DNA of 64,000 bases from positions 3,162,001-3,226,000 of the forward strand of contig NZ_CP062159.1 of NCBI RefSeq assembly GCF_014844035.1, given 5' to 3'. The notes beneath the pieces are model-generated. The model did not search any database and had not been told where the DNA came from. It saw only the letters and a program-made list of their open reading frames with translations. Shown piece after piece: positions 1 to 64,000 of this stretch; positions within the stretch are counted from its first letter, which is position 1, and each line of letters opens with the position of its first letter. Both the position numbers and the translations under genes were made by a program. The DNA comes from Flavobacterium sp. MDT1-60 (GTDB lineage: Bacteria; Bacteroidota; Bacteroidia; Flavobacteriales; Flavobacteriaceae).

Positions 1-879
1 GACGGACAATTAAATACGGATAAAGTAGATTGGAAATTAATCGAAGAAGCAGTGGCTCAGGCTAAAAAATCAGATGTGGCAATTGTTTTTGCAGGTTTAA
101 ACCATGATTTCGATTCAGAATCATTTGACAGATTACACATGCGTTTACCGTACGGACAGGAAACTTTAATTCAGGAAGTAGCCAAAGCAAATCCGAAAAC
201 CATTGTGGTAATTATTGCAGGCTCTCCGCTTGAACTGGCGGGTATTGAATCGCGTGTGCCTGCTGTAGTTTGGGGTTGGTATGGCGGAATGGAAGCGGGT
301 AATGCTGTGGTTGATATATTAAGCGGTAAAGAATTTCCTTCCGGAAAGCTACCATTTACGATACCTGTTACTTTAAGCCAGTCTCCGGCACATGCTTTAG
401 GAGCCTATCCGGGGCATGATTTGAAAGTAAATTATGAGGAAGATATTTTGGTAGGCTATCGCTGGTTTGACACCAAAGGAATTGAACCACAATATCCATT
501 TGGTTACGGTTTGTCTTATACTTCTTTTGAAATCTCTAATGTTAGTTCTAACAAAAAAGCCTACGGTGTTAATGATGAAATCACAGTTAAATTCAATATC
601 AAAAATACAGGAAAAACAGATGGAGCAGAAGTAGTTCAATTGTACGCTGGTCAAACGACTTCATCAGTTTTAAGACCTAAAAAAGAATTAAAAGCATTTG
701 ATAAAATATTCCTGAAACCGGGAGAACAAAAAACAGTTGATTTAAAAGTGAAAGTAAAAGATTTGGCTTTTTACGACGAGAAGACTTCTGACTGGAAAAT
801 TGAACCGGGTCAGTTTGTACTTTATACAGCGACATCAGCCGAGAATATTGTGAGTACACTTAATGTTACTATACAATAA
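1..879 (+). CDS. glycoside hydrolase family 3 protein, C-terminal part (5' end outside window)
   Basis: The reading frame is open from base 1, so the GTG at 52 is an internal codon and the gene starts upstream of the window. The visible 292 residues hold the second half of a GH3 enzyme: the (alpha/beta)6 sandwich domain with the conserved ESFDR...LP stretch near visible residues 40-50, the PSGKLPFTIP segment, the YPFGYGLSYT motif, and a C-terminal fibronectin III-like domain over about the last 100 residues. GH3 enzymes remove beta-glucosyl or beta-xylosyl units from non-reducing ends. Given the GH43/GH8 xylan genes downstream, a beta-xylosidase or beta-glucosidase role in periplasmic xylo-oligosaccharide breakdown is likely. 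The catalytic Asp lies outside the window, so substrate cannot be inferred. Confidence 0.93.
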   Translation, partial: DGQLNTDKVDWKLIEEAVAQAKKSDVAIVFAGLNHDFDSESFDRLHMRLPYGQETLIQEVAKANPKTIVVIIAGSPLELAGIESRVPAVVWGWYGGMEAGNAVVDILSGKEFPSGKLPFTIPVTLSQSPAHALGAYPGHDLKVNYEEDILVGYRWFDTKGIEPQYPFGYGLSYTSFEISNVSSNKKAYGVNDEITVKFNIKNTGKTDGAEVVQLYAGQTTSSVLRPKKELKAFDKIFLKPGEQKTVDLKVKVKDLAFYDEKTSDWKIEPGQFVLYTATSAENIVSTLNVTIQ

Positions 880-1016
880 AGGGGGATTTATAGTTTTTTT
901 ACAGTAATATAGTTCCCCTGTGAACTGTATTGCTGTTTTTTTTGAATGTTATCGGAAAACATTAAGAATATATTCACTAATTATTTTTTACCTGCTTTGT
1001 GGTAATTTTTTTTTAA

Positions 1017-1286
1017 CACAGAGATACACAGAGATTTTACGCAGAGCTGCACGGAGAAAATTAAAATTTGCGCTTTTGTGACTTTGCGAGATTAAATAAA
1101 ACCTTTGTGGATCTCTGCGAAACCTTTGTGTATCTCTGTGGTATTCATTTAAATAGCTTTATCAAAAAGGTCACAAAGGAGGTACGCAAAGTTTTATTCA
1201 CAAAGCTTTGCGAACTTAATAAAGCTAATTAAAAACATACTGAAAAAAAATGCTTTGCGTTAAATTTAATCGCAAGGTACGCAAAG
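1017..1286. repeat. palindromic chromosomal repeat cluster (CACAGAG / CTTTGCG family)
   Basis: This gene-free stretch lies between the convergent GH3 and symporter genes. A long imperfect inverted repeat pairs 1017-1056 with 1103-1141, both carrying CACAGAGATACACA-type sequence (CTTTGTGTATCTCTGTGG on the right). Two further palindromes follow: CGCAAAG 1185-1191 with CTTTGCG 1206-1212, and CTTTGCG 1253-1259 with CGCAAAG 1280-1286. No ORF is credible here. It resembles dispersed non-coding repeats of flavobacterial genomes; by position it could also form a bidirectional transcript end. That identity is from memory. Confidence 0.7.
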
Positions 1287-1293
1287 CTATATA

Positions 1294-2805
1294 TCAAAAA
1301 GGGCTAATTTCTCTTCTTTCCCTTAGGTCTTTTTCAATCCCAATTTCCATATTTCTGTCGATTACATAAAAGCACAACAGAATGGCGCTTATAATGAATA
1401 TAAAGCCAGGATAGATGCTTACGCACAATTTAATTCCTTCTACTGCTGCCGGTACCTGATTGACCTCTTCGGCTACATAACCATATTTAGATAAAAAAGC
1501 CGCACCCAGGGCACCGCCAATACTGATCCCTATTTTTAACCCGAAAATCATAGCCGAAAAAACGGTAGCAGTCGCTCTTCGATTGTTTTTCCATTCGCTA
1601 TAATCGGCCACATCAGCAATCATGGCCCACAATAGAGGAATTGTTACTCCATATATAAATCCATGTGCTAATTGAGTTAGAAAAACCATTGTAATAGCGG
1701 TTCTGCTGTAGAAATTGAAAAGCAATAAGCTTATGGCTGATAAAAAAATAAAACTGATGTAAATATTTCTTTTTCCAAAAGAATCTGCGAGTGATTTCGA
1801 AAACAAAATGCCAAAAATCATAAAAAGAATTCCCCCGGCATTAAAAAGACTAAATGCAGAAGTGGGAGCATCTTTTGGCCATTGAAAATCGACTAAACCC
1901 ATTGCTATTAATGAATTATTCAGATTATGAATAAATGCCGTAAAACCAATATCATTCAAAAATACAGTTTGTGCTACAGGATCTAAATAGTATTTAAAAT
2001 AGAAAACATACATTCCGCCTTTTAAAGATAAGGTTATAAATACCAAGATGGTAACCAGTAACAAAACCAGCCAGGGTCCATTTTTAGACAAATCGGTGAA
2101 ATCTTGTTTAATTGAAGATCTCTGATTTTTTGCAGGTATAATTCGTTCTTTGGTAGTAAAAAAAGTGATTAGTAAACAAATTATTCCGGTAACAGCGAAT
2201 AGAATCATCGTATTTTTAAAGCCAACTGCTTTATCACCATGTCCTAAAATTAAAACCAAAGGCAATAAAAGGGACTGAATTATAAATTGAGCAATCATCA
2301 CGGCTACAAAACGATAGGAGGAAAGACTATTTCTTTCTTTCATGTCGCCGGTTAAAACACCACTTAAAGCAACATAGGGTAAATTATTAGCTGAATAGAT
2401 GATAACCAGAAAAAAGTAAGTCAACAAGGTGTAAATTATCTTTCCGTTTTCTCCAAAATCCGGGGTTAAGAAAGAGAGAACAGCACCAATTCCAAAAGGT
2501 AAAGCTGTCCATAATATCCAGGGCCTGAATTTTCCCCAGCGGGTTTGGGTACGGTCAGCAATAACCCCCATAATGATATTAAAAAAAGCACCGATAAAAC
2601 CTCCAATAAAAATGATAATACTTGCTGTTCCGGCAGGAATTTTATAAACATCTGTATAAAAGAAAGCCAAAAAAGTCAACAGGGTCTGAAAAATCAAATT
2701 CGCCGCGAAATCTCCTAAACCGTAACCAATTTTTTCCAGTACAGAAAGCTTTTGAGAAGTATTGCCCATCAATGTACTGGTTGCTTTTTTTCTGCTTATC
2801 CCCAT
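1294..2805 (-). CDS. MFS sugar transporter, GPH (glycoside-pentoside-hexuronide):cation symporter family
   Basis: A 503-residue protein with about 12 hydrophobic segments. The loop between helices 2 and 3 carries the GPH signature DRTQTRWGKFRPWIL at residues 84-98, and the N-terminus has the usual KIGYGLGDFAANL entry to helix 1. GPH symporters import mono- or oligosaccharides with Na+ or H+; XynB/XylP-type members take xylosides. In this locus inner-membrane uptake of xylose or xylo-oligosaccharides is the obvious inference. It is transcribed against the GH genes. Met13 (codon at 2769) is an alternative start. The first Met is kept because no Shine-Dalgarno sequence separates the two. Confidence 0.88.
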   Translation of the reverse strand: MGISRKKATSTLMGNTSQKLSVLEKIGYGLGDFAANLIFQTLLTFLAFFYTDVYKIPAGTASIIIFIGGFIGAFFNIIMGVIADRTQTRWGKFRPWILWTALPFGIGAVLSFLTPDFGENGKIIYTLLTYFFLVIIYSANNLPYVALSGVLTGDMKERNSLSSYRFVAVMIAQFIIQSLLLPLVLILGHGDKAVGFKNTMILFAVTGIICLLITFFTTKERIIPAKNQRSSIKQDFTDLSKNGPWLVLLLVTILVFITLSLKGGMYVFYFKYYLDPVAQTVFLNDIGFTAFIHNLNNSLIAMGLVDFQWPKDAPTSAFSLFNAGGILFMIFGILFSKSLADSFGKRNIYISFIFLSAISLLLFNFYSRTAITMVFLTQLAHGFIYGVTIPLLWAMIADVADYSEWKNNRRATATVFSAMIFGLKIGISIGGALGAAFLSKYGYVAEEVNQVPAAVEGIKLCVSIYPGFIFIISAILLCFYVIDRNMEIGIEKDLRERREISPF

Positions 2806-3062
2806 CGTGTTGATTGAAATTTTTTAGAGCGATATTAATTATAAAAATAACGTTTCGTTTTCATTTCATTTTAATAAAATGTTAAACGTAAAAATAGCTT
2901 GAAAGTTGAAATAAGATTGTCAATTTTGAAGCCTTTACTAGCACATTTGAAGCATTCTTTAGTTATGGCAAATCTATTAAATTTAAATTGCTATTTTAGC
3001 TTATGATTAAAAAAACAACTGAAAATCAACACCATTACTCACATTTTTTTCATTTTATTTAT

Positions 3063-5177
3063 ATGCGTATTCTCTATCTTTTATTAATCGTTTCTTGTTT
3101 TTTTATTGGTTGTAATAAAAACCAGCATACTGAGGAGCATCACAAATATACCAACGATTTAATTAATGAGACAAGCCCGTATCTTTTGCAGCATGCGCAC
3201 AATCCTGTTAAATGGAAAGCGTGGAATCAGGAAACGCTGGACCAGGCAAAAGCAGAAAATAAACTTATTATTATTTCTGTAGGCTATTCTGCCTGTCATT
3301 GGTGCCATGTTATGGAAGAAGAAAGTTTTGAAAATGAAGCTGTAGCTAAATTAATGAACGATAACTTTATCAGTATAAAAGTAGATAGGGAAGAGCGTCC
3401 GGATATTGATCAAATATATATGAATGCCGTGCAATTAATGACTGGCAAAGGCGGCTGGCCCTTAAACTGTATTGCACTTCCTGATGGACGTCCTATTTTT
3501 GGAGGCACTTATTTTACCAAAGAGGAATGGACAAAAGCCCTAACGGAACTTTCTGGTTTGTATAAAAACAATCCCAAAAAAGCGAGTGAATATGCAGATA
3601 AATTAGTAGCTGGAATTCAGAAATCACAATTAATTGAGTTTAATAATAGTCAGGCTAATTTTAAAAAATCAGAACTTTCTGGAGCCGTAAAATTATGGCA
3701 AGAGCAGTTAGATTATAAGGAAGGCGGCTTAATTGGTGATACTAAATTTCCAATGCCAAACTCATTGGGTTTTCTGCTTCGTTACAGCATTCAGAATAAT
3801 GACAAATCGCTTCAGAAGTATGCAGAAACAACACTCACAAAAATGGCCAATGGTGGAATTTACGATCCGATTGGTGGAGGTTTTTCCAGATATTCTACAG
3901 ATGCAAAATGGCATGTTCCACATTTTGAAAAAATGCTCTATGACAATGCACAATTAGTGAGCTTGTATTCTGATGCGTATTTGGCCACTAAAAATGAATT
4001 ATATAAAAAGACAGTGATTGAAACTCTGAATTTTGTAGAAAAAGAACTTATGGCTTCCGATGGTGCTTTTTATTCGTCTTTGGATGCCGACAGTAAAAAC
4101 AAAGCAAAAAAACTGGAAGAAGGAGCGTATTATGTCTGGAAGAAAGAAGAATTGCAAGCCCTTTTACAATCTGATTTTCCTCTTTTTCAGAAGTATTTTA
4201 ATATTAATGAAAATGGTTTATGGGAAAACGGAAACTATGTTTTATTTAGAAACCAATCAGATAAAGAGTTTGCACTCCAAAATAAATTGACATTATCAGA
4301 AGTAGATTTGAAAGTAAAGAATTGGAAACAAATACTTTTAACGGCAAGAAACAAAAGACCACGGCCTCATTTAGATGATAAAACCCTGACTTCATGGAAC
4401 GCTTTAATGATAAAGGGCTATGTTAGTGCTTATCGCGCATTTAAGAATCCACATTATAAAGAAATCGCTTTAAAGAACGCTAACTTTATTGTTAAGAATC
4501 AGCTTCAAAAAGACGGAAGTTTATATCACAGTTATAAAGAAGGAAAGAGTAGTATCGTTGGTTTTTCAGAAGATTACGCTACTGTTACAGATGCGTTTAT
4601 TGCGGTGTATCAGATTACACTTGATGAAAAATGGCTCAAAAAGGCGAAACAGTTAACAGATTATACCATGACTCATTTTTGGGATAAAAAAACGAATCTG
4701 TTTTATTTTACCTCTAATACTGCAACAGGTTTAATTACCAGAAAAATGGAAATTGCAGACAATGTAATTCCTGGTTCCAATTCGGTTCTTGCTCAAAATT
4801 TATTTTTATTAGGACATTATTATTCAAATGATGTTTATTCGAAAACTGCACAACAGATGTTGAATAATGTGAAAGAAAATGCCTTACAGTCACCAACGGA
4901 ATATTACAATTGGCTGAATTTAATGCTGAATTATACCGACAATTATTTTGAGGTTGCCATTTCCGGAAAAGCCGCTATGACTAAAACCAGTCAGCTTCAA
5001 AGCTATTATTTGCCTAATATTTTAATTGCAGGAGCTACTAAAGAAAGTAAGCTGCCTATTTTAGAAAATCGCTATGCAGATGATCAAACTTATATTTATG
5101 TCTGCGTGAACAAAGCTTGTAAAATGCCGGAAAAAGAGGTGGATGTAGCTGTGAATAAAATAAAAAATAGTTTATAA
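3063..5177 (+). CDS. thioredoxin-like DUF255 (YyaL/SPATA20-type) protein with lipoprotein signal
   Basis: The N-terminal thioredoxin-like domain has a CHWC motif (Cys78/Cys81) within [15 protein letters not shown], followed by a long alpha/alpha-barrel C-terminal region like glycosidase toroids, as in YyaL and mammalian SPATA20. The frame is open back to an ATG at 3003. I prefer 3063 because its first residues form a lipoprotein signal (hydrophobic run, then FFIGC with Cys17), giving 704 residues. Most relatives known to me are cytosolic, so an envelope-anchored version is notable. No reaction is established for the family. It lies between the symporter and the GH43 genes, divergent from the former. 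Confidence 0.85.
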
Positions 5178-5224
5178 AGTATAATCTGTACTTATATAGC
5201 TATTTTTTGATTTTTATATTATAC

Positions 5225-5236
5225 ACAACCAGTTGT
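5225..5236. promoter_or_regulatory. operator-like palindrome ACAACCAGTTGT
   Basis: An imperfect palindrome with core CAACCAGTTG. It matches the second site at 5484-5493 (CAACCGGTTG) except at one central base. It sits downstream of the DUF255 gene and about 290 bp upstream of the putative promoter, so a pair of binding sites for a LacI-type or similar sugar regulator is possible. No such regulator gene is visible in the window. Confidence 0.35.
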
Positions 5237-5483
5237 TTAAATGCATTTTGTATTCAAAGTTTTACAAGTAAGTGGTATTGATTTACAGATATTTATGCTT
5301 GGTTAGTTAATTTTTAAACTTTTACAGGTTATTTAGAAAATTTGAGTTAAGTACATTAAAATGTCAAAATTTTCTTTAAAAATAATCTGAATAATAAATA
5401 TATTTTTCTTTTTTAGCATTTTAAACGATCACAATGTTTTTTATAATACCTTTTATTATCAATTATTAAATAAAATATTAAAG

Positions 5484-5520
5484 CAACCGGTTGTGTGTTG
5501 ATTGTTTTTGTTTACATTTG
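5484..5520 (+). promoter_or_regulatory. candidate promoter of the GH43-GH43-GH8 operon with overlapping operator
   Basis: A perfect palindrome CAACCGGTTG (5484-5493) ends in a TTG that can serve as the -33 element. Nineteen bases later comes TACATTTG (5513-5520), matching the Bacteroidota -7 consensus TAnnTTTG. A repressor on the palindrome would occlude the promoter. Predicted transcription would begin near 5527, leaving an approximately 300-nt leader before the first GH43 gene. Confidence 0.45.
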
Positions 5521-5676
5521 TTATAAATACCTAATTTATTGAAATTTAGAAATGTAATTGCTAGTACATTAAACAATAAAGACTTTGAGTTTAGATTTAA
5601 AAATTAATGTTGGTTATAAGTGTTATTCTACAAAATTGGTTTGTAACTAAGTGTAAGTATTAGTTTTTAAATTAAA

Positions 5677-5707
5677 AGCCGGAAGCTTAATCACTTTCGG
5701 CTTTTTC
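5677..5707 (+). terminator. terminator-like hairpin inside the GH43 operon leader
   Basis: GCCGGAAG and CTTTCGGC flank a short loop and are followed by TTTTTC, a rho-independent style hairpin. It lies about 150 nt after the predicted transcription start and about 120 nt before the GH43 start codon. It could end a short leader RNA, act as an attenuator, or terminate read-through. The region 5178-5824 otherwise shows no gene. Confidence 0.5.
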
Positions 5708-5824
5708 ATTACGTTAGAATTATATGATTTATGACTTCCTAAGAATCATTATACGAAATTGAGAATTACAATTAATAATTAGAACTACAAAATAACTATA
5801 AAACCAAACCAAAAAAATAGTAAG

Positions 5825-6787
5825 ATGAAAAACCAAACTAAAATTTTATTGATAGTATTCTGTTGTCTGTCAATACTTAAAACTACAGCACAGAACCCTA
5901 TTATCAAAAATATTTTTACTGCTGATCCGGCACCTATTGTGCATAAAGGTACTTTGTACTTATATACAGGACATGATGTGGCAACCGAGCAGGATACCAA
6001 CTACAAAATGGCCGATTGGCGTGTGTATTCCACAACAGATATGGCAACATGGAAAGATCATGGAGCACCACTCTCACCAAGTACATTTTCATGGGCAACA
6101 GGTGATGCTTATGCGGCACAATGTATTGAGAGAAAAGGAAAGTTTTACTGGTTTGTTTCGACATTTCACAAAAAAGACGATGTTAGCGGCGGAGGTGCAG
6201 CAATAGGGGTAGCAGTTTCTGACAGTCCGACTGGTCCTTTTAAGGATGCAATTGGTAAAGCGCTAATCATTAACGAAATGACTACCGACATGACGTATGC
6301 CTGGGACGATATAGACCCTACTGTATTTGTTGATGATGATGGACAAGCGTATATGTTTTGGGGCAACGGAAGCTGTAAATGGGTAAAACTGAAAAAGAAC
6401 ATGATTGAACTGGATAGCCCCATTACTACTTTCAAACCTAAAAATTATATCGAAGGCCCGTGGGTATATAAACGAAAAGGAATTTATTATCTAGTATATG
6501 CCAGTGCAGGAACAAAACCTGAAATGATAGAATATTGCACTGCTAAAAATCCAGAAGGTCCATGGACGTATCAGGGAATTATTCAGGAGAATGTGCCTAA
6601 CAGTTTTACAACTCATCCAGGAATTATTGATTACAAAGGCAAATCATACTTTTTTTATCACAACGGAAGTTTGCCCACAGGCGGAAGTTACAGACGTTCT
6701 GTTTGTGTAGATTATATGTATTATAATGAGGATGGAACCATTCAAAAAATAATACAAACTACTGAAGGTGTCAGCAAAATCAAGTAA
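5825..6787 (+). CDS. glycoside hydrolase family 43 protein (arabinofuranosidase/xylosidase type)
   Basis: 320 residues: a signal peptide (cleavage near TTAQN, residues 20-24), then a single five-bladed beta-propeller domain. Catalytic residues can be assigned by family pattern: general base Asp34 in TADPAP, pKa-modulating Asp164 in DDIDPTVFVDDDG, and general acid Glu210 in YIEGPWVYKRKG. GH43 enzymes cut alpha-L-arabinofuranosyl or beta-xylosyl linkages. The single-domain layout and partner genes suggest removal of arabinose side chains or xylose from xylo-oligosaccharides in the periplasm or outside. It is the first gene of a three-gene operon, 29 bp before the next GH43. Confidence 0.92.
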   Translation: MKNQTKILLIVFCCLSILKTTAQNPIIKNIFTADPAPIVHKGTLYLYTGHDVATEQDTNYKMADWRVYSTTDMATWKDHGAPLSPSTFSWATGDAYAAQCIERKGKFYWFVSTFHKKDDVSGGGAAIGVAVSDSPTGPFKDAIGKALIINEMTTDMTYAWDDIDPTVFVDDDGQAYMFWGNGSCKWVKLKKNMIELDSPITTFKPKNYIEGPWVYKRKGIYYLVYASAGTKPEMIEYCTAKNPEGPWTYQGIIQENVPNSFTTHPGIIDYKGKSYFFYHNGSLPTGGSYRRSVCVDYMYYNEDGTIQKIIQTTEGVSKIK

Positions 6788-6816
6788 AGGTCTTTTCTCA
6801 ATTTAATCTTTGTCCC

Positions 6817-8367
6817 ATGAAAAAAAGAATTAAGTTCATTTTTGTCTTTTTTGTTTTGCTTGTTCAGACTGTTGCTTTGGCGCAAGCCCAAAATCCATTA
6901 ATTTTTGCTGATGTGCCTGATTTATCTATAATCAGGGTGGGTAAAAAATATTATATGAGCAGTACTACGATGCACATGAGTCCGGGTTTACCTATTATGA
7001 AATCTACAGATCTTGTCAATTGGAAAATCATCAACTATGCCTATAATACATTGGCAGATATGCCGGAATTAAATTTAACAGAAGGAAAAAGTACGTATGG
7101 CAGAGGTTCCTGGGCCAGTAGTCTGCGTTTTCATAACGGGATGTATTATGTGACCACTTTTGCACAAACTACGGGTGAAACCTATATTTTTAAAACGAAA
7201 GATATAGAAAAAGGAAATTGGCAAAGAGTTTCTTTTAAGCCGGATTATCACGACCATTCCTTGTTTTTTGATGATGATGGCAAGGCCTATTTAATCTACG
7301 GAGGAGGCAAAATCAAATTGGTAGAACTAAATGAGGATTTAACCGGAATTAAACAAGGTGTTCCTGAAAAAGTTATCATAGAAAACGCCAGTGAACCTGC
7401 CGGAAATAACATCATGTTAGGTGCTGAAGGTTCTCAATTGTTTAAAATAAAAGGGAAATATTACCTTTTTAATATTTGCTGGCCGCAGGGCGGAATGCGT
7501 ACTGTAATCATTCATAGAGCAGATACTATTAATGGGCCATGGGAAGGAAAAGTTGGTTTGCAGGATTTGGGTGTTGCTCAGGGTGGACTTATAGATACTC
7601 CTGACGGTCGCTGGTTCTCTTATCTTTTTCGCGATTTTGGAGCAGTTGGCAGAATTTCGTATCTGGTTCCTGTAAAGTGGGGAGACGGTTGGCCCATATT
7701 AGGTAAAAATGGGAAAGTTCCGGAAACATTAAATCTGCCATCCAGTACAGGTTTGATTCCGAATTTGGTTGCTTCTGATGAATTCAATCGCAAGAACGAC
7801 CAGGAAACATTGCCATTAGTATGGCAGTGGAACCATAATCCGGATAATACACTTTGGTCTTTAAAAGAAAGAAAAGGATTCCTTCGTTTTAAGACCGGAA
7901 GAATTGATACTGATTTTCTCTTAGCAAGAAACACACTTACACAACGCACAATTGGTCCAACAAGCTCAGCTTCTGTTTCGTTGGATATTTCTAAAATGAA
8001 AGAAGGTGATTTTGCCGGATTATCAGCCTTGCAAAAAGAATACGGATTGGTAGGGGTGAAAGTTGAAGAGGACAAAAAATCAATAGTAATGGTAAGTGCT
8101 GATAAAGATAAAGTTGTTGAAATACAGCAGATTTCTTTACATCAAAACCAGATTTATTTTAAAATTGATTGTGATTTTACCAATAAAAAAGATGAAGCTA
8201 ATTTCTTCTACAGTTTAGATGGAAAAGTTTGGAATCGGATAGGCGAAACTTTAAAAATGAAGTATACCCTTCCGCATTTTATGGGCTATCGTTTTGGCTT
8301 GTTCAATTACGCGACAAAAAACACTGGTGGATATGTAGATTTTGATTGGTTTAGAATTAAATATTAA
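6817..8367 (+). CDS. glycoside hydrolase family 43 protein with C-terminal beta-sandwich (beta-xylosidase-like)
   Basis: 516 residues with a signal peptide (cleavage near LAQAQN). The propeller domain covers about residues 25-310. Predicted catalytic residues are Asp35 (DVPDLSIIRVG), Asp145 (DHSLFFDDDG) and Glu203 (GAEGSQLF). From about residue 330 a concanavalin A-like beta-sandwich follows, the accessory domain of xylan-active GH43 subfamilies that contributes to the active site. It probably releases xylose or arabinose from non-reducing ends. The next gene (GH8) starts 11 bp downstream, so both are co-transcribed. Confidence 0.92.
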   Translation: MKKRIKFIFVFFVLLVQTVALAQAQNPLIFADVPDLSIIRVGKKYYMSSTTMHMSPGLPIMKSTDLVNWKIINYAYNTLADMPELNLTEGKSTYGRGSWASSLRFHNGMYYVTTFAQTTGETYIFKTKDIEKGNWQRVSFKPDYHDHSLFFDDDGKAYLIYGGGKIKLVELNEDLTGIKQGVPEKVIIENASEPAGNNIMLGAEGSQLFKIKGKYYLFNICWPQGGMRTVIIHRADTINGPWEGKVGLQDLGVAQGGLIDTPDGRWFSYLFRDFGAVGRISYLVPVKWGDGWPILGKNGKVPETLNLPSSTGLIPNLVASDEFNRKNDQETLPLVWQWNHNPDNTLWSLKERKGFLRFKTGRIDTDFLLARNTLTQRTIGPTSSASVSLDISKMKEGDFAGLSALQKEYGLVGVKVEEDKKSIVMVSADKDKVVEIQQISLHQNQIYFKIDCDFTNKKDEANFFYSLDGKVWNRIGETLKMKYTLPHFMGYRFGLFNYATKNTGGYVDFDWFRIKY

Positions 8368-8378
8368 AAAGATAAATT

Positions 8379-9674
8379 ATGATAACAGATAAAAAAATTA
8401 CAAACGAATCGCTGATTAGAATTAGGGTTTTGATATTGTTTCTCGGGTTGATTTTACCCATTTTGGCCGTTAGTCAAAGTAAAAAGAAAGAAAAATCAGA
8501 ATCGAAAACACCTCAATATCGCAATCTTTTTAAAGAAGCAGGTTACAGTCAAATAGATATAGATAAGAAATTAGCTAAAGCCTATTATGATATTTTTGAA
8601 GGACCCAACAAAGTGTATTTTGAAGAAGGTGATTCTTTGGGATATGTTTCGGATGTCAAAAATAAAGATGCCCGTACCGAAGGGATGTCGTATGGAATGA
8701 TGGTCGCTGTTCAACTCAATAAAAAAGAGGTTTTTGACCGTATCTGGAGGTGGTCTGTTAAATATATGCAACATCAGGATGGACCAAGAGAAGGTTATTT
8801 TGCATGGAGTGTAAATCCTGAAACTAAAAAACAAAATTCGGCAGGTTCTGCTTCAGATGGAGAATTGTACTATATCACGAGCTTGCTTTTTGCTTCTAAT
8901 AAATGGGGGAATGATACAGGAATAGATTATTACAAAGAAGCCAGAAGAATATTGGATGCCATGTGGAAAAAAGATGGCACCGGGAATATTCATAATATTA
9001 TAAATACGGAGCATAAGCAAATATCTTTCGTACCGGAAGGGGGAGGATATAACTGGACAGACCCTTCTTATCATGTTCCGGCGTTTTATGAAATATGGGC
9101 TTTATATGCCAAAGATGGTCACGAACAATTTTATAAAGAATGTGCGGATGTTTCCCGTAATTTTCTGCATAAAGCTTGTCATCCTGTAACGGGTTTAAAT
9201 TCCGATTACACCGAATTTACAGGAGAACCACATCCTACACCGTGGATGCCTCCTGGATTTCGTTACGATTCGTGGCGTGTTCCTATGAACATCGCAATGG
9301 ATTATACCTGGTATGGAAAAGATAAAAAGTGGCAGGAAGAGTATGCCGGAAAATTCCAAAATTTTCTTAGATCAAAAGGATTAGATACCTATGATGATCA
9401 GTTTAATCTGGATGGCTCTAAACCAGAATTTATTCTGCAGGCCGGTCCGGTCAAAAAACTCAGACACTCCATAGGATTAGTAGCAACTTCAGCTACTGCA
9501 TCATTAGTCAATCCAGATAAAGCAAGTATGGACTTTGTTCACGCGATTTGGAAGGCGAAGCTTGAACCGTATGCTGACGGTTATTTTGATCCGTATTATG
9601 ATGGCTTAATGTATCTTTTTAGTTTAATGCATCTAAGCGGGAATTATCAAATTATAAATCCGTCAGTTGACTAA
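8379..9674 (+). CDS. GH8 reducing-end xylose-releasing exo-oligoxylanase (Rex-type)
   Basis: 431 residues with an N-terminal hydrophobic signal/anchor (about residues 16-33). GH8 (alpha/alpha)6 motifs are clear: TEGMSYGMM with general acid Glu101, and SASDGELYY with Asp160. The 59-residue spacing fits Rex enzymes, which hydrolyse xylo-oligosaccharides from the reducing end (EC 3.2.1.156) rather than endo-acting cellulases. It completes the operon: GH43s trim side chains and non-reducing ends while this enzyme removes reducing-end xylose. No SusC/SusD pair is visible, so oligosaccharide import across the outer membrane must be encoded elsewhere. Confidence 0.9.
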   Translation: MITDKKITNESLIRIRVLILFLGLILPILAVSQSKKKEKSESKTPQYRNLFKEAGYSQIDIDKKLAKAYYDIFEGPNKVYFEEGDSLGYVSDVKNKDARTEGMSYGMMVAVQLNKKEVFDRIWRWSVKYMQHQDGPREGYFAWSVNPETKKQNSAGSASDGELYYITSLLFASNKWGNDTGIDYYKEARRILDAMWKKDGTGNIHNIINTEHKQISFVPEGGGYNWTDPSYHVPAFYEIWALYAKDGHEQFYKECADVSRNFLHKACHPVTGLNSDYTEFTGEPHPTPWMPPGFRYDSWRVPMNIAMDYTWYGKDKKWQEEYAGKFQNFLRSKGLDTYDDQFNLDGSKPEFILQAGPVKKLRHSIGLVATSATASLVNPDKASMDFVHAIWKAKLEPYADGYFDPYYDGLMYLFSLMHLSGNYQIINPSVD

Positions 9675-9764
9675 ATTAATTAAGGCAATAATCAAATCCA
9701 GATTACACAATATAAGCAGACTTTTATTCATCATACTGGATCTTCGCTTCATCACAATAAAAAA

Positions 9765-9795
9765 TTGACTTATGTACTTACAGTTTGTATTTTTG
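9765..9795 (+). promoter_or_regulatory. promoter of the TrmH-type methylase gene
   Basis: TTG (9765-9767), a 20-bp spacer, and TATTTTTG (9788-9795) match the Bacteroidota -33/-7 consensus. The -7 element ends only 5 bp before the ATG at 9801, so the transcript should be leaderless or nearly so. Confidence 0.6.
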
Positions 9796-9800
9796 CCCTT

Positions 9801-10259
9801 ATGAATGATAATTTTATAAATGAATATTTTGGGATAGGAATACAAAATGGTAAGACACCAGAAAACTTGGGTGTTTTGTGGCGATCAGCTCAAAACCTGG
9901 GTGCTACTTTTATATTTACCATAGGTAATCGATATGCCAAACAAGCCTCTGATACTCATGATGCAGTAAAAGCAATTCCTTATTTTCATTATGATACTTT
10001 TGAAGCTTTTTTTGAAAACTTACCTAAAGGAGCACGATTGGTCGGCGTTGAATTAGATGAAAAAGCTTCCGATTTAGAAACCTTTCAGCATCCAAGACGT
10101 TGTGTTTATTTACTGGGCGCAGAAGATCATGGCTTATCCAAAAAAGTAATGGATAAATGCCATCATTTAGTAAAATTTAAATCTGTAAAAAGCTTAAATG
10201 TGGCCGTGGCAGGAACTATTATTATGTATGACAGAAACTTATCTAAACCACGTTCTTAA
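9801..10259 (+). CDS. TrmH/SpoU family RNA 2'-O-methyltransferase
   Basis: 152 residues, the length of a minimal SPOUT methylase domain. The three SpoU motifs are present: NLGVLWRSAQNLGA with the catalytic Arg, LLGAEDHGLS, and SLNVAVAGTIIMYD, which form the trefoil knot binding S-adenosylmethionine. It should methylate a ribose 2'-OH in tRNA or rRNA; the target cannot be told from sequence. The frame is open to a TTG at 9765, but that TTG is the -33 promoter element and residues before Met at 9801 are unlike the family, so 9801 is chosen. It stands alone between the xylan locus and the NRPS cluster. Confidence 0.9.
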   Translation: MNDNFINEYFGIGIQNGKTPENLGVLWRSAQNLGATFIFTIGNRYAKQASDTHDAVKAIPYFHYDTFEAFFENLPKGARLVGVELDEKASDLETFQHPRRCVYLLGAEDHGLSKKVMDKCHHLVKFKSVKSLNVAVAGTIIMYDRNLSKPRS

Positions 10260-10284
10260 AACAAAATTCTTATTTATTATTGAT

Positions 10285-10308
10285 CTCCGATGTCTGATGA
10301 TTTCGGAG
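10285..10308. terminator. weak hairpin between convergent genes
   Basis: CTCCGA (10285-10290) and TCGGAG (10303-10308) form a 6-bp stem between the convergent methylase and phosphopantetheinyl transferase genes. There is no good U-run on the plus strand, so terminator function is only suggested by position. Confidence 0.25.
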
Positions 10309-10452
10309 TGAATTTCAAAAAAAATCTTGTTTAGGTGCTCAATGCTTTCCATTCTTAAACAATATTCAGTTCCCTGGATATAATACAAAAAAACGGAGTA
10401 AGTTAGAAAGTATGTATTTGTATCATTGTCTCAATTAAAGTTAGCAAATTAA

Positions 10453-11241
10453 TTATTTAATTGGAATCATCTTCAATAAATCGGTCATAGTATTTGGTAT
10501 GTCATACATTTCCAGATTATTAGATAATGATGACAAACCTTCAAAAGTTATTGCACCCAAATAGTAATCCGAAAGGTCAAAACTATACACCTGCCAGTTT
10601 AGAGTATTTTTTATTAGAGTGAAGTCTACGCTATGGAGTCCATCTAAACATGGAATATATTTAAAATCTTCATCAATTCCTTTTCCTAATGCTTTTACAA
10701 AAGATTCTTTGCGCGTCCATAAACTGTAAAAAGTTTTTTTTTTGTCAGCAGCATTTTGAATCGTTAACCTTTCGTTTTCATCAAAAATATCAGGAAGAAG
10801 GTTTGTGAATTTAAAATCTTCAGATAGGTATTCAATATCTATTCCTACCTTTTTACGTGAAATTGCAATTGTTGCAAAGTTTTCAGAATGTGAAATATTG
10901 AAATGTAGCCAAGGATGAGAAGCTAAATATGGTTTTTTATTAAAATCATAATCAAGGTAAATATTTTTTACAGCTAATTTAGTATACGCTCCTAAAACAA
11001 GTTTTAAAATCGACCTGTATATAATGAATCGGTTTCTGTCTATTTCTTTGTAAAAGCGCTGTGCTTTTTTTATTTCTATAGAATTAAGAAACTTATACAA
11101 ATCAGATTTTAAATCAATAAAGTCAGGCAAATAAATATTGTAAATGATTATATCATTAGTATTTAAAGAGTATTCCTTACCGGAGAATAGCTGAACGCTC
11201 TTGATATTTGAAAAAGAAATATAGAGTCTAGATGTCTTCAT
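10453..11241 (-). CDS. 4'-phosphopantetheinyl transferase (Sfp superfamily)
   Basis: 262 residues, typical of Sfp-type enzymes. Hallmark motifs are VGIDIEYL (Mg-binding Asp135 and Glu137) and WTRKESFVKALGKG (Trp175 to Lys region, Glu179), plus FNISHSE at 114-120. It transfers the phosphopantetheine arm of CoA to the carrier-domain serines. Its start overlaps the 3' end of the NRPS gene by 14 bp on the same strand, so translation is likely coupled and its substrates are the three carrier domains of the two upstream megasynthases. It is the last gene of the cluster. Confidence 0.93.
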   Translation of the reverse strand: MKTSRLYISFSNIKSVQLFSGKEYSLNTNDIIIYNIYLPDFIDLKSDLYKFLNSIEIKKAQRFYKEIDRNRFIIYRSILKLVLGAYTKLAVKNIYLDYDFNKKPYLASHPWLHFNISHSENFATIAISRKKVGIDIEYLSEDFKFTNLLPDIFDENERLTIQNAADKKKTFYSLWTRKESFVKALGKGIDEDFKYIPCLDGLHSVDFTLIKNTLNWQVYSFDLSDYYLGAITFEGLSSLSNNLEMYDIPNTMTDLLKMIPIK

Positions 11242-14200
11242 GTTTTTTATCTAAAATATCCTGAATTAGTCGTGCTAATACTCTATCATTTGGTGGCGAC
11301 ACAATATCTAAATGATTACCGGGGATATTATGAATTGCCACACCCTCTAATGCTGCTTTTTTCCATCCTAAATGCGTAGGGTCCAATTTATAGTTAATAT
11401 CATCTTTTGATCGAAATAAATCTACTTCAAAGTTTTGTGGTTTAAGGTGATAGCGGTCAACAATTTTTTTAACCAAACTATCAGCTTCTATGAATTGTTC
11501 AAGGGCCAAAGCTTCTTGTTCACTCATCGTGTCGTTCTTCCCAAAATGTCTTTTTAGTATATAATCTTTTTTTCCATTAATGCGCATTTTAAAAGCCTTC
11601 CAGCTCAATAACATTTCTTTTAAAAAATCTAATCTTCTGTGCGTAATATCAAAGTATCTGACTAATTGTTTTCGTCTATAACTTCCATAATAATAAGAAG
11701 AATCAACATAAGAGTCAAGTAGTGCGGTCAAGGTTACTTTTTTCCCTTGTTTTTTTAATTGACGTGTCATTTCGAAGACAACAATACCACCAAAAGAAAA
11801 ACCTGCTAAGGCGTAAGGTCCCTTTGGGTTTACTTTTACGATGGCATTTATGTAATGTGCTGCCATAGCTTCAATTGATTCATACCATCCGTCAAAGCCT
11901 TTTGGTTTTGTGCCTTGAATACCATAAATAGGTTGATCCTCATCAAAGTGTTTACTTAAATTAATAAAGTTTAAAACATTAAGCCCTGCTCCGTGCACGA
12001 TAAAAAGCGGTACTTTGTTTCCATCAGGTTTTATTGGAACTAAGCACTCCGCATAAATTTCGGTTCCCGTGTTTAATAGCTTAGCAAATTTTTCTACTGT
12101 TGAATATTTAAATAAAGCAGACAACGGAATTCGTTTACCAGTATGTTTCTCTATTTCAATCATAACTTTTACTCCCTTGATTGAATGCCCGCCCATCTCG
12201 AAGAAATCACTAAAAATATCTATATTTTGTATATTTAAGCTTTCTTTCCAAATAGTCGCAACTATATTTTCTTCTTCCGTTCGGGGAGCAGTATATTTAA
12301 CTTTTTTATTTACTTTATAATTTGATAATGCTTTACGGTCTATCTTGCCGTTAAGCGTTGTTGGCATTTTCTCTAATAAATTAAAGTTATGTGGAATTAA
12401 TTGTGGCGGTAATTTTGAAGCCAAAGCTTCGCGCCATATAGGTATTTGATTTTCATTACTTTCTACGCTGGAATGAGGTACAATATGAGCTATAAGAAAA
12501 TTTTCATCAGCTAGTACAACGGCATATTTTATACCATCAAGTAATAGTAGTGCTTGCTCTACTTCACCTGGTTCGATACGATGTCCTCTAATTTTAACTT
12601 GTTGATCAACCCGTCCTAAACATTCTATTTCGTTGTTTGGAAGTATTTTTCCTAAATCACCTGTACGATAAATTATATCTTTTTTATTTGCAGAAAATCT
12701 ATTTTTAATAAATTTTTCAGATGTAAGTTCTGGTCTCTTCCAGTAGCCTTTTGCAACACCGTCGCCACCAATTACAATTTCACCAATCTTTCCTGGTGCG
12801 GCAAGTTGTCCTTGCTCATCAATGATGTAAAATTGTGTATTTGCAATAGGTTTCCCAATAGTTATTACTGTATCATCAGAATTTATTTGTTTTATGGATG
12901 ACCAAATGGTGGTTTCTGTTGGACCATAGACATTCCACAGCGTATTACACTTACTTACAAGTTCTTTGGCAAGATCTTCGGGCATAGCTTCGCCACCACA
13001 TAAAGCTTTAAGTGGTAATGATTCAGACCAACCGGAGTCTAAAAGCATTGACCATGTTGTAGGAGTCGCTTGCAGAAAATTAATATTTTCCTTTTTTATT
13101 AACTCAAGTAAAAGTCTTCCATCTCTAGCTGTTTCATGGTCTGCTATTATTAATGTTGCGCCTTTAATAAGTGGTAAATACAATTCTAAACCAGCAATAT
13201 CAAAGGAGATCGTCGTTATAGATAATACCCTGTCATTTTCGTTAATTCCAGGTTCTAAAGCCATACTCAAAAGAAAGTTAACCAAATTTTTATGGGTGAT
13301 AGGAACTCCTTTTGGATTGCCAGTTGATCCGGATGTATACAATATATAAGCAACATTCTCTGAACTAACGGTAAAAGCAAGCGGTAAGGTAGAATATTGG
13401 TTTAATAAATCGATTGCATCTTCTATAAAAATAGTATGTGACCATGATGGTAAGGATGCAAATAAAGTTTTACTGGTTATTAGCATTTTTGCATCAGAAT
13501 CATTAAGCATAAAATCTAAACGTTCTTTTGGATATTCGGGATCTAATGGTATGTAGGCTGCACCACATTGCAAAATGGCTAATAAAGTGTAAAGCAGTTC
13601 CGGGCTTCGTGAAAAAGAAACAGCAATAAAATCACCAGATTGTACTCCTTGTGCTTTTAAATAATGTGCTAATTGGTTCACTTTTTCATGTAACCCGACG
13701 TAAGTAGTGTTTGAATCGTGAAATTCTAAAGCTATATTTTGAGGTGTAATTTCTGCTTGTTTTCTAAGTAACTCTGTCAAAGTCACATTTGGATATGGCA
13801 TTTCAGTACTATTTAAAATGTCGTAATCTGCCAAATAGTTACCTCCTAGTAAATCTGATAATGGATTGTCTGAACCAGATATTAGTTTATCCATTATTTC
13901 TTCAAATGAAACCATCATTTGATTTATTGTTTCCGGCTTGAATAGTGTAGTATTATAGGACCATTGAAATATAGGTCCATTTTTAGATTTAAAAATATGA
14001 AGTTGAATTTCGAAGGTTCCGTATTCTCTCGGATTCATGTTTAATTTGTGAGAAAGACCCGTAAATGAAAATTCATTTTCGATAGTCCGATTTAAATCAA
14101 CTGTTAGTATAACCGGAACTAAAGGAATTCTTGAAGGGTCTCTGGCAATTGCAAAACTCTTAAGAAGATGACCAAAACTAACTTGCTGATGTTCATATGC

Positions 14201-15247
14201 ATCAAACAACTGAGAATTTCTTTGCTTAACATAGTCTAAAAAACTAATTTCAGGACTAATTTTACTGCGTAGAGGAAGTAAGTTAACACAATCTCCTATC
14301 AGTTGTCTCATATCGTACAATGTATTTCCTGATGAAGGAAATCCAACTACCAAATCATATTGACCGGTAAGTTTACATAAAAAGACTTCAAATGCTGCTA
14401 GTATTGTAGTTACCAAACTACAACCGGCATTTATTCCTATATTTTTTAGTGAGGTTATAATTTTATCATCTAAAGGAAAATCCAGGCGATCACTATTATA
14501 TGTTCGCAATACAGGCCTTACGTAATCTAGTGGCAATTCAATTGTTGGAACTGATTCTTTATAGATATTTAGCCAAAAACATTCTAAATCTTGATATTCA
14601 GTACTTTCCATAAAAGAATTTATTTTTTCGGCAAATTCACTGAAACGTTCCGGAGCTGGAAGTTCTGGTACTGCATTTTCAACATACGCTGAATAAATTG
14701 TGCCAAGTTCTTCTAATATTATGTCAATACTGAGTCCGTCACCTATAATATGATGAATTGTCAAAGTGGCTAAGTATTCAAAATCATCGATTTTAACTAA
14801 GCTAACCCTGAACAGAGGACCGTTGACAAGGTCAAACAGAGCATTAACTTCTTCCTTAACTAAACTATCTATAGATTTTTCTTTTTCAGTAGCTGCCAGG
14901 TTAGAAAAATTATTATAAGAAATTTTGATATCACCTTCAGTATAAATACACATAAAGTGCCCGTCTGGACTAAACGAAGCTCTCAGTCCTTCATGACGTT
15001 GTACTAAAGTTTTTAGTGCTTGTTCAAACGTATCTATAACTAAATTACCCTTAAAATTAATCGAAACAGATAAGTTATATGCCTTATTTGCATCACTGCT
15101 TCCAAAAATACAATCTGACCATATTTCCTGTTGTGAATTTGTTGAATAGATTACTCTTTCAATTTCAGGTAAAAACGGATAAAATTGAATTTCATTTTCA
15201 GTTTGATTTTGATTTTGGGGTTGAGGTTTGTTTCTCATTACTATCAT
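11228..15247 (-). CDS. non-ribosomal peptide synthetase, C-A-T-TE termination module
   Basis: 1339 residues. Condensation domain about 30-470 with intact HHIIGDG near 165. Adenylation domain about 490-1000 (A3 YTSGSTGNPKG near 640, A8 YRTGDLGK near 860). Thiolation domain with GGHS near 1019. Thioesterase about 1070-1339 with GFSFGG near 1150 and a catalytic-type GNHLD near 1315. Hand alignment to the GrsA pocket gives D-I-L-Q-L-G-V-I-W, which matches glycine-type codes as I remember them. The C domain accepts the chain from the upstream PKS carrier. The TE releases it by hydrolysis or cyclisation. A downstream in-frame ATG at 15238 is a possible start. The gap to the upstream gene is 60 bp. 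Confidence 0.94.
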   Translation of the reverse strand: MIVMRNKPQPQNQNQTENEIQFYPFLPEIERVIYSTNSQQEIWSDCIFGSSDANKAYNLSVSINFKGNLVIDTFEQALKTLVQRHEGLRASFSPDGHFMCIYTEGDIKISYNNFSNLAATEKEKSIDSLVKEEVNALFDLVNGPLFRVSLVKIDDFEYLATLTIHHIIGDGLSIDIILEELGTIYSAYVENAVPELPAPERFSEFAEKINSFMESTEYQDLECFWLNIYKESVPTIELPLDYVRPVLRTYNSDRLDFPLDDKIITSLKNIGINAGCSLVTTILAAFEVFLCKLTGQYDLVVGFPSSGNTLYDMRQLIGDCVNLLPLRSKISPEISFLDYVKQRNSQLFDAYEHQQVSFGHLLKSFAIARDPSRIPLVPVILTVDLNRTIENEFSFTGLSHKLNMNPREYGTFEIQLHIFKSKNGPIFQWSYNTTLFKPETINQMMVSFEEIMDKLISGSDNPLSDLLGGNYLADYDILNSTEMPYPNVTLTELLRKQAEITPQNIALEFHDSNTTYVGLHEKVNQLAHYLKAQGVQSGDFIAVSFSRSPELLYTLLAILQCGAAYIPLDPEYPKERLDFMLNDSDAKMLITSKTLFASLPSWSHTIFIEDAIDLLNQYSTLPLAFTVSSENVAYILYTSGSTGNPKGVPITHKNLVNFLLSMALEPGINENDRVLSITTISFDIAGLELYLPLIKGATLIIADHETARDGRLLLELIKKENINFLQATPTTWSMLLDSGWSESLPLKALCGGEAMPEDLAKELVSKCNTLWNVYGPTETTIWSSIKQINSDDTVITIGKPIANTQFYIIDEQGQLAAPGKIGEIVIGGDGVAKGYWKRPELTSEKFIKNRFSANKKDIIYRTGDLGKILPNNEIECLGRVDQQVKIRGHRIEPGEVEQALLLLDGIKYAVVLADENFLIAHIVPHSSVESNENQIPIWREALASKLPPQLIPHNFNLLEKMPTTLNGKIDRKALSNYKVNKKVKYTAPRTEEENIVATIWKESLNIQNIDIFSDFFEMGGHSIKGVKVMIEIEKHTGKRIPLSALFKYSTVEKFAKLLNTGTEIYAECLVPIKPDGNKVPLFIVHGAGLNVLNFINLSKHFDEDQPIYGIQGTKPKGFDGWYESIEAMAAHYINAIVKVNPKGPYALAGFSFGGIVVFEMTRQLKKQGKKVTLTALLDSYVDSSYYYGSYRRKQLVRYFDITHRRLDFLKEMLLSWKAFKMRINGKKDYILKRHFGKNDTMSEQEALALEQFIEADSLVKKIVDRYHLKPQNFEVDLFRSKDDINYKLDPTHLGWKKAALEGVAIHNIPGNHLDIVSPPNDRVLARLIQDILDKKHEDI

Positions 15248-15307
15248 AATTCTATTTTTAAATGAAATTGTACAGTTCTTAAATTGACAATTTAAAATAA
15301 TTAATTA

Positions 15308-18300
15308 TTAATCATGGTTACCGCATTCTAATAGCTTCATCTTTTTGAATTCTCCTTTTTTATTAGAATCTTCAGTAAACCACGCTGGATTTCCGTTTTC
15401 ATCGCGTCCCAATTTGTAGCCTTTTAGAGGAGGGTCATTAGCCATTATGATATACTTTTTATCTACGATTTTATTCTCCAAAAATTGCTGATCATTAATC
15501 TTTAAAATATCAAAAGGCTTTTCTGGTTGCAGGGTTTCATTTGTTTCAATGCGCTTTTCAGGATTAAAAGTAACGGCATCTAAATGTTCTGTTTTCAGAC
15601 TTCCAACAGAAGATTTTCCATTTAATGGAGTATTTTGATGATTTTGTAATTGATCTATCTTTTGGCTCAAAAGCTGAATTTGCTGAACAATTTGTTCTAA
15701 TGAAATTTGATTGTGATTGGAAGATACCTGAGGTTCATTTATTAAAATATTAGATTCAATGGTTTCATTAGGAGTTATTTGAATTTCTTTTTTAAGATCA
15801 TTAAGATTCTCTTCAGGAAGGTTAAGGTCTATATAATCAGCTAAAAGAGATGGTGTTGAAAAAGCTTCGTTGAGTTGTCTAAAAGTAATTGGCAAGTCAA
15901 ACTCTTTTTTCAATTTCCCTGACAATTGGGTAAGAGATAATGAATCAAGTCCAAGTTCTAAGAAAGTATTTGATGCTGCATCAAATTCATAACTTATTCC
16001 AGATGCGTTTTTAATAATTTCTGAAATCTTAATAAGTATTGAATCTTTTCTTGAATTGTTTGTTTTGGTAGCACTATTGGTTTCTATTGAAGCTATATTT
16101 GTATTCAAAACTGCCGGTATATCAGCAACTATGGTTTTTTGAACTACTGCTGTTTCAATTGTATTTAAAGGTTCAATCCAACAAGGCTTGCGATCAAAAA
16201 CATAACTTGGTAATTTGATTTTTTGTCTTTGTTGTCGATCGTAAAAAGCATGCCAGTCAGGGTTTATACCTCTAATCCATAAGTCGCCTAAAGCGTTTAA
16301 CAAAGTAGAATATTCATTTTCTTGTTCATCCTTAGGAAAAGTTAGACTAGGAAAAGCTGGTATTACTTTACCATTAGCTTGTTGACGCGCTAAAGTAATT
16401 AGGGTTTGTCCCGGGCCAACTTCTAATAATATATAATCATCTAAATCAAATGCGGTATCCATTGCATCTGCAAATCTTACCGTATTTTTTAAATGGCTGA
16501 CCCAATACATCGGACTTGTGGCTTCTGTATCTGTAAGCCAGGTTCCTGTTACTGTTGAAATAATAGGTAAGCGAGGGATGTTTAATTTTATTTTTTCTAC
16601 TTCATTTTTAAAAGATTCTAAAATTGGATCCATCATAAAAGAGTGAAAGGCATGGCTGGTAAGGAGTATTTTGTTGGGAATATCTTGTGAATCAAGTTTA
16701 TTATTAAAATTTGCAATATCTTCTTTTGTGCCTGAAACCACACAAAACTGATTTGAATTTATTGCTGCAACCGAAAGAGTATCTGGAAGCAGTTCGTTTA
16801 ATTTCTCAATAGGTACGCGCACAGCCAGCATAGATCCGCCAGGCAGTTCGCTTATTAATTTCCCTCTCACAGCAACGATGTGCAATGCGTCTTTTAAATT
16901 CATGATTCCGGCCAAATGGGCTGCAGCAAATTCACCAATGCTATGACCACAAAGAAAAGTTGGTTTTATTCCCCAACTCATCCATAATTGAGACAATGCA
17001 TATTCGGTAACGAATAAAGCAGGTTGCGTTAAGCGAGTATCTTTCAAAAGTTCTTCTGCTTCACCTGAGTTAATTTCAGGATAGATTATATGACGAATAT
17101 CTAAATTTAAATCTTCCATCAATAGTTCAGCGCATTTATCTATCGCATTGCGATATACTTCTTCGTTATCGTAAAATGTTTTACCCATTTGCAAAAACTG
17201 TGCTCCTTGTCCAGGGAATAAGAATCCCATTTCGCCAGGTACACTTTTTAGTAGTGCAGATTTAATACTTTTTGTTTTGAGAGAAATTAATTTTTCAGCA
17301 GCATCACTTGCAGTATTAGCTATTAAAAAGCTTCTGTGGTTAAAGTCTTCCCGAGTTACGTTCAATGAATAAGCTATATCTGCTAAATCTTTGTTTTTTG
17401 ATTTGTCAATAAAGTTGCCCAATTCATTTTCATAACTCAACAAACTGTTTTGACTTTTAGCAGACCACATGAGTATTTGAAGTGGTCGTGTAGTTGAAGG
17501 TGGTAAAGGTTTCATCTCATATTCTTCGACAATAACATGTACATTGGTGCTTCCTATACCAAATGAGCTTACACCGGCTCTTCTTTTGCCATCTGCTTTC
17601 CAGTCAATCAATTTGTTATTGATGTAAAAAGGGCTATTATCTAATTCTATATTTGGATTTGGTTTATTGAAATTAACCATTGGAGGTATTTGCTTGTGAC
17701 GCATTGCTAATAATGTTTTTATTAGACCTGCGGCGCCTGCGGCTGCAGTGGTATGCCCCATATTACTTTTTATGGATCCCAAAGCACAATAACCATTTTT
17801 TTCTTGTTTGCCATAAGCAATTTTAAGTCCTTCTATTTCTATTGGATCACCAATGGGAGTCGCAGTACCATGTGCTTCCATATAAGTAATGGTTGAAGGC
17901 GATATTTGAGCGTCATTAAATGCATTTATTATTGCTCCAGCCTGACCTTTAGGGCTAGGCGCCATAAAACTGCCTTTGTCTCCTCCGTCGTTATTTACAC
18001 CAACGCCTTTAATTACTCCGTAAATAATATCTCCGTCTTTTTCAGCTTCGTCCAATCTTTTAAGTAAAACGACTCCGGCACCATCACTAAAAACGGTGCC
18101 TTTTCCAGAAGCGTCAAAAGATCTGGTAGAACCATCTGGGCTTTTAATAAATCCATCATCATAAAGGTGACCGCTATTGATGGGTGAAGTTACGCTTGAA
18201 CCTCCCGCGAGAGCGATGTCACACATTCCGGTTCTTATTGCTTTTACCGCCTCAGCAACTGCTAATAACGAAGTAGAGCAGGCTGAATGTACACTAACAG

Positions 18301-20689
18301 AAGGGCCTTTTAAATTTAAATGATACGAAGTTCGGGGTGCAATAAAATCTTTTCCATTTACAGTATAGATCTGAAGTTCGCCTATTGAACTTTTTAGCTC
18401 TTTGTTTAAAAATATATTGTTTTCGTAGTAAGTATTAATTTCACTGCCGGAATATACTCCAATACTTCCTTTGTAATGTTTAGGGAGATGTCCTGATTGC
18501 TCTAATGCTTCAAATGAAATTTCTAAAAACACTCTTATTTGCGGATCCATAGCGGCCGCAAGTTGTGGGTTTAATCCAAAGAAATTGGCATCAAATGTTT
18601 TGGCAGAAGGCAAAATTCCTCGTGCACCTATATAAAGAGGGTCTTTACGAAGACTTTCAGGTAAACTAATATCTAATTCGTCTTTTGTAAAATAAGATAT
18701 TGTTTCTTTTCCATTTTTTAAGTTCTCCCATAATTCCTCCATTGAGTCAGAACCAGGGAATCTTGCAGCCATACCAATTACGGCAATATCTGCAGAAACG
18801 TTTTTGTTTTTAGTCTCTTTAAATGCAAACAAATCTCCCTTATTTTTTTCTTCATTCTTATCCTCTCCTAAAAATGTAGAAAGCTCTCTAATTGTAGGGA
18901 AGATATAGACTTTTGAAACAGGTATTTCGATCGATAAACGTTGTCTCAATACCGAAGTAATTTTTTGTGCCAATACTGAACTTCCCCCAATATCAAAAAA
19001 ATCATCATCTATACCTATGCTTGGTATTTTTAATTCCTCACTCCAGATCTTTGCAATATCTTTTTCTAATTGTGTATTGGGTTTATTGAATAGAGGAGCA
19101 GAGTCAGGTCTGGTATATTCAGGAATTGGTAAATTCTTTTTATCAATTTTTCCATTTGGCGTTATTGGAAAATCCTCTACCCAAATATATTTTGATGGTA
19201 ATAATATTTCGGGTAAAATTTTTGAAAGTGCCTCATGAATTATTTTTTCATCTTGTAGTGGTTCACCAGATTTAAAATAAGCCACAAGTTTATCTTCATT
19301 TCCATAATAATTGCTCACTATGACTGCTGACTGTTTTATTCCCGGAAAACTATTTAAGGCGGTTTCAATTTCACCTAATTCAATACGATGACCTCTAATT
19401 TTTACTTGATGATCTATACGTCCCAAACATTGAAATTCTCCATTTGGCAATAATTTTCCCAAGTCTCCAGTGCGATAAAGAATAGAATTCGGTTCTGTCG
19501 AAAATGAATCTGGAATAAATTTTTCAGCTGTAAGTTCTGGACGTTTCCAATAACCTTGAGCAACACCATCTCCACCAATAACTATTTCTCCAATTGTTCC
19601 GGGAGCAACGGCTTGCCCTTGCTCATCTAATAAGTAAATTTGTGTGTTTGCAATAGGTTTTCCAATTGTAATTAATTCATCTTCGGCATGAATTTGTTTT
19701 ATAGCTGACCATATTGTAGTTTCTGTTGGGCCATACATATTCCAAAGGGAATCACATCTTGCAGTTAGCTGACGTGCCAGATTTAAAGGCATAGCTTCAC
19801 CGCCACAAAGGGCTTTTAACCTCAGCGGGGTTTCCCAACCAGAATCAAGCAGCAATTGCCAGGTAGTTGGTGTAGCCTGCAGTATAGTAATTTCTTTTTT
19901 TTGCAAAAGCTGAAGTAAAAGCTGTCCATCACGAGTAGTCTCGTAATCAGCAAAAACTACCGTAGCACCCTTAATTAATGGTAGAAATAATTCGAGACCT
20001 GCAATATCAAAGGAAATTGTCGTAATTGACAGTAATTTGTCCTCAACATCTATACCTGGCTCAATCGCCATACTGACTAAGAAGTTTACTAAATTTTTAT
20101 GAGTTACAGTAACTCCTTTGGGCTTTCCGGTAGACCCGGAAGTATACATCATATAAGCAACAGCTTCGTGAGAAACAGTAACTGAAACAGGTGAAATAGG
20201 ATATTTGTCAAGTGTAGACAATGCGTCTTCGACCAATATTGTTTTTGAATAAATTGGCAATGAAGCTACAAGTGATTTTGTGGTTAGCAAAAAACTTGCC
20301 TCAGAATCTTCGAGCATAAACTCTAAACGTGCAATTGGAAATTTTGGATCTAATGGTAAATATGATGCACCGCATTGTAAAATGGCAAAAAGAGCAATAA
20401 TTAATTTAGGACTTCGCTCCATAGAAATAGCAACTATTTGGTCAGAAGATAAACCTTGAGACAGAAAATAATTAGCCATTTGATTTGTCTTTTTTGACAA
20501 TTCTTCATAAGTAAGTTTTTCATATTCAAATTCAAGAGCTATTGAATTAGGGAAAATTGCAGCTTGCTCTGCAAAAAGGTCATGGAGCGTACTTGTGGGA
20601 TACGTCATTTTAGTCCAACTTATCTTGTTGTCTAAATTATTTTTGTTAGGTCTTTTCATTTTAATGCTATTAAAATTAAAGTTGAGCAA
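15308..20689 (-). CDS. hybrid NRPS-PKS, A-T-KS-AT-ACP loading and extension protein
   Basis: 1793 residues. There is no condensation domain: it begins with an adenylation domain (about 30-530, A3 near 180), so it loads the starter. T domain GGSS near 567. Ketosynthase about 632-1065 with VHSACSTSLLA near 802, EAHGTATPIGDP near 938 and KSNMGH near 975. Acyltransferase about 1155-1480 with GHSIGEFA near 1246 and HAFHS near 1347, the malonyl-CoA pattern. Second carrier with LGLDSLS near 1581. No KR, DH or ER segment lies between AT and ACP, so the beta-keto group stays. The A-pocket reads D-I-L-Q-L-G-M-I-W, glycine-like. The last 150 residues are a low-complexity linker ending in LGRDENGNPAWF (about 1760). 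Alternative starts are at 20659 and 20608. Confidence 0.94.
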   Translation of the reverse strand: MLNFNFNSIKMKRPNKNNLDNKISWTKMTYPTSTLHDLFAEQAAIFPNSIALEFEYEKLTYEELSKKTNQMANYFLSQGLSSDQIVAISMERSPKLIIALFAILQCGASYLPLDPKFPIARLEFMLEDSEASFLLTTKSLVASLPIYSKTILVEDALSTLDKYPISPVSVTVSHEAVAYMMYTSGSTGKPKGVTVTHKNLVNFLVSMAIEPGIDVEDKLLSITTISFDIAGLELFLPLIKGATVVFADYETTRDGQLLLQLLQKKEITILQATPTTWQLLLDSGWETPLRLKALCGGEAMPLNLARQLTARCDSLWNMYGPTETTIWSAIKQIHAEDELITIGKPIANTQIYLLDEQGQAVAPGTIGEIVIGGDGVAQGYWKRPELTAEKFIPDSFSTEPNSILYRTGDLGKLLPNGEFQCLGRIDHQVKIRGHRIELGEIETALNSFPGIKQSAVIVSNYYGNEDKLVAYFKSGEPLQDEKIIHEALSKILPEILLPSKYIWVEDFPITPNGKIDKKNLPIPEYTRPDSAPLFNKPNTQLEKDIAKIWSEELKIPSIGIDDDFFDIGGSSVLAQKITSVLRQRLSIEIPVSKVYIFPTIRELSTFLGEDKNEEKNKGDLFAFKETKNKNVSADIAVIGMAARFPGSDSMEELWENLKNGKETISYFTKDELDISLPESLRKDPLYIGARGILPSAKTFDANFFGLNPQLAAAMDPQIRVFLEISFEALEQSGHLPKHYKGSIGVYSGSEINTYYENNIFLNKELKSSIGELQIYTVNGKDFIAPRTSYHLNLKGPSVSVHSACSTSLLAVAEAVKAIRTGMCDIALAGGSSVTSPINSGHLYDDGFIKSPDGSTRSFDASGKGTVFSDGAGVVLLKRLDEAEKDGDIIYGVIKGVGVNNDGGDKGSFMAPSPKGQAGAIINAFNDAQISPSTITYMEAHGTATPIGDPIEIEGLKIAYGKQEKNGYCALGSIKSNMGHTTAAAGAAGLIKTLLAMRHKQIPPMVNFNKPNPNIELDNSPFYINNKLIDWKADGKRRAGVSSFGIGSTNVHVIVEEYEMKPLPPSTTRPLQILMWSAKSQNSLLSYENELGNFIDKSKNKDLADIAYSLNVTREDFNHRSFLIANTASDAAEKLISLKTKSIKSALLKSVPGEMGFLFPGQGAQFLQMGKTFYDNEEVYRNAIDKCAELLMEDLNLDIRHIIYPEINSGEAEELLKDTRLTQPALFVTEYALSQLWMSWGIKPTFLCGHSIGEFAAAHLAGIMNLKDALHIVAVRGKLISELPGGSMLAVRVPIEKLNELLPDTLSVAAINSNQFCVVSGTKEDIANFNNKLDSQDIPNKILLTSHAFHSFMMDPILESFKNEVEKIKLNIPRLPIISTVTGTWLTDTEATSPMYWVSHLKNTVRFADAMDTAFDLDDYILLEVGPGQTLITLARQQANGKVIPAFPSLTFPKDEQENEYSTLLNALGDLWIRGINPDWHAFYDRQQRQKIKLPSYVFDRKPCWIEPLNTIETAVVQKTIVADIPAVLNTNIASIETNSATKTNNSRKDSILIKISEIIKNASGISYEFDAASNTFLELGLDSLSLTQLSGKLKKEFDLPITFRQLNEAFSTPSLLADYIDLNLPEENLNDLKKEIQITPNETIESNILINEPQVSSNHNQISLEQIVQQIQLLSQKIDQLQNHQNTPLNGKSSVGSLKTEHLDAVTFNPEKRIETNETLQPEKPFDILKINDQQFLENKIVDKKYIIMANDPPLKGYKLGRDENGNPAWFTEDSNKKGEFKKMKLLECGNHD

Positions 20690-21498
20690 AATAATATGAT
20701 GAGTTTAATGTCATGATATTTATAATTTATTACTTAGAATTGAGTGTTTTTTTTATTGTATTGTTTGTTTACCTAATAAATAGATATGAGAATTATATTC
20801 TTTTTTATCTAATAATTTTGAAACAAACTAAATAATATATGACTGTAAATCAGTGATTTATAAAAAAAAAGTATTTTTTTTACTAATACCTGTATTCTCT
20901 GTATAAAGCTATTATTATCGATGAATGACATATTTTAAATTAGATGTGGCAAATTTCACTAAAGCTGATAAGTTAGTTACGAAATCAATTTTGTTTGCCA
21001 ATTTTCCTTTTTTGCAATTGCAAGATTTTTATATGTAAATATCCTACCTATTTATCTTTCTGGTTTTTGTTTTAAAAGGCAATAATTCCTTGCTGAGACC
21101 AATTTACCCTTTAACAGGACAATGTTTATTCCAACAGAAATAAAATATTTAATTTTTATTTCTGTTAAGTCATTCGTATTTAGCTACTTATATGCTTTAT
21201 AGAAGGCTAATATTTAATAAAATTGTACAGATTTTAAAGAAAACAGGCATGCTAATAATTAAAAAAAAGTAGTAACAAATATAATTTCATGAATAGATAA
21301 TCGTTGTTATATAAGTCTGCTTTGGCTCATTAATTTTTTTTAGGAAAGAGGCAGGAACTGCATAAAGTATTTTTTCAATGTAGGTAAATAGTCATTAAAA
21401 TACTACATTTAATGCCGTTTATCGGAAATAAAATTAGTTATATCGATTTTATTTTGTAAATAAATATTTTTGCATTAAAATAATAAGCCTATAAAACT
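20690..21498. other. 809-bp intergenic region between the NRPS-PKS operon and the T9SS cassette
   Basis: Divergent control region for two operons. No coding frame is credible. It is strongly AT-rich. It contains a perfect 12-bp palindrome TTGCAATTGCAA (21012-21023) and a 13-bp perfect inverted repeat listed separately. TATTTTTG at 21465-21472 is a -7-like element for the plus-strand cassette; no matching -33 is evident. No clear promoter for the minus-strand NRPS operon was found. Confidence 0.5.
21133..21166. repeat. 13-bp perfect inverted repeat upstream of the NRPS-PKS operon
   Basis: AACAGAAATAAAA (21133-21145) pairs exactly with TTTTATTTCTGTT (21154-21166) around an 8-base loop. No U-run follows on either strand, so a protein-binding site or an RNA stem is as likely as a terminator. 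It lies 444 bp before the synthase start and 333 bp before the T9SS gene. Confidence 0.5.
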
Positions 21499-22017
21499 TT
21501 GAAGTATCTAAATTTAAAAATTATTAATCTGCTCATAATTATGCTGTTGTTTTTTCCTTTTAAAGGGAATAGCCAAAATACACAAGATATTATGGAAACC
21601 ATAATTACATCTGGTAGCAATGCAACAGGAAGTTCTGGTTCAGTAACATATTCAATTGGTCAGGTATTCTATACTTATATTGGATTACAGACAGTTTATA
21701 ATGTAGAACAGGGTATACAACACCAGGAAAAAGATGAAAATCTGGGTACACCAGAAATTGAAAAACCTACAACAGAAATATTCGTTTTCCCAAATCCAAC
21801 GGCAGATTTTGTTAATCTAAGTATGAAAGGAGATGAGCTGGAAAGTGCAAATCGATCCTATCGTCTTTATGACTTACAAGGCAGGCTTTTGAAACAAAAT
21901 ATAATTACTCAAACTGAAACCCAGGTTAGCTTAAATAATTTTAGTTCATCCCTTTATATACTTACGGTATATGTGGATAACAAACTTTATAAATCTTTTA
22001 AAATATTAAAAAAATAA
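21499..22017 (+). CDS. secreted protein with T9SS type A C-terminal sorting domain
   Basis: 172 residues from a TTG start. This start is chosen because it gives a complete signal peptide (LKIINLLIIMLLFFPF then GNSQ), whereas the next ATG (21541) leaves too short a one. After a short serine/glycine-rich segment (about 30-75), the C-terminal 80 residues form a type IX secretion CTD: FVFPNPTADFVNLS, LYDLQGRLLK and the terminal LYKSFKILKK. Such domains direct export through the T9SS and attachment or release at the cell surface. The remaining mature part is small, with no catalytic motif seen. First gene of a tight three-gene operon (4 bp to the next). Confidence 0.8.
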   Translation: MKYLNLKIINLLIIMLLFFPFKGNSQNTQDIMETIITSGSNATGSSGSVTYSIGQVFYTYIGLQTVYNVEQGIQHQEKDENLGTPEIEKPTTEIFVFPNPTADFVNLSMKGDELESANRSYRLYDLQGRLLKQNIITQTETQVSLNNFSSSLYILTVYVDNKLYKSFKILKK

Positions 22018-22021
22018 GATA

Positions 22022-22759
22022 ATGAAAATTGTACTTACGATACTTTTATTTGTGACCTTTACGTTTACGGCATTTGCTCAATCACCAGAAAAAATGAGTT
22101 ATCAGGCAATTATTCGCTCACAAGATAATAATCTGATCATGAATTCGAGAATTAGCCTTAAAGTTATTATACATCAAGGTACTGTTAACGGAACAAGTGT
22201 ATATCTGGAAACTCATTCTCCTACTACAAATAACAATGGTTTAGTTTCTCTTGAAATTGGAACTGGAACGGCTTCGATAGGTAATTTTAGTCAGATAGCC
22301 TGGGATAAAGGTCCTTATTTTATAGAAACGCAAGTTGATGTAAATGGTGGGGCTAATTACAACATTACGGGAGTTACACAGCTTTTGAGTGTGCCTTATG
22401 CTTTACATGCAAAAACAGCTGACAGATTAATAGGAGGCATAACTGTTCCAATCACTAAAGCTACAGTCATTTCGTTTACCTCTTCAAGAAACATTGCTGT
22501 TACAGATGTAAATAATACAATAGAATGTACAGCATCGGCCACATTAACATTAACCGTTGATTTTAGTAGTATGCTAGTGGGTGAAACTATTAATTTAGAA
22601 GCTCATAACGGTGCTGTGCTGACAATACAAGCCCCTTCGGGTGTATCAATTAACTACAATGCAAATGGTAGTGCAAAATTTACCAGTGTTGCTGGAAACG
22701 TAAGGTTTGGTTTTCTTAGAAAAACAGGCGCAAATTCCTATATTATATCTGGACAATGA
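22022..22759 (+). CDS. secreted Bacteroidota surface protein of unknown function
   Basis: 245 residues with a signal peptide (cleaved after FAFAQ-type sequence, residues 15-20). The N-terminal half has the recurrent Bacteroidota pattern MSYQAIIRSQDNNLI, then a VYLETHS / LVSLEIGTG / WDKGPYFIETQVD series and LLSVPYALHAKTAD, seen in many secreted proteins that precede tail-fibre-like or collagen-like regions. The second half (about 140-245) is beta-rich without a family I recognise. It overlaps the next gene by 4 bp (ATGA), suggesting translational coupling. I infer a surface-associated structural or adhesive role; no enzymatic motif is visible. Confidence 0.65.
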   Translation: MKIVLTILLFVTFTFTAFAQSPEKMSYQAIIRSQDNNLIMNSRISLKVIIHQGTVNGTSVYLETHSPTTNNNGLVSLEIGTGTASIGNFSQIAWDKGPYFIETQVDVNGGANYNITGVTQLLSVPYALHAKTADRLIGGITVPITKATVISFTSSRNIAVTDVNNTIECTASATLTLTVDFSSMLVGETINLEAHNGAVLTIQAPSGVSINYNANGSAKFTSVAGNVRFGFLRKTGANSYIISGQ

Positions 22760-24936
22760 AACATTTAATATTTTTTTTACTCTTTTCAACTATAGTTTTT
22801 TCACAAAACTATCATTATGCTATTGAAGATGCTCCGGTAAAAGCTCCAGAAATACCAGTAGGAGTCAATAATCAATTAGAAGAAATTAAATATTTTGAGG
22901 CTTATTTGCTACCAATTGCGCAAAAAGCGAGTCTTCAGGCTGCTTTAGATTTGCATGGTTCTGTACGATTAGAAAAAGGAGATTATTCAGGAGTAGATAT
23001 TGTTATGAAAAGTAATCAGAGACTATATGGATATCCATCATTAACCAAAGTATCTAATATTACCATAACAGCAGGAAGTACAGGAGTGGTTTTAGAAAAC
23101 TTACTCCCTCAAGATAAAACGATAACGCTTCAGGCAGGAGGAGTAATTTCTAATTGTACTTTTAAATCCATAAAGTGGGCAACCTTAAAGGCGACAAATG
23201 CAACGTTTACAAATAATACCTTTATAAATTATGGTGGTAATATTTTAATTGATTGTAGTCAGTCTGGTTATTTTAGAAATAATAAATTTATAAAACACCA
23301 ATCAGGAGGCTTAACGACGGTTTTGACTATGAAAGGAAATACCGCAACTCCTAGTTATGGTAACGTGAATTTGCATACTAATTTTCTAACACCTCACGGA
23401 GATACGAGCGAACTAGATAATTTAGTATCGGCTACTTTTGTTGGTATTGATGCAGAAGGCTGGAATCTTACTGGAGATGGAACCAAGGCTATGTTTAAGG
23501 CTAGTAACATGGGCAATGTTAAAATGACAGATTTAGGAGGTGGTAACTCATATTCTGCGGTTCGAACTGGAGCTTATGACATCGATGCTGCTAATGTATC
23601 TATACTTAATAAAAAACTTTTTACAGAATTTGATGTAATATCACCCAGAACTAACATGATAATGATAGCTGCTTTAGGGGGATATAAAAGAGGAAGCGGA
23701 ACAGTTACCGGATATGATCTCTGGGGAAATTTAGATAATACCAATTCTCTAAAATATAATAATGTTGAACAAACCACTGCTATAACTAATACAGCAATAG
23801 TTTCAAATCTTAGCGCTTCTATTTTAGGAAATCAATATACGCCCTGGAGCCGACCAACATGGGAGACATTACCGGATCCAACAGGTGCAAATTGGAGATC
23901 TGACAGAGTAGGTAAACCAGATAGTACAACTTATATTCAGAACTTAATAAATACAAATGGAGTTGCAGAACTTCCAGAAGGTGTCTTTTATATTAGTTCT
24001 ACTTTAAAAGTTCCTCTTGACAGAGCACATGGAATTATGGGGAAAGGTACAGGAAAAACCTCCATAGTAGGTTTGAAAGATGATTTTCCTTTAATAACGC
24101 TTACGGGTGGTCAGGATGACAATTTTGTATTGGCACATTTAACACTGCAAGGCGGTAATACAGGTGTTTATTCATCACAAAACTTTGGTACACAACACAT
24201 GAGTTTTGTATGGTTAAAATATGTAGTGTTTAGAGATCAAAATTATGGCTTTCAGTTAGAGAAAATGATGGGCTTTGATAATAATTTCTTTGATAATATT
24301 TCTTTTGTAAATTGTAATAAAGGATTTTTTCAGGACCCTCTTGTAAACGGAGATTCTGATCATTCCAGCTTTGTTGATAAAACAATGTTTTACAGAAGTC
24401 AGTTTATAAATTGTAATACAGCGGTTTCTATGTTAGCAACAAGGGCAGACAATTTAAATGCCTGGGTAGATTGTAAATTTAGTGGAGGACAAACCGCCCT
24501 TAGCTTAGGTGGAAATAATTATCCAATAGCTGCCAATTGCGATTTTACCGGCTTTACAGGAAAGCAAGTTATAAGTAGTGGAGATATCTCTTTATATAAT
24601 TCTAATTTTTACAGTAATAGTACTACAGTTTCAACTATTAAATCAATCAATTCATATATTGAAGGATGTAATTTTTCAGATGGAACAACTTTATTTTCAT
24701 CTGTTATATACAATCCTGTAAATGCTTATATAGTAAACTCTACTGTATCGGGTACTGTAGCTTCTTTAGTAATAGATGGAGATTGGAACAGCAAATATTC
24801 TGGAGTATTTATGAATAGTAATTTTGTATCAAGCCCCACACTTAGCAAGTTGTTAGTAAATGTAAAAGAAGGTACAATAACGGTAATTATAAATACAGCA
24901 TCTAATCCTTATCCTCAGCTGTTAGTAACGCGATAA
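22756..24936 (+). CDS. secreted right-handed beta-helix (pectin lyase-fold) protein
   Basis: 726 residues with a signal peptide (MKHLIFFLLFSTIVFSQ). Two stretches of parallel beta-helix rungs are apparent: about 60-340 and about 385-720. The second opens with a GKPDSTTYIQNLINTNG-type segment typical of pectate-lyase superfamily N-termini, then ELPEGVFYIS and GIMGKGTGKTSI. Repeated N-rich turns (NNFFDN, NCNKGFF, NCNTAVS) fit Asn ladders. No unambiguous lyase or hydrolase catalytic triad was found, so polysaccharide binding or cleavage is only suggested. There is no T9SS CTD. It ends the operon and is followed by a hairpin and U-run. Confidence 0.75.
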   Translation: MKHLIFFLLFSTIVFSQNYHYAIEDAPVKAPEIPVGVNNQLEEIKYFEAYLLPIAQKASLQAALDLHGSVRLEKGDYSGVDIVMKSNQRLYGYPSLTKVSNITITAGSTGVVLENLLPQDKTITLQAGGVISNCTFKSIKWATLKATNATFTNNTFINYGGNILIDCSQSGYFRNNKFIKHQSGGLTTVLTMKGNTATPSYGNVNLHTNFLTPHGDTSELDNLVSATFVGIDAEGWNLTGDGTKAMFKASNMGNVKMTDLGGGNSYSAVRTGAYDIDAANVSILNKKLFTEFDVISPRTNMIMIAALGGYKRGSGTVTGYDLWGNLDNTNSLKYNNVEQTTAITNTAIVSNLSASILGNQYTPWSRPTWETLPDPTGANWRSDRVGKPDSTTYIQNLINTNGVAELPEGVFYISSTLKVPLDRAHGIMGKGTGKTSIVGLKDDFPLITLTGGQDDNFVLAHLTLQGGNTGVYSSQNFGTQHMSFVWLKYVVFRDQNYGFQLEKMMGFDNNFFDNISFVNCNKGFFQDPLVNGDSDHSSFVDKTMFYRSQFINCNTAVSMLATRADNLNAWVDCKFSGGQTALSLGGNNYPIAANCDFTGFTGKQVISSGDISLYNSNFYSNSTTVSTIKSINSYIEGCNFSDGTTLFSSVIYNPVNAYIVNSTVSGTVASLVIDGDWNSKYSGVFMNSNFVSSPTLSKLLVNVKEGTITVIINTASNPYPQLLVTR

Positions 24937-24970
24937 ACATTGTAATTTTAAATATATCCACTCTATCATC

Positions 24971-25008
24971 ACTGATCTACTTATTTAGTATCATCAGTTT
25001 TTTTTATT
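24971..25008 (+). terminator. rho-independent terminator after the beta-helix gene
   Basis: ACTGAT (24971-24976) pairs with ATCAGT (24993-24998), followed by a run of at least eight T. It closes the T9SS cassette transcript. Confidence 0.55.
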
Positions 25009-25440
25009 TTAAATGCCTATATAGAAGTATATAGTCTTTAGACGTTTATCTGGTTTCTTCTATATTCGGATAATTATTGATAAAAAAAAACTGATGATTT
25101 CGAAAAAACTTTGATTACTTTCTTAGTTTATAAAATCTAATTTCCAAACTATTCGTGCACCATCTTCAAATAAAGTTCATTTTGCAGGACTTTTCCTTTT
25201 TTTACCCTCTTAATAACATAGATTAGATTGTATAACATGCAGAATATGTGGCTTTTATCGTATAAATTTAAACTTTTAATACGCTCAAATAGAGTATAAA
25301 AGGCAACAAATTGTATTTTATCGATTTTAAAATCCGTTGGACTGATTTATTATTAAAAAATCGAAAGTTTGTATATTTTTGAGCGAAATTCAAAATAGAT
25401 GAAATAAAAGTGATTGTTTGGTCTTAAATGTTGTTGATAA

Positions 25441-25483
25441 TTTAACATTATGGGTAAAAAGATAATTTTTTAATAATGTTAAA
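25441..25483. promoter_or_regulatory. inverted repeat, candidate operator of the XRE gene
   Basis: TTTAACATTA (25441-25450) and TAATGTTAAA (25474-25483) are perfect inverted copies. They are centred about 90 bp before the XRE start codon at 25551, a usual position for autoregulation. The TTAACAT half-site also occurs twice, 10 bp apart, at 26935-26951 in the exopolysaccharide leader. Confidence 0.35.
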
Positions 25484-25550
25484 AGAAGGGCAGATTATTT
25501 TTAAGTGCAATAGTAATTCAAGATAAGAATTATTTAAATTTTTTGTTTTT

Positions 25551-25784
25551 ATGAAATATAGTGTGTATGAAAATATCAGAAAAATAAGAGAATTAAAAAA
25601 CTTAACCAGAGAGTTTGTCGCGGCTGAATTAAAAATGAGCCCTAGTGGCTATGGTAAAATTGAAAGAGGAGATGTCGATTTAACTGTTTCTAAATTAATT
25701 GAAATTTCAAAAGTTTTAGATGTTTCAATTGAGTTCATATTTAAATTTGATGTTTCAATTTTTTTTAACGAAATGGCAAAATAA
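25551..25784 (+). CDS. small XRE-family helix-turn-helix regulator
   Basis: 77 residues forming one Cro/C1-type HTH: NIRKIRELKNLTREFVAAEL (helices 1-2), then LKMSPSGYGKIERGDVDLTV (recognition helix) and the KLIEISKVLDVS helices. No effector domain. It is followed 71 bp later by a second, related HTH gene, and both precede the capsule-type antiterminator and exopolysaccharide genes. A local regulatory role is therefore inferred. The inverted repeat upstream may be its operator. Confidence 0.8.
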   Translation: MKYSVYENIRKIRELKNLTREFVAAELKMSPSGYGKIERGDVDLTVSKLIEISKVLDVSIEFIFKFDVSIFFNEMAK

Positions 25785-25855
25785 AGTATTCTGAAAAATG
25801 TAGCGTAAAAAGCTTTATAACGAGATATAAATAGAATAAATTAAATAATAAAATT

Positions 25856-26059
25856 ATGGAAAATTACTATTTAAAAATCAAAAAGTATCGGATAGAAAAT
25901 AATCATACTTCTGAATATATAGCTATTCAAATGGAAATGAGTTTGAAAAAATATGAGAGTATTGAGAAAGGAATGGTCGATCTCAAATTATCAAAACTGG
26001 ATAAGTTAGTCAAGATTTTAGGAATCAAAAAAAGCGAAATTTTCAAATTAGAGACTTAA
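25856..26059 (+). CDS. second small XRE-like helix-turn-helix protein
   Basis: 67 residues and paralogous to the preceding gene: YLKIKKYRIENNHTSEYIAI aligns with its helices 1-2 and SLKKYESIEKGMVDLKLSKL with its recognition region. The protein consists only of the DNA-binding domain. Probably co-transcribed with the upstream XRE gene (71-bp gap). The pair could form homo- or heterodimers. Its exact target is unknown. Confidence 0.7.
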   Translation: MENYYLKIKKYRIENNHTSEYIAIQMEMSLKKYESIEKGMVDLKLSKLDKLVKILGIKKSEIFKLET

Positions 26060-26096
26060 TTTTAGACAACAATCATTTTTGTTTTTCACAAAAAAA

Positions 26097-26132
26097 AGAG
26101 TTCAGTATTAAAAAGAACTCTATTTTTTATTT
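26097..26132. terminator. bidirectional terminator
   Basis: AGAGTTC (26097-26103) pairs with GAACTCT (26115-26121). It is preceded by an A-run and followed by ATTTTTTATTT, so it can stop both the plus-strand XRE transcript and the minus-strand UpxY-like transcript. Confidence 0.65.
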
Positions 26133-26150
26133 AATGTTATTATTTACATT

Positions 26151-26615
26151 TTACTTTTTTACTTTTAAAACATATCCCAAAGATTCCAGAATTAATACAT
26201 AATGCGTTTTTGTGATGTCCTTGACAACAGCATTATGATCACAAAATGGACCGGAATTCAAATGTATTTTATCTCCAATTTGATACTGCATAACCGATAT
26301 TTCTTTCGCAGTATCTCCACTTTTAAGCCATTCTTTTATAGTCTCAATTTCCTGATCTTTTACAACAGCATGTTTGCCTAGCCAAAATAAATACCTTACT
26401 ACACCAGGTGAATTAAAAACCAAGTTTCTATCTTTTTCTGCCAATTGTACAAATATATAATGATCAAATAATGGGGATTCGACCTTTATTTTTCTATCAG
26501 ATCTTTGTGTGGTTTTTTTTATCAATGGGCAATAACAATTTATATTAAACTTAGTTAATTGTTCTGCGGCTCTTTTTTCCCATTTGGGTTTAGTGTATAC
26601 TACATACCATTTCAT
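26151..26615 (-). CDS. UpxY-like NusG-family transcription antiterminator
   Basis: 154 residues. The N-terminal NGN domain starts WYVVYTKPKWEKRAAEQL, continues with CYCPLIKKTT and DHYIFVQL, and has the GVVRYLFWLG strand typical of NusG paralogues. A short KOW-like C-terminal segment (YQIGDKIHL, then AVVKDITKTHYVLIL) completes it. In Bacteroides, UpxY proteins load onto RNA polymerase in the leader of their own capsule operon to prevent early termination. Here the gene points away from the exopolysaccharide genes, whereas most upxY genes lead the operon. It probably acts on the leader next to it. Confidence 0.85.
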   Translation of the reverse strand: MKWYVVYTKPKWEKRAAEQLTKFNINCYCPLIKKTTQRSDRKIKVESPLFDHYIFVQLAEKDRNLVFNSPGVVRYLFWLGKHAVVKDQEIETIKEWLKSGDTAKEISVMQYQIGDKIHLNSGPFCDHNAVVKDITKTHYVLILESLGYVLKVKK

Positions 26616-27219
26616 AGTCCTAATTATTTATTGTTTCAAAATACATTATGATTTAAATTGTGATTTACTCTTTTATATTTACTTCACTAATTTTTTTAAG
26701 AATAATAGCTTTACTTTAATTTTTCGCTACAAAGAAATATCCTCCAAAATCTAAATAAACAAGAGGGTTTATAGCTTTTTTTATTAAGAATCAGGGTACC
26801 TGTTTCTAGTATTAATTACATTGTGAATTTAATTCCAAGAATGTTAAGAGTTTATATATTTGATATCATTTTTTCCTTAGTTAGGACATTTAGCAACCAA
26901 AATGTAGTTTTTACTCTAGGATATTATTATAATTTTAACATAAATTAACATTGTTGGTAATGCCAATAAAATTGATTTTAATTTCTTTTTTCATAAATCT
27001 GAATTTGAAATCTTTTTATACTTATTAGGAACAATAATTTTAATTTTTTTTCACCATCTTTTTTTCTTTTTTGGATAGTTAAATTGTAGCTATTCACGGG
27101 GAACCCCTTTTCAATTCTTAAAAAAATAGCATTAAAAACCAGTAAAATGGTTAATGATGTATTTCGAAGATAATATCCATATTAGCAAACTTACTTTTAA
27201 CTTAAAAAACATTAAGCAG
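26616..27219 (+). promoter_or_regulatory. 604-bp divergent region and long leader of the exopolysaccharide operon
   Basis: No gene is seen. The length fits a leader that needs antitermination. Contents: two TTAACAT repeats 10 bp apart (26935-26941, 26945-26951); a pyrimidine-rich stretch around 27040-27075; and a short GC-rich element GGGGAACCCC followed by TTTT (27098-27111), the only GC-rich spot in the region, as a candidate pause or recruitment site. The promoter itself was not identified. Confidence 0.4.
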
Positions 27220-27654
27220 ATGAAAATTGGAATAACTTTTAGTGCTTTTGATTTGTTACATGCAGGGCACGTTAAAATGCTTGAAGAAGCAAAACTACAT
27301 TGCGATTATTTAATTGTTGGCTTACAGACTGATCCAACCTTGGATCGCCCAACAAAAAATAAACCAACCCAAACTGTTGTCGAACGTTACATACAATTAA
27401 AAGCATGTAAGTTTGTTGACGAAATTGTTCCTTATGCCACCGAACAGGATTTAGAAGATATTTTGAAGGCCTTTACTATTAATGTACGCATTTTAGGAGA
27501 TGAATATAAAGAGAGAGATTTTACTGGCAGAAGTTATTGTGAAGAAAAAGGAATTGAGTTGTACTTTAATATAAGAGATCATCGTTTTTCAAGTACCAAT
27601 TTGCGCCATGAAGTGTATCAAAAAGAAATTTTAACAAACAGTAATGGCAATTAG
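27220..27654 (+). CDS. cytidylyltransferase-like protein (glycerol-3-phosphate cytidylyltransferase family)
   Basis: 144 residues with the nucleotidyltransferase HxGH motif in FDLLHAGHVKMLEEA and the C-terminal RFSSTNLR motif, matching TagD-type enzymes that form CDP-alcohols from CTP. The frame is open to 27154, but Met at 27220 starts exactly at the family N-terminus (MKIGITFSAFDLLHAGH). It heads the exopolysaccharide operon and overlaps manC by 11 bp. No CDP-glycerol polymerase is visible in the cluster, so the activated alcohol and its acceptor are unknown. Confidence 0.82.
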   Translation: MKIGITFSAFDLLHAGHVKMLEEAKLHCDYLIVGLQTDPTLDRPTKNKPTQTVVERYIQLKACKFVDEIVPYATEQDLEDILKAFTINVRILGDEYKERDFTGRSYCEEKGIELYFNIRDHRFSSTNLRHEVYQKEILTNSNGN

Positions 27655-28645
27655 CACTTTTACTCATGTAATTCTAACAGGCGGGATTGGCAGCAGATTA
27701 TGGCCTCTATCCAGAAAAACACTTCCTAAGCAATATCTGGAGCTTTTTGACGGAGAGTCACTTTTTGAAAAAACAGTGAACCGTAATCAAATTACTTCCA
27801 ATAAAACGATAGTGGTTGGCAATATAGAAAATTACAAAATGAGTAATGCTATTATGTCTAAACTCATTAAGTCTTTTACTCATATTGTGGAAGCTGTACC
27901 TCGCAATACGGCCGCAGCAATTGCATTTGCTGCATTTGCATCAAAACCGGAAGATATTTTACTGATTACACCATCAGATCATATTATAGAAGGTAGCGAG
28001 TTATATGACATTGCTTTGCAAAAAGCAATTGTATTGGCTAATCAGGATTATCTGGTTACGTTTGGTATAAAACCTACTAAACCGGAAACGGGTTATGGTT
28101 ATATTGAATTCGAGAATGAAAATGTAATTGCATTTCATGAAAAACCAGATTTCGAAACGGCAGCAGTTTATCTTGAAAACGGAAATTATTTCTGGAACAG
28201 CGGACTTTTTTGTTTTAAAGCAGAAAAGTTTTTAACAGAACTTGAAAAGCAGGAACCTGAAGTTTATTGGGCCTCAAAAGCAGTTTGGGAAGTAAATCAA
28301 AACGGCTTTCTGAATTATGAATTGTCTCTAAACATTCCTTCCATAAGTATTGATTATGCAGTTATGGAACGAAGCAAAGACATTAAAGTAGTTCCGGCTC
28401 ATTTTGAATGGTCTGATCTCGGTTCGTTCGAATCGGTTTATGATTATCTAGTGCAAAAAGGGCATCCAATTGACGAAAACAGGAATATTGCCATAGGAAC
28501 TTCCCTACATACTACTTTTATTGGTGTTAAAAATTGTATTTTAATTTACACCGCAGATGCCTTAATGGTTCTGCAAAAAGAAAATTCTCAAGAGGTAAAA
28601 CAAGTTTACCAACATTTAGAATCTATTGCTTCGCCATTATTATAA
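27644..28645 (+). CDS. manC: mannose-1-phosphate guanylyltransferase
   Basis: 333 residues. The nucleotidyl-transfer signature LTGGIGSRLWPLSRKTLPKQ is at residues 11-30, followed by TPSDHII, TKPETGYGYIE and FHEKPDFETA, which contact GTP, metal and mannose-1-phosphate. It makes GDP-mannose from GTP and mannose-1-phosphate. The length shows it is the single-domain form without the C-terminal phosphomannose isomerase module. It feeds gmd and fcl immediately downstream. Confidence 0.92.
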   Translation: MAISTFTHVILTGGIGSRLWPLSRKTLPKQYLELFDGESLFEKTVNRNQITSNKTIVVGNIENYKMSNAIMSKLIKSFTHIVEAVPRNTAAAIAFAAFASKPEDILLITPSDHIIEGSELYDIALQKAIVLANQDYLVTFGIKPTKPETGYGYIEFENENVIAFHEKPDFETAAVYLENGNYFWNSGLFCFKAEKFLTELEKQEPEVYWASKAVWEVNQNGFLNYELSLNIPSISIDYAVMERSKDIKVVPAHFEWSDLGSFESVYDYLVQKGHPIDENRNIAIGTSLHTTFIGVKNCILIYTADALMVLQKENSQEVKQVYQHLESIASPLL

Positions 28646-28677
28646 TTCATTTTAATTTTTTTATAAACGAGCCTAAA

Positions 28678-29631
28678 ATGATCAACAAAAATGCTGCAAT
28701 ATATATTGCGGGACACCACGGAATGGTCGGAAGTGCCATTTGGAGAACCTTACATGCAAAAGGTTACCATAATCTTATAGGAGCTTCAAGCATAGAATTG
28801 GATTTAAGAGAACAAGAAGATGTCCGGGACTTTCTTCGAAAAATAAAACCTGATGTTATTATAGATGCTGCGGCAAAAGTAGGAGGAATTATGGCGAATA
28901 ATGATTTTCCGTATCAATTTTTGATGGAAAACATGCAAATTCAAAATAACCTTATTGGTGAAGCTCATAAGTTGGGTGTAAACAAGTTTATCTTTTTAGG
29001 TAGTTCGTGTATTTATCCAAAATTAGCATTACAGCCTTTAAAAGAAGAGTATTTGTTAACAGGTTCGTTAGAAACTACAAACGAGTGGTATGCTTTAGCA
29101 AAAATTACTGGTGTAAAATTATGCCAGGCTATACGCAAGCAATTCAAAAAAGATTTTGTGAGTTTAATGCCAACAAATTTATACGGCACTCATGACAATT
29201 TTGATTTGAACAGTTCTCACGTTTTGCCGGCGATGATTCGTAAATTTCATGAAGGTAAAGAAAATAATAACGCTTCAGTTATACTTTGGGGAACAGGTAA
29301 ACCAATGCGGGAATTTCTTTTTGTAGATGATATGGCAGAAGCAGTAGTTTTTGCTTTAGAAAATGAACTTCCAGGGCATTTGTATAATGTGGGAAGCGGA
29401 GAAGATATTACTATTAAAGAATTAGCTGCCACAATACAAAAAATTGTAGGCTATACCGGACAGATTATTTGGGACGACAAAAAACCGGATGGGACACCAA
29501 GAAAATTGCTGGATGTTTCTAAAATGCATAAGATCGGTTGGAAACATCAGGTCAATCTGGAACAAGGAATACAAAAGACCTACAATTGGTTTTTGGAAAA
29601 CATTGAAAATTACAAAGAAAAGATCTATTAA
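28678..29631 (+). CDS. fcl: GDP-L-fucose synthase
   Basis: 317 residues, an extended short-chain dehydrogenase. Nucleotide-binding GHHGMVGSAI is at residues 11-20, SSCIYP lies at the active site and WYALAKI gives the catalytic Tyr-xxx-Lys. It epimerises and reduces GDP-4-keto-6-deoxymannose to GDP-L-fucose with NADPH. An upstream in-frame extension to 28534 overlaps manC out of frame and is not homologous, so the ATG at 28678 is chosen. It lies before gmd although it catalyses the later step. Confidence 0.93.
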   Translation: MINKNAAIYIAGHHGMVGSAIWRTLHAKGYHNLIGASSIELDLREQEDVRDFLRKIKPDVIIDAAAKVGGIMANNDFPYQFLMENMQIQNNLIGEAHKLGVNKFIFLGSSCIYPKLALQPLKEEYLLTGSLETTNEWYALAKITGVKLCQAIRKQFKKDFVSLMPTNLYGTHDNFDLNSSHVLPAMIRKFHEGKENNNASVILWGTGKPMREFLFVDDMAEAVVFALENELPGHLYNVGSGEDITIKELAATIQKIVGYTGQIIWDDKKPDGTPRKLLDVSKMHKIGWKHQVNLEQGIQKTYNWFLENIENYKEKIY

Positions 29632-29680
29632 TAGTTTCTTTTAATTTATCTCCACTAAAAAACTTTATCGTTACGATTTT

Positions 29681-29716
29681 AAAAATTTGCGACTTTGCAA
29701 CACAATGCCTTTGTGC
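29681..29716. repeat. degenerate TTTGCG/CTTTGC repeat fragment
   Basis: AAAATTTGCGACTTTGC followed by CCTTTGTGC resembles the core of the palindromic repeat at 1064-1087. It lies in the fcl-gmd gap just before the gmd start codon. It is short and may be coincidental. Confidence 0.25.
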
Positions 29717-29731
29717 TTTATACTTAACATT

Positions 29732-30856
29732 ATGAATCCATTAAAAAAAATAGCTTTTATTACGGGTGTTACAGGACAGGACGGAGCCTATTTAAGTGAG
29801 TTTTTACTAGAAAAAGGCTATATAGTACACGGTTTAAAAAGACGTACTTCTTTATTTAATACAGATCGTATTGATCATTTATATCAAGATCCATATATAG
29901 AAAACAGGAATTTCATTTTACATTATGGTGATATGACTGATAGCACAAATTTGACTCGTTTAATTCAACAAATTCAGCCTGATGAGATTTATAATCTGGC
30001 AGCCATGAGTCATGTAGCAGTTTCATTTGAAACTCCGGAATATACAGGAAATGCAGATGGATTAGGAACCTTGCGCCTTTTAGATGCAATTCGTTTGCTG
30101 GGGTTGGAAAAAAAGACACGAATTTATCAGGCATCTACTTCAGAGTTGTATGGTAAAGTGCAGGAAGTACCTCAAACCGAAAAAACATCTTTTTATCCGC
30201 GTTCGCCTTATGCCGTAGCAAAAATGTACGCCTATTGGATTACAGTAAATTATAGAGAAGCTTACGGAATGTATGCCTGTAACGGAATCTTGTTTAATCA
30301 TGAATCACCTATTCGCGGAGAAACTTTTGTAACGCGTAAAATTACAAGAGCGACCTCAAGAATAGTTTTGGGATTGCAGGAAAAATTATACTTAGGAAAT
30401 CTGGATGCCAAACGCGATTGGGGTCATGCTAAAGATTATGTGCGAATGATGTGGATGATTTTACAAGCTGAAGAACCTGAAGATTGGGTAATTGCAACAG
30501 GAATAACTACTACAGTTCGTGAATTTGTTCGTATGAGTTTTGCCGAAGTGGGTATTGAATTAGAATTTAAAGGTGAAGGTATAGAAGAAAAAGGCTTTGT
30601 AAAATATTGCGGCAACCCGGATTATCAGATTGTAATTGGTACAGAAGTATTGGCTGTCGATCCAAATTATTTTAGACCTACAGAAGTAGATTTACTAATA
30701 GGAGATGCCACAAAAGCCAAAACTAAACTAGGTTGGGAATGCCAATACGACTTAGCTGCATTGGTAAAAGAAATGATGGAATCTGATTTAAAACTGATGG
30801 CTAAAGAACAGCATTTAAAGGAATATGGTTATAGTATCTTAAATTATTTCGAGTAG
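29732..30856 (+). CDS. gmd: GDP-mannose 4,6-dehydratase
   Basis: 374 residues. NADP-binding [15 protein letters not shown] near the N-terminus, the [15 protein letters not shown] stretch, catalytic STSELYGK and [10 protein letters not shown], and [17 protein letters not shown] are all typical. It converts GDP-mannose to GDP-4-keto-6-deoxymannose, the precursor of GDP-fucose. The start at 29732 ([12 protein letters not shown]) is preferred over the longer frame from 29687, whose extra residues derive from the intergenic repeat-like sequence. Confidence 0.94.
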
Positions 30857-30909
30857 CCAATAGAAAAAGTAGTATAACGTAATTTTTTATGCCCCATAAA
30901 AGATATTAA

Positions 30910-32322
30910 ATGAAAATCAAAAATATTTGCTGTTTAGGTGCCGGTTATGTTGGTGGTCCAACAATGTCTGTTATCGCATTAAAATGTCCGGAAATTAAAG
31001 TAACTGTTGTAGACTTAAACGAAGCTCGCATTCTGGCATGGAATGACGAAGATTTGGATAAGTTACCTGTTTATGAACCTGGACTTGCAGAAGTAGTTCG
31101 TGAGGCAAGAGGTCGTAACTTGTTTTTTTCAACCGAAGTAGACAGTGCCATTGAAACTGCAGATATAATTTTTATAGCAGTAAATACTCCCACGAAAACG
31201 TATGGAGAAGGCAAAGGGATGGCGGCAGATTTAAAATTTGTTGAGCTTTGTGCCAGACAAATAGCCCGAATAGCCAAAACGGATAAAATAATAGTCGAAA
31301 AATCAACTCTTCCAGTCCGGACAGCTGAAACATTGAAGACTATTTTAGATCGTACAGGCAACGGTGTCAAATTTGAAGTGCTTTCAAATCCGGAGTTTTT
31401 AGCGGAAGGAACAGCTATTGATGATTTACTTAATGCCGACAGGGTTTTAATTGGAGGAAAACAAACAGAGAGTGGTCTAAAGGCAATTCAGTCTTTGGTT
31501 GATATTTACACACACTGGTTGTCACCAAAACAAATTTTAACCACCAATGTATGGTCTTCAGAATTATCAAAATTAACAGCCAATGCATTTTTAGCGCAAA
31601 GAATTTCCTCGATTAATGCATTATCTGCTTTATGTGAAGTAACTGAAGCAGATGTCGATGAAGTTGCCAATGCCATAGGAACTGATACTCGAATTGGATC
31701 AAAGTTTCTTAAAGCTTCAGTAGGATTTGGGGGATCTTGTTTTCAAAAAGATATTCTAAACTTAGTCTATTTATGCCGCTATTTTAATTTGCCTGAAGTG
31801 GCTAATTATTGGGAGCAGATTATTATCCTGAACGATTATCAGAAATATCGTTTTGCAAAGAATATTATCAACACTCTTTTTAATACAGTGAGTGGAAAGA
31901 AAATAACTTTTTTAGGTTGGGCATTTAAAAAAAACACCAATGATACCAGAGAGTCAGCTGCTATTTATGTAGCAGAACATCTCATTGAAGATGGCGCAGA
32001 AATTCACATATATGACCCCAAAGTTTCTGAAGAAAAAATTAAAGCCGATATGCGTTATTTATTGGAATTAAAGGGACTCACAGAACAGAAAATTGAATCA
32101 AAAATAAAACAAATTTTTGTTTACAAAACGGTAATGGATGCTCTCGATCAAGCTCATGCGGTTGCAGTGTTGACTGAATGGGATGAATTTAAAACTTACG
32201 ATTGGGCAACTATTTATACCAGAATGTACAAGCCCGCTTTTGTATTTGATGGCCGTAATATTCTGGATGTAGAAAAATTAAAAACAATTGGTTTTCAGAT
32301 TAAGGGAATTGGAAAAGGCTAA
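30910..32322 (+). CDS. ugd: UDP-glucose 6-dehydrogenase
   Basis: 470 residues. Rossmann motif [11 protein letters not shown] at the N-terminus, EPGLAEVV, and catalytic [10 protein letters not shown] with the nucleophilic Cys near residue 277. The C-terminal domain has [16 protein letters not shown]. The length and these details match the longer animal-like UGDH type. It oxidises UDP-glucose to UDP-glucuronate with two NAD+. UDP-glucuronate is substrate for the UXS gene at 42900 and may itself be a polymer precursor. Confidence 0.94.
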
Positions 32323-32373
32323 GCTTGTCCATTGTATAAAAAAACTGTTTTATAACCATTTTATTTCCGTTCC

Positions 32374-33687
32374 TTGAAAAATATTTTGATAAAGTTCAAA
32401 CAGCATCCTAAGTATGATACAGTCATAAACTGGGGAAAATTGCTTTCGATTACCGGAAGTGCTCAAATTATTATACAGACTTTAGGATTTGCTTCGGGTA
32501 TTTTAATAATCCGTTTGTTAACTGTTCAGGAATATGCTTTTTACACCCTGGCTAACACAATGTTGGGGATGATGGCAGTACTTGCTGACGGAGGTATCGT
32601 TCCGGGAGTAATGACTCAAGGGGGAAAAGTATGGAAAAATAAAAAAAAAATGGGCGCCGTTTTAGCAACAGGCTTAGATTTAAGAAGAAAATTTGCAATT
32701 GCAAGTTTGTTAGTCTCTGTACCTATTCTATTTTATCTTTTACGGCATAATGGGGCTAGTTGGATTATGGCATTACTTATAGCAACAGCATTAATTCCGG
32801 CCTTTTACGCGACTTTATCAGATTCTTTATTGGAGATTATTCCTAAATTGAATCAGACCATTGTACCATTACAACGAAATCAAATAGAAGTAGGAGTTGC
32901 AAGATTATTTTTGTCGGGTCTGACTATGTTTATTTTTCCCTGGGCTTTTGTAGCTGTACTAACTGCAGGTATCCCCCGTATATGGGGAAATGTTGGATTA
33001 AGGAAAATAGTTTATACCATGGCTGACAAAGATCAAAAGCCTGATGAAGAAGTTAGAAAGGAAATATTAAGTTTAGTTAAACGTATATTACCAACCTCTA
33101 TTTATTATTGTTTTTCAGGGCAAATTACAATTTGGTTAGTTTCTATTTTTGGTAATACACATTCTTTGGCCCAATTAGGAGCTTTAAGTAAAGTGAGTGT
33201 TATGTTGTCCATTTTTAATGTAATAATTGCAACATTAATTATTCCTCACTTTGCTAAATTGGTCTCAAATAAATATCTATTGTTTAACCGTTTCCTGCAA
33301 ATAATGGGACTTTTACTTGTTTTAGTAAGTGTTATTATTTTTATAGTTTATTTATTTCCCACTCCAATTCTATGGTTACTTGGAGACACTTATAAAAGTT
33401 TACAGTTTGAACTATTATTAAGTATAATTAGTAGCTGCATTGGATTATTAGGAGGAGTAGTCTTTAACTTATATACTTCAAGAGGTTGGGCTATGTCGCC
33501 AATAGTCTCAATTTTGATTAATTTGTTCTCGATTGTTTTTTTTGCCAGACTACTGGATTTAAGTAATTTAAAAGGTGTTTTGTTTTTTAATATAGCATTA
33601 GGAATAGTTTCATTGTTGCAAACAATTTTGTTTTGTACCTATAATATTTTTCTTGTAAAAAATAATGATAATCAATTAAGCCATTAA
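32374..33687 (+). CDS. polysaccharide flippase, Wzx-like (MOP superfamily)
   Basis: 437 residues with about 12 hydrophobic segments. The N-terminal LSITGSAQIIIQTLGFASGILIIRLL and the EYAFYTLANTMLGMM helix are typical of O-unit flippases. It should move the undecaprenyl-linked repeat unit across the inner membrane. The start is a TTG at 32374; no upstream ATG exists and the next Met is 60 residues inside the membrane domain. It is followed by a 143-bp gap without a gene. Confidence 0.82.
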   Translation: MKNILIKFKQHPKYDTVINWGKLLSITGSAQIIIQTLGFASGILIIRLLTVQEYAFYTLANTMLGMMAVLADGGIVPGVMTQGGKVWKNKKKMGAVLATGLDLRRKFAIASLLVSVPILFYLLRHNGASWIMALLIATALIPAFYATLSDSLLEIIPKLNQTIVPLQRNQIEVGVARLFLSGLTMFIFPWAFVAVLTAGIPRIWGNVGLRKIVYTMADKDQKPDEEVRKEILSLVKRILPTSIYYCFSGQITIWLVSIFGNTHSLAQLGALSKVSVMLSIFNVIIATLIIPHFAKLVSNKYLLFNRFLQIMGLLLVLVSVIIFIVYLFPTPILWLLGDTYKSLQFELLLSIISSCIGLLGGVVFNLYTSRGWAMSPIVSILINLFSIVFFARLLDLSNLKGVLFFNIALGIVSLLQTILFCTYNIFLVKNNDNQLSH

Positions 33688-33830
33688 ATAGGGTTGATTC
33701 ACAAGTTATTTGCATTGACAAAATAGTATTACTCCAATTTCAGCATATTCAAGAGAAAAAAAAATAGTTAGTAATACCAGTAAGTTCTTAGACAGCTTTT
33801 AGAAAGTTTAATTTATCAGACAAACATAAT

Positions 33831-34913
33831 ATGGAAATTCTCTTTATTTGCGGCTCAGCCGAAATTGGTAATGATGGTGTTGGCGATTACACTCGTCGCT
33901 TATGCGGAAAACTTATAAGATCTGGTCATGAAGCTCAAATTTTATCTTTATGTGATCATCAGTCCATTTCATTTATTAGTGAAACTCAAATGACAGAAGG
34001 AACAGAAGTACTGGTACATAGAATACCCATTTCAACTCCCAATAATCAACGCTTAATTTGGTTGCAAAGTGTTTTGAAAACTTTTGAACCCGATTGGATT
34101 TCCTTACAATATGTTCCTCATAGTTTCAACCCAAAAGGATTGCCTTTCTGGCTGCCTTCTTACTTAAAAAAAATAAAGGGAAATCATAAATGGCATATTA
34201 TGTTTCATGAATTATGGTTAGGGATTGATGTGGAATCTTCTATTAAACACAAATGTATTGGTCGATTGCAACAATTGATAGCTAAAAAGATAATTCATAA
34301 TACTAAAACACATTATGTAAATACTCAAAATAAATTATATCAATTCTTTCTTCAATCTCATAATATTAATGCAGAAATTTTGCCAATCTGTGGTAATATA
34401 CCTCTGACAGCAGTAAAAAAAAAACCGATAGAATTTGCGCAGTTTGTTTTATTTGGAACAATTCATAATGGAGCTCCTTTTGAAGATTTTATCGTTGATT
34501 TAATGAGCACTTCCAACAAGTTTGACAAACCAATAAAATTTGTTTTTATTGGTAAAAACGGCCCGGAACTTACAAGTTATATCTCTATATTGGATAATTA
34601 TAAAATAAGTTATGAGGTTTTAGGCATACAATCTGAAAATGTAATATCACAAGTACTTCGGGATAGTGATTTTGGAATATCTACAACACCCTATTATCAG
34701 AGCGAAAAAAGTGGAGTTTATGCGGCGTATCGAGAGCATCAGCTTAATACGATTTGTGTTTCCCGCGAATGGACCCCAATAAAGGGACAATATGTTATCC
34801 CTCAAATTATTAGATATGAAAAAAATAATTTGAATATAATTCCGATAGATATTGAAGTTTCTGATACGCAAAATATGGCCAGCCAGTTTATTAATTCAAT
34901 TTTCGTATTATGA
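33831..34913 (+). CDS. glycosyltransferase, GT4-like
   Basis: 360 residues. The N-terminus MEILFICGSAEIGNDGVGDYTRRLCGK-type segment, with a glycine-rich donor/acceptor loop and DWISLQYVPHSF, is typical of GT-B enzymes. The C-terminal half is weakly conserved (FVFIGKNGPEL, then DFGISTTPYY and KSGVYAAY) and lacks a clear EX7E motif. Probably adds one sugar of the repeat unit on the cytoplasmic face. Donor unknown. It overlaps the next glycosyltransferase by 4 bp. Confidence 0.7.
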   Translation: MEILFICGSAEIGNDGVGDYTRRLCGKLIRSGHEAQILSLCDHQSISFISETQMTEGTEVLVHRIPISTPNNQRLIWLQSVLKTFEPDWISLQYVPHSFNPKGLPFWLPSYLKKIKGNHKWHIMFHELWLGIDVESSIKHKCIGRLQQLIAKKIIHNTKTHYVNTQNKLYQFFLQSHNINAEILPICGNIPLTAVKKKPIEFAQFVLFGTIHNGAPFEDFIVDLMSTSNKFDKPIKFVFIGKNGPELTSYISILDNYKISYEVLGIQSENVISQVLRDSDFGISTTPYYQSEKSGVYAAYREHQLNTICVSREWTPIKGQYVIPQIIRYEKNNLNIIPIDIEVSDTQNMASQFINSIFVL

Positions 34914-36151
34914 AGTTACTGGTTTCCCATCCAACATTAAATGCGAATTCAAAAAATCTTATGACTGGATTATTACAAAATAAACTAGTTTTTAAATTAT
35001 TTACATCAATAGCAATATTTCCGGGTCAATTATTATACAAATTAAGCAGTAACCCAAAATTAAAAGATTTAAAAAGGAGAAGTTTAGATAAAACATGGCA
35101 GCCTTACACAAGATCAAACTCTTTTTTTGAGTTTGGACGTTTATTAACTTCAAAATTAAATTTCGATAGTTTAATAGCACATGAAAATGGTATTTTTTGC
35201 ATTGACAAAGTATATGAAAAGCATGACAAATGGGTTTCTAATAATTTAGCTAAAGCAAAAAAGAGAGGACTATCAGGAGTCTATGCCTATGAAGATGGAG
35301 CATTATCTACCTTTAAAAAAGCAAAACAATTAGGACTGTGCTGCATTTACGACTTACCTATTGGTTATTGGAAAAGCGCTCGTTTATTACTGCAGAAAGA
35401 ATTTGATATCAATCCCGATTGGTCAAGTACACTTACAGGATTTAATGACTCAGCAGATAAACTCCATAAAAAAGATCAGGAATTAGCATTGGCAGATGTT
35501 CTCTTTGTAGCAAGTAGTTTTACCAAAAAAACATTAAAAGAGTATTCTGGAGACTTACCGGAGATCAAAGTAATTCCGTATGGTTTTCCGGAAGTTAGAC
35601 AAAAAAAAAAATATCAGCCGCTTGAAAATCGAAAGCTTAAAATTTTATTTATAGGCGGTCTGTCACAACGAAAAGGACTCTCTTATTTATTTGAAGCAGT
35701 TGAAGGAATGCAAAATGAAGTAGAGTTGACTATTGTAGGTCATAAATCAGTAGCTAATTGCACTGCATTGAATCAAGCTTTAGAAAAACACGCATGGATT
35801 CCATCTTTACCTCATGAAGAAATATTAGCTTGTATGGAGGAACATGATGTATTTGTTTTTCCTTCTCTTTTTGAAGGTTTTGGTTTGGTAATTACAGAAG
35901 CAATGTCGCAAGGCGTACCAGTCATTACAACAGATCGTACAGCAGGACCGGATTTGATTCGGGATGGCGAAGATGGATGGATTGTTCCAGCCGGTTCTTC
36001 ATCGGCATTGAAAGAAGTACTTATTAAAATACTTGAAAAACCGCAAATATTGGAACAATTCGGACTTGCAGCTCAAAATAAAGCTAAAGCTAGGCCATGG
36101 TCTGTTTATGGACAAGAAATGGCTGATGCACTTTCTTCGTTAAAGATTTAA
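34910..36151 (+). CDS. glycosyltransferase family 4 protein
   Basis: 413 residues, GT-B fold. The second domain has LFIGGLSQRKGLSYLFEAV and FPSLFEGFGLVITEAMSQG, including the EX7E donor-sugar motif, and TTDRTAGPDLI after it. A retaining transferase is expected. Overlaps the upstream glycosyltransferase by 4 bp and precedes the polymerase gene by 14 bp, so it is within the operon. The sugar is not predictable. Confidence 0.85.
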   Translation: MKLLVSHPTLNANSKNLMTGLLQNKLVFKLFTSIAIFPGQLLYKLSSNPKLKDLKRRSLDKTWQPYTRSNSFFEFGRLLTSKLNFDSLIAHENGIFCIDKVYEKHDKWVSNNLAKAKKRGLSGVYAYEDGALSTFKKAKQLGLCCIYDLPIGYWKSARLLLQKEFDINPDWSSTLTGFNDSADKLHKKDQELALADVLFVASSFTKKTLKEYSGDLPEIKVIPYGFPEVRQKKKYQPLENRKLKILFIGGLSQRKGLSYLFEAVEGMQNEVELTIVGHKSVANCTALNQALEKHAWIPSLPHEEILACMEEHDVFVFPSLFEGFGLVITEAMSQGVPVITTDRTAGPDLIRDGEDGWIVPAGSSSALKEVLIKILEKPQILEQFGLAAQNKAKARPWSVYGQEMADALSSLKI

Positions 36152-36165
36152 AATAAATAAAATAA

Positions 36166-37485
36166 ATGGATATTACGATAGAACAAGTAGTAGAACCAAG
36201 ATATAATTTTTTAAAAATAGCTATTTGGTTGTATTTTTTACTTTGGATTTTTGAAGGTGCTTTACGTAAATGGGTTTTACCCGGACTGGCTACACCCTTA
36301 CTGATTGTACGTGATCCTGTTGCTATTTTTATTATAGGCAGGGCTTTATATCAGAATGTGAAATTTATGAATCCGTATATTGTTTTTGGATCGATATTTA
36401 CCTTGTTTGGGTTAGTAATTACACTAACCTTTGGACATGAAAATCTTTTCGTAGGTATTTATGGAGCAAGGATTATGCTGCTTCATTTTCCACTTATTTT
36501 TATAATTGGACAAGCTTTTACAAAAGAAGATGTGCTAAAAATGGGACGATTTCTTTTAGTAATGAACATTTTGATGACAGCCATTGTTTATTTTCAATTT
36601 ATAAGTCCTCAGACCGCATTTATAAATATTGGTGTTGGAGGAGAAGGAAGCGCAGGATTTTCTGGTGCAATGGGTTACAGCAGGCCACCAGGAACATTTT
36701 CGTTTATTTCAGGTTTATCTATTTTCTATACAGCGGTCTCTGTCTTCGTTTTTTATTTTTGGCTGTCTAAGGATTATTGTTCCAAAATTTTACTTTACAC
36801 CAGCACCATTGCCTTAGTTATTGCTTTGCCTCTTACTATAAGCCGTGGTGCAGTAGTAGCTGTTGCTATTGTAGGTTTATTTGCTATAATCGCATCAGTA
36901 ACTACAGGTAAAATGTTAGTTAAATTAATCATTAGCGGTATTGTTTTTTATTTAGTAATAATCGTTTTGCAAAAATATTCTACAATATTCAGCTTAGGTA
37001 CTGAAGTATTTATGGATCGTGTTGATACCGTTAATAAAGTAACTGGCGGAGGTCTGACAGATTCAATTTTTTTAAGGGCTATAAATGAATTCACCGGACC
37101 TATCCTTGAATTATTTGATCAGCCACTGTTTGCAGGAAATTTAGGTATGGGTACAAATGCTGGTGCTCAAATGTTAACGGGTAAAATTGCCTTTCTGGTT
37201 GGAGAAACAGAATTTAGTCGTATAGGTGGTGAACAGGGGATTATTTTTGGAGGTGGACTTATTGCTTTGCGTATCGTTTTAGCAATTAATATTGCTGTTC
37301 AATCTTTAAAATTACCTAAAGAAGAAAAACTCCTCCCATTTATCCTTTGCGGAGCTGCCTGTATAGCAATATTTCAAGGACAATGGGCTCAACCCAGTAT
37401 TTTAGGTTATGCAGTTATTATGGCGGGTTTAGTTATGGCTAGTTTAAAAAAGGCAGAAACTTCGCCGCAAAAAAATAGTTTATGA
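36166..37485 (+). CDS. O-antigen polymerase/ligase-like membrane protein (Wzy-like)
   Basis: 439 residues with about 10-12 transmembrane segments and one large periplasmic loop (about residues 285-360) preceded by LTISRGA, the pattern of Wzy/WaaL-type proteins. It is the only such protein in the cluster, so it is assigned as the repeat-unit polymerase working with the Wzx, Wzc and Wza homologues. It overlaps the following glycosyltransferase by 4 bp. Confidence 0.78.
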   Translation: MDITIEQVVEPRYNFLKIAIWLYFLLWIFEGALRKWVLPGLATPLLIVRDPVAIFIIGRALYQNVKFMNPYIVFGSIFTLFGLVITLTFGHENLFVGIYGARIMLLHFPLIFIIGQAFTKEDVLKMGRFLLVMNILMTAIVYFQFISPQTAFINIGVGGEGSAGFSGAMGYSRPPGTFSFISGLSIFYTAVSVFVFYFWLSKDYCSKILLYTSTIALVIALPLTISRGAVVAVAIVGLFAIIASVTTGKMLVKLIISGIVFYLVIIVLQKYSTIFSLGTEVFMDRVDTVNKVTGGGLTDSIFLRAINEFTGPILELFDQPLFAGNLGMGTNAGAQMLTGKIAFLVGETEFSRIGGEQGIIFGGGLIALRIVLAINIAVQSLKLPKEEKLLPFILCGAACIAIFQGQWAQPSILGYAVIMAGLVMASLKKAETSPQKNSL

Positions 37486-38621
37486 TTAGAAAAATAGTTT
37501 TAATTGGTAATTATTCGCCTGACAAGCAATTTAGTATGCAAATTTTTGAAGTTTTAATGGCAGAGGGATACACAAAATCTAAGCTTCAGGTTAAAGTGAT
37601 TCGTCCACGCGAAATATTCAGAAAATTAAGTTTAAATAAGCAAGGCTTAATGAAATGGTTAGGATATATCGACAAGTTCTTTTTATTCCCTATTCAGCTT
37701 TTAGGTACGAGAAGTATAAATTTTATCTTGTTTAGATCGGTTAGCTATCATATTTGCGATCATTCAAATGCTTTTTATCTTTATTTTTTACCTAAAAAGA
37801 AAACAATTATTACATGCCATGATGTTTTAGCAATAAGAGCGGGCCTTGGATTTGGTGATACTTATTGTCATGCTACAAAATCAGGTAAAGTATTGCAAAA
37901 GATAATTTTAAATGCCTTATCCGGAGCTAAAAAACTGGCAGCAGTATCTGAATTTACACTAAATCAATTAATAGAGATTGATACAAAGAGCAATAGCAAC
38001 AAAAATTGGATAATTATTCATAATGCTTTATCCGAAAAATTTGCGCCTTTGCCAGAAGATCAGATCCAGGAAGTATTGAACAAGTTTCAGCAATTAAAAG
38101 ATAAGGCCATTATTTTGCATGTAGGTTCTGATTTAGAGCGCAAAAACAGAAAATTATTAATCTATATGATTTATGAACTGCAAAAAAAATGGGATGGGTT
38201 ATTGGTTTTGGCAGGAGAAAGACTAAATGCGGAACTGCTTGAGTTAATTCAAAAATTAAATGTTTCGGATAGAATTTTGCAAATACAGAATCCTGGTGAT
38301 AAAGAAATTATAGCACTTTATTCCAGGTGTCAGGCCATGATTTTTCCATCTTATTCTGAAGGTTTTGGATGGCCAATAATTGAAGCTCAGGCTTGTGGAA
38401 CGCCTGTTATTACGAGTAATAAAGCCCCTATGATGGATGAAGTAGGCGGAAATGCCGCATTATATGCTGATCCGAACGATGCAAGTTCTTTTGCAAATCA
38501 GTTTTTAAAATTTAAGGATACAAAATTTAGAAATGAGACTATAAAACTTGGATATGAAAATGCAAAACGATTTGATTTCAGCAATACAATTCGTCAATAT
38601 GTTGAATTAATAGAAAACTAA
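37482..38621 (+). CDS. glycosyltransferase family 4-like protein
   Basis: 379 residues, GT-B fold. ILHVGSDLERKNRKLL binds nucleotide sugar and FPSYSEGFGWPIIEAQACG carries EX7E. The N-terminal ITCHDVLAI segment resembles mannosyl/fucosyl-type GT4 enzymes. A membrane-associated cytoplasmic transferase of the repeat-unit assembly. Overlaps wzy-like by 4 bp; 2 bp to the next gene. Confidence 0.85.
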   Translation: MIRKIVLIGNYSPDKQFSMQIFEVLMAEGYTKSKLQVKVIRPREIFRKLSLNKQGLMKWLGYIDKFFLFPIQLLGTRSINFILFRSVSYHICDHSNAFYLYFLPKKKTIITCHDVLAIRAGLGFGDTYCHATKSGKVLQKIILNALSGAKKLAAVSEFTLNQLIEIDTKSNSNKNWIIIHNALSEKFAPLPEDQIQEVLNKFQQLKDKAIILHVGSDLERKNRKLLIYMIYELQKKWDGLLVLAGERLNAELLELIQKLNVSDRILQIQNPGDKEIIALYSRCQAMIFPSYSEGFGWPIIEAQACGTPVITSNKAPMMDEVGGNAALYADPNDASSFANQFLKFKDTKFRNETIKLGYENAKRFDFSNTIRQYVELIEN

Positions 38622-38623
38622 TC

Positions 38624-39289
38624 ATGTTGCTACTAAAAATAATAACCGTTTTATTGCCTTGGCCTTTAAAACGATTTGTATTGGTTCAGTTTTTTAAATA
38701 TGAAATTCATCCATCGGCCAGAATTGGATTTTCATGGATTTATCCTAAAAAACTGATTATGGATTCGAATTCTAATATTGGAAATTTTAATGTGGCAGTA
38801 CATCTACATTTAATAATAATAGGAAAACACTCCAGCATTGCCAGAGGTAATTGGATCACGGGATTTCCTACTAACACTGATTCTAAACATTTTTCACATC
38901 AGCCAGACCGTAAATCAAATTTAATAATTGGAGACCATTCAGCTATTACAAAAAAACATCATATCGATTGTACTAACATAATTCAGATAGGCAATTTTGT
39001 TACAATTGCGGGTTATTCAAGTCAATTGCTTACCCATTCCATTAATATCGAATTAAATATTCAGGACAGTCATCCCATAACTATAGGAGATTATTGTTTT
39101 GTTGGAACTGCCTCAACTATTTTGGGCGGCGCGGCTTTACCAGCCAGTTCTGTACTTGGAGCAAACGCATTATTAAATAAAGCTTTTACAGTTCCTTACA
39201 GATTATATGGTGGAAATCCAGCTAAAGAAATCAAAGAGCTGTCAAAAGATTATAAATATTTTAATAGAGAAGAAGGTTTTGTCTTTTAA
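38624..39289 (+). CDS. hexapeptide-repeat (left-handed beta-helix) acyltransferase
   Basis: 221 residues. Degenerate hexapeptide repeats run from about residue 30 (HPSARIG) to 200, with the terminal RLYGGNPAKEIKEL segment typical of sugar O-acetyltransferases. It probably acetylates a sugar of the repeat unit using acetyl-CoA. A hydrophobic N-terminus (MLLLKIITVLLPWPLKRFVL) may hold it at the membrane. Donor and site of acetylation are inferred from family only. Confidence 0.78.
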   Translation: MLLLKIITVLLPWPLKRFVLVQFFKYEIHPSARIGFSWIYPKKLIMDSNSNIGNFNVAVHLHLIIIGKHSSIARGNWITGFPTNTDSKHFSHQPDRKSNLIIGDHSAITKKHHIDCTNIIQIGNFVTIAGYSSQLLTHSINIELNIQDSHPITIGDYCFVGTASTILGGAALPASSVLGANALLNKAFTVPYRLYGGNPAKEIKELSKDYKYFNREEGFVF

Positions 39290-39330
39290 ATACTCAAACT
39301 ACTAACATTACTAACATAAATGATCTAAGC

Positions 39331-40404
39331 ATGAAAATAATTCATTATATAGCTAGTATTGATAAAAGTGGCGGTGGAACTACAGAATATATACGGTTGC
39401 TGAGCACAGCATTAAAAAATGATGCCTCATTTAGCATTGCTACAGGTATTTCTAAGGACCCTATAGACATCGAAGATGTTCCAATAAAGTTTTTCAACAA
39501 CAGTTTATTGCGATGGTTTTCCTTGATGAATGAGTTTCACTCTTTTCTTAAAAGTGAAAAACCGGATATTGTACATATTAATGGAATTTGGACTCCTCAA
39601 AATTGGGGTTTTCAAAACGTGGCTCAAAAACAGGGAATTAAAGTCGTTGTCTCACCTCATGGCATGCTGGAACCCTGGATCCTGGCTCATAATTCATTCA
39701 AAAAAAAAATAGCATTGTTTTTATATCAAAAGAGAGCCCTAAAACAATCAATATGTCTTCATGCAACTGCTCAAATGGAGGCAGCAAATATTAAAGCTTT
39801 AGGTTATAAAAATCCAATACATATTATTCCAAACGGAATTTATTTAAATGACATAAAAGTGGTTAAGGAATATTACGGAACAAAAAAAATGATATTTATG
39901 TCCCGAATTCATCCTAAAAAAGGTATTGAGATCCTCTTAGACGCCTGGAGAAATAGTTATACAGAGGATTGGACTCTTGAAATTGCAGGTACTGGTGAGG
40001 AAAATTATATGGCAAGCTTAATTCAGAGTGTTGAGGATTTAGAAAACGTACGTTTTGTAGGAGCAAAATATGGCGAAGAAAAGTGGGACTTTTTGCGGTC
40101 TGCTGATGTTATGGTGCTGCCGACGCATAGCGAGAATTTTGGAATTGTAGTTGCCGAAGCTCTGGCAGTAGCAGTTCCGGTAATAACAACTCAAGGAACA
40201 CCCTGGGAAGATTTAGAAACGCATAAATGTGGCTGGTGGATTGATTTATCAGTTACGAATTTAGAAAATGCATTATATAAAGCTTTCAACGCACCAACCA
40301 TGTTATTAGAAGTTATGGGCAGACAAGGCCGGGAACTGGTGAAAGACAAATACGACATAAAGTTAATGGGAAAGAAAATGTTGGAATTATATAAGACTAT
40401 TTAA
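39331..40404 (+). CDS. glycosyltransferase family 4 protein
   Basis: 357 residues. The N-terminus IHYIASIDKSGGGTTEYI is the acceptor-side glycine loop. VSPHGMLEPWIL, MSRIHPKKGIEILLDAW and LPTHSENFGIVVAEALA (EX7E) are all GT4 hallmarks, and the PHGMLEPW segment is common in capsule/colanic-type transferases. The next gene begins right after its stop codon. Confidence 0.87.
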   Translation: MKIIHYIASIDKSGGGTTEYIRLLSTALKNDASFSIATGISKDPIDIEDVPIKFFNNSLLRWFSLMNEFHSFLKSEKPDIVHINGIWTPQNWGFQNVAQKQGIKVVVSPHGMLEPWILAHNSFKKKIALFLYQKRALKQSICLHATAQMEAANIKALGYKNPIHIIPNGIYLNDIKVVKEYYGTKKMIFMSRIHPKKGIEILLDAWRNSYTEDWTLEIAGTGEENYMASLIQSVEDLENVRFVGAKYGEEKWDFLRSADVMVLPTHSENFGIVVAEALAVAVPVITTQGTPWEDLETHKCGWWIDLSVTNLENALYKAFNAPTMLLEVMGRQGRELVKDKYDIKLMGKKMLELYKTI

Positions 40405-40407
40405 GTG

Positions 40408-41520
40408 ATGAAAATAACAATAGTTCAGGGCGCTTTTTTTCCTATACCTCCACTAATGGGTGGAGCTGTTGAAAAAATGTGGTATAGTTTAGCAAAAGAA
40501 TTTGTTAATCGGGGACACGAAGTAAATTATATATCAAAATCATACGAAGGATTTTCAAATATTGAAAATGAAGGCGGGATTGATCATATCAGGGTCAAAG
40601 GTTATAAAGTACCATCTTCTGGTATTGTCTTAAAGATTTTAGATTTATTTTATACTTTAAAAGCTGTTCGAAAAATAGCAGCTAATACAGATATTATTAT
40701 TTCGAATACCTTTTGGCTGCCTATTATTTTATCATTGGAACAAAAGAAAAAGTGTATGATAGATGTGGCAAGAATGCCAAAAGGCCAAATGAAATTTTAC
40801 ACAAAAAATGCACGCTTAAGAGCTAATTCCAGTCCTGTAGCAAAAGCAATAAAAGATGAAATTAAGATCAAATACTTTGACAAGGTCGTTATGATACCTA
40901 ATACGCTGCCTTTTCGAAATACAAACACTATCGATTTTTCAAAAAAGCAAAAAATAATTTTATATACAGGTCGGATTCACCCTGAAAAAGGTTTAGATAT
41001 TTTAATAAAATCTTTTGTCTCTCTTGATGCAAAAGATTGGCAGTTACTTATTGTAGGTCCTTATTCTACAGAAACAGGAGGAGGGGGAGAATCTTATCTG
41101 AATGAACTAAAACAGTTGGCCCAAAATAGCAATGTGAGATTTTTGGAACCTATTTTCGATATCGATAAATTAAATGTAATATATTCAAAAGCCTCTGTAT
41201 TTGTTTATCCCTCTATAGCAGAACAAGGTGAGACTTTTGGCGTTTCGCCATTAGAGGCAATGAGTTGGGGATGTGCTACAATAGTTTCAAATTTAGACTG
41301 TTTCAAAGATTTTTTAATCCATAATAAAAATGGTTTGTGTTTCGACCATCGTGTAGAAAGAAGAGTCGAAATTTTGAATCAATACCTTAAAGATTTAATA
41401 AACAATCCAAAACTAATCAATGACTTAGCAACAGCAGGCTTGATGGTAAATGAGACACATTCTAATGAAAAATTAGCAACAGAATTCTTAAATGAATTTG
41501 AGTCTATGAAAATCAAATAA
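40408..41520 (+). CDS. glycosyltransferase family 4 protein
   Basis: 370 residues. The N-terminus GAFFPIPPLMGGAVEKMWY is the GT4 entry loop. YTGRIHPEKGLDILIKSF and SIAEQGETFGVSPLEAMS (EX7E-type) form the donor site. GTG at 40405 directly precedes ATG at 40408; the ATG is used. Three bases separate it from the upstream stop, so translation is coupled. Sugar specificity unknown. Confidence 0.86.
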   Translation: MKITIVQGAFFPIPPLMGGAVEKMWYSLAKEFVNRGHEVNYISKSYEGFSNIENEGGIDHIRVKGYKVPSSGIVLKILDLFYTLKAVRKIAANTDIIISNTFWLPIILSLEQKKKCMIDVARMPKGQMKFYTKNARLRANSSPVAKAIKDEIKIKYFDKVVMIPNTLPFRNTNTIDFSKKQKIILYTGRIHPEKGLDILIKSFVSLDAKDWQLLIVGPYSTETGGGGESYLNELKQLAQNSNVRFLEPIFDIDKLNVIYSKASVFVYPSIAEQGETFGVSPLEAMSWGCATIVSNLDCFKDFLIHNKNGLCFDHRVERRVEILNQYLKDLINNPKLINDLATAGLMVNETHSNEKLATEFLNEFESMKIK

Positions 41521-41528
41521 AATTAAGA

Positions 41529-42080
41529 ATGAAACAGCAGCACTCTCAAAATTCACCATACGATTCGCCATGGTCTGTATCGCAGCGTATTAAAATGATA
41601 GTATGGGAATATGTTTGGTTATTGTTTTGTATTTGGACTCCAAAACCCGCTAATGCATGGAGGTTATTTTGGCTCAAATTATTCGGTTGTAAAATTTATG
41701 GAAAACCATTTGTACATCAACGGGCAAGAATTCAAATTCCGTGGAATCTGATCTTGCACGATCACGCGTGTCTCGGCGATCGGGCTAATGCATATACGTT
41801 GGGAGTTATAGAAATATTTGAGCACGCCACAGTAGGGCAGGAAGTATATCTGTGTACAGGTACTCATGCATTTAATGAATCTGCTATGAATTTGATTACT
41901 AATAAAATAATAATACATAAAAATGTTTTTATTGGGGTAAGAGCCATCATAATGCCTGGTATAATAGTAGGAGAAAATGCTATTATAGGCGCAGGAAGTT
42001 TAGTGACTAAAAATGTCGAGAAAAATACTATAGTAGGAGGAAATCCTGCCAAACTTATAAAACCTAGAAGCTTTGAATAA
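41529..42080 (+). CDS. putative colanic acid biosynthesis-type O-acetyltransferase (WcaF-like)
   Basis: 183 residues. The conserved N-terminus SPWSVSQRIKMIVWEYVW with TPKPANAWRLFWLKLFG is the WcaF-type leader. Hexapeptide repeats follow (HDHACLGDRANAYTLG, VFIGVRAIIMPGI, IIGAGSLVTKNV), ending in IVGGNPAKLIKPR. It is predicted to O-acetylate a fucose or neighbouring residue of the repeat unit. The next gene starts inside its last codons (TTG at 42073). Confidence 0.85.
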   Translation: MKQQHSQNSPYDSPWSVSQRIKMIVWEYVWLLFCIWTPKPANAWRLFWLKLFGCKIYGKPFVHQRARIQIPWNLILHDHACLGDRANAYTLGVIEIFEHATVGQEVYLCTGTHAFNESAMNLITNKIIIHKNVFIGVRAIIMPGIIVGENAIIGAGSLVTKNVEKNTIVGGNPAKLIKPRSFE

Positions 42081-42903
42081 AATTCCAATTTCTGTAATCG
42101 TTTCTGTAAAAAACGAAGCTTTGAATTTACCCTCTTGCTTGGATAAATTAAAGCGTTTTGATCAAATAATTGTAGTGGATTCCTGCAGTACTGATGATAC
42201 TCCGATTATTGCAAAGGCAATGGGAGCTGAAGTATTGCAATTTCAATGGAATGGTAAATTTCCAAAAAAACGCAATTGGGCACTACAAAATGCAGACCTT
42301 CGCCACGAATGGATTTTATTTTTGGACGCTGATGAATTTGTTTCTGATGAATTTATAACTGAAGTCGGCATCAAAATCCACGATCCCTACTATAATGGTT
42401 TCACAATACGTTTTGAAAACTATTTTATGGGAAGGAAACTTAAATATGGGTATGGATTTCAAAAGTCGGCTCTTTTTAAGAAATCAAAAGGCGCCTATGA
42501 AAAAATCGATGAAGATTTGTGGAGCCATTTGGATATGGAAGTACATGAACATCCTATTATCGAGGGTAAGGTTGGAGTTATTAAATCGAAAGTTGTTCAT
42601 AAAGATTTTAAAAATTTAGAACATTATATTTCTAAACACAATGCTTATTCTACTTGGGAAGCTCAAAGATATCTTCAGTTAAAGCAAACGAAAAATGCCC
42701 TTTTATCTTTCAATCAAAAAATTAAATATAGCCTTATTAATACTGGATTACTTCCCGCGGTCTATTTTTTAGGTGCCTATTTTTTAAAATTGGGTTTTTT
42801 AGATGGTAAGGAAGGATTTTATCTGGCACGTTTTAAGTCACATTACTTTTTTCAGGTTCAAACTAAAATTAATTCATTCAAAAATAACATCGAATTAAAA
42901 TGA
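42073..42903 (+). CDS. glycosyltransferase family 2 protein
   Basis: 276 residues from a TTG start that overlaps the acetyltransferase stop by 8 bp; the family N-terminus ([18 protein letters not shown]) begins at once, so this start is firm. [10 protein letters not shown] and [11 protein letters not shown] give the GT-A metal/nucleotide motifs. It resembles the LPS-core-type GT2 group (WaaE/KdtX-like). A hydrophobic segment near the C-terminus may associate with the membrane. Overlaps UXS by 4 bp. Confidence 0.85.
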
Positions 42904-43844
42904 AAAGAATATTGATAACTGGCGGAGCTGGATTTGTAGGTTCACATTTGTGTAAAAGATTATTGAATGAAGGAAATGAAGTGATTTGTCTGGACAATTA
43001 CTTTACGGGAACCAAATCTAATATAATTGAGCTGTTGGATAACCCTTACTTTGAAATGGTAAGACACGATATAACAGAGTCTTATTATGCTGAAGTTGAC
43101 GAGATTTACAATCTGGCTTGTCCTGCATCTCCTGTTCATTACCAATACAATCCGATAAAAACAATTAAAACGTCTGTAATGGGAGCCATTAATGTTTTAG
43201 GGCTGGCAAAACGTGTTAATGCTAAAGTATTGCAAGCTAGTACCAGCGAAGTATATGGCGATCCGTTGGTGCATCCTCAAACCGAAAGCTACTGGGGGCA
43301 TGTAAACCCAATAGGTATTCGTTCCTGTTATGACGAAGGAAAGCGATGTGCCGAAACTTTATTTATGGATTATCACAATCAAAACAGAGTTGCCATTAAA
43401 ATCATCAGGATATTTAATACTTATGGGCCTAATATGAATCCGGCAGATGGGAGAGTGGTTTCGAATTTTATCGTACAGGCTTTGCAGGGAAAAGATATTA
43501 CCATTTTTGGAGATGGTTTGCAAACCCGTTCATTTCAATATGTTGATGATTTAGTAGAAGGCATGATCCGTATGATGGGATCTGAACCCTCATTTTTGGG
43601 TCCGGTAAATTTAGGAAATCCTAATGAATTTACTATGCTCGAACTTGCACAGGCAATTATTGAATTAATAGGTTCCAAATCGAAAATCATTCATCTCGAT
43701 TTGCCGCAAGATGATCCCAAACAGAGGCAGCCAGACATTTCTTTAGCAAATAACAAGCTTGAAGGATGGGAGCCTAAAATACAATTGCGCGAAGGCCTGA
43801 TTACTACCATCAGCTATTTTGAGAAGCTATTGCTAAAACCATAA
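42900..43844 (+). CDS. UDP-glucuronate decarboxylase (UDP-xylose synthase)
   Basis: 314 residues, extended [18 protein letters not shown] binds [29 protein letters not shown] and [11 protein letters not shown] (Tyr-xxx-Lys) are diagnostic of UXS. It converts UDP-glucuronate from Ugd into UDP-xylose. The exopolysaccharide is therefore likely to contain xylose. There is no decarboxylase/formyltransferase fusion as in ArnA. A 117-bp gap follows before the next start. Confidence 0.94.
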
Positions 43845-43961
43845 GCAACCTTTTTTACAAAGTAATACAATTTATTTCTACTTTTTTTCCTCAGTTTTTT
43901 ATTGGGTAATCAGTTTTTTATGCTAAAAATTCAGTTAGTATTAATCTTAAAATTTATTATT

Positions 43962-44711
43962 ATGAGAATAACTATTATAACCGTGTGTTTCAATAGAAAA
44001 GCTACTATCGAAAAAGCTATCAAAAGTGTATTGGAACAAAATTATCATGATATTGAATACATTATCATTGATGGCAATTCTACAGATGGTACAAAAGAAA
44101 TTATTGAATCTTATGGAGACAAAATATGCAAATTTATCTCAGAACCTGATAAAGGAATGTATGATGCAATAAACAAAGGGCTCAAATTGGCAACAGGAGA
44201 TGTTATTGGTTTGATGCATTCTGATGATGAATTTTACGATAAAAAGGCTGTTAGAAGAATTGTAGCCCGTTTTAATGCCGATCCAAGCATTGATGGCGTT
44301 TATGGTGATGGTGTTTATGTTTCGAATGATAAAGATGAACGCCTAATTCGCGATCGAATTGGAGGTGTTTTTAGTCTCAAAAAAATTAAGGAGGGTTGGT
44401 TGCCTTTGCATCCTACTGTTTACCTAAAGAAAACAATAATAGATAATAATGGTGCTTATAATCTTGATTTTAAAATAGCATCCGATACTGAATTCTTACT
44501 TCGCTACTTGTATAAATATAAAATTAAGATGAGTTATATCGATTCGTATATCGTTAGAATGAGAATGGGAGGTATGAGTACCAGTTTTAAATCTGCGTTT
44601 GAAGTTTTATATGAAGACTATAAGATTTATAAATTTCATGGTTTAGCAGCAATTCTAGCTGTCTTTCTTAAAAAAACCCTTGCTCTAAGACAATACATGC
44701 TTCATTTATAA
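43962..44711 (+). CDS. glycosyltransferase family 2 protein
   Basis: 249 residues. MRITIITVCFNRKATIEKAI opens a GT-A domain. IIDGNSTDGT and LMHSDDEFYDKKAV carry the DXD-like site, and GWLPLHPTVYLKK is typical of WcaA-like transferases. The frame extends upstream to 43902, but residues before Met at 43962 are not family-like. Last glycosyltransferase of the cluster; a 242-bp gap without a gene separates it from the export genes. Confidence 0.86.
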   Translation: MRITIITVCFNRKATIEKAIKSVLEQNYHDIEYIIIDGNSTDGTKEIIESYGDKICKFISEPDKGMYDAINKGLKLATGDVIGLMHSDDEFYDKKAVRRIVARFNADPSIDGVYGDGVYVSNDKDERLIRDRIGGVFSLKKIKEGWLPLHPTVYLKKTIIDNNGAYNLDFKIASDTEFLLRYLYKYKIKMSYIDSYIVRMRMGGMSTSFKSAFEVLYEDYKIYKFHGLAAILAVFLKKTLALRQYMLHL

Positions 44712-44953
44712 AAGATAAAATTAATCTATTCACTTTGTTTTTTGATAGTCTAAATCATCAGTGAGAAAGTGAGTCAAGAGAAGACTTTACCAAACAGTCA
44801 GATTAAAGAAAACGAGTAATTACAATCAAAAAATAAAAACTTTTTTAGTTTGAGTAAACATCCTAAATAAGGATATTTTCAGCACTATATAGTTTTTATT
44901 TTGATTGATTAAAATCTGAAATAACATAAATATTAATATATATTACAATTAAA

Positions 44954-45715
44954 ATGAAGAAAATTTCCCTTCCGATTATATTGCTTTTATTGATGCTTCA
45001 GTCTTGTACGACCAAAAAAAAAATGTTGTATTTACAAGATTTAGATAGGTATGCCAATTCGAGTTTAAATTATACATCGAGTAAAATACAACCGAATGAT
45101 ATCTTAAAAGTTGATGTTGGTGATCTTAATCCCCTGGTTGCTGCACCTTTTAATATAAATACGACTTCGACTTCACAAACATCAGTAGAAATGATGAAAT
45201 TATCTGGCTATTTGGTTACTCCTCAAGGGAATATAACTATGCCTATTTTGAATGAAATTAAAGTGGGTGGTTTAACACCAGCCGGTGCGGAGTTGAAAAT
45301 AAAAGAGCGTCTTGTAAATGAAGGCTATTTAGTAAATCCTACAGTGCAGGTTCGTGTACTCAATAATAAATTTACCATTTTGGGAGAAGTAAATGCCCCG
45401 GGTGTAATATTTTTTAGCGAAGAATCGATTAGCTTACTCGATGCAATAGGAATGGCAAAAGATCTAACCTATTCAGCCATTCGAAAAGACATTAATCTTA
45501 TTAGAGAACAAGACGGAAAGCGTTTGGTTTATCACATTGATTTGACTACTGCAGCATGGATGTCTAATCCAAATTTTCGAATCAGACAAAATGATGTTAT
45601 TGTTGTAACACCTAATAAACTAAAAGTAAATAGTGGAGGATTAATCAAAGACCCGATACAATTGCTGGCTATATCTGCCTCTATTTTAACAGTTATTCTT
45701 TTGCTGACAGATTAA
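44954..45715 (+). CDS. polysaccharide export lipoprotein (Wza-like)
   Basis: 253 residues. Lipoprotein signal with Cys18 in LMLQSC. The poly_export domain covers QPNDILKVDVGDLNPL to NITMPILNEIKVGGLTPAGAE. A SLBB-like segment follows (KFTILGEVNAPGVIFF), and a C-terminal hydrophobic helix (LLAISASILTVILLL) could span a membrane, as in the Wza outer-membrane barrel. It forms the periplasmic/outer-membrane channel for the polymer. The Wzc-like kinase follows after 94 bp. Confidence 0.9.
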   Translation: MKKISLPIILLLLMLQSCTTKKKMLYLQDLDRYANSSLNYTSSKIQPNDILKVDVGDLNPLVAAPFNINTTSTSQTSVEMMKLSGYLVTPQGNITMPILNEIKVGGLTPAGAELKIKERLVNEGYLVNPTVQVRVLNNKFTILGEVNAPGVIFFSEESISLLDAIGMAKDLTYSAIRKDINLIREQDGKRLVYHIDLTTAAWMSNPNFRIRQNDVIVVTPNKLKVNSGGLIKDPIQLLAISASILTVILLLTD

Positions 45716-45809
45716 TACTGATTTAAAAAGAGAATTTTTTACATCCTTCAGCATTCAATTTATGTTATGCTTATTAATAGTACGACCATTTTTAATTAAT
45801 TAAATAATT

Positions 45810-48143
45810 ATGGATTTTAAAAAAGAATTTTTAAAGTATTTACAGTATTGGCCTTGGTTTTTGCTAAGCTTAATTTTATGTGTAGGCGCCGCTTTTATTT
45901 TTATCAAAATAGTACCACCAACATACCAAACTTCAGCTTCGATTTTTATAGATAAAAAGCAAGAAGACACAACAAAAATAATTACCATCACTACGAATCA
46001 AAAAAATGATGAAGATAATTTAGAGGAAGAAATCCGGCTAATTACCTCCAATGAATTTTTGATGGATGTAGTAAAAAATGTCAATTTAAATATCAGTTAT
46101 TTTGAAAAAGTATATACAATACAAAATAATAATGTAAATGAAGTTCCTTTCATTTTAAAACTTACGGTTTCTAATGATTCGTTACCACAAATTTCTTATG
46201 AAATTAAAGTAAATAGAGAAGGATTTACTATTACTGATCCTGATACCGAAAAAAAATATGATATTAAGGGATATGATGGAGACCAAGTTATCAAAGGTTT
46301 ACCATTTAAAATTCAATTATCTGCAAAAGCGAAGAAGAATCCAAATTATTATTTTGAGAATGAATATAAAGTAAGTCTTGAACCTACAGCTATTGCTTTA
46401 AAAAATTTAAAATCATCACTTATCGTTTTATCTGATGAAAAGTCAAAAGGAACAATAGAATTAAATCATACTGGTTCAAGCCCTATACTTTCAAGAAAAA
46501 TATTAAATGAAATTATCGTTTTGCTGGATAAAAATATTGTTATCAACAAGCAAAAATTATTTACAAATACAGTTTCTTACTTAAATCAAAGAATAAAAAG
46601 TTTCACTAAAGAAAAAGATTCTATTGAAAGTGTAAAAGAAAAATATTTGCAAAATAATGATATAGGGGTGATGGACAATTACACTATCGAAAGAACAACC
46701 GATAGAAGTCAAAAAAAAGAAAGCTCTATGCTTAATGAAAAGCAAATTATGCTTACTAGTTATGCTATTAACGATATTAAAAGATCTGGTACTACCCAAA
46801 CTTTAGGTACAGATTATAATTTAGAATCACCGACAGTCAATCAAATGCTTTTAAATTATAATGCAAGACTTCTTGAGAGTGAAGTAATCTTAGAAAGAGC
46901 ACAAAAAAACAATCCCGCCTATATTACTTTAATGACCCAATTAAGTAGTCAAAAACAGCAGATATTAAATACTTTAGAAGGTTATTTAAACTTTTTGAAT
47001 CAAAACAACAGAGTTAATAAATCGGAAGAAAGCATTGCTGAATCAAAAGTTAAAAATATTCCTACGCAAGATAAAGTATTGGGCAATATCAATAGTGATC
47101 TTAGTATGAAAGAAGAAACCTATATGGTATTATTACAAAAGAAGGAAGAAGCTGTTTTGAATGGTGCGATTTTAGAATCAAATTTATATACTTTAAATGC
47201 GCCGGAAACGAATTATTCGGCAATTTTTCCGCAACCAAAATCATTTTTGCTTGGTGCTTTTATGTTTGGTTTACTCTTTCCTTTTGGATTCATATACCTT
47301 CGTTTAATCCTGGATACCAAAATACATAACGAAGACGATATTCAGAAAATAATGGCAAATGTTCCTATTTTAGGATACATTCCTAAAGTAGATAATAGTG
47401 AAAAATTAGACAACACAGCTACTTCCCGTTCTATGATAGCAGAAGCGACGCGTACCGTGGTTTCAAATATATCTTATTTACTACCCAGAAAAGAGGAAGA
47501 GAAAGGAAGAGTAATATTGTTTACTTCTTCTATTCAGGGAGAAGGAAAATCCTTTAGCGCATTTCATAATGCTATAACAGTTAGTAATCTTAATAAAAAA
47601 GTATTGCTAATTGGTGTTGATTTAAGAAATCCTCAATTGCACGATTATTTTAAAGTGGATAAAAACAAATTAGGGCTTACAAATTTCCTGTCTAATAAAA
47701 GTGATGACTGGAAAGGATTCTTGCAAAAAGATATTATGTTTTCTAAAAATCTTGATATTTTATTCACAGGAGAGGCTCCTCCTAATCCTTCACAATTAAT
47801 AACTAATTCTAACTTTGAATCCTTAATTGAAGAGGCGAAAAAGCTTTATGATTTTATAATACTTGATTCCGCACCCGTTCAAATAGTATCCGACACACTT
47901 AATTTTAGTTATTTGGCTGATGTTACCGTATTTGTAGTAAAATATGATTTTACAGATAAAAGTAATTTAGTTCACATAAATAATTTTATTAAGAAAGAGC
48001 AGTTAAAAAATGTTGGAATTCTTATAAACGGAGTAAATATGAAAACCGCGTATGGCTATGGACTAAACTATGGTTATCAGTATCAGGAAGTAAAAGTAAA
48101 GCGACCCTGGTATAAAAGAGGTCTTACTATAAAAGAAGCTTAA
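45810..48143 (+). CDS. polysaccharide co-polymerase/tyrosine autokinase (Wzc-like)
   Basis: 777 residues. N-terminal transmembrane helix (about 15-35), a Wzz-type periplasmic domain with coiled-coil stretches, a second helix near 480-500 (LLGAFMFGLLFPFGFIYL), then a BY-kinase domain with Walker A' SIQGEGKS near 575, Walker A-type VLLIGVDLRNPQL and IILDSAPVQ. The C-terminus has a tyrosine cluster (YGYGLNYGYQYQ), the autophosphorylation tail. It controls chain length and export together with the Wza-like protein. Confidence 0.93.
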   Translation: MDFKKEFLKYLQYWPWFLLSLILCVGAAFIFIKIVPPTYQTSASIFIDKKQEDTTKIITITTNQKNDEDNLEEEIRLITSNEFLMDVVKNVNLNISYFEKVYTIQNNNVNEVPFILKLTVSNDSLPQISYEIKVNREGFTITDPDTEKKYDIKGYDGDQVIKGLPFKIQLSAKAKKNPNYYFENEYKVSLEPTAIALKNLKSSLIVLSDEKSKGTIELNHTGSSPILSRKILNEIIVLLDKNIVINKQKLFTNTVSYLNQRIKSFTKEKDSIESVKEKYLQNNDIGVMDNYTIERTTDRSQKKESSMLNEKQIMLTSYAINDIKRSGTTQTLGTDYNLESPTVNQMLLNYNARLLESEVILERAQKNNPAYITLMTQLSSQKQQILNTLEGYLNFLNQNNRVNKSEESIAESKVKNIPTQDKVLGNINSDLSMKEETYMVLLQKKEEAVLNGAILESNLYTLNAPETNYSAIFPQPKSFLLGAFMFGLLFPFGFIYLRLILDTKIHNEDDIQKIMANVPILGYIPKVDNSEKLDNTATSRSMIAEATRTVVSNISYLLPRKEEEKGRVILFTSSIQGEGKSFSAFHNAITVSNLNKKVLLIGVDLRNPQLHDYFKVDKNKLGLTNFLSNKSDDWKGFLQKDIMFSKNLDILFTGEAPPNPSQLITNSNFESLIEEAKKLYDFIILDSAPVQIVSDTLNFSYLADVTVFVVKYDFTDKSNLVHINNFIKKEQLKNVGILINGVNMKTAYGYGLNYGYQYQEVKVKRPWYKRGLTIKEA

Positions 48144-48209
48144 TAATAGCCTGGCTCTACAAATCGATCTCAAACAAAAAAACTATTTATTGATATTAAA
48201 TGATAAAAA

Positions 48210-48641
48210 ATGTTTCATAAAATACTTCTGTTGATACTGTTTCTAATTATTGGTGTCGTTTTTTATTTTTCCTGGTTGCCTGATCCCAGCCTTAGAAGCG
48301 AAACCTATTTACCAAACTGGCTTTTGAATTGGAGTAATCATTATTACAATTTGCGTACTGCTATTCCTTTTATAGCTGTCGGTTTTTTACTGGAAGCCTA
48401 TACAAATTACAAGAATTCAAATGAATTAAATACTGGCAAAAAATCCAATTTCATACAAAATATATGTATTGGGGCAATAATTGTTTGCATCGCTGAGGGC
48501 GGGCAATATGTAATTCATAAAAGGAGTCCGGATTTGATGGATGTTTTTTACGGAATTATAGGAAGTATCATAGGGGCAGTAGGTTATAATTTATTTAAAA
48601 AAAATCAGAAATGCGAAACAGACATAAATTTACGTTTATAA
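48210..48641 (+). CDS. VanZ-like family membrane protein
   Basis: 143 residues with four hydrophobic segments and the VanZ-type pattern: YFSWLPDPSLRSE in the first loop, NLRTAIPFIAVGFLLE, and RSPDLMDVFYGIIGSIIGAV at the end. The molecular role of VanZ-like proteins is poorly known. In exopolysaccharide clusters they accompany export and priming genes. It overlaps the next gene by 31 bp. Confidence 0.8.
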   Translation: MFHKILLLILFLIIGVVFYFSWLPDPSLRSETYLPNWLLNWSNHYYNLRTAIPFIAVGFLLEAYTNYKNSNELNTGKKSNFIQNICIGAIIVCIAEGGQYVIHKRSPDLMDVFYGIIGSIIGAVGYNLFKKNQKCETDINLRL

Positions 48642-50011
48642 TTTGCTGTGCTATTGCAGACATGATCGCTATGGTATTTGGTACCATACTGTTTTTGAAT
48701 TTTGCAAGTGAAGAGAAGATTGGGTGGAATGCCTTATTTCTGGATAAGATGATTCCAATTACAATTTTAAGTTGGTTATTCGCGGTTACTTATTTTCAAT
48801 TATATAAAGTAAATGTTCTTTTCAGTTTAGAAATCTTTTTTCGCAATAGCTGGCGTGCTTTCTTTACACAAAGAATTCTGTGGCATAGTTACATATTTAT
48901 TTTTCAGGATAATGTATTGTACTTTTTTAGCAGCAGGGCAAATTTATTTCAAATAAGTTTTTTACTGTTCTATTTTTTGCTATCCAGAATTTTATTTACT
49001 GTAGTTATAGGACAAATTAAAGGATGGGTTTTCAAGCGTTACACAGTTGCTATATGGGGGTTTAATAAAACAAGTATCGAATTGGCATCTCATTTAGAGA
49101 GCAATTCTTTTTTTATTCATTTTGTGGGTATTCTCAACGAAAATTCTTCTGTGGAATATACAAATAATGAAGATTTTAGTGAAGCACTTTCCGAAGCTAT
49201 TGATAATGCATCTAAAGATAATATCAATGAATTATTCATTGTGTCCAAACCTGATTTTATCTCAGATTTGAATTATTTCTTTGAGCTTGGAGACAAACAT
49301 TGTATGCGTTTGAAATTTGTTCCTGATTTTTCATCCATTTCAAAAAAACATTTTAATTCCAGCCATTTAAATAATTTCCATGTTATCAAACCACGTTTTG
49401 AGCCGTTACAAAATGCCTACAATCGATTAATTAAGAGAATATTTGATATTGTTTTCAGTATGCTGGTCATTATTTTCATTTTGTCTTGGCTTTATCCTTT
49501 GCTAGCCATTCTTATTAAGAGACAAAGCAAAGGACCTGTTTTATTTAAACAAATGCGAACGGGTAAAAAAAATGAACATTTTTGGTGTTATAAATTTCGA
49601 AGCATGTATGTAAATGTGGGTGATGAAAGCGAACAAGCGAAAAGAGAAGATTCCCGAATCACATCAATTGGGAAATTTCTCCGGCGCACGAGTTTAGATG
49701 AGATGCCTCAATTTTTTAATGTCCTGATGGGAAAAATGAGTATTGTGGGACCACGTCCACATATGATTAAACATACATCAGACTACAATGGACATATTAA
49801 TAATTTTATGGTTCGTCATTTTGTCAAACCTGGAATTACCGGTCTGGCTCAGGTATCGGGACTTAGAGGGGAAACCAAAAGAATATCCGATATGAAACGC
49901 CGCGTTACTACAGACATCGAATATGTACAGCGCTGGAGTTTAATCACTGATATTAAAATTTGCTTATTAACAGTTATTGTAACCTTGAAAGGAGATAAAA
50001 ATGCTTTTTAA
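48611..50011 (+). CDS. undecaprenyl-phosphate sugar phosphotransferase (WcaJ-like priming enzyme)
   Basis: 466 residues. Four N-terminal transmembrane helices, a CoA-binding-like domain (YTVAIWGFNKTSIELASHL), a fifth hydrophobic segment (FDIVFSMLVIIFILSWLYP), then the catalytic bacterial sugar transferase domain: KQMRTGKKNEHFWCYKFRSM, RRTSLDEMPQFFNVLMGKMS and IVGPRPH. It attaches the first sugar-1-phosphate (usually glucose) to undecaprenyl phosphate, starting repeat-unit assembly. Confidence 0.92.
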   Translation: MRNRHKFTFIICCAIADMIAMVFGTILFLNFASEEKIGWNALFLDKMIPITILSWLFAVTYFQLYKVNVLFSLEIFFRNSWRAFFTQRILWHSYIFIFQDNVLYFFSSRANLFQISFLLFYFLLSRILFTVVIGQIKGWVFKRYTVAIWGFNKTSIELASHLESNSFFIHFVGILNENSSVEYTNNEDFSEALSEAIDNASKDNINELFIVSKPDFISDLNYFFELGDKHCMRLKFVPDFSSISKKHFNSSHLNNFHVIKPRFEPLQNAYNRLIKRIFDIVFSMLVIIFILSWLYPLLAILIKRQSKGPVLFKQMRTGKKNEHFWCYKFRSMYVNVGDESEQAKREDSRITSIGKFLRRTSLDEMPQFFNVLMGKMSIVGPRPHMIKHTSDYNGHINNFMVRHFVKPGITGLAQVSGLRGETKRISDMKRRVTTDIEYVQRWSLITDIKICLLTVIVTLKGDKNAF

Positions 50012-50027
50012 CTAAAAAATAGAAATT

Positions 50028-50228
50028 ATGGACATTACTAATTACTTTGTTGGTTTACTTACAGGAGTTTCTGTGACAACCTTTTTTATTGGAAAAGAAT
50101 GGTATAAATATTATACGAAATACACAATTCAACAAAAACAATTGGATCGGCTGTTGAAATTGAATGATAAAATTAAAAAAATTAAGCATTTGAGTTCGAC
50201 AGGAACTTCAAATCTTAATGTTGGTTAG
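50028..50228 (+). CDS. small single-pass membrane protein of unknown function
   Basis: 66 residues: a hydrophobic helix (YFVGLLTGVSVTTFFIG), then a basic amphipathic helix (YTIQQKQLDRLLKLNDKIKK) that could form a short coiled coil, and a polar tail. It starts 16 bp after the priming transferase and is probably the last gene of the operon. No recognised family. Confidence 0.5.
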   Translation: MDITNYFVGLLTGVSVTTFFIGKEWYKYYTKYTIQQKQLDRLLKLNDKIKKIKHLSSTGTSNLNVG

Positions 50229-50555
50229 AATCATTTTTTTATTTTAATTTTTCCCCGAATGCTTTCACAAAAACGAACCTAAGTAAGTTATGCCTTTTGT
50301 GAAGTGAAATAGTATTGACTTTATTTGATTTTGCCAAGATTGATATCAAAACTACCTATTTGCACCCAAAAGTTTGTCAAAATTTATAATTGAATTTGAT
50401 ACTAATTCTTTCCTTGGTTTAAGTATTTCTTTCCAAGGAAATGTCCTGTCAATGTATAATTAGGGTATAAATTATTATAAGAAAGACAAATACTAATTCT
50501 TAAAGATGATTAAAAAAAGAGTTTTAGTTCGGGATAATAAAAGGATTTTTTAAAA
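50229..50555. other. 327-bp intergenic region with a 9-bp inverted repeat
   Basis: No gene. TTTCCTTGG (50409-50417) and CCAAGGAAA (50433-50441) form a perfect inverted repeat with a 15-base loop and no U-run, more like a protein-binding site than a terminator. The sequence ATACTAATTCTT occurs on both sides of it. The small gene at 50556 starts 115 bp after the repeat. Confidence 0.4.
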
Positions 50556-50954
50556 ATGTTTAAAAGAAAGTTTAAAGATGAATTTGAATTTTCTGAAGAC
50601 TCTTTTTTACTAAAAAATGAAGACAAACCGGATAATTTCGATTATTCTGTATTTGTAGTATATGACTATTCAGAGCTGGTAGAATTTTTTGAATTAGATA
50701 GGATAAGTACAAATTTTATGGTTTGCTTATTTAGTAAACATCTTTACAATAGTCTATCATTGATAGAAGAAATTAAAGACTTAATTTTAATAGATGCCTC
50801 AAAAAATAAGGCAGAACTTTTTGAAGACTTGAAATTGTATTTTAAAAAATCTTCAAGTTTAATTCCAAAATTATCACGTAAAAAAAATGTAAATTCAAAC
50901 ATACCTAAAATGCAACTAGATATACTTCAAAAAGCATTGTTTTATTTAACGTAA
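50556..50954 (+). CDS. hypothetical protein, 132 residues
   Basis: No recognised family. Composition is acidic at the N-terminus and basic at the C-terminus. Alternating hydrophobic strands and helices (YSVFVVYDYSE, NFMVCLFSKHLYNSL, DLILIDASKNKAELF) suggest a small alpha/beta fold, distantly reminiscent of receiver-like domains but without a clear phospho-acceptor context. Codon use and AT content match its neighbours. It lies between the exopolysaccharide operon and the tRNA fragment. Confidence 0.5.
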   Translation: MFKRKFKDEFEFSEDSFLLKNEDKPDNFDYSVFVVYDYSELVEFFELDRISTNFMVCLFSKHLYNSLSLIEEIKDLILIDASKNKAELFEDLKLYFKKSSSLIPKLSRKKNVNSNIPKMQLDILQKALFYLT

Positions 50955-51080
50955 TTAAACTAGAAAATCAAAACAAAAAAGAAAAGTATAAAGAAAATTT
51001 AAAACTAGAATTTTGTTATAAAATTTGCTGCAAGTCACAATTGTTTTCTTGATATACTTTAAATAAAATTTAAAAAATAT

Positions 51081-51108
51081 TAGGGTTCGAATTCCTTATC
51101 GCCCACTA
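51081..51108 (+). tRNA. orphan tRNA 3'-end fragment (T-arm and acceptor strand)
   Basis: GGTTCGAATTCC is a T-loop/T-stem sequence and ATCGCCCA can be the 3' acceptor strand plus discriminator. The 5' half (GGGCGAT, D-arm, anticodon arm) is absent upstream, so this is a partial copy of about 28 nt, not a functional gene. Such fragments are left when an element integrates at a tRNA 3' end. The terminator directly after it may have been carried along with it. Confidence 0.6.
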
Positions 51109-51112
51109 AGAA

Positions 51113-51140
51113 ACTCCTTAAGAAATTAAGGAGTTTTTTT
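51113..51140 (+). terminator. strong rho-independent terminator after the tRNA fragment
   Basis: ACTCCTTAA (51113-51121), loop GAAA, TTAAGGAGT (51126-51134), then T7. A perfect 9-bp stem with a GNRA-like loop. Confidence 0.85.
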
Positions 51141-51207
51141 ATGTCTTATATTTTTGACTTGCCGTTTTGGGTACGAATTGCAAATCCGCGGTATCAGGTC
51201 TTTAGCA
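51141..51207 (+). repeat. imperfect direct repeat, copy A (AATTGCAAATCCGC type)
   Basis: Starts right at the T-run of a terminator: ATG, TCTTATATTTTTGA, then GAATTGCAAATCCGC (51175-51189) and GGTATCAGG. Copy B at 53332-53400 has the same order with about 70 percent identity by eye. The two copies bracket the 546-residue protein gene. Similar ATTACAAATCCGC sequences are, from memory, dispersed in Bacteroidota genomes. Confidence 0.55.
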
Positions 51208-51473
51208 GATATCAATCAAAATGTTGAATTAACAAAAGTAGATCACCAGATAACCAAATAGCGGAAGCATTAAAACATCCACGACTTACAAAAGGGTTTA
51301 AATGCAGCCTGCGTTAAGTAAATCCCGTAAAAAACCTCCAATAATTAGGGGGAATTCCCCCTTGTTTCAAAGGCTCTAAACTTTTAATTTAGTTTTTCAA
51401 TTCATGGCCAGAATTCAATTCGGAGTAAGTCGAAAATCCAACAAAGAGTAGACACAATTTTATTTTTAATAAA

Positions 51474-53114
51474 ATGGAAACTTTAGAAGAACAATTCAAA
51501 AACATGCATCTTCTTGACCGGGAAGAGCGCTTGAAATTACTCAGAAAAATAGATATAATTCGCCCGGGAGACCTGAGGCCTTTTTTTCCTGTACGATGGC
51601 TTTGGAAACGCTGTAATGTAAAAGTTTTAATTGTAACAGATGGGGGGTTGAATTTTGGTACGGGAGAATTTGGATTATCAGAATTTTTAACCACTTTTAA
51701 TGAATTGCAAAGATCTACCTGGTATAATTACCAGATAACACTTGGCCACAGAAGTTCTACCCCTTTTTCAAATCCTAATACATTGGTTGTAGCAACTATT
51801 CCAGGTTTTAATTTTGCTTCAAGTGTAACGCTTAATAATTTTGACCAGGTGTGGTTATTTGGTATCAATTCCGGAGCAGGCTTACCCTCTGATGAATTAG
51901 CAAAGGTTGAAGATTATATGAATAATGGAGGGGGATTGTTTGCTACAGGTGATCATGGCACTTTAGGTTCAAGTATGTGTAGTAATATACCAAGAGTGAA
52001 AGATATGAGACATTGGGCTGATTTTGGCGCAAATGAAGTGGGTATGACCCAGCCACGGAGAAACGATACAAACCGACCAAAAGCAGGTGATGCAACTTCT
52101 TTATATTTTGATAACCAATCAGACAATATCCCTCAAAATATTTCTGTAAGAATATTTGGTACAGGTCTTCCGCATCCTCTGTTATCCATAAAAAAAAGTG
52201 TTAGACCATCTGGATTGATTGATATTATGCCAGATCACCCACATGAAGGTGAATGCAAACCTGAAACATCATTTACGGCTAATGGGGTCACTGTTTCTAC
52301 TCAAAATATTGCAACATCTTTTGTTTTAGGAGGCAGCACTGTCGGAGGCGGAGCAAAAGCGCTAACTATTCCTCATTCCTTTTCTTCGATTGCTGTATGG
52401 GATGGCCGCTTGGCAAATGTTGGCCGTATCGTGGTCGATTCAACCTGGCACCATTTTGTAAATGTTAATCTAAATGGGGTTGGTTCTACTTTTAACGGAG
52501 ATGACAGACCCGGTATACAGTCCGGTTTAACCACAGCTGATTTTAATGTTATTAGACAATATTTCATGAATATTGCGCTTTGGATCACCAGAAGGAAACT
52601 AATTTTTTGTTTGAGAAAATATGTGTGGTACTATCTCTTAAAAGATTCACAACTCATAGAAGCAAGTTTGAATCATCCAATTGAAGAAAGAGAAAATATT
52701 TCAATTGCAGATTTAAACAGTATTGGAGCTTTGGCAGAAGAAATTCTATCTGAAAAATATAGTCCGGCATTTGCCAGAGATTTTTTAATCGAAGCTCTTG
52801 AACCAGTAAATCCAAATCTGGCTTATAAATTAAATATATGGAAACCTGATGACCCGGAAAAAGTTAGAGAAATAGACGACAAATACTATCAGCCTTGGGT
52901 AAATTTAGATTTTATTTTACATACTGCAATCGGAGCTGGATTTATCGCATTAAGAGATGATAAAATTATTTCTGATGAAAACGCAAGTGAAAAAGATCTG
53001 GATAGTATAATCGATGTTTTCAATAGAGGAGTACAATTTGGTTTTGATAAATCCGTAAAAAATCTAGGGGAAAGCATTAATTCTTTAACAAATGAATTAA
53101 AAATTCAACTTTAA
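51474..53114 (+). CDS. uncharacterised 546-residue protein with amidotransferase-like N-terminal domain
   Basis: No signal peptide. Residues 1-40 are helical and charged. Residues about 48-200 look like a class I glutamine amidotransferase/ThuA-like fold: VKVLIVTDGG, then QVWLFGINSGAGLPSDELAKV and MNNGGGLFATGDHGTLGSSM; a catalytic Cys at the elbow is not evident. Conserved-looking motifs continue with DNTNRP-type sequence, MPDHPHEGEC and VVDSTWHHFVNVN, rich in His/Asp that might bind metal. The last 150 residues are helical. I recall similar uncharacterised proteins in many bacteria but no function. It lies alone between direct repeats. Confidence 0.65.
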   Translation: METLEEQFKNMHLLDREERLKLLRKIDIIRPGDLRPFFPVRWLWKRCNVKVLIVTDGGLNFGTGEFGLSEFLTTFNELQRSTWYNYQITLGHRSSTPFSNPNTLVVATIPGFNFASSVTLNNFDQVWLFGINSGAGLPSDELAKVEDYMNNGGGLFATGDHGTLGSSMCSNIPRVKDMRHWADFGANEVGMTQPRRNDTNRPKAGDATSLYFDNQSDNIPQNISVRIFGTGLPHPLLSIKKSVRPSGLIDIMPDHPHEGECKPETSFTANGVTVSTQNIATSFVLGGSTVGGGAKALTIPHSFSSIAVWDGRLANVGRIVVDSTWHHFVNVNLNGVGSTFNGDDRPGIQSGLTTADFNVIRQYFMNIALWITRRKLIFCLRKYVWYYLLKDSQLIEASLNHPIEERENISIADLNSIGALAEEILSEKYSPAFARDFLIEALEPVNPNLAYKLNIWKPDDPEKVREIDDKYYQPWVNLDFILHTAIGAGFIALRDDKIISDENASEKDLDSIIDVFNRGVQFGFDKSVKNLGESINSLTNELKIQL

Positions 53115-53297
53115 TATTAATCTATTTATAGCAAATAGCTACAAAAAGAACAAATGGGACCATCTTGAGATAATAGGGCGTAACGCAAAAAAAATATAAA
53201 TAGTTAATTCTATTTTCAAGGTTGTTTTAAGTACCAATAAATATCAAAATAGGAATTAAGTGTTCAACTATAATTCTGGTGACTCCATAAAATTTTA

Positions 53298-53331
53298 AAG
53301 AGGCTGTCCGAAAAAGGACAGCCTCTTTTTT
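53298..53331 (+). terminator. strong rho-independent terminator
   Basis: AAGAGGCTGTCC (53298-53309), loop GAAAAA, GGACAGCCTCTT (53316-53327), then more T. A perfect 12-bp stem downstream of the 546-residue protein gene. Confidence 0.88.
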
Positions 53332-53400
53332 ATGCTTTATAATTTTTGAGTAACTGTGCGGATACGGATTACAAATCCGCACTATCGGGTTTTGGGCAAT
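53332..53400 (+). repeat. imperfect direct repeat, copy B (GGATTACAAATCCGC type)
   Basis: Begins at the terminator T-run with ATGCTTTATAATTTTTGA, then GGATTACAAATCCGC (53366-53380) and CTATCGGG. Internally GCGGAT (53358-53363) and ATCCGC (53375-53380) are inverted copies. Same orientation as copy A at 51141-51207. Confidence 0.55.
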
Positions 53401-53692
53401 TAGCTTAATGAAAAGATGGTTTTGTATTTGGGATGATTTGGCAAATCAGAATAATGGGCTTAATTTAGTCCCAAACCCGCTGTAGTAACGTAACGGTGTG
53501 TGAGACACTACTCTCGATACCCTGTTCCCTTCTTCTAATTCCTGGATTGGATCCGGATCTTTCAACGAAGTTATAAGCATTGAGACACCATTTCTTTAAA
53601 AAAATAAATAGCCTGTATTAACATCTATAGAAATAAAATGCTCATCACTATTCCTATTTTAGTAGATTTGTAACAAACCAAAACAACAATAG

Positions 53693-54625
53693 ATGAGTGA
53701 GAAAAATACAATCTCCATGTCATTATATGACTTATATCTGAAACTGGGCCTGTCAGTAGATATGCTTGATCCTAAGGCAGGTATTGCTGTTGTTGATTTA
53801 AAAGATGTAGGCTTTGAACTGCCGTATAAATCCCCTGCATACCGGCCTAACTATTTTTCTTTTCTATTTGTCAAGGAAGGTTCAGGACAATACACTATTG
53901 ACGATCAAACATTTGCCGCCCAGCCCGGTTCTATTTATTTTACCAATCCAAGTAATTACAGGACCTTTGAATGGAATGCCATCGAAGAAATTTACCTTAT
54001 TTGTTTTGATGAGACATTCCTCAAGGAAAACGTACATCAGGATGTATTTAATGAGTTTTCATTTCTATTAACCGAAACGGTACAGCCCAAGGTACTAAAT
54101 GTTGATTTTTATAATGAGATAGAACAATTATATCTGATGATCCACAAAGAGTATTTAGGCACATCGCCCTATAAATACAGAATTATCGGAAACCTGTTTA
54201 TTGTGCTGCTGATCAAAATAAAGGAATATTTCTGGGAAGACTATAATCCGATTTATGAAGGAAACAGATCTTCACAAATCGTAAAAGATTTTAAACGCAT
54301 GCTGGAACAGCATTACCGTGACCTGAGCAGCTCAAAAGTACAGACTGTCTTCAGGGTGCAGGATTATGCCGATGCGCAGAATCTGCACCCCAATTATTTA
54401 AGTACCGTTATCAAAACCAAGACAGGCAAGCCTATTGCAACGTGGATTGCGGACAAAACAATATCCGAAGCAAAGTCACTACTGCAGAACTCACAGCATT
54501 CCATAAAAGAAATTGCCTATTTACTGGGTTTCTCAGAAGCTGCACATTTCAGTAATTACTTTAAAAAACATACCAGTACTTCTCCCGTACTCTACCGAAA
54601 GGAGCATCTTGCCCATTCGAACTAA
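53693..54625 (+). CDS. AraC family transcriptional regulator
   Basis: 310 residues. N-terminal cupin-type sensing domain (FSFLFVKEGSGQYTIDDQTF, then PGSIYFTNPSNYRTFEW). C-terminal double HTH about 205-305 (VQDYADAQNLHPNYLSTVIK, then SIKEIAYLLGFSEAAHFSNY and FKKHTSTSPVLYR), the AraC signature. It is followed by a strong terminator and then an SDR gene whose promoter carries repeated sequence elements that also occur before the second SDR operon, so this regulator likely controls both. GC content and codon use rise from here to about 59100, suggesting acquisition. Confidence 0.92.
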   Translation: MSEKNTISMSLYDLYLKLGLSVDMLDPKAGIAVVDLKDVGFELPYKSPAYRPNYFSFLFVKEGSGQYTIDDQTFAAQPGSIYFTNPSNYRTFEWNAIEEIYLICFDETFLKENVHQDVFNEFSFLLTETVQPKVLNVDFYNEIEQLYLMIHKEYLGTSPYKYRIIGNLFIVLLIKIKEYFWEDYNPIYEGNRSSQIVKDFKRMLEQHYRDLSSSKVQTVFRVQDYADAQNLHPNYLSTVIKTKTGKPIATWIADKTISEAKSLLQNSQHSIKEIAYLLGFSEAAHFSNYFKKHTSTSPVLYRKEHLAHSN

Positions 54626-54630
54626 AATTC

Positions 54631-54664
54631 AAAGCCTGCAAATACTGATTTGCAGGCTTTTTTA
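54631..54664 (+). terminator. rho-independent terminator after the AraC gene
   Basis: AAAGCCTGCAAAT (54631-54643), loop ACTG, ATTTGCAGGCTTT (54648-54660), then TTTA. Perfect 13-bp stem separating the regulator from its probable target operon. Confidence 0.88.
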
Positions 54665-54695
54665 TGGCTTTTCTCTACTTTTTCCCTCAAAATAA

Positions 54696-54778
54696 ACATG
54701 CAGATTCTAAATATTTAAAATTTGCATGTAATGCTTTAATACTCGCAACATGCAAGGCCCAGTGCCGCTATATCTTTG
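54696..54778 (+). promoter_or_regulatory. promoter and operator array of the first SDR operon
   Basis: TATCTTTG (54771-54778) matches the -7 consensus and no -33 is visible, as expected for an activator-dependent promoter. Upstream, TTGCATGT (54722-54729) and ACATGCAA (54748-54755) are perfect inverted copies, and a third ACATGCA lies at 54696-54702. The segment 54714-54741 (containing GTAATGCTTTAA) recurs at 56862-56889 with about 23 of 28 bases identical, at nearly the same distance from the -7 region. Confidence 0.55.
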
Positions 54779-54828
54779 TCCTATCAAATTGAAAGAACGA
54801 TTTATAATCATTTAAAATTTAAAAAATC

Positions 54829-55581
54829 ATGAAAAAATTAAACAACAAAACAGCGGTAATTACAGGGTCAGCTAGAGGATTAGGAAAAGCAATTGCAGAG
54901 CGATATGCAGCAATGGGCGCCAACATCGTAATTAATTATTCTAAAGACAAAGCATCAGCAGAAGAAGTGTTAAGCAATATTTTAGCTATGGGCGTAAAAG
55001 CCATTGCAGTTCAGGCAGACGTGAGCAAAGTAGCTGACCTTGAAAGACTTTTTGCAGAAGCAAAAGCGGCATTTGGAAAAATTGATATTGTGGTAGCCAA
55101 TGCCGGAATCGAAATGGTAGAGGTGCCCGTTACCGATTTTACAGAAGAGCAGTTCGATAAAGTATTTTCGATCAATACAAAAGGTACCTATTTCACGATG
55201 CAGCAGGCAGCCAAACACATCGAAGACAATGGTAGAATTATTTACATCGCTTCGAGTACTACTTCCTTCCCGGTTCCTGGAATGGCTGTTTACGGAGGAA
55301 GTAAAATTACCCCAAGATATTTGGTTGACATTTTATCTAAAGAAATTGGGCACCGCGGGGTTACGGTAAACTCCATTATCCCTTTTGCGGTAGACCATTC
55401 CGGAATTTTCGCGGAAGCAGACAGCTATCCTGAACTGAGAAAACAATTATTAGACAGCTGCCCGATGAGACGATTGGCCGAGGTTGAAGATGTAGCAAAT
55501 GTGGCGGAATTTTTTGCAAGTGATCTTTCTTCTTTTGTAAATGGCCAGCATCTTTTGGTAAACGGGGGAGCTACAAATTAA
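54829..55581 (+). CDS. short-chain dehydrogenase/reductase (SDR), paralogue 1
   Basis: 250 residues, classical SDR. Cofactor motif TGSARGLGKAIAERY (Gly-rich, NADP-preferring Arg), VANAGIEM, active-site IIYIASSTTSF (Ser) and YGGSKITPR (Tyr-xxx-Lys). 3-Oxoacyl-ACP reductase-like or related alcohol dehydrogenase. Substrate unknown. Closely related to the SDR at 57796-58548, with a central tract of almost identical DNA. Followed after 13 bp by a small secreted protein gene. Confidence 0.9.
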   Translation: MKKLNNKTAVITGSARGLGKAIAERYAAMGANIVINYSKDKASAEEVLSNILAMGVKAIAVQADVSKVADLERLFAEAKAAFGKIDIVVANAGIEMVEVPVTDFTEEQFDKVFSINTKGTYFTMQQAAKHIEDNGRIIYIASSTTSFPVPGMAVYGGSKITPRYLVDILSKEIGHRGVTVNSIIPFAVDHSGIFAEADSYPELRKQLLDSCPMRRLAEVEDVANVAEFFASDLSSFVNGQHLLVNGGATN

Positions 55582-55594
55582 TAAATAAAGTACC

Positions 55595-55990
55595 ATGAAA
55601 ACAATAGTAATTGGATTGTTTTTCGCCTGTGCTGCATGCGGACAATCTGTAAATAAAACAGAAAAAGTGAATACTGAGAAAATAACAAACCAAACTGCAA
55701 AAAAAGCAATCGAGGCTTTGCAAAATGCTGACCAGAACGCGTGGTTCTCCTTATTTGCCGACAATGCAGTACTGTATGATGACGGGAATAAAAAGAATTT
55801 TATAAGTTTTTTTACAAAAGCAATAGGACATGAACGATTTACCTCCATTGACAAAGTAGAAAATAATTCATTTGATATCTATGGGAAATTCCATAGTGAC
55901 CTGTGGGGAAACTTTCAAACCTACTTCAAATTCCAGATTAACAAAGAAGGGAAAATCACAAGGCTGGATATTGGGCAGGCAGATTACTAA
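55595..55990 (+). CDS. small lipoprotein, NTF2/SnoaL-like
   Basis: 131 residues with a short signal and lipobox-like ending CAACG near residue 15. The mature part (KKAIEALQNADQNAWFSLFA, then DNAVLYDDGNKK and FKFQINKEGKITRLDIGQADY) fits the NTF2-like cone fold found in SnoaL-type proteins, which bind or isomerise small molecules. Co-transcribed with SDR paralogue 1. No catalytic residues can be assigned. Confidence 0.65.
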   Translation: MKTIVIGLFFACAACGQSVNKTEKVNTEKITNQTAKKAIEALQNADQNAWFSLFADNAVLYDDGNKKNFISFFTKAIGHERFTSIDKVENNSFDIYGKFHSDLWGNFQTYFKFQINKEGKITRLDIGQADY

Positions 55991-56041
55991 AACGGCAATG
56001 GCTGAGACGAATTAATAAAGAAAGATTTTAATACTACGATT

Positions 56042-56701
56042 ATGAAAAACACAAACAAGGGCATTATTTTCATGCCGGACATCAGCGGATTTACACGTTT
56101 TGTAAAAGAAACCGATATGCTTGCGGGTCAAAAAGTAGTATCAAAATTACTTTCTTCCATTATTGAACACAATGAGATGCAGTTTAAGATTGCAGAAATT
56201 GAGGGCGACGCCATCCTTTTTTATCACTTTGGGAAACCATTTGCAGTGAATAAAATACTAAACCAGTTTGATAAGATGCTGCGCGCTTTTGAACAAGCAG
56301 TAGAAGATGTCTCAAAAGATTTTCCGCAGGCCAAAATGCTATCACTGAAACTAGTAGTACATTATGGGGAGCTCACAGGATATGACCTTATGGGATTTCA
56401 TAAACTTTATGGCAGCACCGTTATAGAAGCACATCGATTACTAAAAAATGACATTGCGCAGCCTTGTTATGTTTTACTAACCGATGCTTATACACAAGCA
56501 GCTTTTAAAACCAATAAAAGCAGCTCCCCTTCTTGGGACAATAAAAAAGAACTGTGCCAGATTTATGACGAACTGGGAAGTATCTGTTTTTCATACCTGT
56601 CTTTTGACCAGTCAGCAATTGAACGCCGCAGCAAATCATTTGATGAGATAGCGAACAGTATATCCAATTCGACAAGCGCTGTATTTACATACTCCGCTTA
56701 A
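56042..56701 (+). CDS. DUF2652 (adenylate cyclase-like) protein
   Basis: 219 residues. FMPDISGFTRFVKETD at the N-terminus and EIEGDAILFYHFG resemble the metal-binding region of class III nucleotide cyclases, the pattern of DUF2652 proteins. LVVHYGELTGYDLMGFHKLYG continues the fold. Whether it has cyclase activity is unknown. Probably last gene of the first SDR operon, 51 bp after the lipoprotein gene. Confidence 0.75.
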   Translation: MKNTNKGIIFMPDISGFTRFVKETDMLAGQKVVSKLLSSIIEHNEMQFKIAEIEGDAILFYHFGKPFAVNKILNQFDKMLRAFEQAVEDVSKDFPQAKMLSLKLVVHYGELTGYDLMGFHKLYGSTVIEAHRLLKNDIAQPCYVLLTDAYTQAAFKTNKSSSPSWDNKKELCQIYDELGSICFSYLSFDQSAIERRSKSFDEIANSISNSTSAVFTYSA

Positions 56702-56861
56702 TTCAATTTAAACTTATAATGTGTGTCCAACAAGATCGTATAATACTACGATCAGTATTTTCATGCCCAGAAATGACCATAAAATAATGTCTTTTTGTCA
56801 TTTGTATAAAACAATTAATAATAGAAAAATGAATCACAAAAATGTACTTTTTAAGGCAGCC

Positions 56862-56925
56862 TTTAAAATGTATAAGTAATGCTTTAAAATTTGCATTTTT
56901 AAAAAATTAATAACAACAATCTTTG
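56862..56925 (+). promoter_or_regulatory. promoter/operator of the second SDR operon
   Basis: The segment starting at TTTAAAAT (56862) and containing GTAATGCTTTAA (56876-56887) repeats the operator region of the first SDR promoter. CTTTG at 56921-56925 lies 45 bp from GTAATG, against 46 bp in the first promoter. The -7 here (AATCTTTG) deviates from TAnnTTTG at its first base. Confidence 0.5.
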
Positions 56926-56939
56926 TATCAACAAATTAG

Positions 56940-56978
56940 AACAACAAATAATAACAACAAATAATAACAACAAATAAT
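56940..56978 (+). repeat. tandem repeat, 3 x 13 bp AACAACAAATAAT
   Basis: Three exact copies in the 5' untranslated region of the second SDR operon, ending 20 bp before the ATG. An A-rich unstructured leader that could aid translation initiation. Copy-number slippage is possible. Confidence 0.8.
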
Positions 56979-56998
56979 AACATTTAAAAATTAAAATC

Positions 56999-57739
56999 AT
57001 GAAAAATTTAAACAACAAAGTAGTTTTAGTAACAGGAGCTTCAAGAGGAATCGGTGCAGCAGTAGCTAAAAATTTAGCCGAAAGAGGCGCAAAAGTAATC
57101 GTTAATTATGCAGGCGGACTTCAGTCAGCAGAAGAGACAGTAGCGACAATCAAAAACGCAGGCGGAGATGCTATCGCCATTCAGGCAGATGTGAGCAAAT
57201 CAGACGAAGTAAAAGCGATGTTCGATCAGGCGATAGCGCACTACGGCAAAATTGATGTTTTGGTAAACAATGCAGGAATTATGATCACCAAACTGATCAA
57301 GGATACAACCGATGAGGATTTTACAAGACAATTTGATATCAACGTGAGAGGAACTTTCAACACCCTTAGAGAAGCTGCAACACGGTTGGCAGACAACGGA
57401 AGTATTATTAATTTCTCTACATCTGTAAACAGAATCATGCTTCCAAGTTACGGTACTTATGTAGCTACAAAAGCGGCAGTGGAGCAGCTGACCAGAGTAA
57501 TGGCAAAAGAAGTTGGAGCCAGAGGCATCAATATCAATTCTATTTCTCCAGGGCCTACAAACACAGCATTGTTTACAACAGGCAAGCCTCAGGAAGTTAT
57601 TGACAGACTAGCCTCACTTTCAGCTTTCAACCGTCTGGGAGAACCGGAAGATATTGCTCAGACTGTTGCATTTTTGGCAAGTGATGATGCAAAATGGATT
57701 ACAGCCCAAAACATTGGAGTAAATGGCGGGATGGCTTAA
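56999..57739 (+). CDS. short-chain dehydrogenase/reductase (3-oxoacyl-ACP reductase-like), paralogue 2
   Basis: 246 residues. TGASRGIGAAVAKNLAERGA binds NADP, VNNAGIMITK and NFSTSVNRI hold the active-site Ser, and YGTYVATKAAVEQLTR holds Tyr-xxx-Lys. The C-terminal NIGVNGGMA is typical of FabG-like enzymes. It differs clearly from the other two SDRs of the locus. The physiological substrate is unknown. It is followed after 56 bp by SDR paralogue 3. Confidence 0.92.
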   Translation: MKNLNNKVVLVTGASRGIGAAVAKNLAERGAKVIVNYAGGLQSAEETVATIKNAGGDAIAIQADVSKSDEVKAMFDQAIAHYGKIDVLVNNAGIMITKLIKDTTDEDFTRQFDINVRGTFNTLREAATRLADNGSIINFSTSVNRIMLPSYGTYVATKAAVEQLTRVMAKEVGARGININSISPGPTNTALFTTGKPQEVIDRLASLSAFNRLGEPEDIAQTVAFLASDDAKWITAQNIGVNGGMA

Positions 57740-57795
57740 TTCTTAAAATAACAATAATATAAAAGCATTTAACAACCATTTAAAATATAATAATC

Positions 57796-58548
57796 ATGAA
57801 CAATTTACACAATAAAGTAGCATTGATCACAGGATCAGCAAGAGGATTAGGAAAAGCAATTGCAGAGCGTTATGCAGCACTTGGAGCAGATATCATAATC
57901 AATTATTCACGAGACAAAGCATCGGCGGATGAAGTAGTGGAGAACATTAAAAAATTAGGATCAAGAGTAATAGCCGTTCAGGCAGATATCAGCAAAGTGG
58001 CTGATTTGGAGAGACTGTTTACAGAGGCAAAAGCCGCTTTTGGAAAAATTGACATTGTAGTGGCAAATGCCGGAATTGAACTAGTAGAAACACCGGTAGT
58101 GGATTTTACGGAAGAGCAGTTTGACAAAGTTTTCTCCATCAACACCAAAGGTACTTATTTCACGATGCAGCAGGCAGCTAAAAATATTACAGATAATGGG
58201 CGTATCATTTACATAGCTTCAAGCACAACTTCATTTCCTGTACCGGGAATGGCAGTTTACGGCGGAAGCAAAACAACACCAAGATATCTTGTTGACATTT
58301 TATCTAAAGAAATTGGGCACCGCGGGGTTACGGTTAACTCCATTATCCCTTTTGCGGTAGACCATTCCGGAATTTTCGCGGAAGCAGACAGCTATCCGGA
58401 ACTTAGAAAGCAATTATTGGACAGCTGTCCAATGGGCAGACTGGCTCATGTTGATGACGTTGCCAATGCAGCTGAGTTCTTCGCAAGCGATTTATCCTCT
58501 TTTGTAAACGGACAGCACCTTTTGGTAAACGGAGGAGCTACAAACTAA
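57796..58548 (+). CDS. short-chain dehydrogenase/reductase (SDR), paralogue 3
   Basis: 250 residues, same length as paralogue 1 and very similar throughout: TGSARGLGKAIAERY, VANAGIEL and YGGSKTTPR carry the cofactor and catalytic residues. DNA identity with paralogue 1 jumps to 106 of 107 bases over 58291-58397, while flanking regions differ at many silent positions, a sign of gene conversion. A stem-loop follows before the next gene. Confidence 0.9.
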   Translation: MNNLHNKVALITGSARGLGKAIAERYAALGADIIINYSRDKASADEVVENIKKLGSRVIAVQADISKVADLERLFTEAKAAFGKIDIVVANAGIELVETPVVDFTEEQFDKVFSINTKGTYFTMQQAAKNITDNGRIIYIASSTTSFPVPGMAVYGGSKTTPRYLVDILSKEIGHRGVTVNSIIPFAVDHSGIFAEADSYPELRKQLLDSCPMGRLAHVDDVANAAEFFASDLSSFVNGQHLLVNGGATN

Positions 58549-58554
58549 TAAACG

Positions 58555-58596
58555 AAAGCGGTCTGCAAATGACAAAGCTTCAGACCGCTTTAAAAA
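58555..58596 (+). terminator. intercistronic stem-loop after SDR paralogue 3
   Basis: AAAGCGGTCTG (58555-58565) pairs perfectly with CAGACCGCTTT (58581-58591). The following TAAAAATTT is a poor U-run, so it may attenuate or stabilise mRNA rather than fully terminate. Confidence 0.55.
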
Positions 58597-58618
58597 TTTA
58601 ATCTTTAAAACATATATT

Positions 58619-59089
58619 ATGAAAACTTTTCAAACTGCCGTTCTTTTCGGCCTATTCGGAGCAGCAGCTGTTTCGATATCATTTGCGGCCGGGTGGCCGA
58701 CATGGGTAATGTTTATTGCCTGGGTAAGCTATTACATTTTTGGAAGAAACATCAAAAATTCGGCCTCTGCGTTTATTCAAATCATCTTAGGACTATTGAT
58801 GGGAGCTATGATTCAGTTTACCGGAATGTTTTTAGGTGGATATTTAGGAGCATTTGGCCTGCCGGTATCGATCTTTATTTTCATAGGTTCGCTTGCCTAT
58901 CTTTCTAAAATAAAAAGCTTGAGCAGTATTCCTGCCTGGTTTTTAGGACTTATTGTGTTTTTCGGAATTCACCCAAAACTGGAACCTCTTTCATTACTGG
59001 AATTAGCCGTTCCGCTTCTTTTCGGATTTGTTTTTGCCTTTTTAAATGATACGGCTGTGCACAAAATTCAGCCTAATCCGGAACATTAA
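58619..59089 (+). CDS. DUF1097 family membrane protein
   Basis: 156 residues with five or so hydrophobic segments: FGLFGAAAVSISFAAGWPTW, IIFGLLMGAM-type and LGAFGLPVSIFIFIGSLAYL, ending in LLFGFVFAFLND. The layout and GWPTWVMF motif suit DUF1097 (YcdZ-like inner-membrane proteins) of unknown function. It sits after the SDR genes, separated by a stem-loop, and is followed by a terminator. Confidence 0.7.
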   Translation: MKTFQTAVLFGLFGAAAVSISFAAGWPTWVMFIAWVSYYIFGRNIKNSASAFIQIILGLLMGAMIQFTGMFLGGYLGAFGLPVSIFIFIGSLAYLSKIKSLSSIPAWFLGLIVFFGIHPKLEPLSLLELAVPLLFGFVFAFLNDTAVHKIQPNPEH

Positions 59090-59114
59090 AGTTTAGCATA
59101 AGCAATCCTGCATA

Positions 59115-59160
59115 GGTATTCATTTTGGACACAAATAAGCTCAAAATGGATACCTTTTAA
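59115..59160 (+). terminator. terminator-like hairpin after the DUF1097 gene
   Basis: GGTATTCATTTTG (59115-59127) and CAAAATGGATACC (59142-59154) pair at 12 of 13 positions, followed by TTTTAATT. Confidence 0.65.
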
Positions 59161-59207
59161 TTCCGGCTCATCAGGGTCTTTGTAATCAGATAATTAAATA
59201 TAAAAAT

Positions 59208-59487
59208 ATGATACAATCAAAAGGTTATGCAGCCCAGAATGCTGCATCTAATTTGGCTCCATGGGAATTTCAACGAAGAGATCTTACTCAGAATGATGTA
59301 CTGATCGATATTTTATACTGCGGGGGTATGCCACTCGGATCTTCACTCTATAAAAAATGACTAGTTTCCGGGTCTTTTCCCGATGGTTCCCGGTCATGAA
59401 ATTGTGGGAGTTGGTGTAATGGTAGATTCCTGCCTGGAGTGCGAAAACTGCCGCAATCATCAGAAGCAGTTTTGTCCGGATTATGAA
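59208..59487 (+). pseudogene. zinc-type alcohol dehydrogenase remnant
   Basis: From ATG 59208 the frame reads like the N-terminus of a zinc-dependent cinnamyl-alcohol-type dehydrogenase (MIQSKGYAAQNAASNLAPWE, then DVLIDILYCG). Lesions: an extra G in the G5 run at about 59322-59326 shifts frame before CHSDLHSIKND; a TAG replaces the expected Trp codon at about 59362; the segment between GHEIVG and VGVMVDSC is missing about 17 residues, as if deleted between short VG repeats; and the gene ends after CPDYE, losing the whole Rossmann domain. The four structural-zinc cysteines are still visible (CLECENC, then FC). Confidence 0.85.
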
Positions 59488-59601
59488 TTATCAGTATTTT
59501 TAATAGCAACTGTCTTTAGCGCTATTTTGGCTTTTAGTTTCTGGCAATTACTGATTTTATCAAAATACATTAATAGAACTGTTAACACCCCAGCATCTTA
59601 G
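59488..59601 (+). other. junction segment encoding a short hydrophobic tail
   Basis: In frame with the second part of the dehydrogenase remnant but unrelated to it: a hydrophobic helix (FLIATVFSAILAFSFWQLLI) then KYINRTVNTPAS and stop. It overlaps the truncated 3' end of the integrase on the other strand. It looks like the edge of another gene joined by rearrangement. Confidence 0.4.
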
Positions 59602-60643
59602 AGACAGTAAAGATATCTGTACCAGCGGCCATTTGTAATGTTGCATACGTATGTCGAAAGCAGTGAAAAGTGATGTGTTTCTCAATTGATGCATCCCTGA
59701 CCCATAAAGGTATCAAACGGTCAAAATCCCATTTTTTTAAATTATGAAAGATCTTCCCATGCTTCATTCTTTCCGGACCTAAGAATTCTACCGCTTCCTC
59801 AGAAATCGGTAGGGTCAAGGGCCGATCAGTTTTCTGCTGCTTAAACCTTATATAATATCCTTCATTTTTACTGTATTGCACTTCTTCCCATGTAAGTTTA
59901 GAAATGTCTGAGTATCGTATTCCGGTCAACATGGAAAACATGCTGACGCGTTTGACAATCTCGTTTTTGCAAGGTGTCCTAAACAACCTTGAAGCTTCTT
60001 CCATAGTTAAGAAATTTCTTTGAGACTCCTGTTCTTTTATGCTTTCAACCGCAGCATTAACATCAGTTTGCAAGAATCCTTTCTTGTAAGCTTTTTTAAG
60101 AGTTGCTTTGATCTTGTTGAAATAGGACAGGGCAGTGTTTTGAGCCAAGAGCTTTTTATTTTTTCTTAAACTTTTTGCCTTTAAGATATATTCCCTAAAA
60201 TCTTCAATAACTGTGACATCAATTTCCCGCATCAATATATCCTCATTCTTAAGAAACATTTCAAAGTGAGTAATTGCCGATTTCCATATTTCACTGTTAA
60301 TACCAATTTTACTTTCTGCTGTTAGTTTTAAATACTTTAGAAATGACATTTTACCAATCTCAATCAAACGAAGCCGCTCCTGCTCAAATGGGGTATATAT
60401 TTGCTGCTTATTGAGTTCATTAAGCCTATTTGCACAAATAATTTCCGCTTTGCAAAAATTCTCTAAATTCATTTCTTTGTCTATATTACTTTTTGGTTTT
60501 GAAACCAGATATAAGCCTAAATATTCTCTTCGAGAAAATTCGCGAGTTTTAGGATTGTACACTGCGAGGAAAAAATCAAGATATAACGTAATCTTTCCAC
60601 TTGGCAGCGTTCTTTTTCTAAGCGTTACATTTATATTTTTCAT
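59582..60643 (-). pseudogene. tyrosine recombinase (integrase), C-terminally truncated
   Basis: 353 residues. Arm-type N-terminal domain (VTLRKRTLPSGKITLYLDFF), SAM-like core-binding domain (about 110-215), then the catalytic domain with TGIRYSDISKL (Arg) and HCFRHTYATL (His-xx-Arg). The protein stops at VSKMLGC where relatives continue KMLGH and, some 20 residues later, supply the nucleophilic Tyr. Without it strand cleavage is impossible, so the gene is classed as broken although its N-terminal four-fifths is intact. It starts 2 bp after the stop of the upstream excisionase-like gene. Typical of Bacteroidota mobile elements. Confidence 0.82.
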
Positions 60644-60645
60644 CT

Positions 60646-61203
60646 TTACACTGCATTAAAAATTATATCAATATCCTGTTTGGCGACATAGGTAAATTTT
60701 CCAATCGCATACTTAACAATGCCATGGCGCTGAATCAAGAAGTAGAGTGCACCAGAAGAAATATTGAATTTCTGTTGAATCTCCGTTATTGTATAGCAAT
60801 TCTCAAAGCCTGGAAATTGTTGTTTTGGTTTTAAAAGCAAATCCTCTGCAGGTAGTGCAAAAAAGGAATCAAGATCACATCTTCGGATAACTGTCCGTTT
60901 GCCAAACTTTCCAATGTCCAGATGTCCTCTGCTAACTAGTCTGTAAATTGTGCTTCTGCTTATTCCAAAAAGAAGACCTGCCTGTTTAATGCTCAGGAAA
61001 TCTTTTACCCTTACCGCTTCAAGGATTGGATTTTTGGCAATCTCAGTCTGTTTATTGCTCTGATCGATCTTGGACTGCCTTGTCCTTGCTTTGTAGGCCC
61101 TGCTGCTGCATTTTAGCGAGCAGTATTGGGTCTTGGTTGTTTTTGCGATGAATTCGTTTTGACAGAATTCGCAAATTCTTTTAATCTTGATGTTCGTACT
61201 CAT
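60646..61203 (-). CDS. excisionase-like DNA-binding protein with zinc-finger and two HTH motifs
   Basis: 185 residues from ATG 61203 (an upstream ATG at 61227 lies inside the repeat array and adds eight atypical residues). N-terminal zinc-ribbon-like CEFCQNEF...YCSLKC, then two MerR/excisionase-type helix-turn-helix units: LSIKQAGLLFGISRSTIYRL with KRTVIRRCDLDSFF, and YTITEIQQKFNISSGALYFL with KQDIDIIF. Probably the recombination directionality factor or regulator of the neighbouring integrase. The array of four phased hexamers immediately upstream may be its own binding site. Confidence 0.75.
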   Translation of the reverse strand: MSTNIKIKRICEFCQNEFIAKTTKTQYCSLKCSSRAYKARTRQSKIDQSNKQTEIAKNPILEAVRVKDFLSIKQAGLLFGISRSTIYRLVSRGHLDIGKFGKRTVIRRCDLDSFFALPAEDLLLKPKQQFPGFENCYTITEIQQKFNISSGALYFLIQRHGIVKYAIGKFTYVAKQDIDIIFNAV

Positions 61204-61217
61204 AGAATGTGGCTTTA

Positions 61218-61253
61218 AGTGTCCCATTGTGTCTATGTGTGTCTCATTGTGTC
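61218..61253. repeat. four helically phased hexamers (A/T)GTGTC, 10-bp period
   Basis: AGTGTC at 61218 and TGTGTC at 61228, 61238 and 61248, each starting exactly 10 bp after the previous one. They lie 15-50 bp upstream of the excisionase-like start codon on its coding strand (reading GACACA). A phased protein-binding array is likely. Confidence 0.6.
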
Positions 61254-61436
61254 ATGATTTGGCCAAAAAAAAATCCATATGCGGAAAAATATTTTCGTGG
61301 TACAATAATGGTACAAAAAGGAACAAACTATCTGCAAATAAAACTATATAAACAGAAAGAAGAATACCAGTTAAGATGCTGTTTTATAACATTTTAACTG
61401 GGATTCTTTGTTTTATTTTGTGATGTTTTGTGAAAT

Positions 61437-62825
61437 CTACTTCCCGATACAGAAATTAGCAAAAATATTCCCTAACAATTCGTCATTGCTAACTTGACCG
61501 GTAATAAGCCCAAATTGGTACAATGCTTCACGAATATCCAGTGCAATCAAGTCGCTGGAAAGATTCGTTTCAAGACCGAATTTTACTTTTTGTATCTCAT
61601 CCAAAGCTTTCAATAAGGAATCATAATGTCTTGTATTCGTTACAATTGTTTCATTATTTCGTAGAGCTCCGGTATTAACAAAAGAAAGTAATTGATTTTT
61701 TAATTCATCAACACCAATGTTTTCTTTTGCAGAAAGCATTAAGATTTCAGGAATGTCAGATTTTAAGTTTACAATTTCAATTTCTGATAGCTTATCAGAT
61801 TTATTTCCTATAACAACTAATGGTTTTAAAGGGAATTGATTTTTGATTTTTTCAAGCTCCACTTTTAATTTCAAGCCTGAAACTTTAAACTCTGAACTAT
61901 CAAATAAAAAAATAACCACTTGTGCTTGTTCGATTTTTTCGAATGTTTTTTTGATTCCAATGCTTTCTACGACATCTTTTGTTTCGCGGATTCCCGCAGT
62001 ATCAATAAATCTAAAACCAATTCCGCCAATTACCAATTCATCTTCGATAGTATCTCGGGTTGTTCCGGCAATGTCAGAAACAATGGCGCGTTCTTCGTTT
62101 AAAAGAGCATTTAACAAGGTCGATTTCCCCACATTTGGTTCTCCAACAATCGCAACTGGAATACCATTTTTAATCACGTTTCCGACAGCAAATGAATCAA
62201 TTAAACGTTTCAGGACAAATTCGATTCGGTTTAATAATTCATGAAATTGAGTTCGGTCTGCAAATTCAACATCTTCTTCTGCAAAGTCTAGTTCTAATTC
62301 AATTAGTGAAGCGAAATTCAAAAGTTCTTCGCGTAATTTGGCAATTTCATTACTAAAACCACCACGCATTTGTTGCATTGCAATTTGATGCGAAGCTTCG
62401 TTATCAGATGAAATTAAATCTGCAACTGCTTCTGCCTGTGATAAATCAAGCTTTCCATTTAAGAAAGCTCTCAATGTAAATTCTCCAGCATCAGCCATTC
62501 TACAACCTTTTCTCAATAATAATTGAATGATTTGTTGCTGAATATAAGTGGACCCGTGACATGAAATTTCAATCGTATCTTCACCGGTGTATGAATTTGG
62601 TCCTTTGAAAACAGAAACTAATACTTCATCCAATGTTTTTGAATCATCTACAATATGACCCAAATGCAAAGTATGTGTTTTTTGTTTGGTTAAGTCTTTA
62701 TTTTTGATGGATTTAAAAACCGAATTCCCGATAGTGATAGCCTCGGAACCTGAAATACGAATGATAGCAATAGCTCCGGCTCCGGATGGAGTGGCTAATG
62801 CAACTATAGAATCTTGATTTATCAT
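61437..62825 (-). CDS. mnmE: tRNA modification GTPase MnmE (TrmE)
   Basis: 462 residues from ATG 62825 (MINQDSIVALATPSG); an upstream ATG at 62879 adds 18 atypical residues. N-terminal folate-binding domain, central helical part, inserted G domain with GEPNVGKST (G1), DTAGIRET (G3) and NKSD (G4), and the invariant C-terminal CIGK that completes the GTPase cycle/catalysis. With MnmG it forms 5-carboxymethylaminomethyl-uridine at tRNA wobble positions. Its 3' end borders the integrase-bearing region, a known integration target in other bacteria. Confidence 0.96.
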   Translation of the reverse strand: MINQDSIVALATPSGAGAIAIIRISGSEAITIGNSVFKSIKNKDLTKQKTHTLHLGHIVDDSKTLDEVLVSVFKGPNSYTGEDTIEISCHGSTYIQQQIIQLLLRKGCRMADAGEFTLRAFLNGKLDLSQAEAVADLISSDNEASHQIAMQQMRGGFSNEIAKLREELLNFASLIELELDFAEEDVEFADRTQFHELLNRIEFVLKRLIDSFAVGNVIKNGIPVAIVGEPNVGKSTLLNALLNEERAIVSDIAGTTRDTIEDELVIGGIGFRFIDTAGIRETKDVVESIGIKKTFEKIEQAQVVIFLFDSSEFKVSGLKLKVELEKIKNQFPLKPLVVIGNKSDKLSEIEIVNLKSDIPEILMLSAKENIGVDELKNQLLSFVNTGALRNNETIVTNTRHYDSLLKALDEIQKVKFGLETNLSSDLIALDIREALYQFGLITGQVSNDELLGNIFANFCIGK

Positions 62826-62951
62826 GCTGCAAAGGTATAAAAAAAGGGATAAAGTTTCGTAGACCAAGTAGAGTTGCATATCTCGTTCCTGTCTTTTTAA
62901 AAGTAATATTTTAAAGAAATATTAAATGTTAAATTACTGATAATTATCAGG

Positions 62952-62980
62952 TTGTTTTGTTTTTAGAATGATTAAATTTG
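62952..62980 (+). promoter_or_regulatory. promoter of the universal stress protein gene
   Basis: TTG (62952-62954), an 18-bp spacer, TAAATTTG (62973-62980). Fits the Bacteroidota consensus and predicts a leader of about 20 nt before the ATG at 63009. Confidence 0.55.
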
Positions 62981-63008
62981 AGAGAACAACACTCTAATTC
63001 TAAATAAA

Positions 63009-63845
63009 ATGAAAAAGATATTATTTCCCACAGATTTTTCTGAAGCCGCTACAAATGCCTTTGTTCATGCTTTAGAATTTGCAAAGATTGTCGATGCCGA
63101 ACTTATTTTGTTACATACTTTCGAGATTCCGGTTTATGACAGCCAGTTTTTCCCTGAAAATTACGCTTCTATTTACAGCTCAATAGAATTGGCGAAGTTT
63201 GAAATGTTCAAAGATGAAATTCCAAAATTGAGAACAATAGCCATTGAAAGAAATTTAGAAGCTATTGTAATCAAACATCGATTGATGGATGGCGATCTAA
63301 TCTATAATTTGAAAAATGCCGTTGAAGAAGATAAAATAGATTTTGTAATTATGGGAACAACCGGTGTTTCGGACTGGACCAAGTTTTTTACAGGATCCAA
63401 TACAAATTCGGTTATTTCTGAGGTTAAAGTTCCTGTTTTATGTATTCCTGTTACCGCAAAATTTAACAAAATAAAAATCATTGGTTTTACTACTCGTTAT
63501 CGCGAAAAAGATAAAATAGAACTTAGAAAAGTTTTGGAGATTGCCAGAAAAACCAATGCAAAAGTTAAAAGTTTATATGTTAAAACTTCGAATTCAGATG
63601 TGCCAGATACTATTTTTAAAGAATGGGAAAGAGAGTTTGCAAATGACAATGTGGAGTTTTTAGTACTACCAAGTGATGATGTAAAAGAAACTATTCTTGA
63701 TTTTATTCTTTACAAAGACATTGATATTTTGACAACGATTACACACAAACGATCTTTTTTTGAAGGTATTTTTGATTCCGGATTTACAAAAAAAATTGCA
63801 AAAGAAGTTTCTGTTCCTGTTTTGGTAATGCACGAAAATCAATAA
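63009..63845 (+). CDS. tandem universal stress protein (UspA family)
   Basis: 278 residues comprising two Usp domains (about 1-145 and 150-278). The first has KILFPTDFSEAATNAFVHAL and an ATP-binding-like MGTTGVSDWTKFFTGSNTNS. The second is degenerate (KIIGFTTRYREKDKIELRKV, ending VPVLVMHEN). Cytoplasmic stress-response protein of unknown ligand. Single gene with its own promoter. Confidence 0.92.
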   Translation: MKKILFPTDFSEAATNAFVHALEFAKIVDAELILLHTFEIPVYDSQFFPENYASIYSSIELAKFEMFKDEIPKLRTIAIERNLEAIVIKHRLMDGDLIYNLKNAVEEDKIDFVIMGTTGVSDWTKFFTGSNTNSVISEVKVPVLCIPVTAKFNKIKIIGFTTRYREKDKIELRKVLEIARKTNAKVKSLYVKTSNSDVPDTIFKEWEREFANDNVEFLVLPSDDVKETILDFILYKDIDILTTITHKRSFFEGIFDSGFTKKIAKEVSVPVLVMHENQ

Positions 63846-63889
63846 AATCGATCTATTATTATAAATTATAATTTTGGAAGTGTAAAGCT

Positions 63890-63897
63890 TATATTTG
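63890..63897 (+). promoter_or_regulatory. candidate -7 element of the last gene
   Basis: TATATTTG matches TAnnTTTG, 20 bp before the ATG at 63918. No clear -33 element. Confidence 0.35.
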
Positions 63898-63917
63898 TCC
63901 TTCATTAAATTTAAAAA

Positions 63918-64000
63918 ATGGAAGCATATCAAAATAAAGTTGAGCATTATTCTGAACTTTTTAGTAAAATCAATAAAAGATATAATAGCATAAGTTTACT
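63918..64000 (+). CDS. start of an unidentified gene, cut by the window edge
   Basis: 27 codons are visible (MEAYQNKVEHYSELFSKINK and on). The helical, charged start resembles N-termini of small MutS-like ATPases of Bacteroidota, but that is only an impression from memory. The good -7 element upstream and the open frame to the window end support a real gene. Confidence 0.45.
   Translation, partial: MEAYQNKVEHYSELFSKINKRYNSISL

Follow-up and report, generated by a model that had tools for sequence, protein, structure and literature searches.

The window (the whole stretch of DNA analysed, 64,000 nucleotides) carries a two-module hybrid NRPS-PKS line, which confirms what a sequence-only reading of this DNA had observed. 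We propose that this line, which has no aminotransferase (AMT) domain, would release a ketone-bearing dipeptide-like acid by hydrolysis, and we give this proposal as a whole, read as it is from sequence, about an even chance of being correct. Three genes on the minus strand, identified by Pfam, make up the line: a hybrid PKS, an NRPS and an Sfp-type transferase. Their features are as follows (PKS residue numbers refer to the 1793-aa frame starting at 20689):

15308..20659, minus strand: hybrid PKS gene, A-T-KS-AT-ACP with a C-terminal coiled coil and tail (Pfam, start analysis)
19130..20575, minus strand: loading A domain, code DILQLGMIWK, glycine type (Pfam, alignment)
18860..19072, minus strand: T (peptidyl carrier) domain, Ser571, motif FFDIGGSS (Pfam, residue check)
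17504..18790, minus strand: KS domain, Cys804/His940/His979 (Pfam, residue check, dN/dS)
16382..17224, minus strand: AT domain, GHSIGE and HAFH (Pfam, residue check)
15770..16057, minus strand: ACP domain, Ser1583, borders approximate (Pfam PP-binding stretch, residue check)
15311..15769, minus strand: post-ACP coiled coil and GNPAWF tail (motif comparison with relatives)
11228..15247, minus strand: NRPS gene, C-A-T-TE (Pfam)
13850..15148, minus strand: C domain, HHxxxDG intact (Pfam, residue check, C tree)
12320..13768, minus strand: A domain, code DILQLGVIWK, glycine type (Pfam, alignment)
12074..12262, minus strand: T domain, Ser1022 (Pfam, residue check)
11267..12010, minus strand: TE domain, Ser1151-Asp1178-His1312 (Pfam, residue check)
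10453..11241, minus strand: Sfp/HetI-type 4′-phosphopantetheinyl transferase (Pfam ACPS)

The gene at 15308-20689 matched the Pfam models AMP-binding, PP-binding (two stretches), KS (N, C and KAsynt_C_assoc) and Acyl_transf_1, and the gene at 11228-15247 matched Condensation, AMP-binding, PP-binding and Thioesterase. The AMP-binding, KS, AT, Condensation and TE matches had E-values of at most 6e-21, those of the carrier domains at most 1e-11 and that of ACPS 3.4e-14; values this low exclude chance as the source of the domain calls. The A-T-KS-AT-ACP protein, the C-A-T-TE protein and the Sfp-type transferase claimed earlier were all borne out; together they form a hybrid line running from A-T through KS-AT-ACP to C-A-T-TE, with its catalytic residues and a 4′-phosphopantetheinyl transferase. 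Across the whole genome, the Condensation family matched once, in the NRPS gene itself. In the cluster genes Pfam detected no KR, DH, ER or AMT domain; the KR model gave zero matches, so the earlier statement that KR is absent stands. The cluster has no further gene beyond these three, in agreement with the claim that tailoring and transport genes are missing. No Rfam match was found in the window, and there was no plasmid match.

The PKS start had been placed at 20689, but the codon there is TTG. Translation probably begins instead at the ATG at 20659 (1783 aa), since all 23 main-group loci have Met at the aligned residue and 11 of them have no earlier in-frame start codon at all. At the other end of the protein, the coiled coil and GNPAWF tail (~150 aa) had been absent from the earlier description. 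The active residues of the AT are Ser1250 and His1349, and every checked catalytic residue of PKS and NRPS is intact in all 23 main-group loci. The dN/dS of the KS was 0.03-0.06 against six main-group loci and 0.081 against L049; against seven loci the TE gave 0.04-0.09 (KS 0.03-0.08). Strong purifying selection acts on both the KS and the TE. Set against the intact residues and low ratios, it is hardly credible that the line is decaying and makes no product, although two genomes of the same genus (G401 and G676) have no KS-bearing PKS at E 1e-100, one of them retaining a remnant.

The A-domain codes, extracted by alignment with GrsA positions that we take to be valid anchors, read DILQLGMIWK in the PKS and DILQLGVIWK in the NRPS, the same glycine-type pockets, DILQLG(V/M)IW, that had been reported before. 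The GHSIGE and HAFH motifs attributed to the AT were likewise found in the translation, and presumably represent the malonyl pattern. PMC12283262 gives DILQLGMIWK as a signature of glycine activation; the PKS A domain carries exactly this published code, and the NRPS A domain differs from it at one position. The glycine-type codes, the malonyl-type AT and the lack of a KR therefore point, by collinearity, to a 4-amino-3-oxobutanoyl-glycine backbone, and the predicted Gly-(β-keto C2)-Gly chain is well supported. Collinearity thus upholds the earlier scheme of glycine loading, one extension to 4-amino-3-oxobutanoyl and amide linkage to a second glycine: the Gly-ketide-Gly backbone of that interpretation is kept, and the step from it to a tetramate is not.

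We infer the substrates, the order of steps, the AMT activity of the relatives and the hydrolytic release. The A-T pair would load glycine, KS-AT-ACP would extend it once with malonyl-CoA to 4-amino-3-oxobutanoyl-ACP, and C-A-T would condense this chain with a second glycine. Release by the TE, most likely hydrolysis, would then give N-(4-amino-3-oxobutanoyl)glycine (C6H10N2O4, calculated [M+H]+ ~175.071); hydrolysis is taken as the default, the mode of the TE being unreadable from its sequence. Counting against this scheme, a free amine beside a β-ketoacyl thioester is chemically labile, and the ACP-bound chain could close on itself to a plain tetramic acid ahead of the C domain.

Beyond the window's close group, 23 of the 26 relatives counted have a class III AMT domain after the ACP (Aminotran_3, identified by Pfam in four and by BLAST in the others). 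In the one AMT compared with solved structures, that of L131, the closest was the MycA aminotransferase (E 2e-119; HemL, 6e-52). The ~400 extra residues of the longer relatives, considered as a possible KR, proved by Pfam to be Aminotran_3. A KS-AT tree, which was a quick tree with SH-aLRT as its sole support measure and from which L136 and L138 (both partial) and L072 were dropped, holds 23 rows with the AMT and 27 without; the label changes four times, and all outer rows of the family bear the AMT. No state was assigned to L125, which is cut by the end of its stretch. Three outgroup PKS rows (two from L068, one from L079) had no AMT match and were uncounted for AMT state, which implies that the AMT was gained before it was lost. 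The tree supports an AMT loss in the descent of the window's line, and the family as a whole has apparently lost the domain three or four times, of which L148, a locus showing recombination, may not be an independent case.

Membership of this PKS-AMT-NRPS family is thereby divided for the window PKS: its KS-AT descends from AMT-bearing ancestors (in the quick tree, with the three outgroup rows uncounted), and it has no class III aminotransferase fused after the ACP. Comparison with relatives by motif shows that both flanks of the missing domain, the coiled coil and the GNPAWF tail, are kept. In the ancestral line, a mycosubtilin-type aminotransferase after the ACP would have turned the β-ketone into a β-amine, and deletion of the domain would leave the ketone in place; as the window's line has no amination domain, a ketone is probably left in its small product. 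The family resembles the mycosubtilin/iturin-type PKS-AMT-NRPS hybrids (MycA) in the post-ACP aminotransferase of the relatives, L131's being closest to MycA, and in the flanks that the window gene retains. The window gene differs from them in lacking the AMT and in loading an amino acid via an A domain, whereas those hybrids load a fatty acid.

Amination could instead be supplied in trans by a class III aminotransferase encoded elsewhere, yielding 3,4-diaminobutanoyl-glycine, the product to be expected of an AMT line that loads glycine, and the genome does hold five class III matches. The best of them, however, reaches 36% identity and E 4e-53, which is in the range of HemL enzymes and contrasts with the match of the L131 AMT to MycA. 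None of the five lies near the cluster, and the genome has no close AMT relative. We therefore regard amination in trans as very unlikely, and retain a line that leaves its ketone.

The loading A and C domains also now differ in type from those of the Flavobacterium lines that bear the AMT. In the C tree, from which L058/L059 and 14 main-group near-copies were left out, the window's C domain groups with those of DIFV-type NRPS genes, which lie downstream in tandem lines; the exception is L148, a DIFV-type NRPS that falls with the other group. The A and TE domains of the window NRPS, unlike its C domain, match the glycine module in trees and comparison (the A tree left out loci outside our own locus selection). 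A mixed origin of the NRPS is thus supported by the trees. Against five Flavobacterium AMT lines, the identity of the window TE was 66-80% in four and 41% in the fifth, and that of the C domain was 48-50% in all. This order was reversed in four loci from other genera (TE 39-44%, C 46-50%), so any argument from TE conservation rests on the nearer lines.

These comparisons bear on the Dieckmann release to a tetramate put forward in the sequence-only reading, which our analysis does not support, the TE having a Ser-Asp-His triad of the ordinary kind, just as its AMT-line relatives do. Such a closure, by the TE or by spontaneous chemistry, would give 3-glycyl-tetramic acid (C6H8N2O3, calculated [M+H]+ ~157.061). 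The predicted thioester is the right type of substrate, with the β-ketone, at domain level, on the chain entering the last module as in a tetramate synthase, and the repeated AMT losses leave exactly the ketone that closure needs. According to PMC10956176, Ser-type TE domains with Dieckmann activity exist, some C-terminal Ser-Asp-His domains being such cyclases. The tetramate synthases treated there (TrdC, NcmC, BpdE and the TE-domain cases) also resemble the window's line in passing a β-ketoacyl chain to C-A-T and in having an α/β-hydrolase release domain. Unlike them, the window's cluster has no stand-alone Cys-Asp-His cyclase, its TE nucleophile being Ser, and its type of TE is common to lines that should be incapable of closure: the same triad and motif occur in the TEs of lines expected to bear a β-amine, whose chains, if the AMT domain works, cannot undergo it. 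Moreover, relative to four of the five Flavobacterium AMT lines, though not to other genera, the TE has changed far less than the C domain. None of the 48 solved chains matching the TE is named a Dieckmann cyclase, in a structure set that may contain none. Dieckmann release thus appears unlikely to us.

Off the enzyme, the free α-aminoketone may react further, e.g., by dimerizing to a dihydropyrazine. α-Aminoketones dimerize readily, and such self-condensation could even account for the product itself, whether from released or enzyme-bound material, as a pyrazine or dihydropyrazine dimer or as a pyrrolidine-2,4-dione cut from the ACP. The amine would be free, with no C domain before the loading A and no other gene in the cluster. 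However, nothing in the sequence selects for a dimerization or cyclization of this kind, and early cyclization on the ACP would make the second module pointless, yet that module is under strong purifying selection. We consider this outcome rather improbable, and hydrolysis to the open-chain acid remains our preferred reading.

The literature searched, which took in few subscription papers, contained neither a characterised Flavobacterium product of Gly-ketide-Gly form nor a close match to a characterised cluster with a different product, in keeping with the earlier reading. Carrion et al. 2019 (Science) reportedly described an NRPS-PKS cluster of a disease-suppressive, root-associated Flavobacterium; this cluster is said to be BGC298, a name that appears in one review, others giving the cluster unnamed. 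By description it is likewise a Flavobacterium NRPS-PKS cluster, and may be related to the window's line.

The cluster is flanked by a divergent trio of genes and an exopolysaccharide locus:

21499..22017, plus strand: divergent gene 1, small secreted protein with a T9SS C-terminal sorting domain (PF18962; conserved neighbour)
22022..22759, plus strand: divergent gene 2, 245-aa protein without a Pfam match, N-terminus signal-like by eye (conserved neighbour)
22756..24936, plus strand: divergent gene 3, 726-aa protein without a Pfam match, N-terminus signal-like by eye (genus co-occurrence)
26151..50008, no strand assigned: exopolysaccharide locus adjoining the trio (Pfam and translations; conserved neighbour)

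In the exopolysaccharide locus, Pfam identified NusG-like, CTP_transf, Wza, Wzc, a sugar transferase and one glycosyltransferase, and the other sugar-nucleotide genes, a flippase and the other glycosyltransferases were named from translations. All 23 main-group loci have the trio next to the PKS, and the same exopolysaccharide locus lies beyond it in all 18 regions fetched; counts from one scan of the relatives' loci, which covered up to 80 loci, are to be read as "at least". Within the genus, 32 of 398 genomes have the NRPS, and 31 of those 32, but no other genome, have the 726-aa protein (window genome counted), a profile that is perfect except for one incomplete genome. In other genera, a Bac_transf gene lies no more than ~5 kb from the NRPS in 3 of 15 cases and within ~36 kb in 6 of 15. 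The 245-aa protein, also present at 61% in another genus (L124) and resembling what we take to be a common Bacteroidetes protein type, was dropped as a specific marker for these two reasons. For the 726-aa protein, no solved relative was found at E 1.

This co-occurrence, the constant neighbours and the Bac_transf genes near other-genus NRPSs would fit a product that serves the cell surface, for example as a signal or substituent linked with the exopolysaccharide and the secreted proteins, rather than a free antibiotic-like metabolite. Linkage and common descent could, however, explain most of this, and two of the three Bac_transf cases within ~5 kb share one genus. In L146, an AMT line, the stretch read after the trio showed none of the sugar-nucleotide genes of the window's locus. 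Among 397 genomes of the family, six from other genera encode the 726-aa protein; four of these have no NRPS match at E 1e-100, and of the other two, G189 has an NRPS match just 31% identical; all six regions contain genes similar to the window's exopolysaccharide genes. This weakens the case that the 726-aa protein strictly accompanies the NRPS. A TE, moreover, normally frees its product, and we find a surface role doubtful.

A broader combination of these threads is tentative, and in our view possible rather than probable: that an aminating Flavobacteriaceae line was repeatedly made ketone-leaving by clean AMT excision; that the window's group also acquired a new glycine-type loading A and an other-type C domain, becoming perhaps the smallest Gly-ketide-Gly synthase; and that its reactive product, either 3-glycyl-tetramate or an aminoketone that condenses with itself, works at the cell surface together with the trio and the exopolysaccharide locus.

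The family offers a compact case of natural module rewiring, in which the same line occurs with and without its aminotransferase, through three or four apparent losses and with the flanks kept; the other-type C domain of the window's ketone-leaving group is part of the same example. Because the line is so short, its whole reconstitution in vitro is possible. It is present in more than 20 Flavobacterium genomes, at a fixed site by the surface-protein genes and the exopolysaccharide locus, and given this constant position, deleting one gene could link its product to a phenotype at the surface or the root. If the line matches the published disease-suppression cluster, it would also help to name the compound behind the suppression.

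Three window genes on the same strand look like one operon, which is flanked by three divergent genes (the trio) and an exopolysaccharide locus:

10453-11241, minus strand: phosphopantetheinyl transferase gene, overlapping the end of the NRPS gene
11228-15247, minus strand: NRPS gene, 60 bases downstream of the PKS gene
15308-20659, minus strand: PKS hybrid gene
21499-24936, divergent from the PKS gene: trio, adjoining the PKS gene
22756-24936, plus strand: gene of a 726-aa protein
26151-50008: exopolysaccharide locus, beyond the trio

Pfam read the three operon genes as A-T-KS-AT-ACP, C-A-T-TE and ACPS, with no KR, DH, ER or aminotransferase domain among them, confirming the KR-less architecture with an Sfp-type transferase described in the sequence-only reading. 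The PKS start proposed there, 20689, is a TTG, and we moved it to the ATG at 20659, whose Met is aligned in all 23 Flavobacterium loci closest to the window (the main group). A search of the whole 5.56 Mb one-contig genome for the Condensation family gave a single match, the window NRPS.

Anchoring the extraction on the GrsA code positions, we obtained the ten-letter A codes DILQLGMIWK (PKS loading A) and DILQLGVIWK (NRPS A); the AT motifs of the window PKS we take to be of malonyl type. The loading code reads DILQLGM(I/V)WK in 22 of the 23 main-group loci, with L049 (DPFAIGLVAK) as the sole exception, and the second-module code is DILQLG-type in 23/23. A passage of PMC12283262 quotes DILQLGMIWK as a glycine signature. 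All 23 loci also keep the KS Cys-His-His, the AT Ser and His, the ACP Ser, both T serines, the C HHxxxDG and the TE Ser-Asp-His. When the window was compared with seven main-group loci, dN/dS was 0.03-0.08 for KS, 0.04-0.09 for TE and <0.32 for the other computable domains, except the post-ACP tail (0.21-0.46); the second T gave no computable value against L041. Judged from its intact catalytic residues and low dN/dS, the window assembly line is under maintenance.

Scanning one genome per species, we listed at least 79 loci, among which the three genes stand together in the 23 of the main group (L032-L052, L057, L060; PKS length 1761-1801 aa). PKSs are longer in many of the more distant relatives. 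Pfam scans of four such loci (L131, L142, L053, L061) each identified the added domain as Aminotran_3, a class III aminotransferase domain following the ACP (AMT); Pfam did not find it in the PKSs of L111, L116 and L148. Of the 26 counted rows that do not belong to the main group, 23 have AMT by BLAST with the L131 domain. Among solved structures, this domain is closest to the aminotransferase of the mycosubtilin synthase MycA (E 2.4e-119), with glutamate-1-semialdehyde aminomutase next (E 6e-52). The window genome's own class III aminotransferases give five far weaker matches to the AMT of its kin (best 36%, E 4e-53).

We infer the order of steps in the window line from collinearity: A-T would load glycine, which would be extended once, the beta-ketone would be neither reduced nor aminated, and the ketide chain would be joined to a second glycine and released by the TE. 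Free alpha-aminoketones are prone to dimerise. The earlier proposal of a Gly, one-extension, Gly backbone is supported; its tetramic acid is not, as the TE triad is common to lines whose chain should bear a beta-amine. Because the same kind of TE and triad serves those lines, hydrolysis would be the default release. Dieckmann closure by the TE is possible, in that PMC10956176 reports such activity for C-terminal Ser-Asp-His TE domains; the stand-alone Dieckmann cyclases described there use Cys, not Ser.

The relatives vary further. In five loci (L119, L122, L142, L145, L147), a Cupin_8/JmjC-type gene (Pfam match for L142, the other four 63-80% identical to it) lies between PKS and NRPS; all five have the loading code DVQFMAQVVK, which we read as Pro-like, and the residue loaded there may be hydroxylated by the hydroxylase-like product. 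Near the PKS in 10 of 24 loci compared there is a ~280-aa gene with weak methyltransferase matches; these ten loci (L113-L115, L117-L121, L123, L124) belong to other genera. Two or three tandem NRPS genes follow one PKS in L129, L131/L132, L133/L134, L138, L145, L148 and L049 (Flavobacterium). Since most of them end in their own TE (the 1053-aa one of L148 does not), the arrangement points to parallel end modules and not to a single line. In the ~870-aa proteins of L129 (A-T-TE by Pfam), L138 and L148, a Cys occupies the place of the TE nucleophile and an Asn that of the triad His. In genome G676, all that is left of the PKS is a 385-aa open frame (L140:9637-10794, plus strand) comprising the A-domain start and the GNPAWF tail, with NRPS and trio retained; in G401, no KS-bearing PKS was found at E 1e-100; and contigs C24 and C36 of G628 appear to carry two PKSs, one window-type (78% identical), the other having the Pro-like code.

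The whole trio adjoins the PKS in 23/23 main-group loci. One member has a T9SS sorting tail; the 245-aa and 726-aa proteins had no Pfam match, and the latter no PDB match. Some relatives of the 726-aa protein have added fibronectin type III domains, and the record of one is named pectate lyase superfamily. Among 398 genus genomes, 32 have the NRPS (E ≤ 1e-250) and 31, all within those 32, the 726-aa protein (E ≤ 1e-50), the remaining genome, G641, being 64% complete. In G401, 25 kb with an exopolysaccharide locus separate trio and NRPS, and in G628 the two are on separate contigs. The 726-aa protein also occurs in 6/397 other-genus genomes, and because four of these lack the NRPS, a strict functional tie is weakened.

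The exopolysaccharide locus was the same in 18/18 regions fetched, one an AMT line; its sugar-nucleotide genes are conserved across species (~79-99% identical) and its glycosyltransferases vary. Elsewhere in the genus it varies: its NusG-like gene is present in L131, L133, L140 and L143 and some sugar-nucleotide genes in L130 and L139, and L146 shows neither in the stretch read. Eighteen Flavobacterium genomes without the NRPS yielded eleven exopolysaccharide loci; the nine read held no trio and no NRPS, and the NusG-like protein of these loci is 56-64% identical to the window's. In other genera, a Bac_transf gene lies within about 5 kb of the NRPS in 3/15 and within about 36 kb in 6/15, against ~1.2/15 expected at 36 kb, given 4.2 matches in a genome of roughly 3.8 Mb; of the three nearest pairs, two come from the same genus. 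These patterns suggest a surface association of the assembly line, the chief caveat being linkage.

BGC298 is reportedly a disease-suppressive NRPS-PKS cluster, which may or may not correspond to the window operon. The name appears in one review; another describes an NRPS-PKS cluster found essential for fungal suppression in a synthetic community with Chitinophaga and Flavobacterium isolates.

A quick KS-AT tree with 54 rows (AMT in 23, absent in 27, 4 not counted) requires four changes of the AMT label, each forced by starred branches. As Saprospiraceae, Variovorax, Chitinophagaceae and most other-genus rows have it, AMT is ancestral within the family, and as three outgroup PKS rows, left out of the count, had no AMT match, it was gained before the family spread. 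AMT is missing from the window group with L049, from L148, from L111 and from L116. L148 combines a window-group-like A domain and tail with AMT-type KS, AT and C, and may be a recombinant, which would leave three losses. The window PKS keeps both AMT flanks, the coiled coil before it and the GNPAWF tail after it.

In the A tree, the loading A domains of the window group cluster with the one from L148 in a separate clade next to glycine-type NRPS A domains; those of AMT lines, except L121, lie elsewhere, as does that of L049. Identity to five AMT-bearing Flavobacterium lines is 67-76% for the window second A domain and 66-80% for the TE (but 41% in L147), yet just 48-50% for the C domain; four other-genus loci lack this contrast (TE 39-44%, C 46-50%). 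The low C identity is explained by the C tree, in which the window C joins (support 100) both L049 C domains and seven from DIFV-type NRPS genes, named for their A code and located in tandem lines downstream of the NRPS following the PKS, and stands apart from the C of the NRPS directly after the PKS in AMT lines; the L148 DIFV-type gene is an exception, placed in the other group. Taken together, the identities and C tree indicate a C domain of different type, which would act on a donor carrying the ketone, and a TE that has stayed similar to those of most AMT lines in Flavobacterium. By these comparisons, the window group is more than a deletion, its AMT loss going together with different loading A and C domains. 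What is new here is the relation of this line to an AMT-bearing family, and its different C domain.
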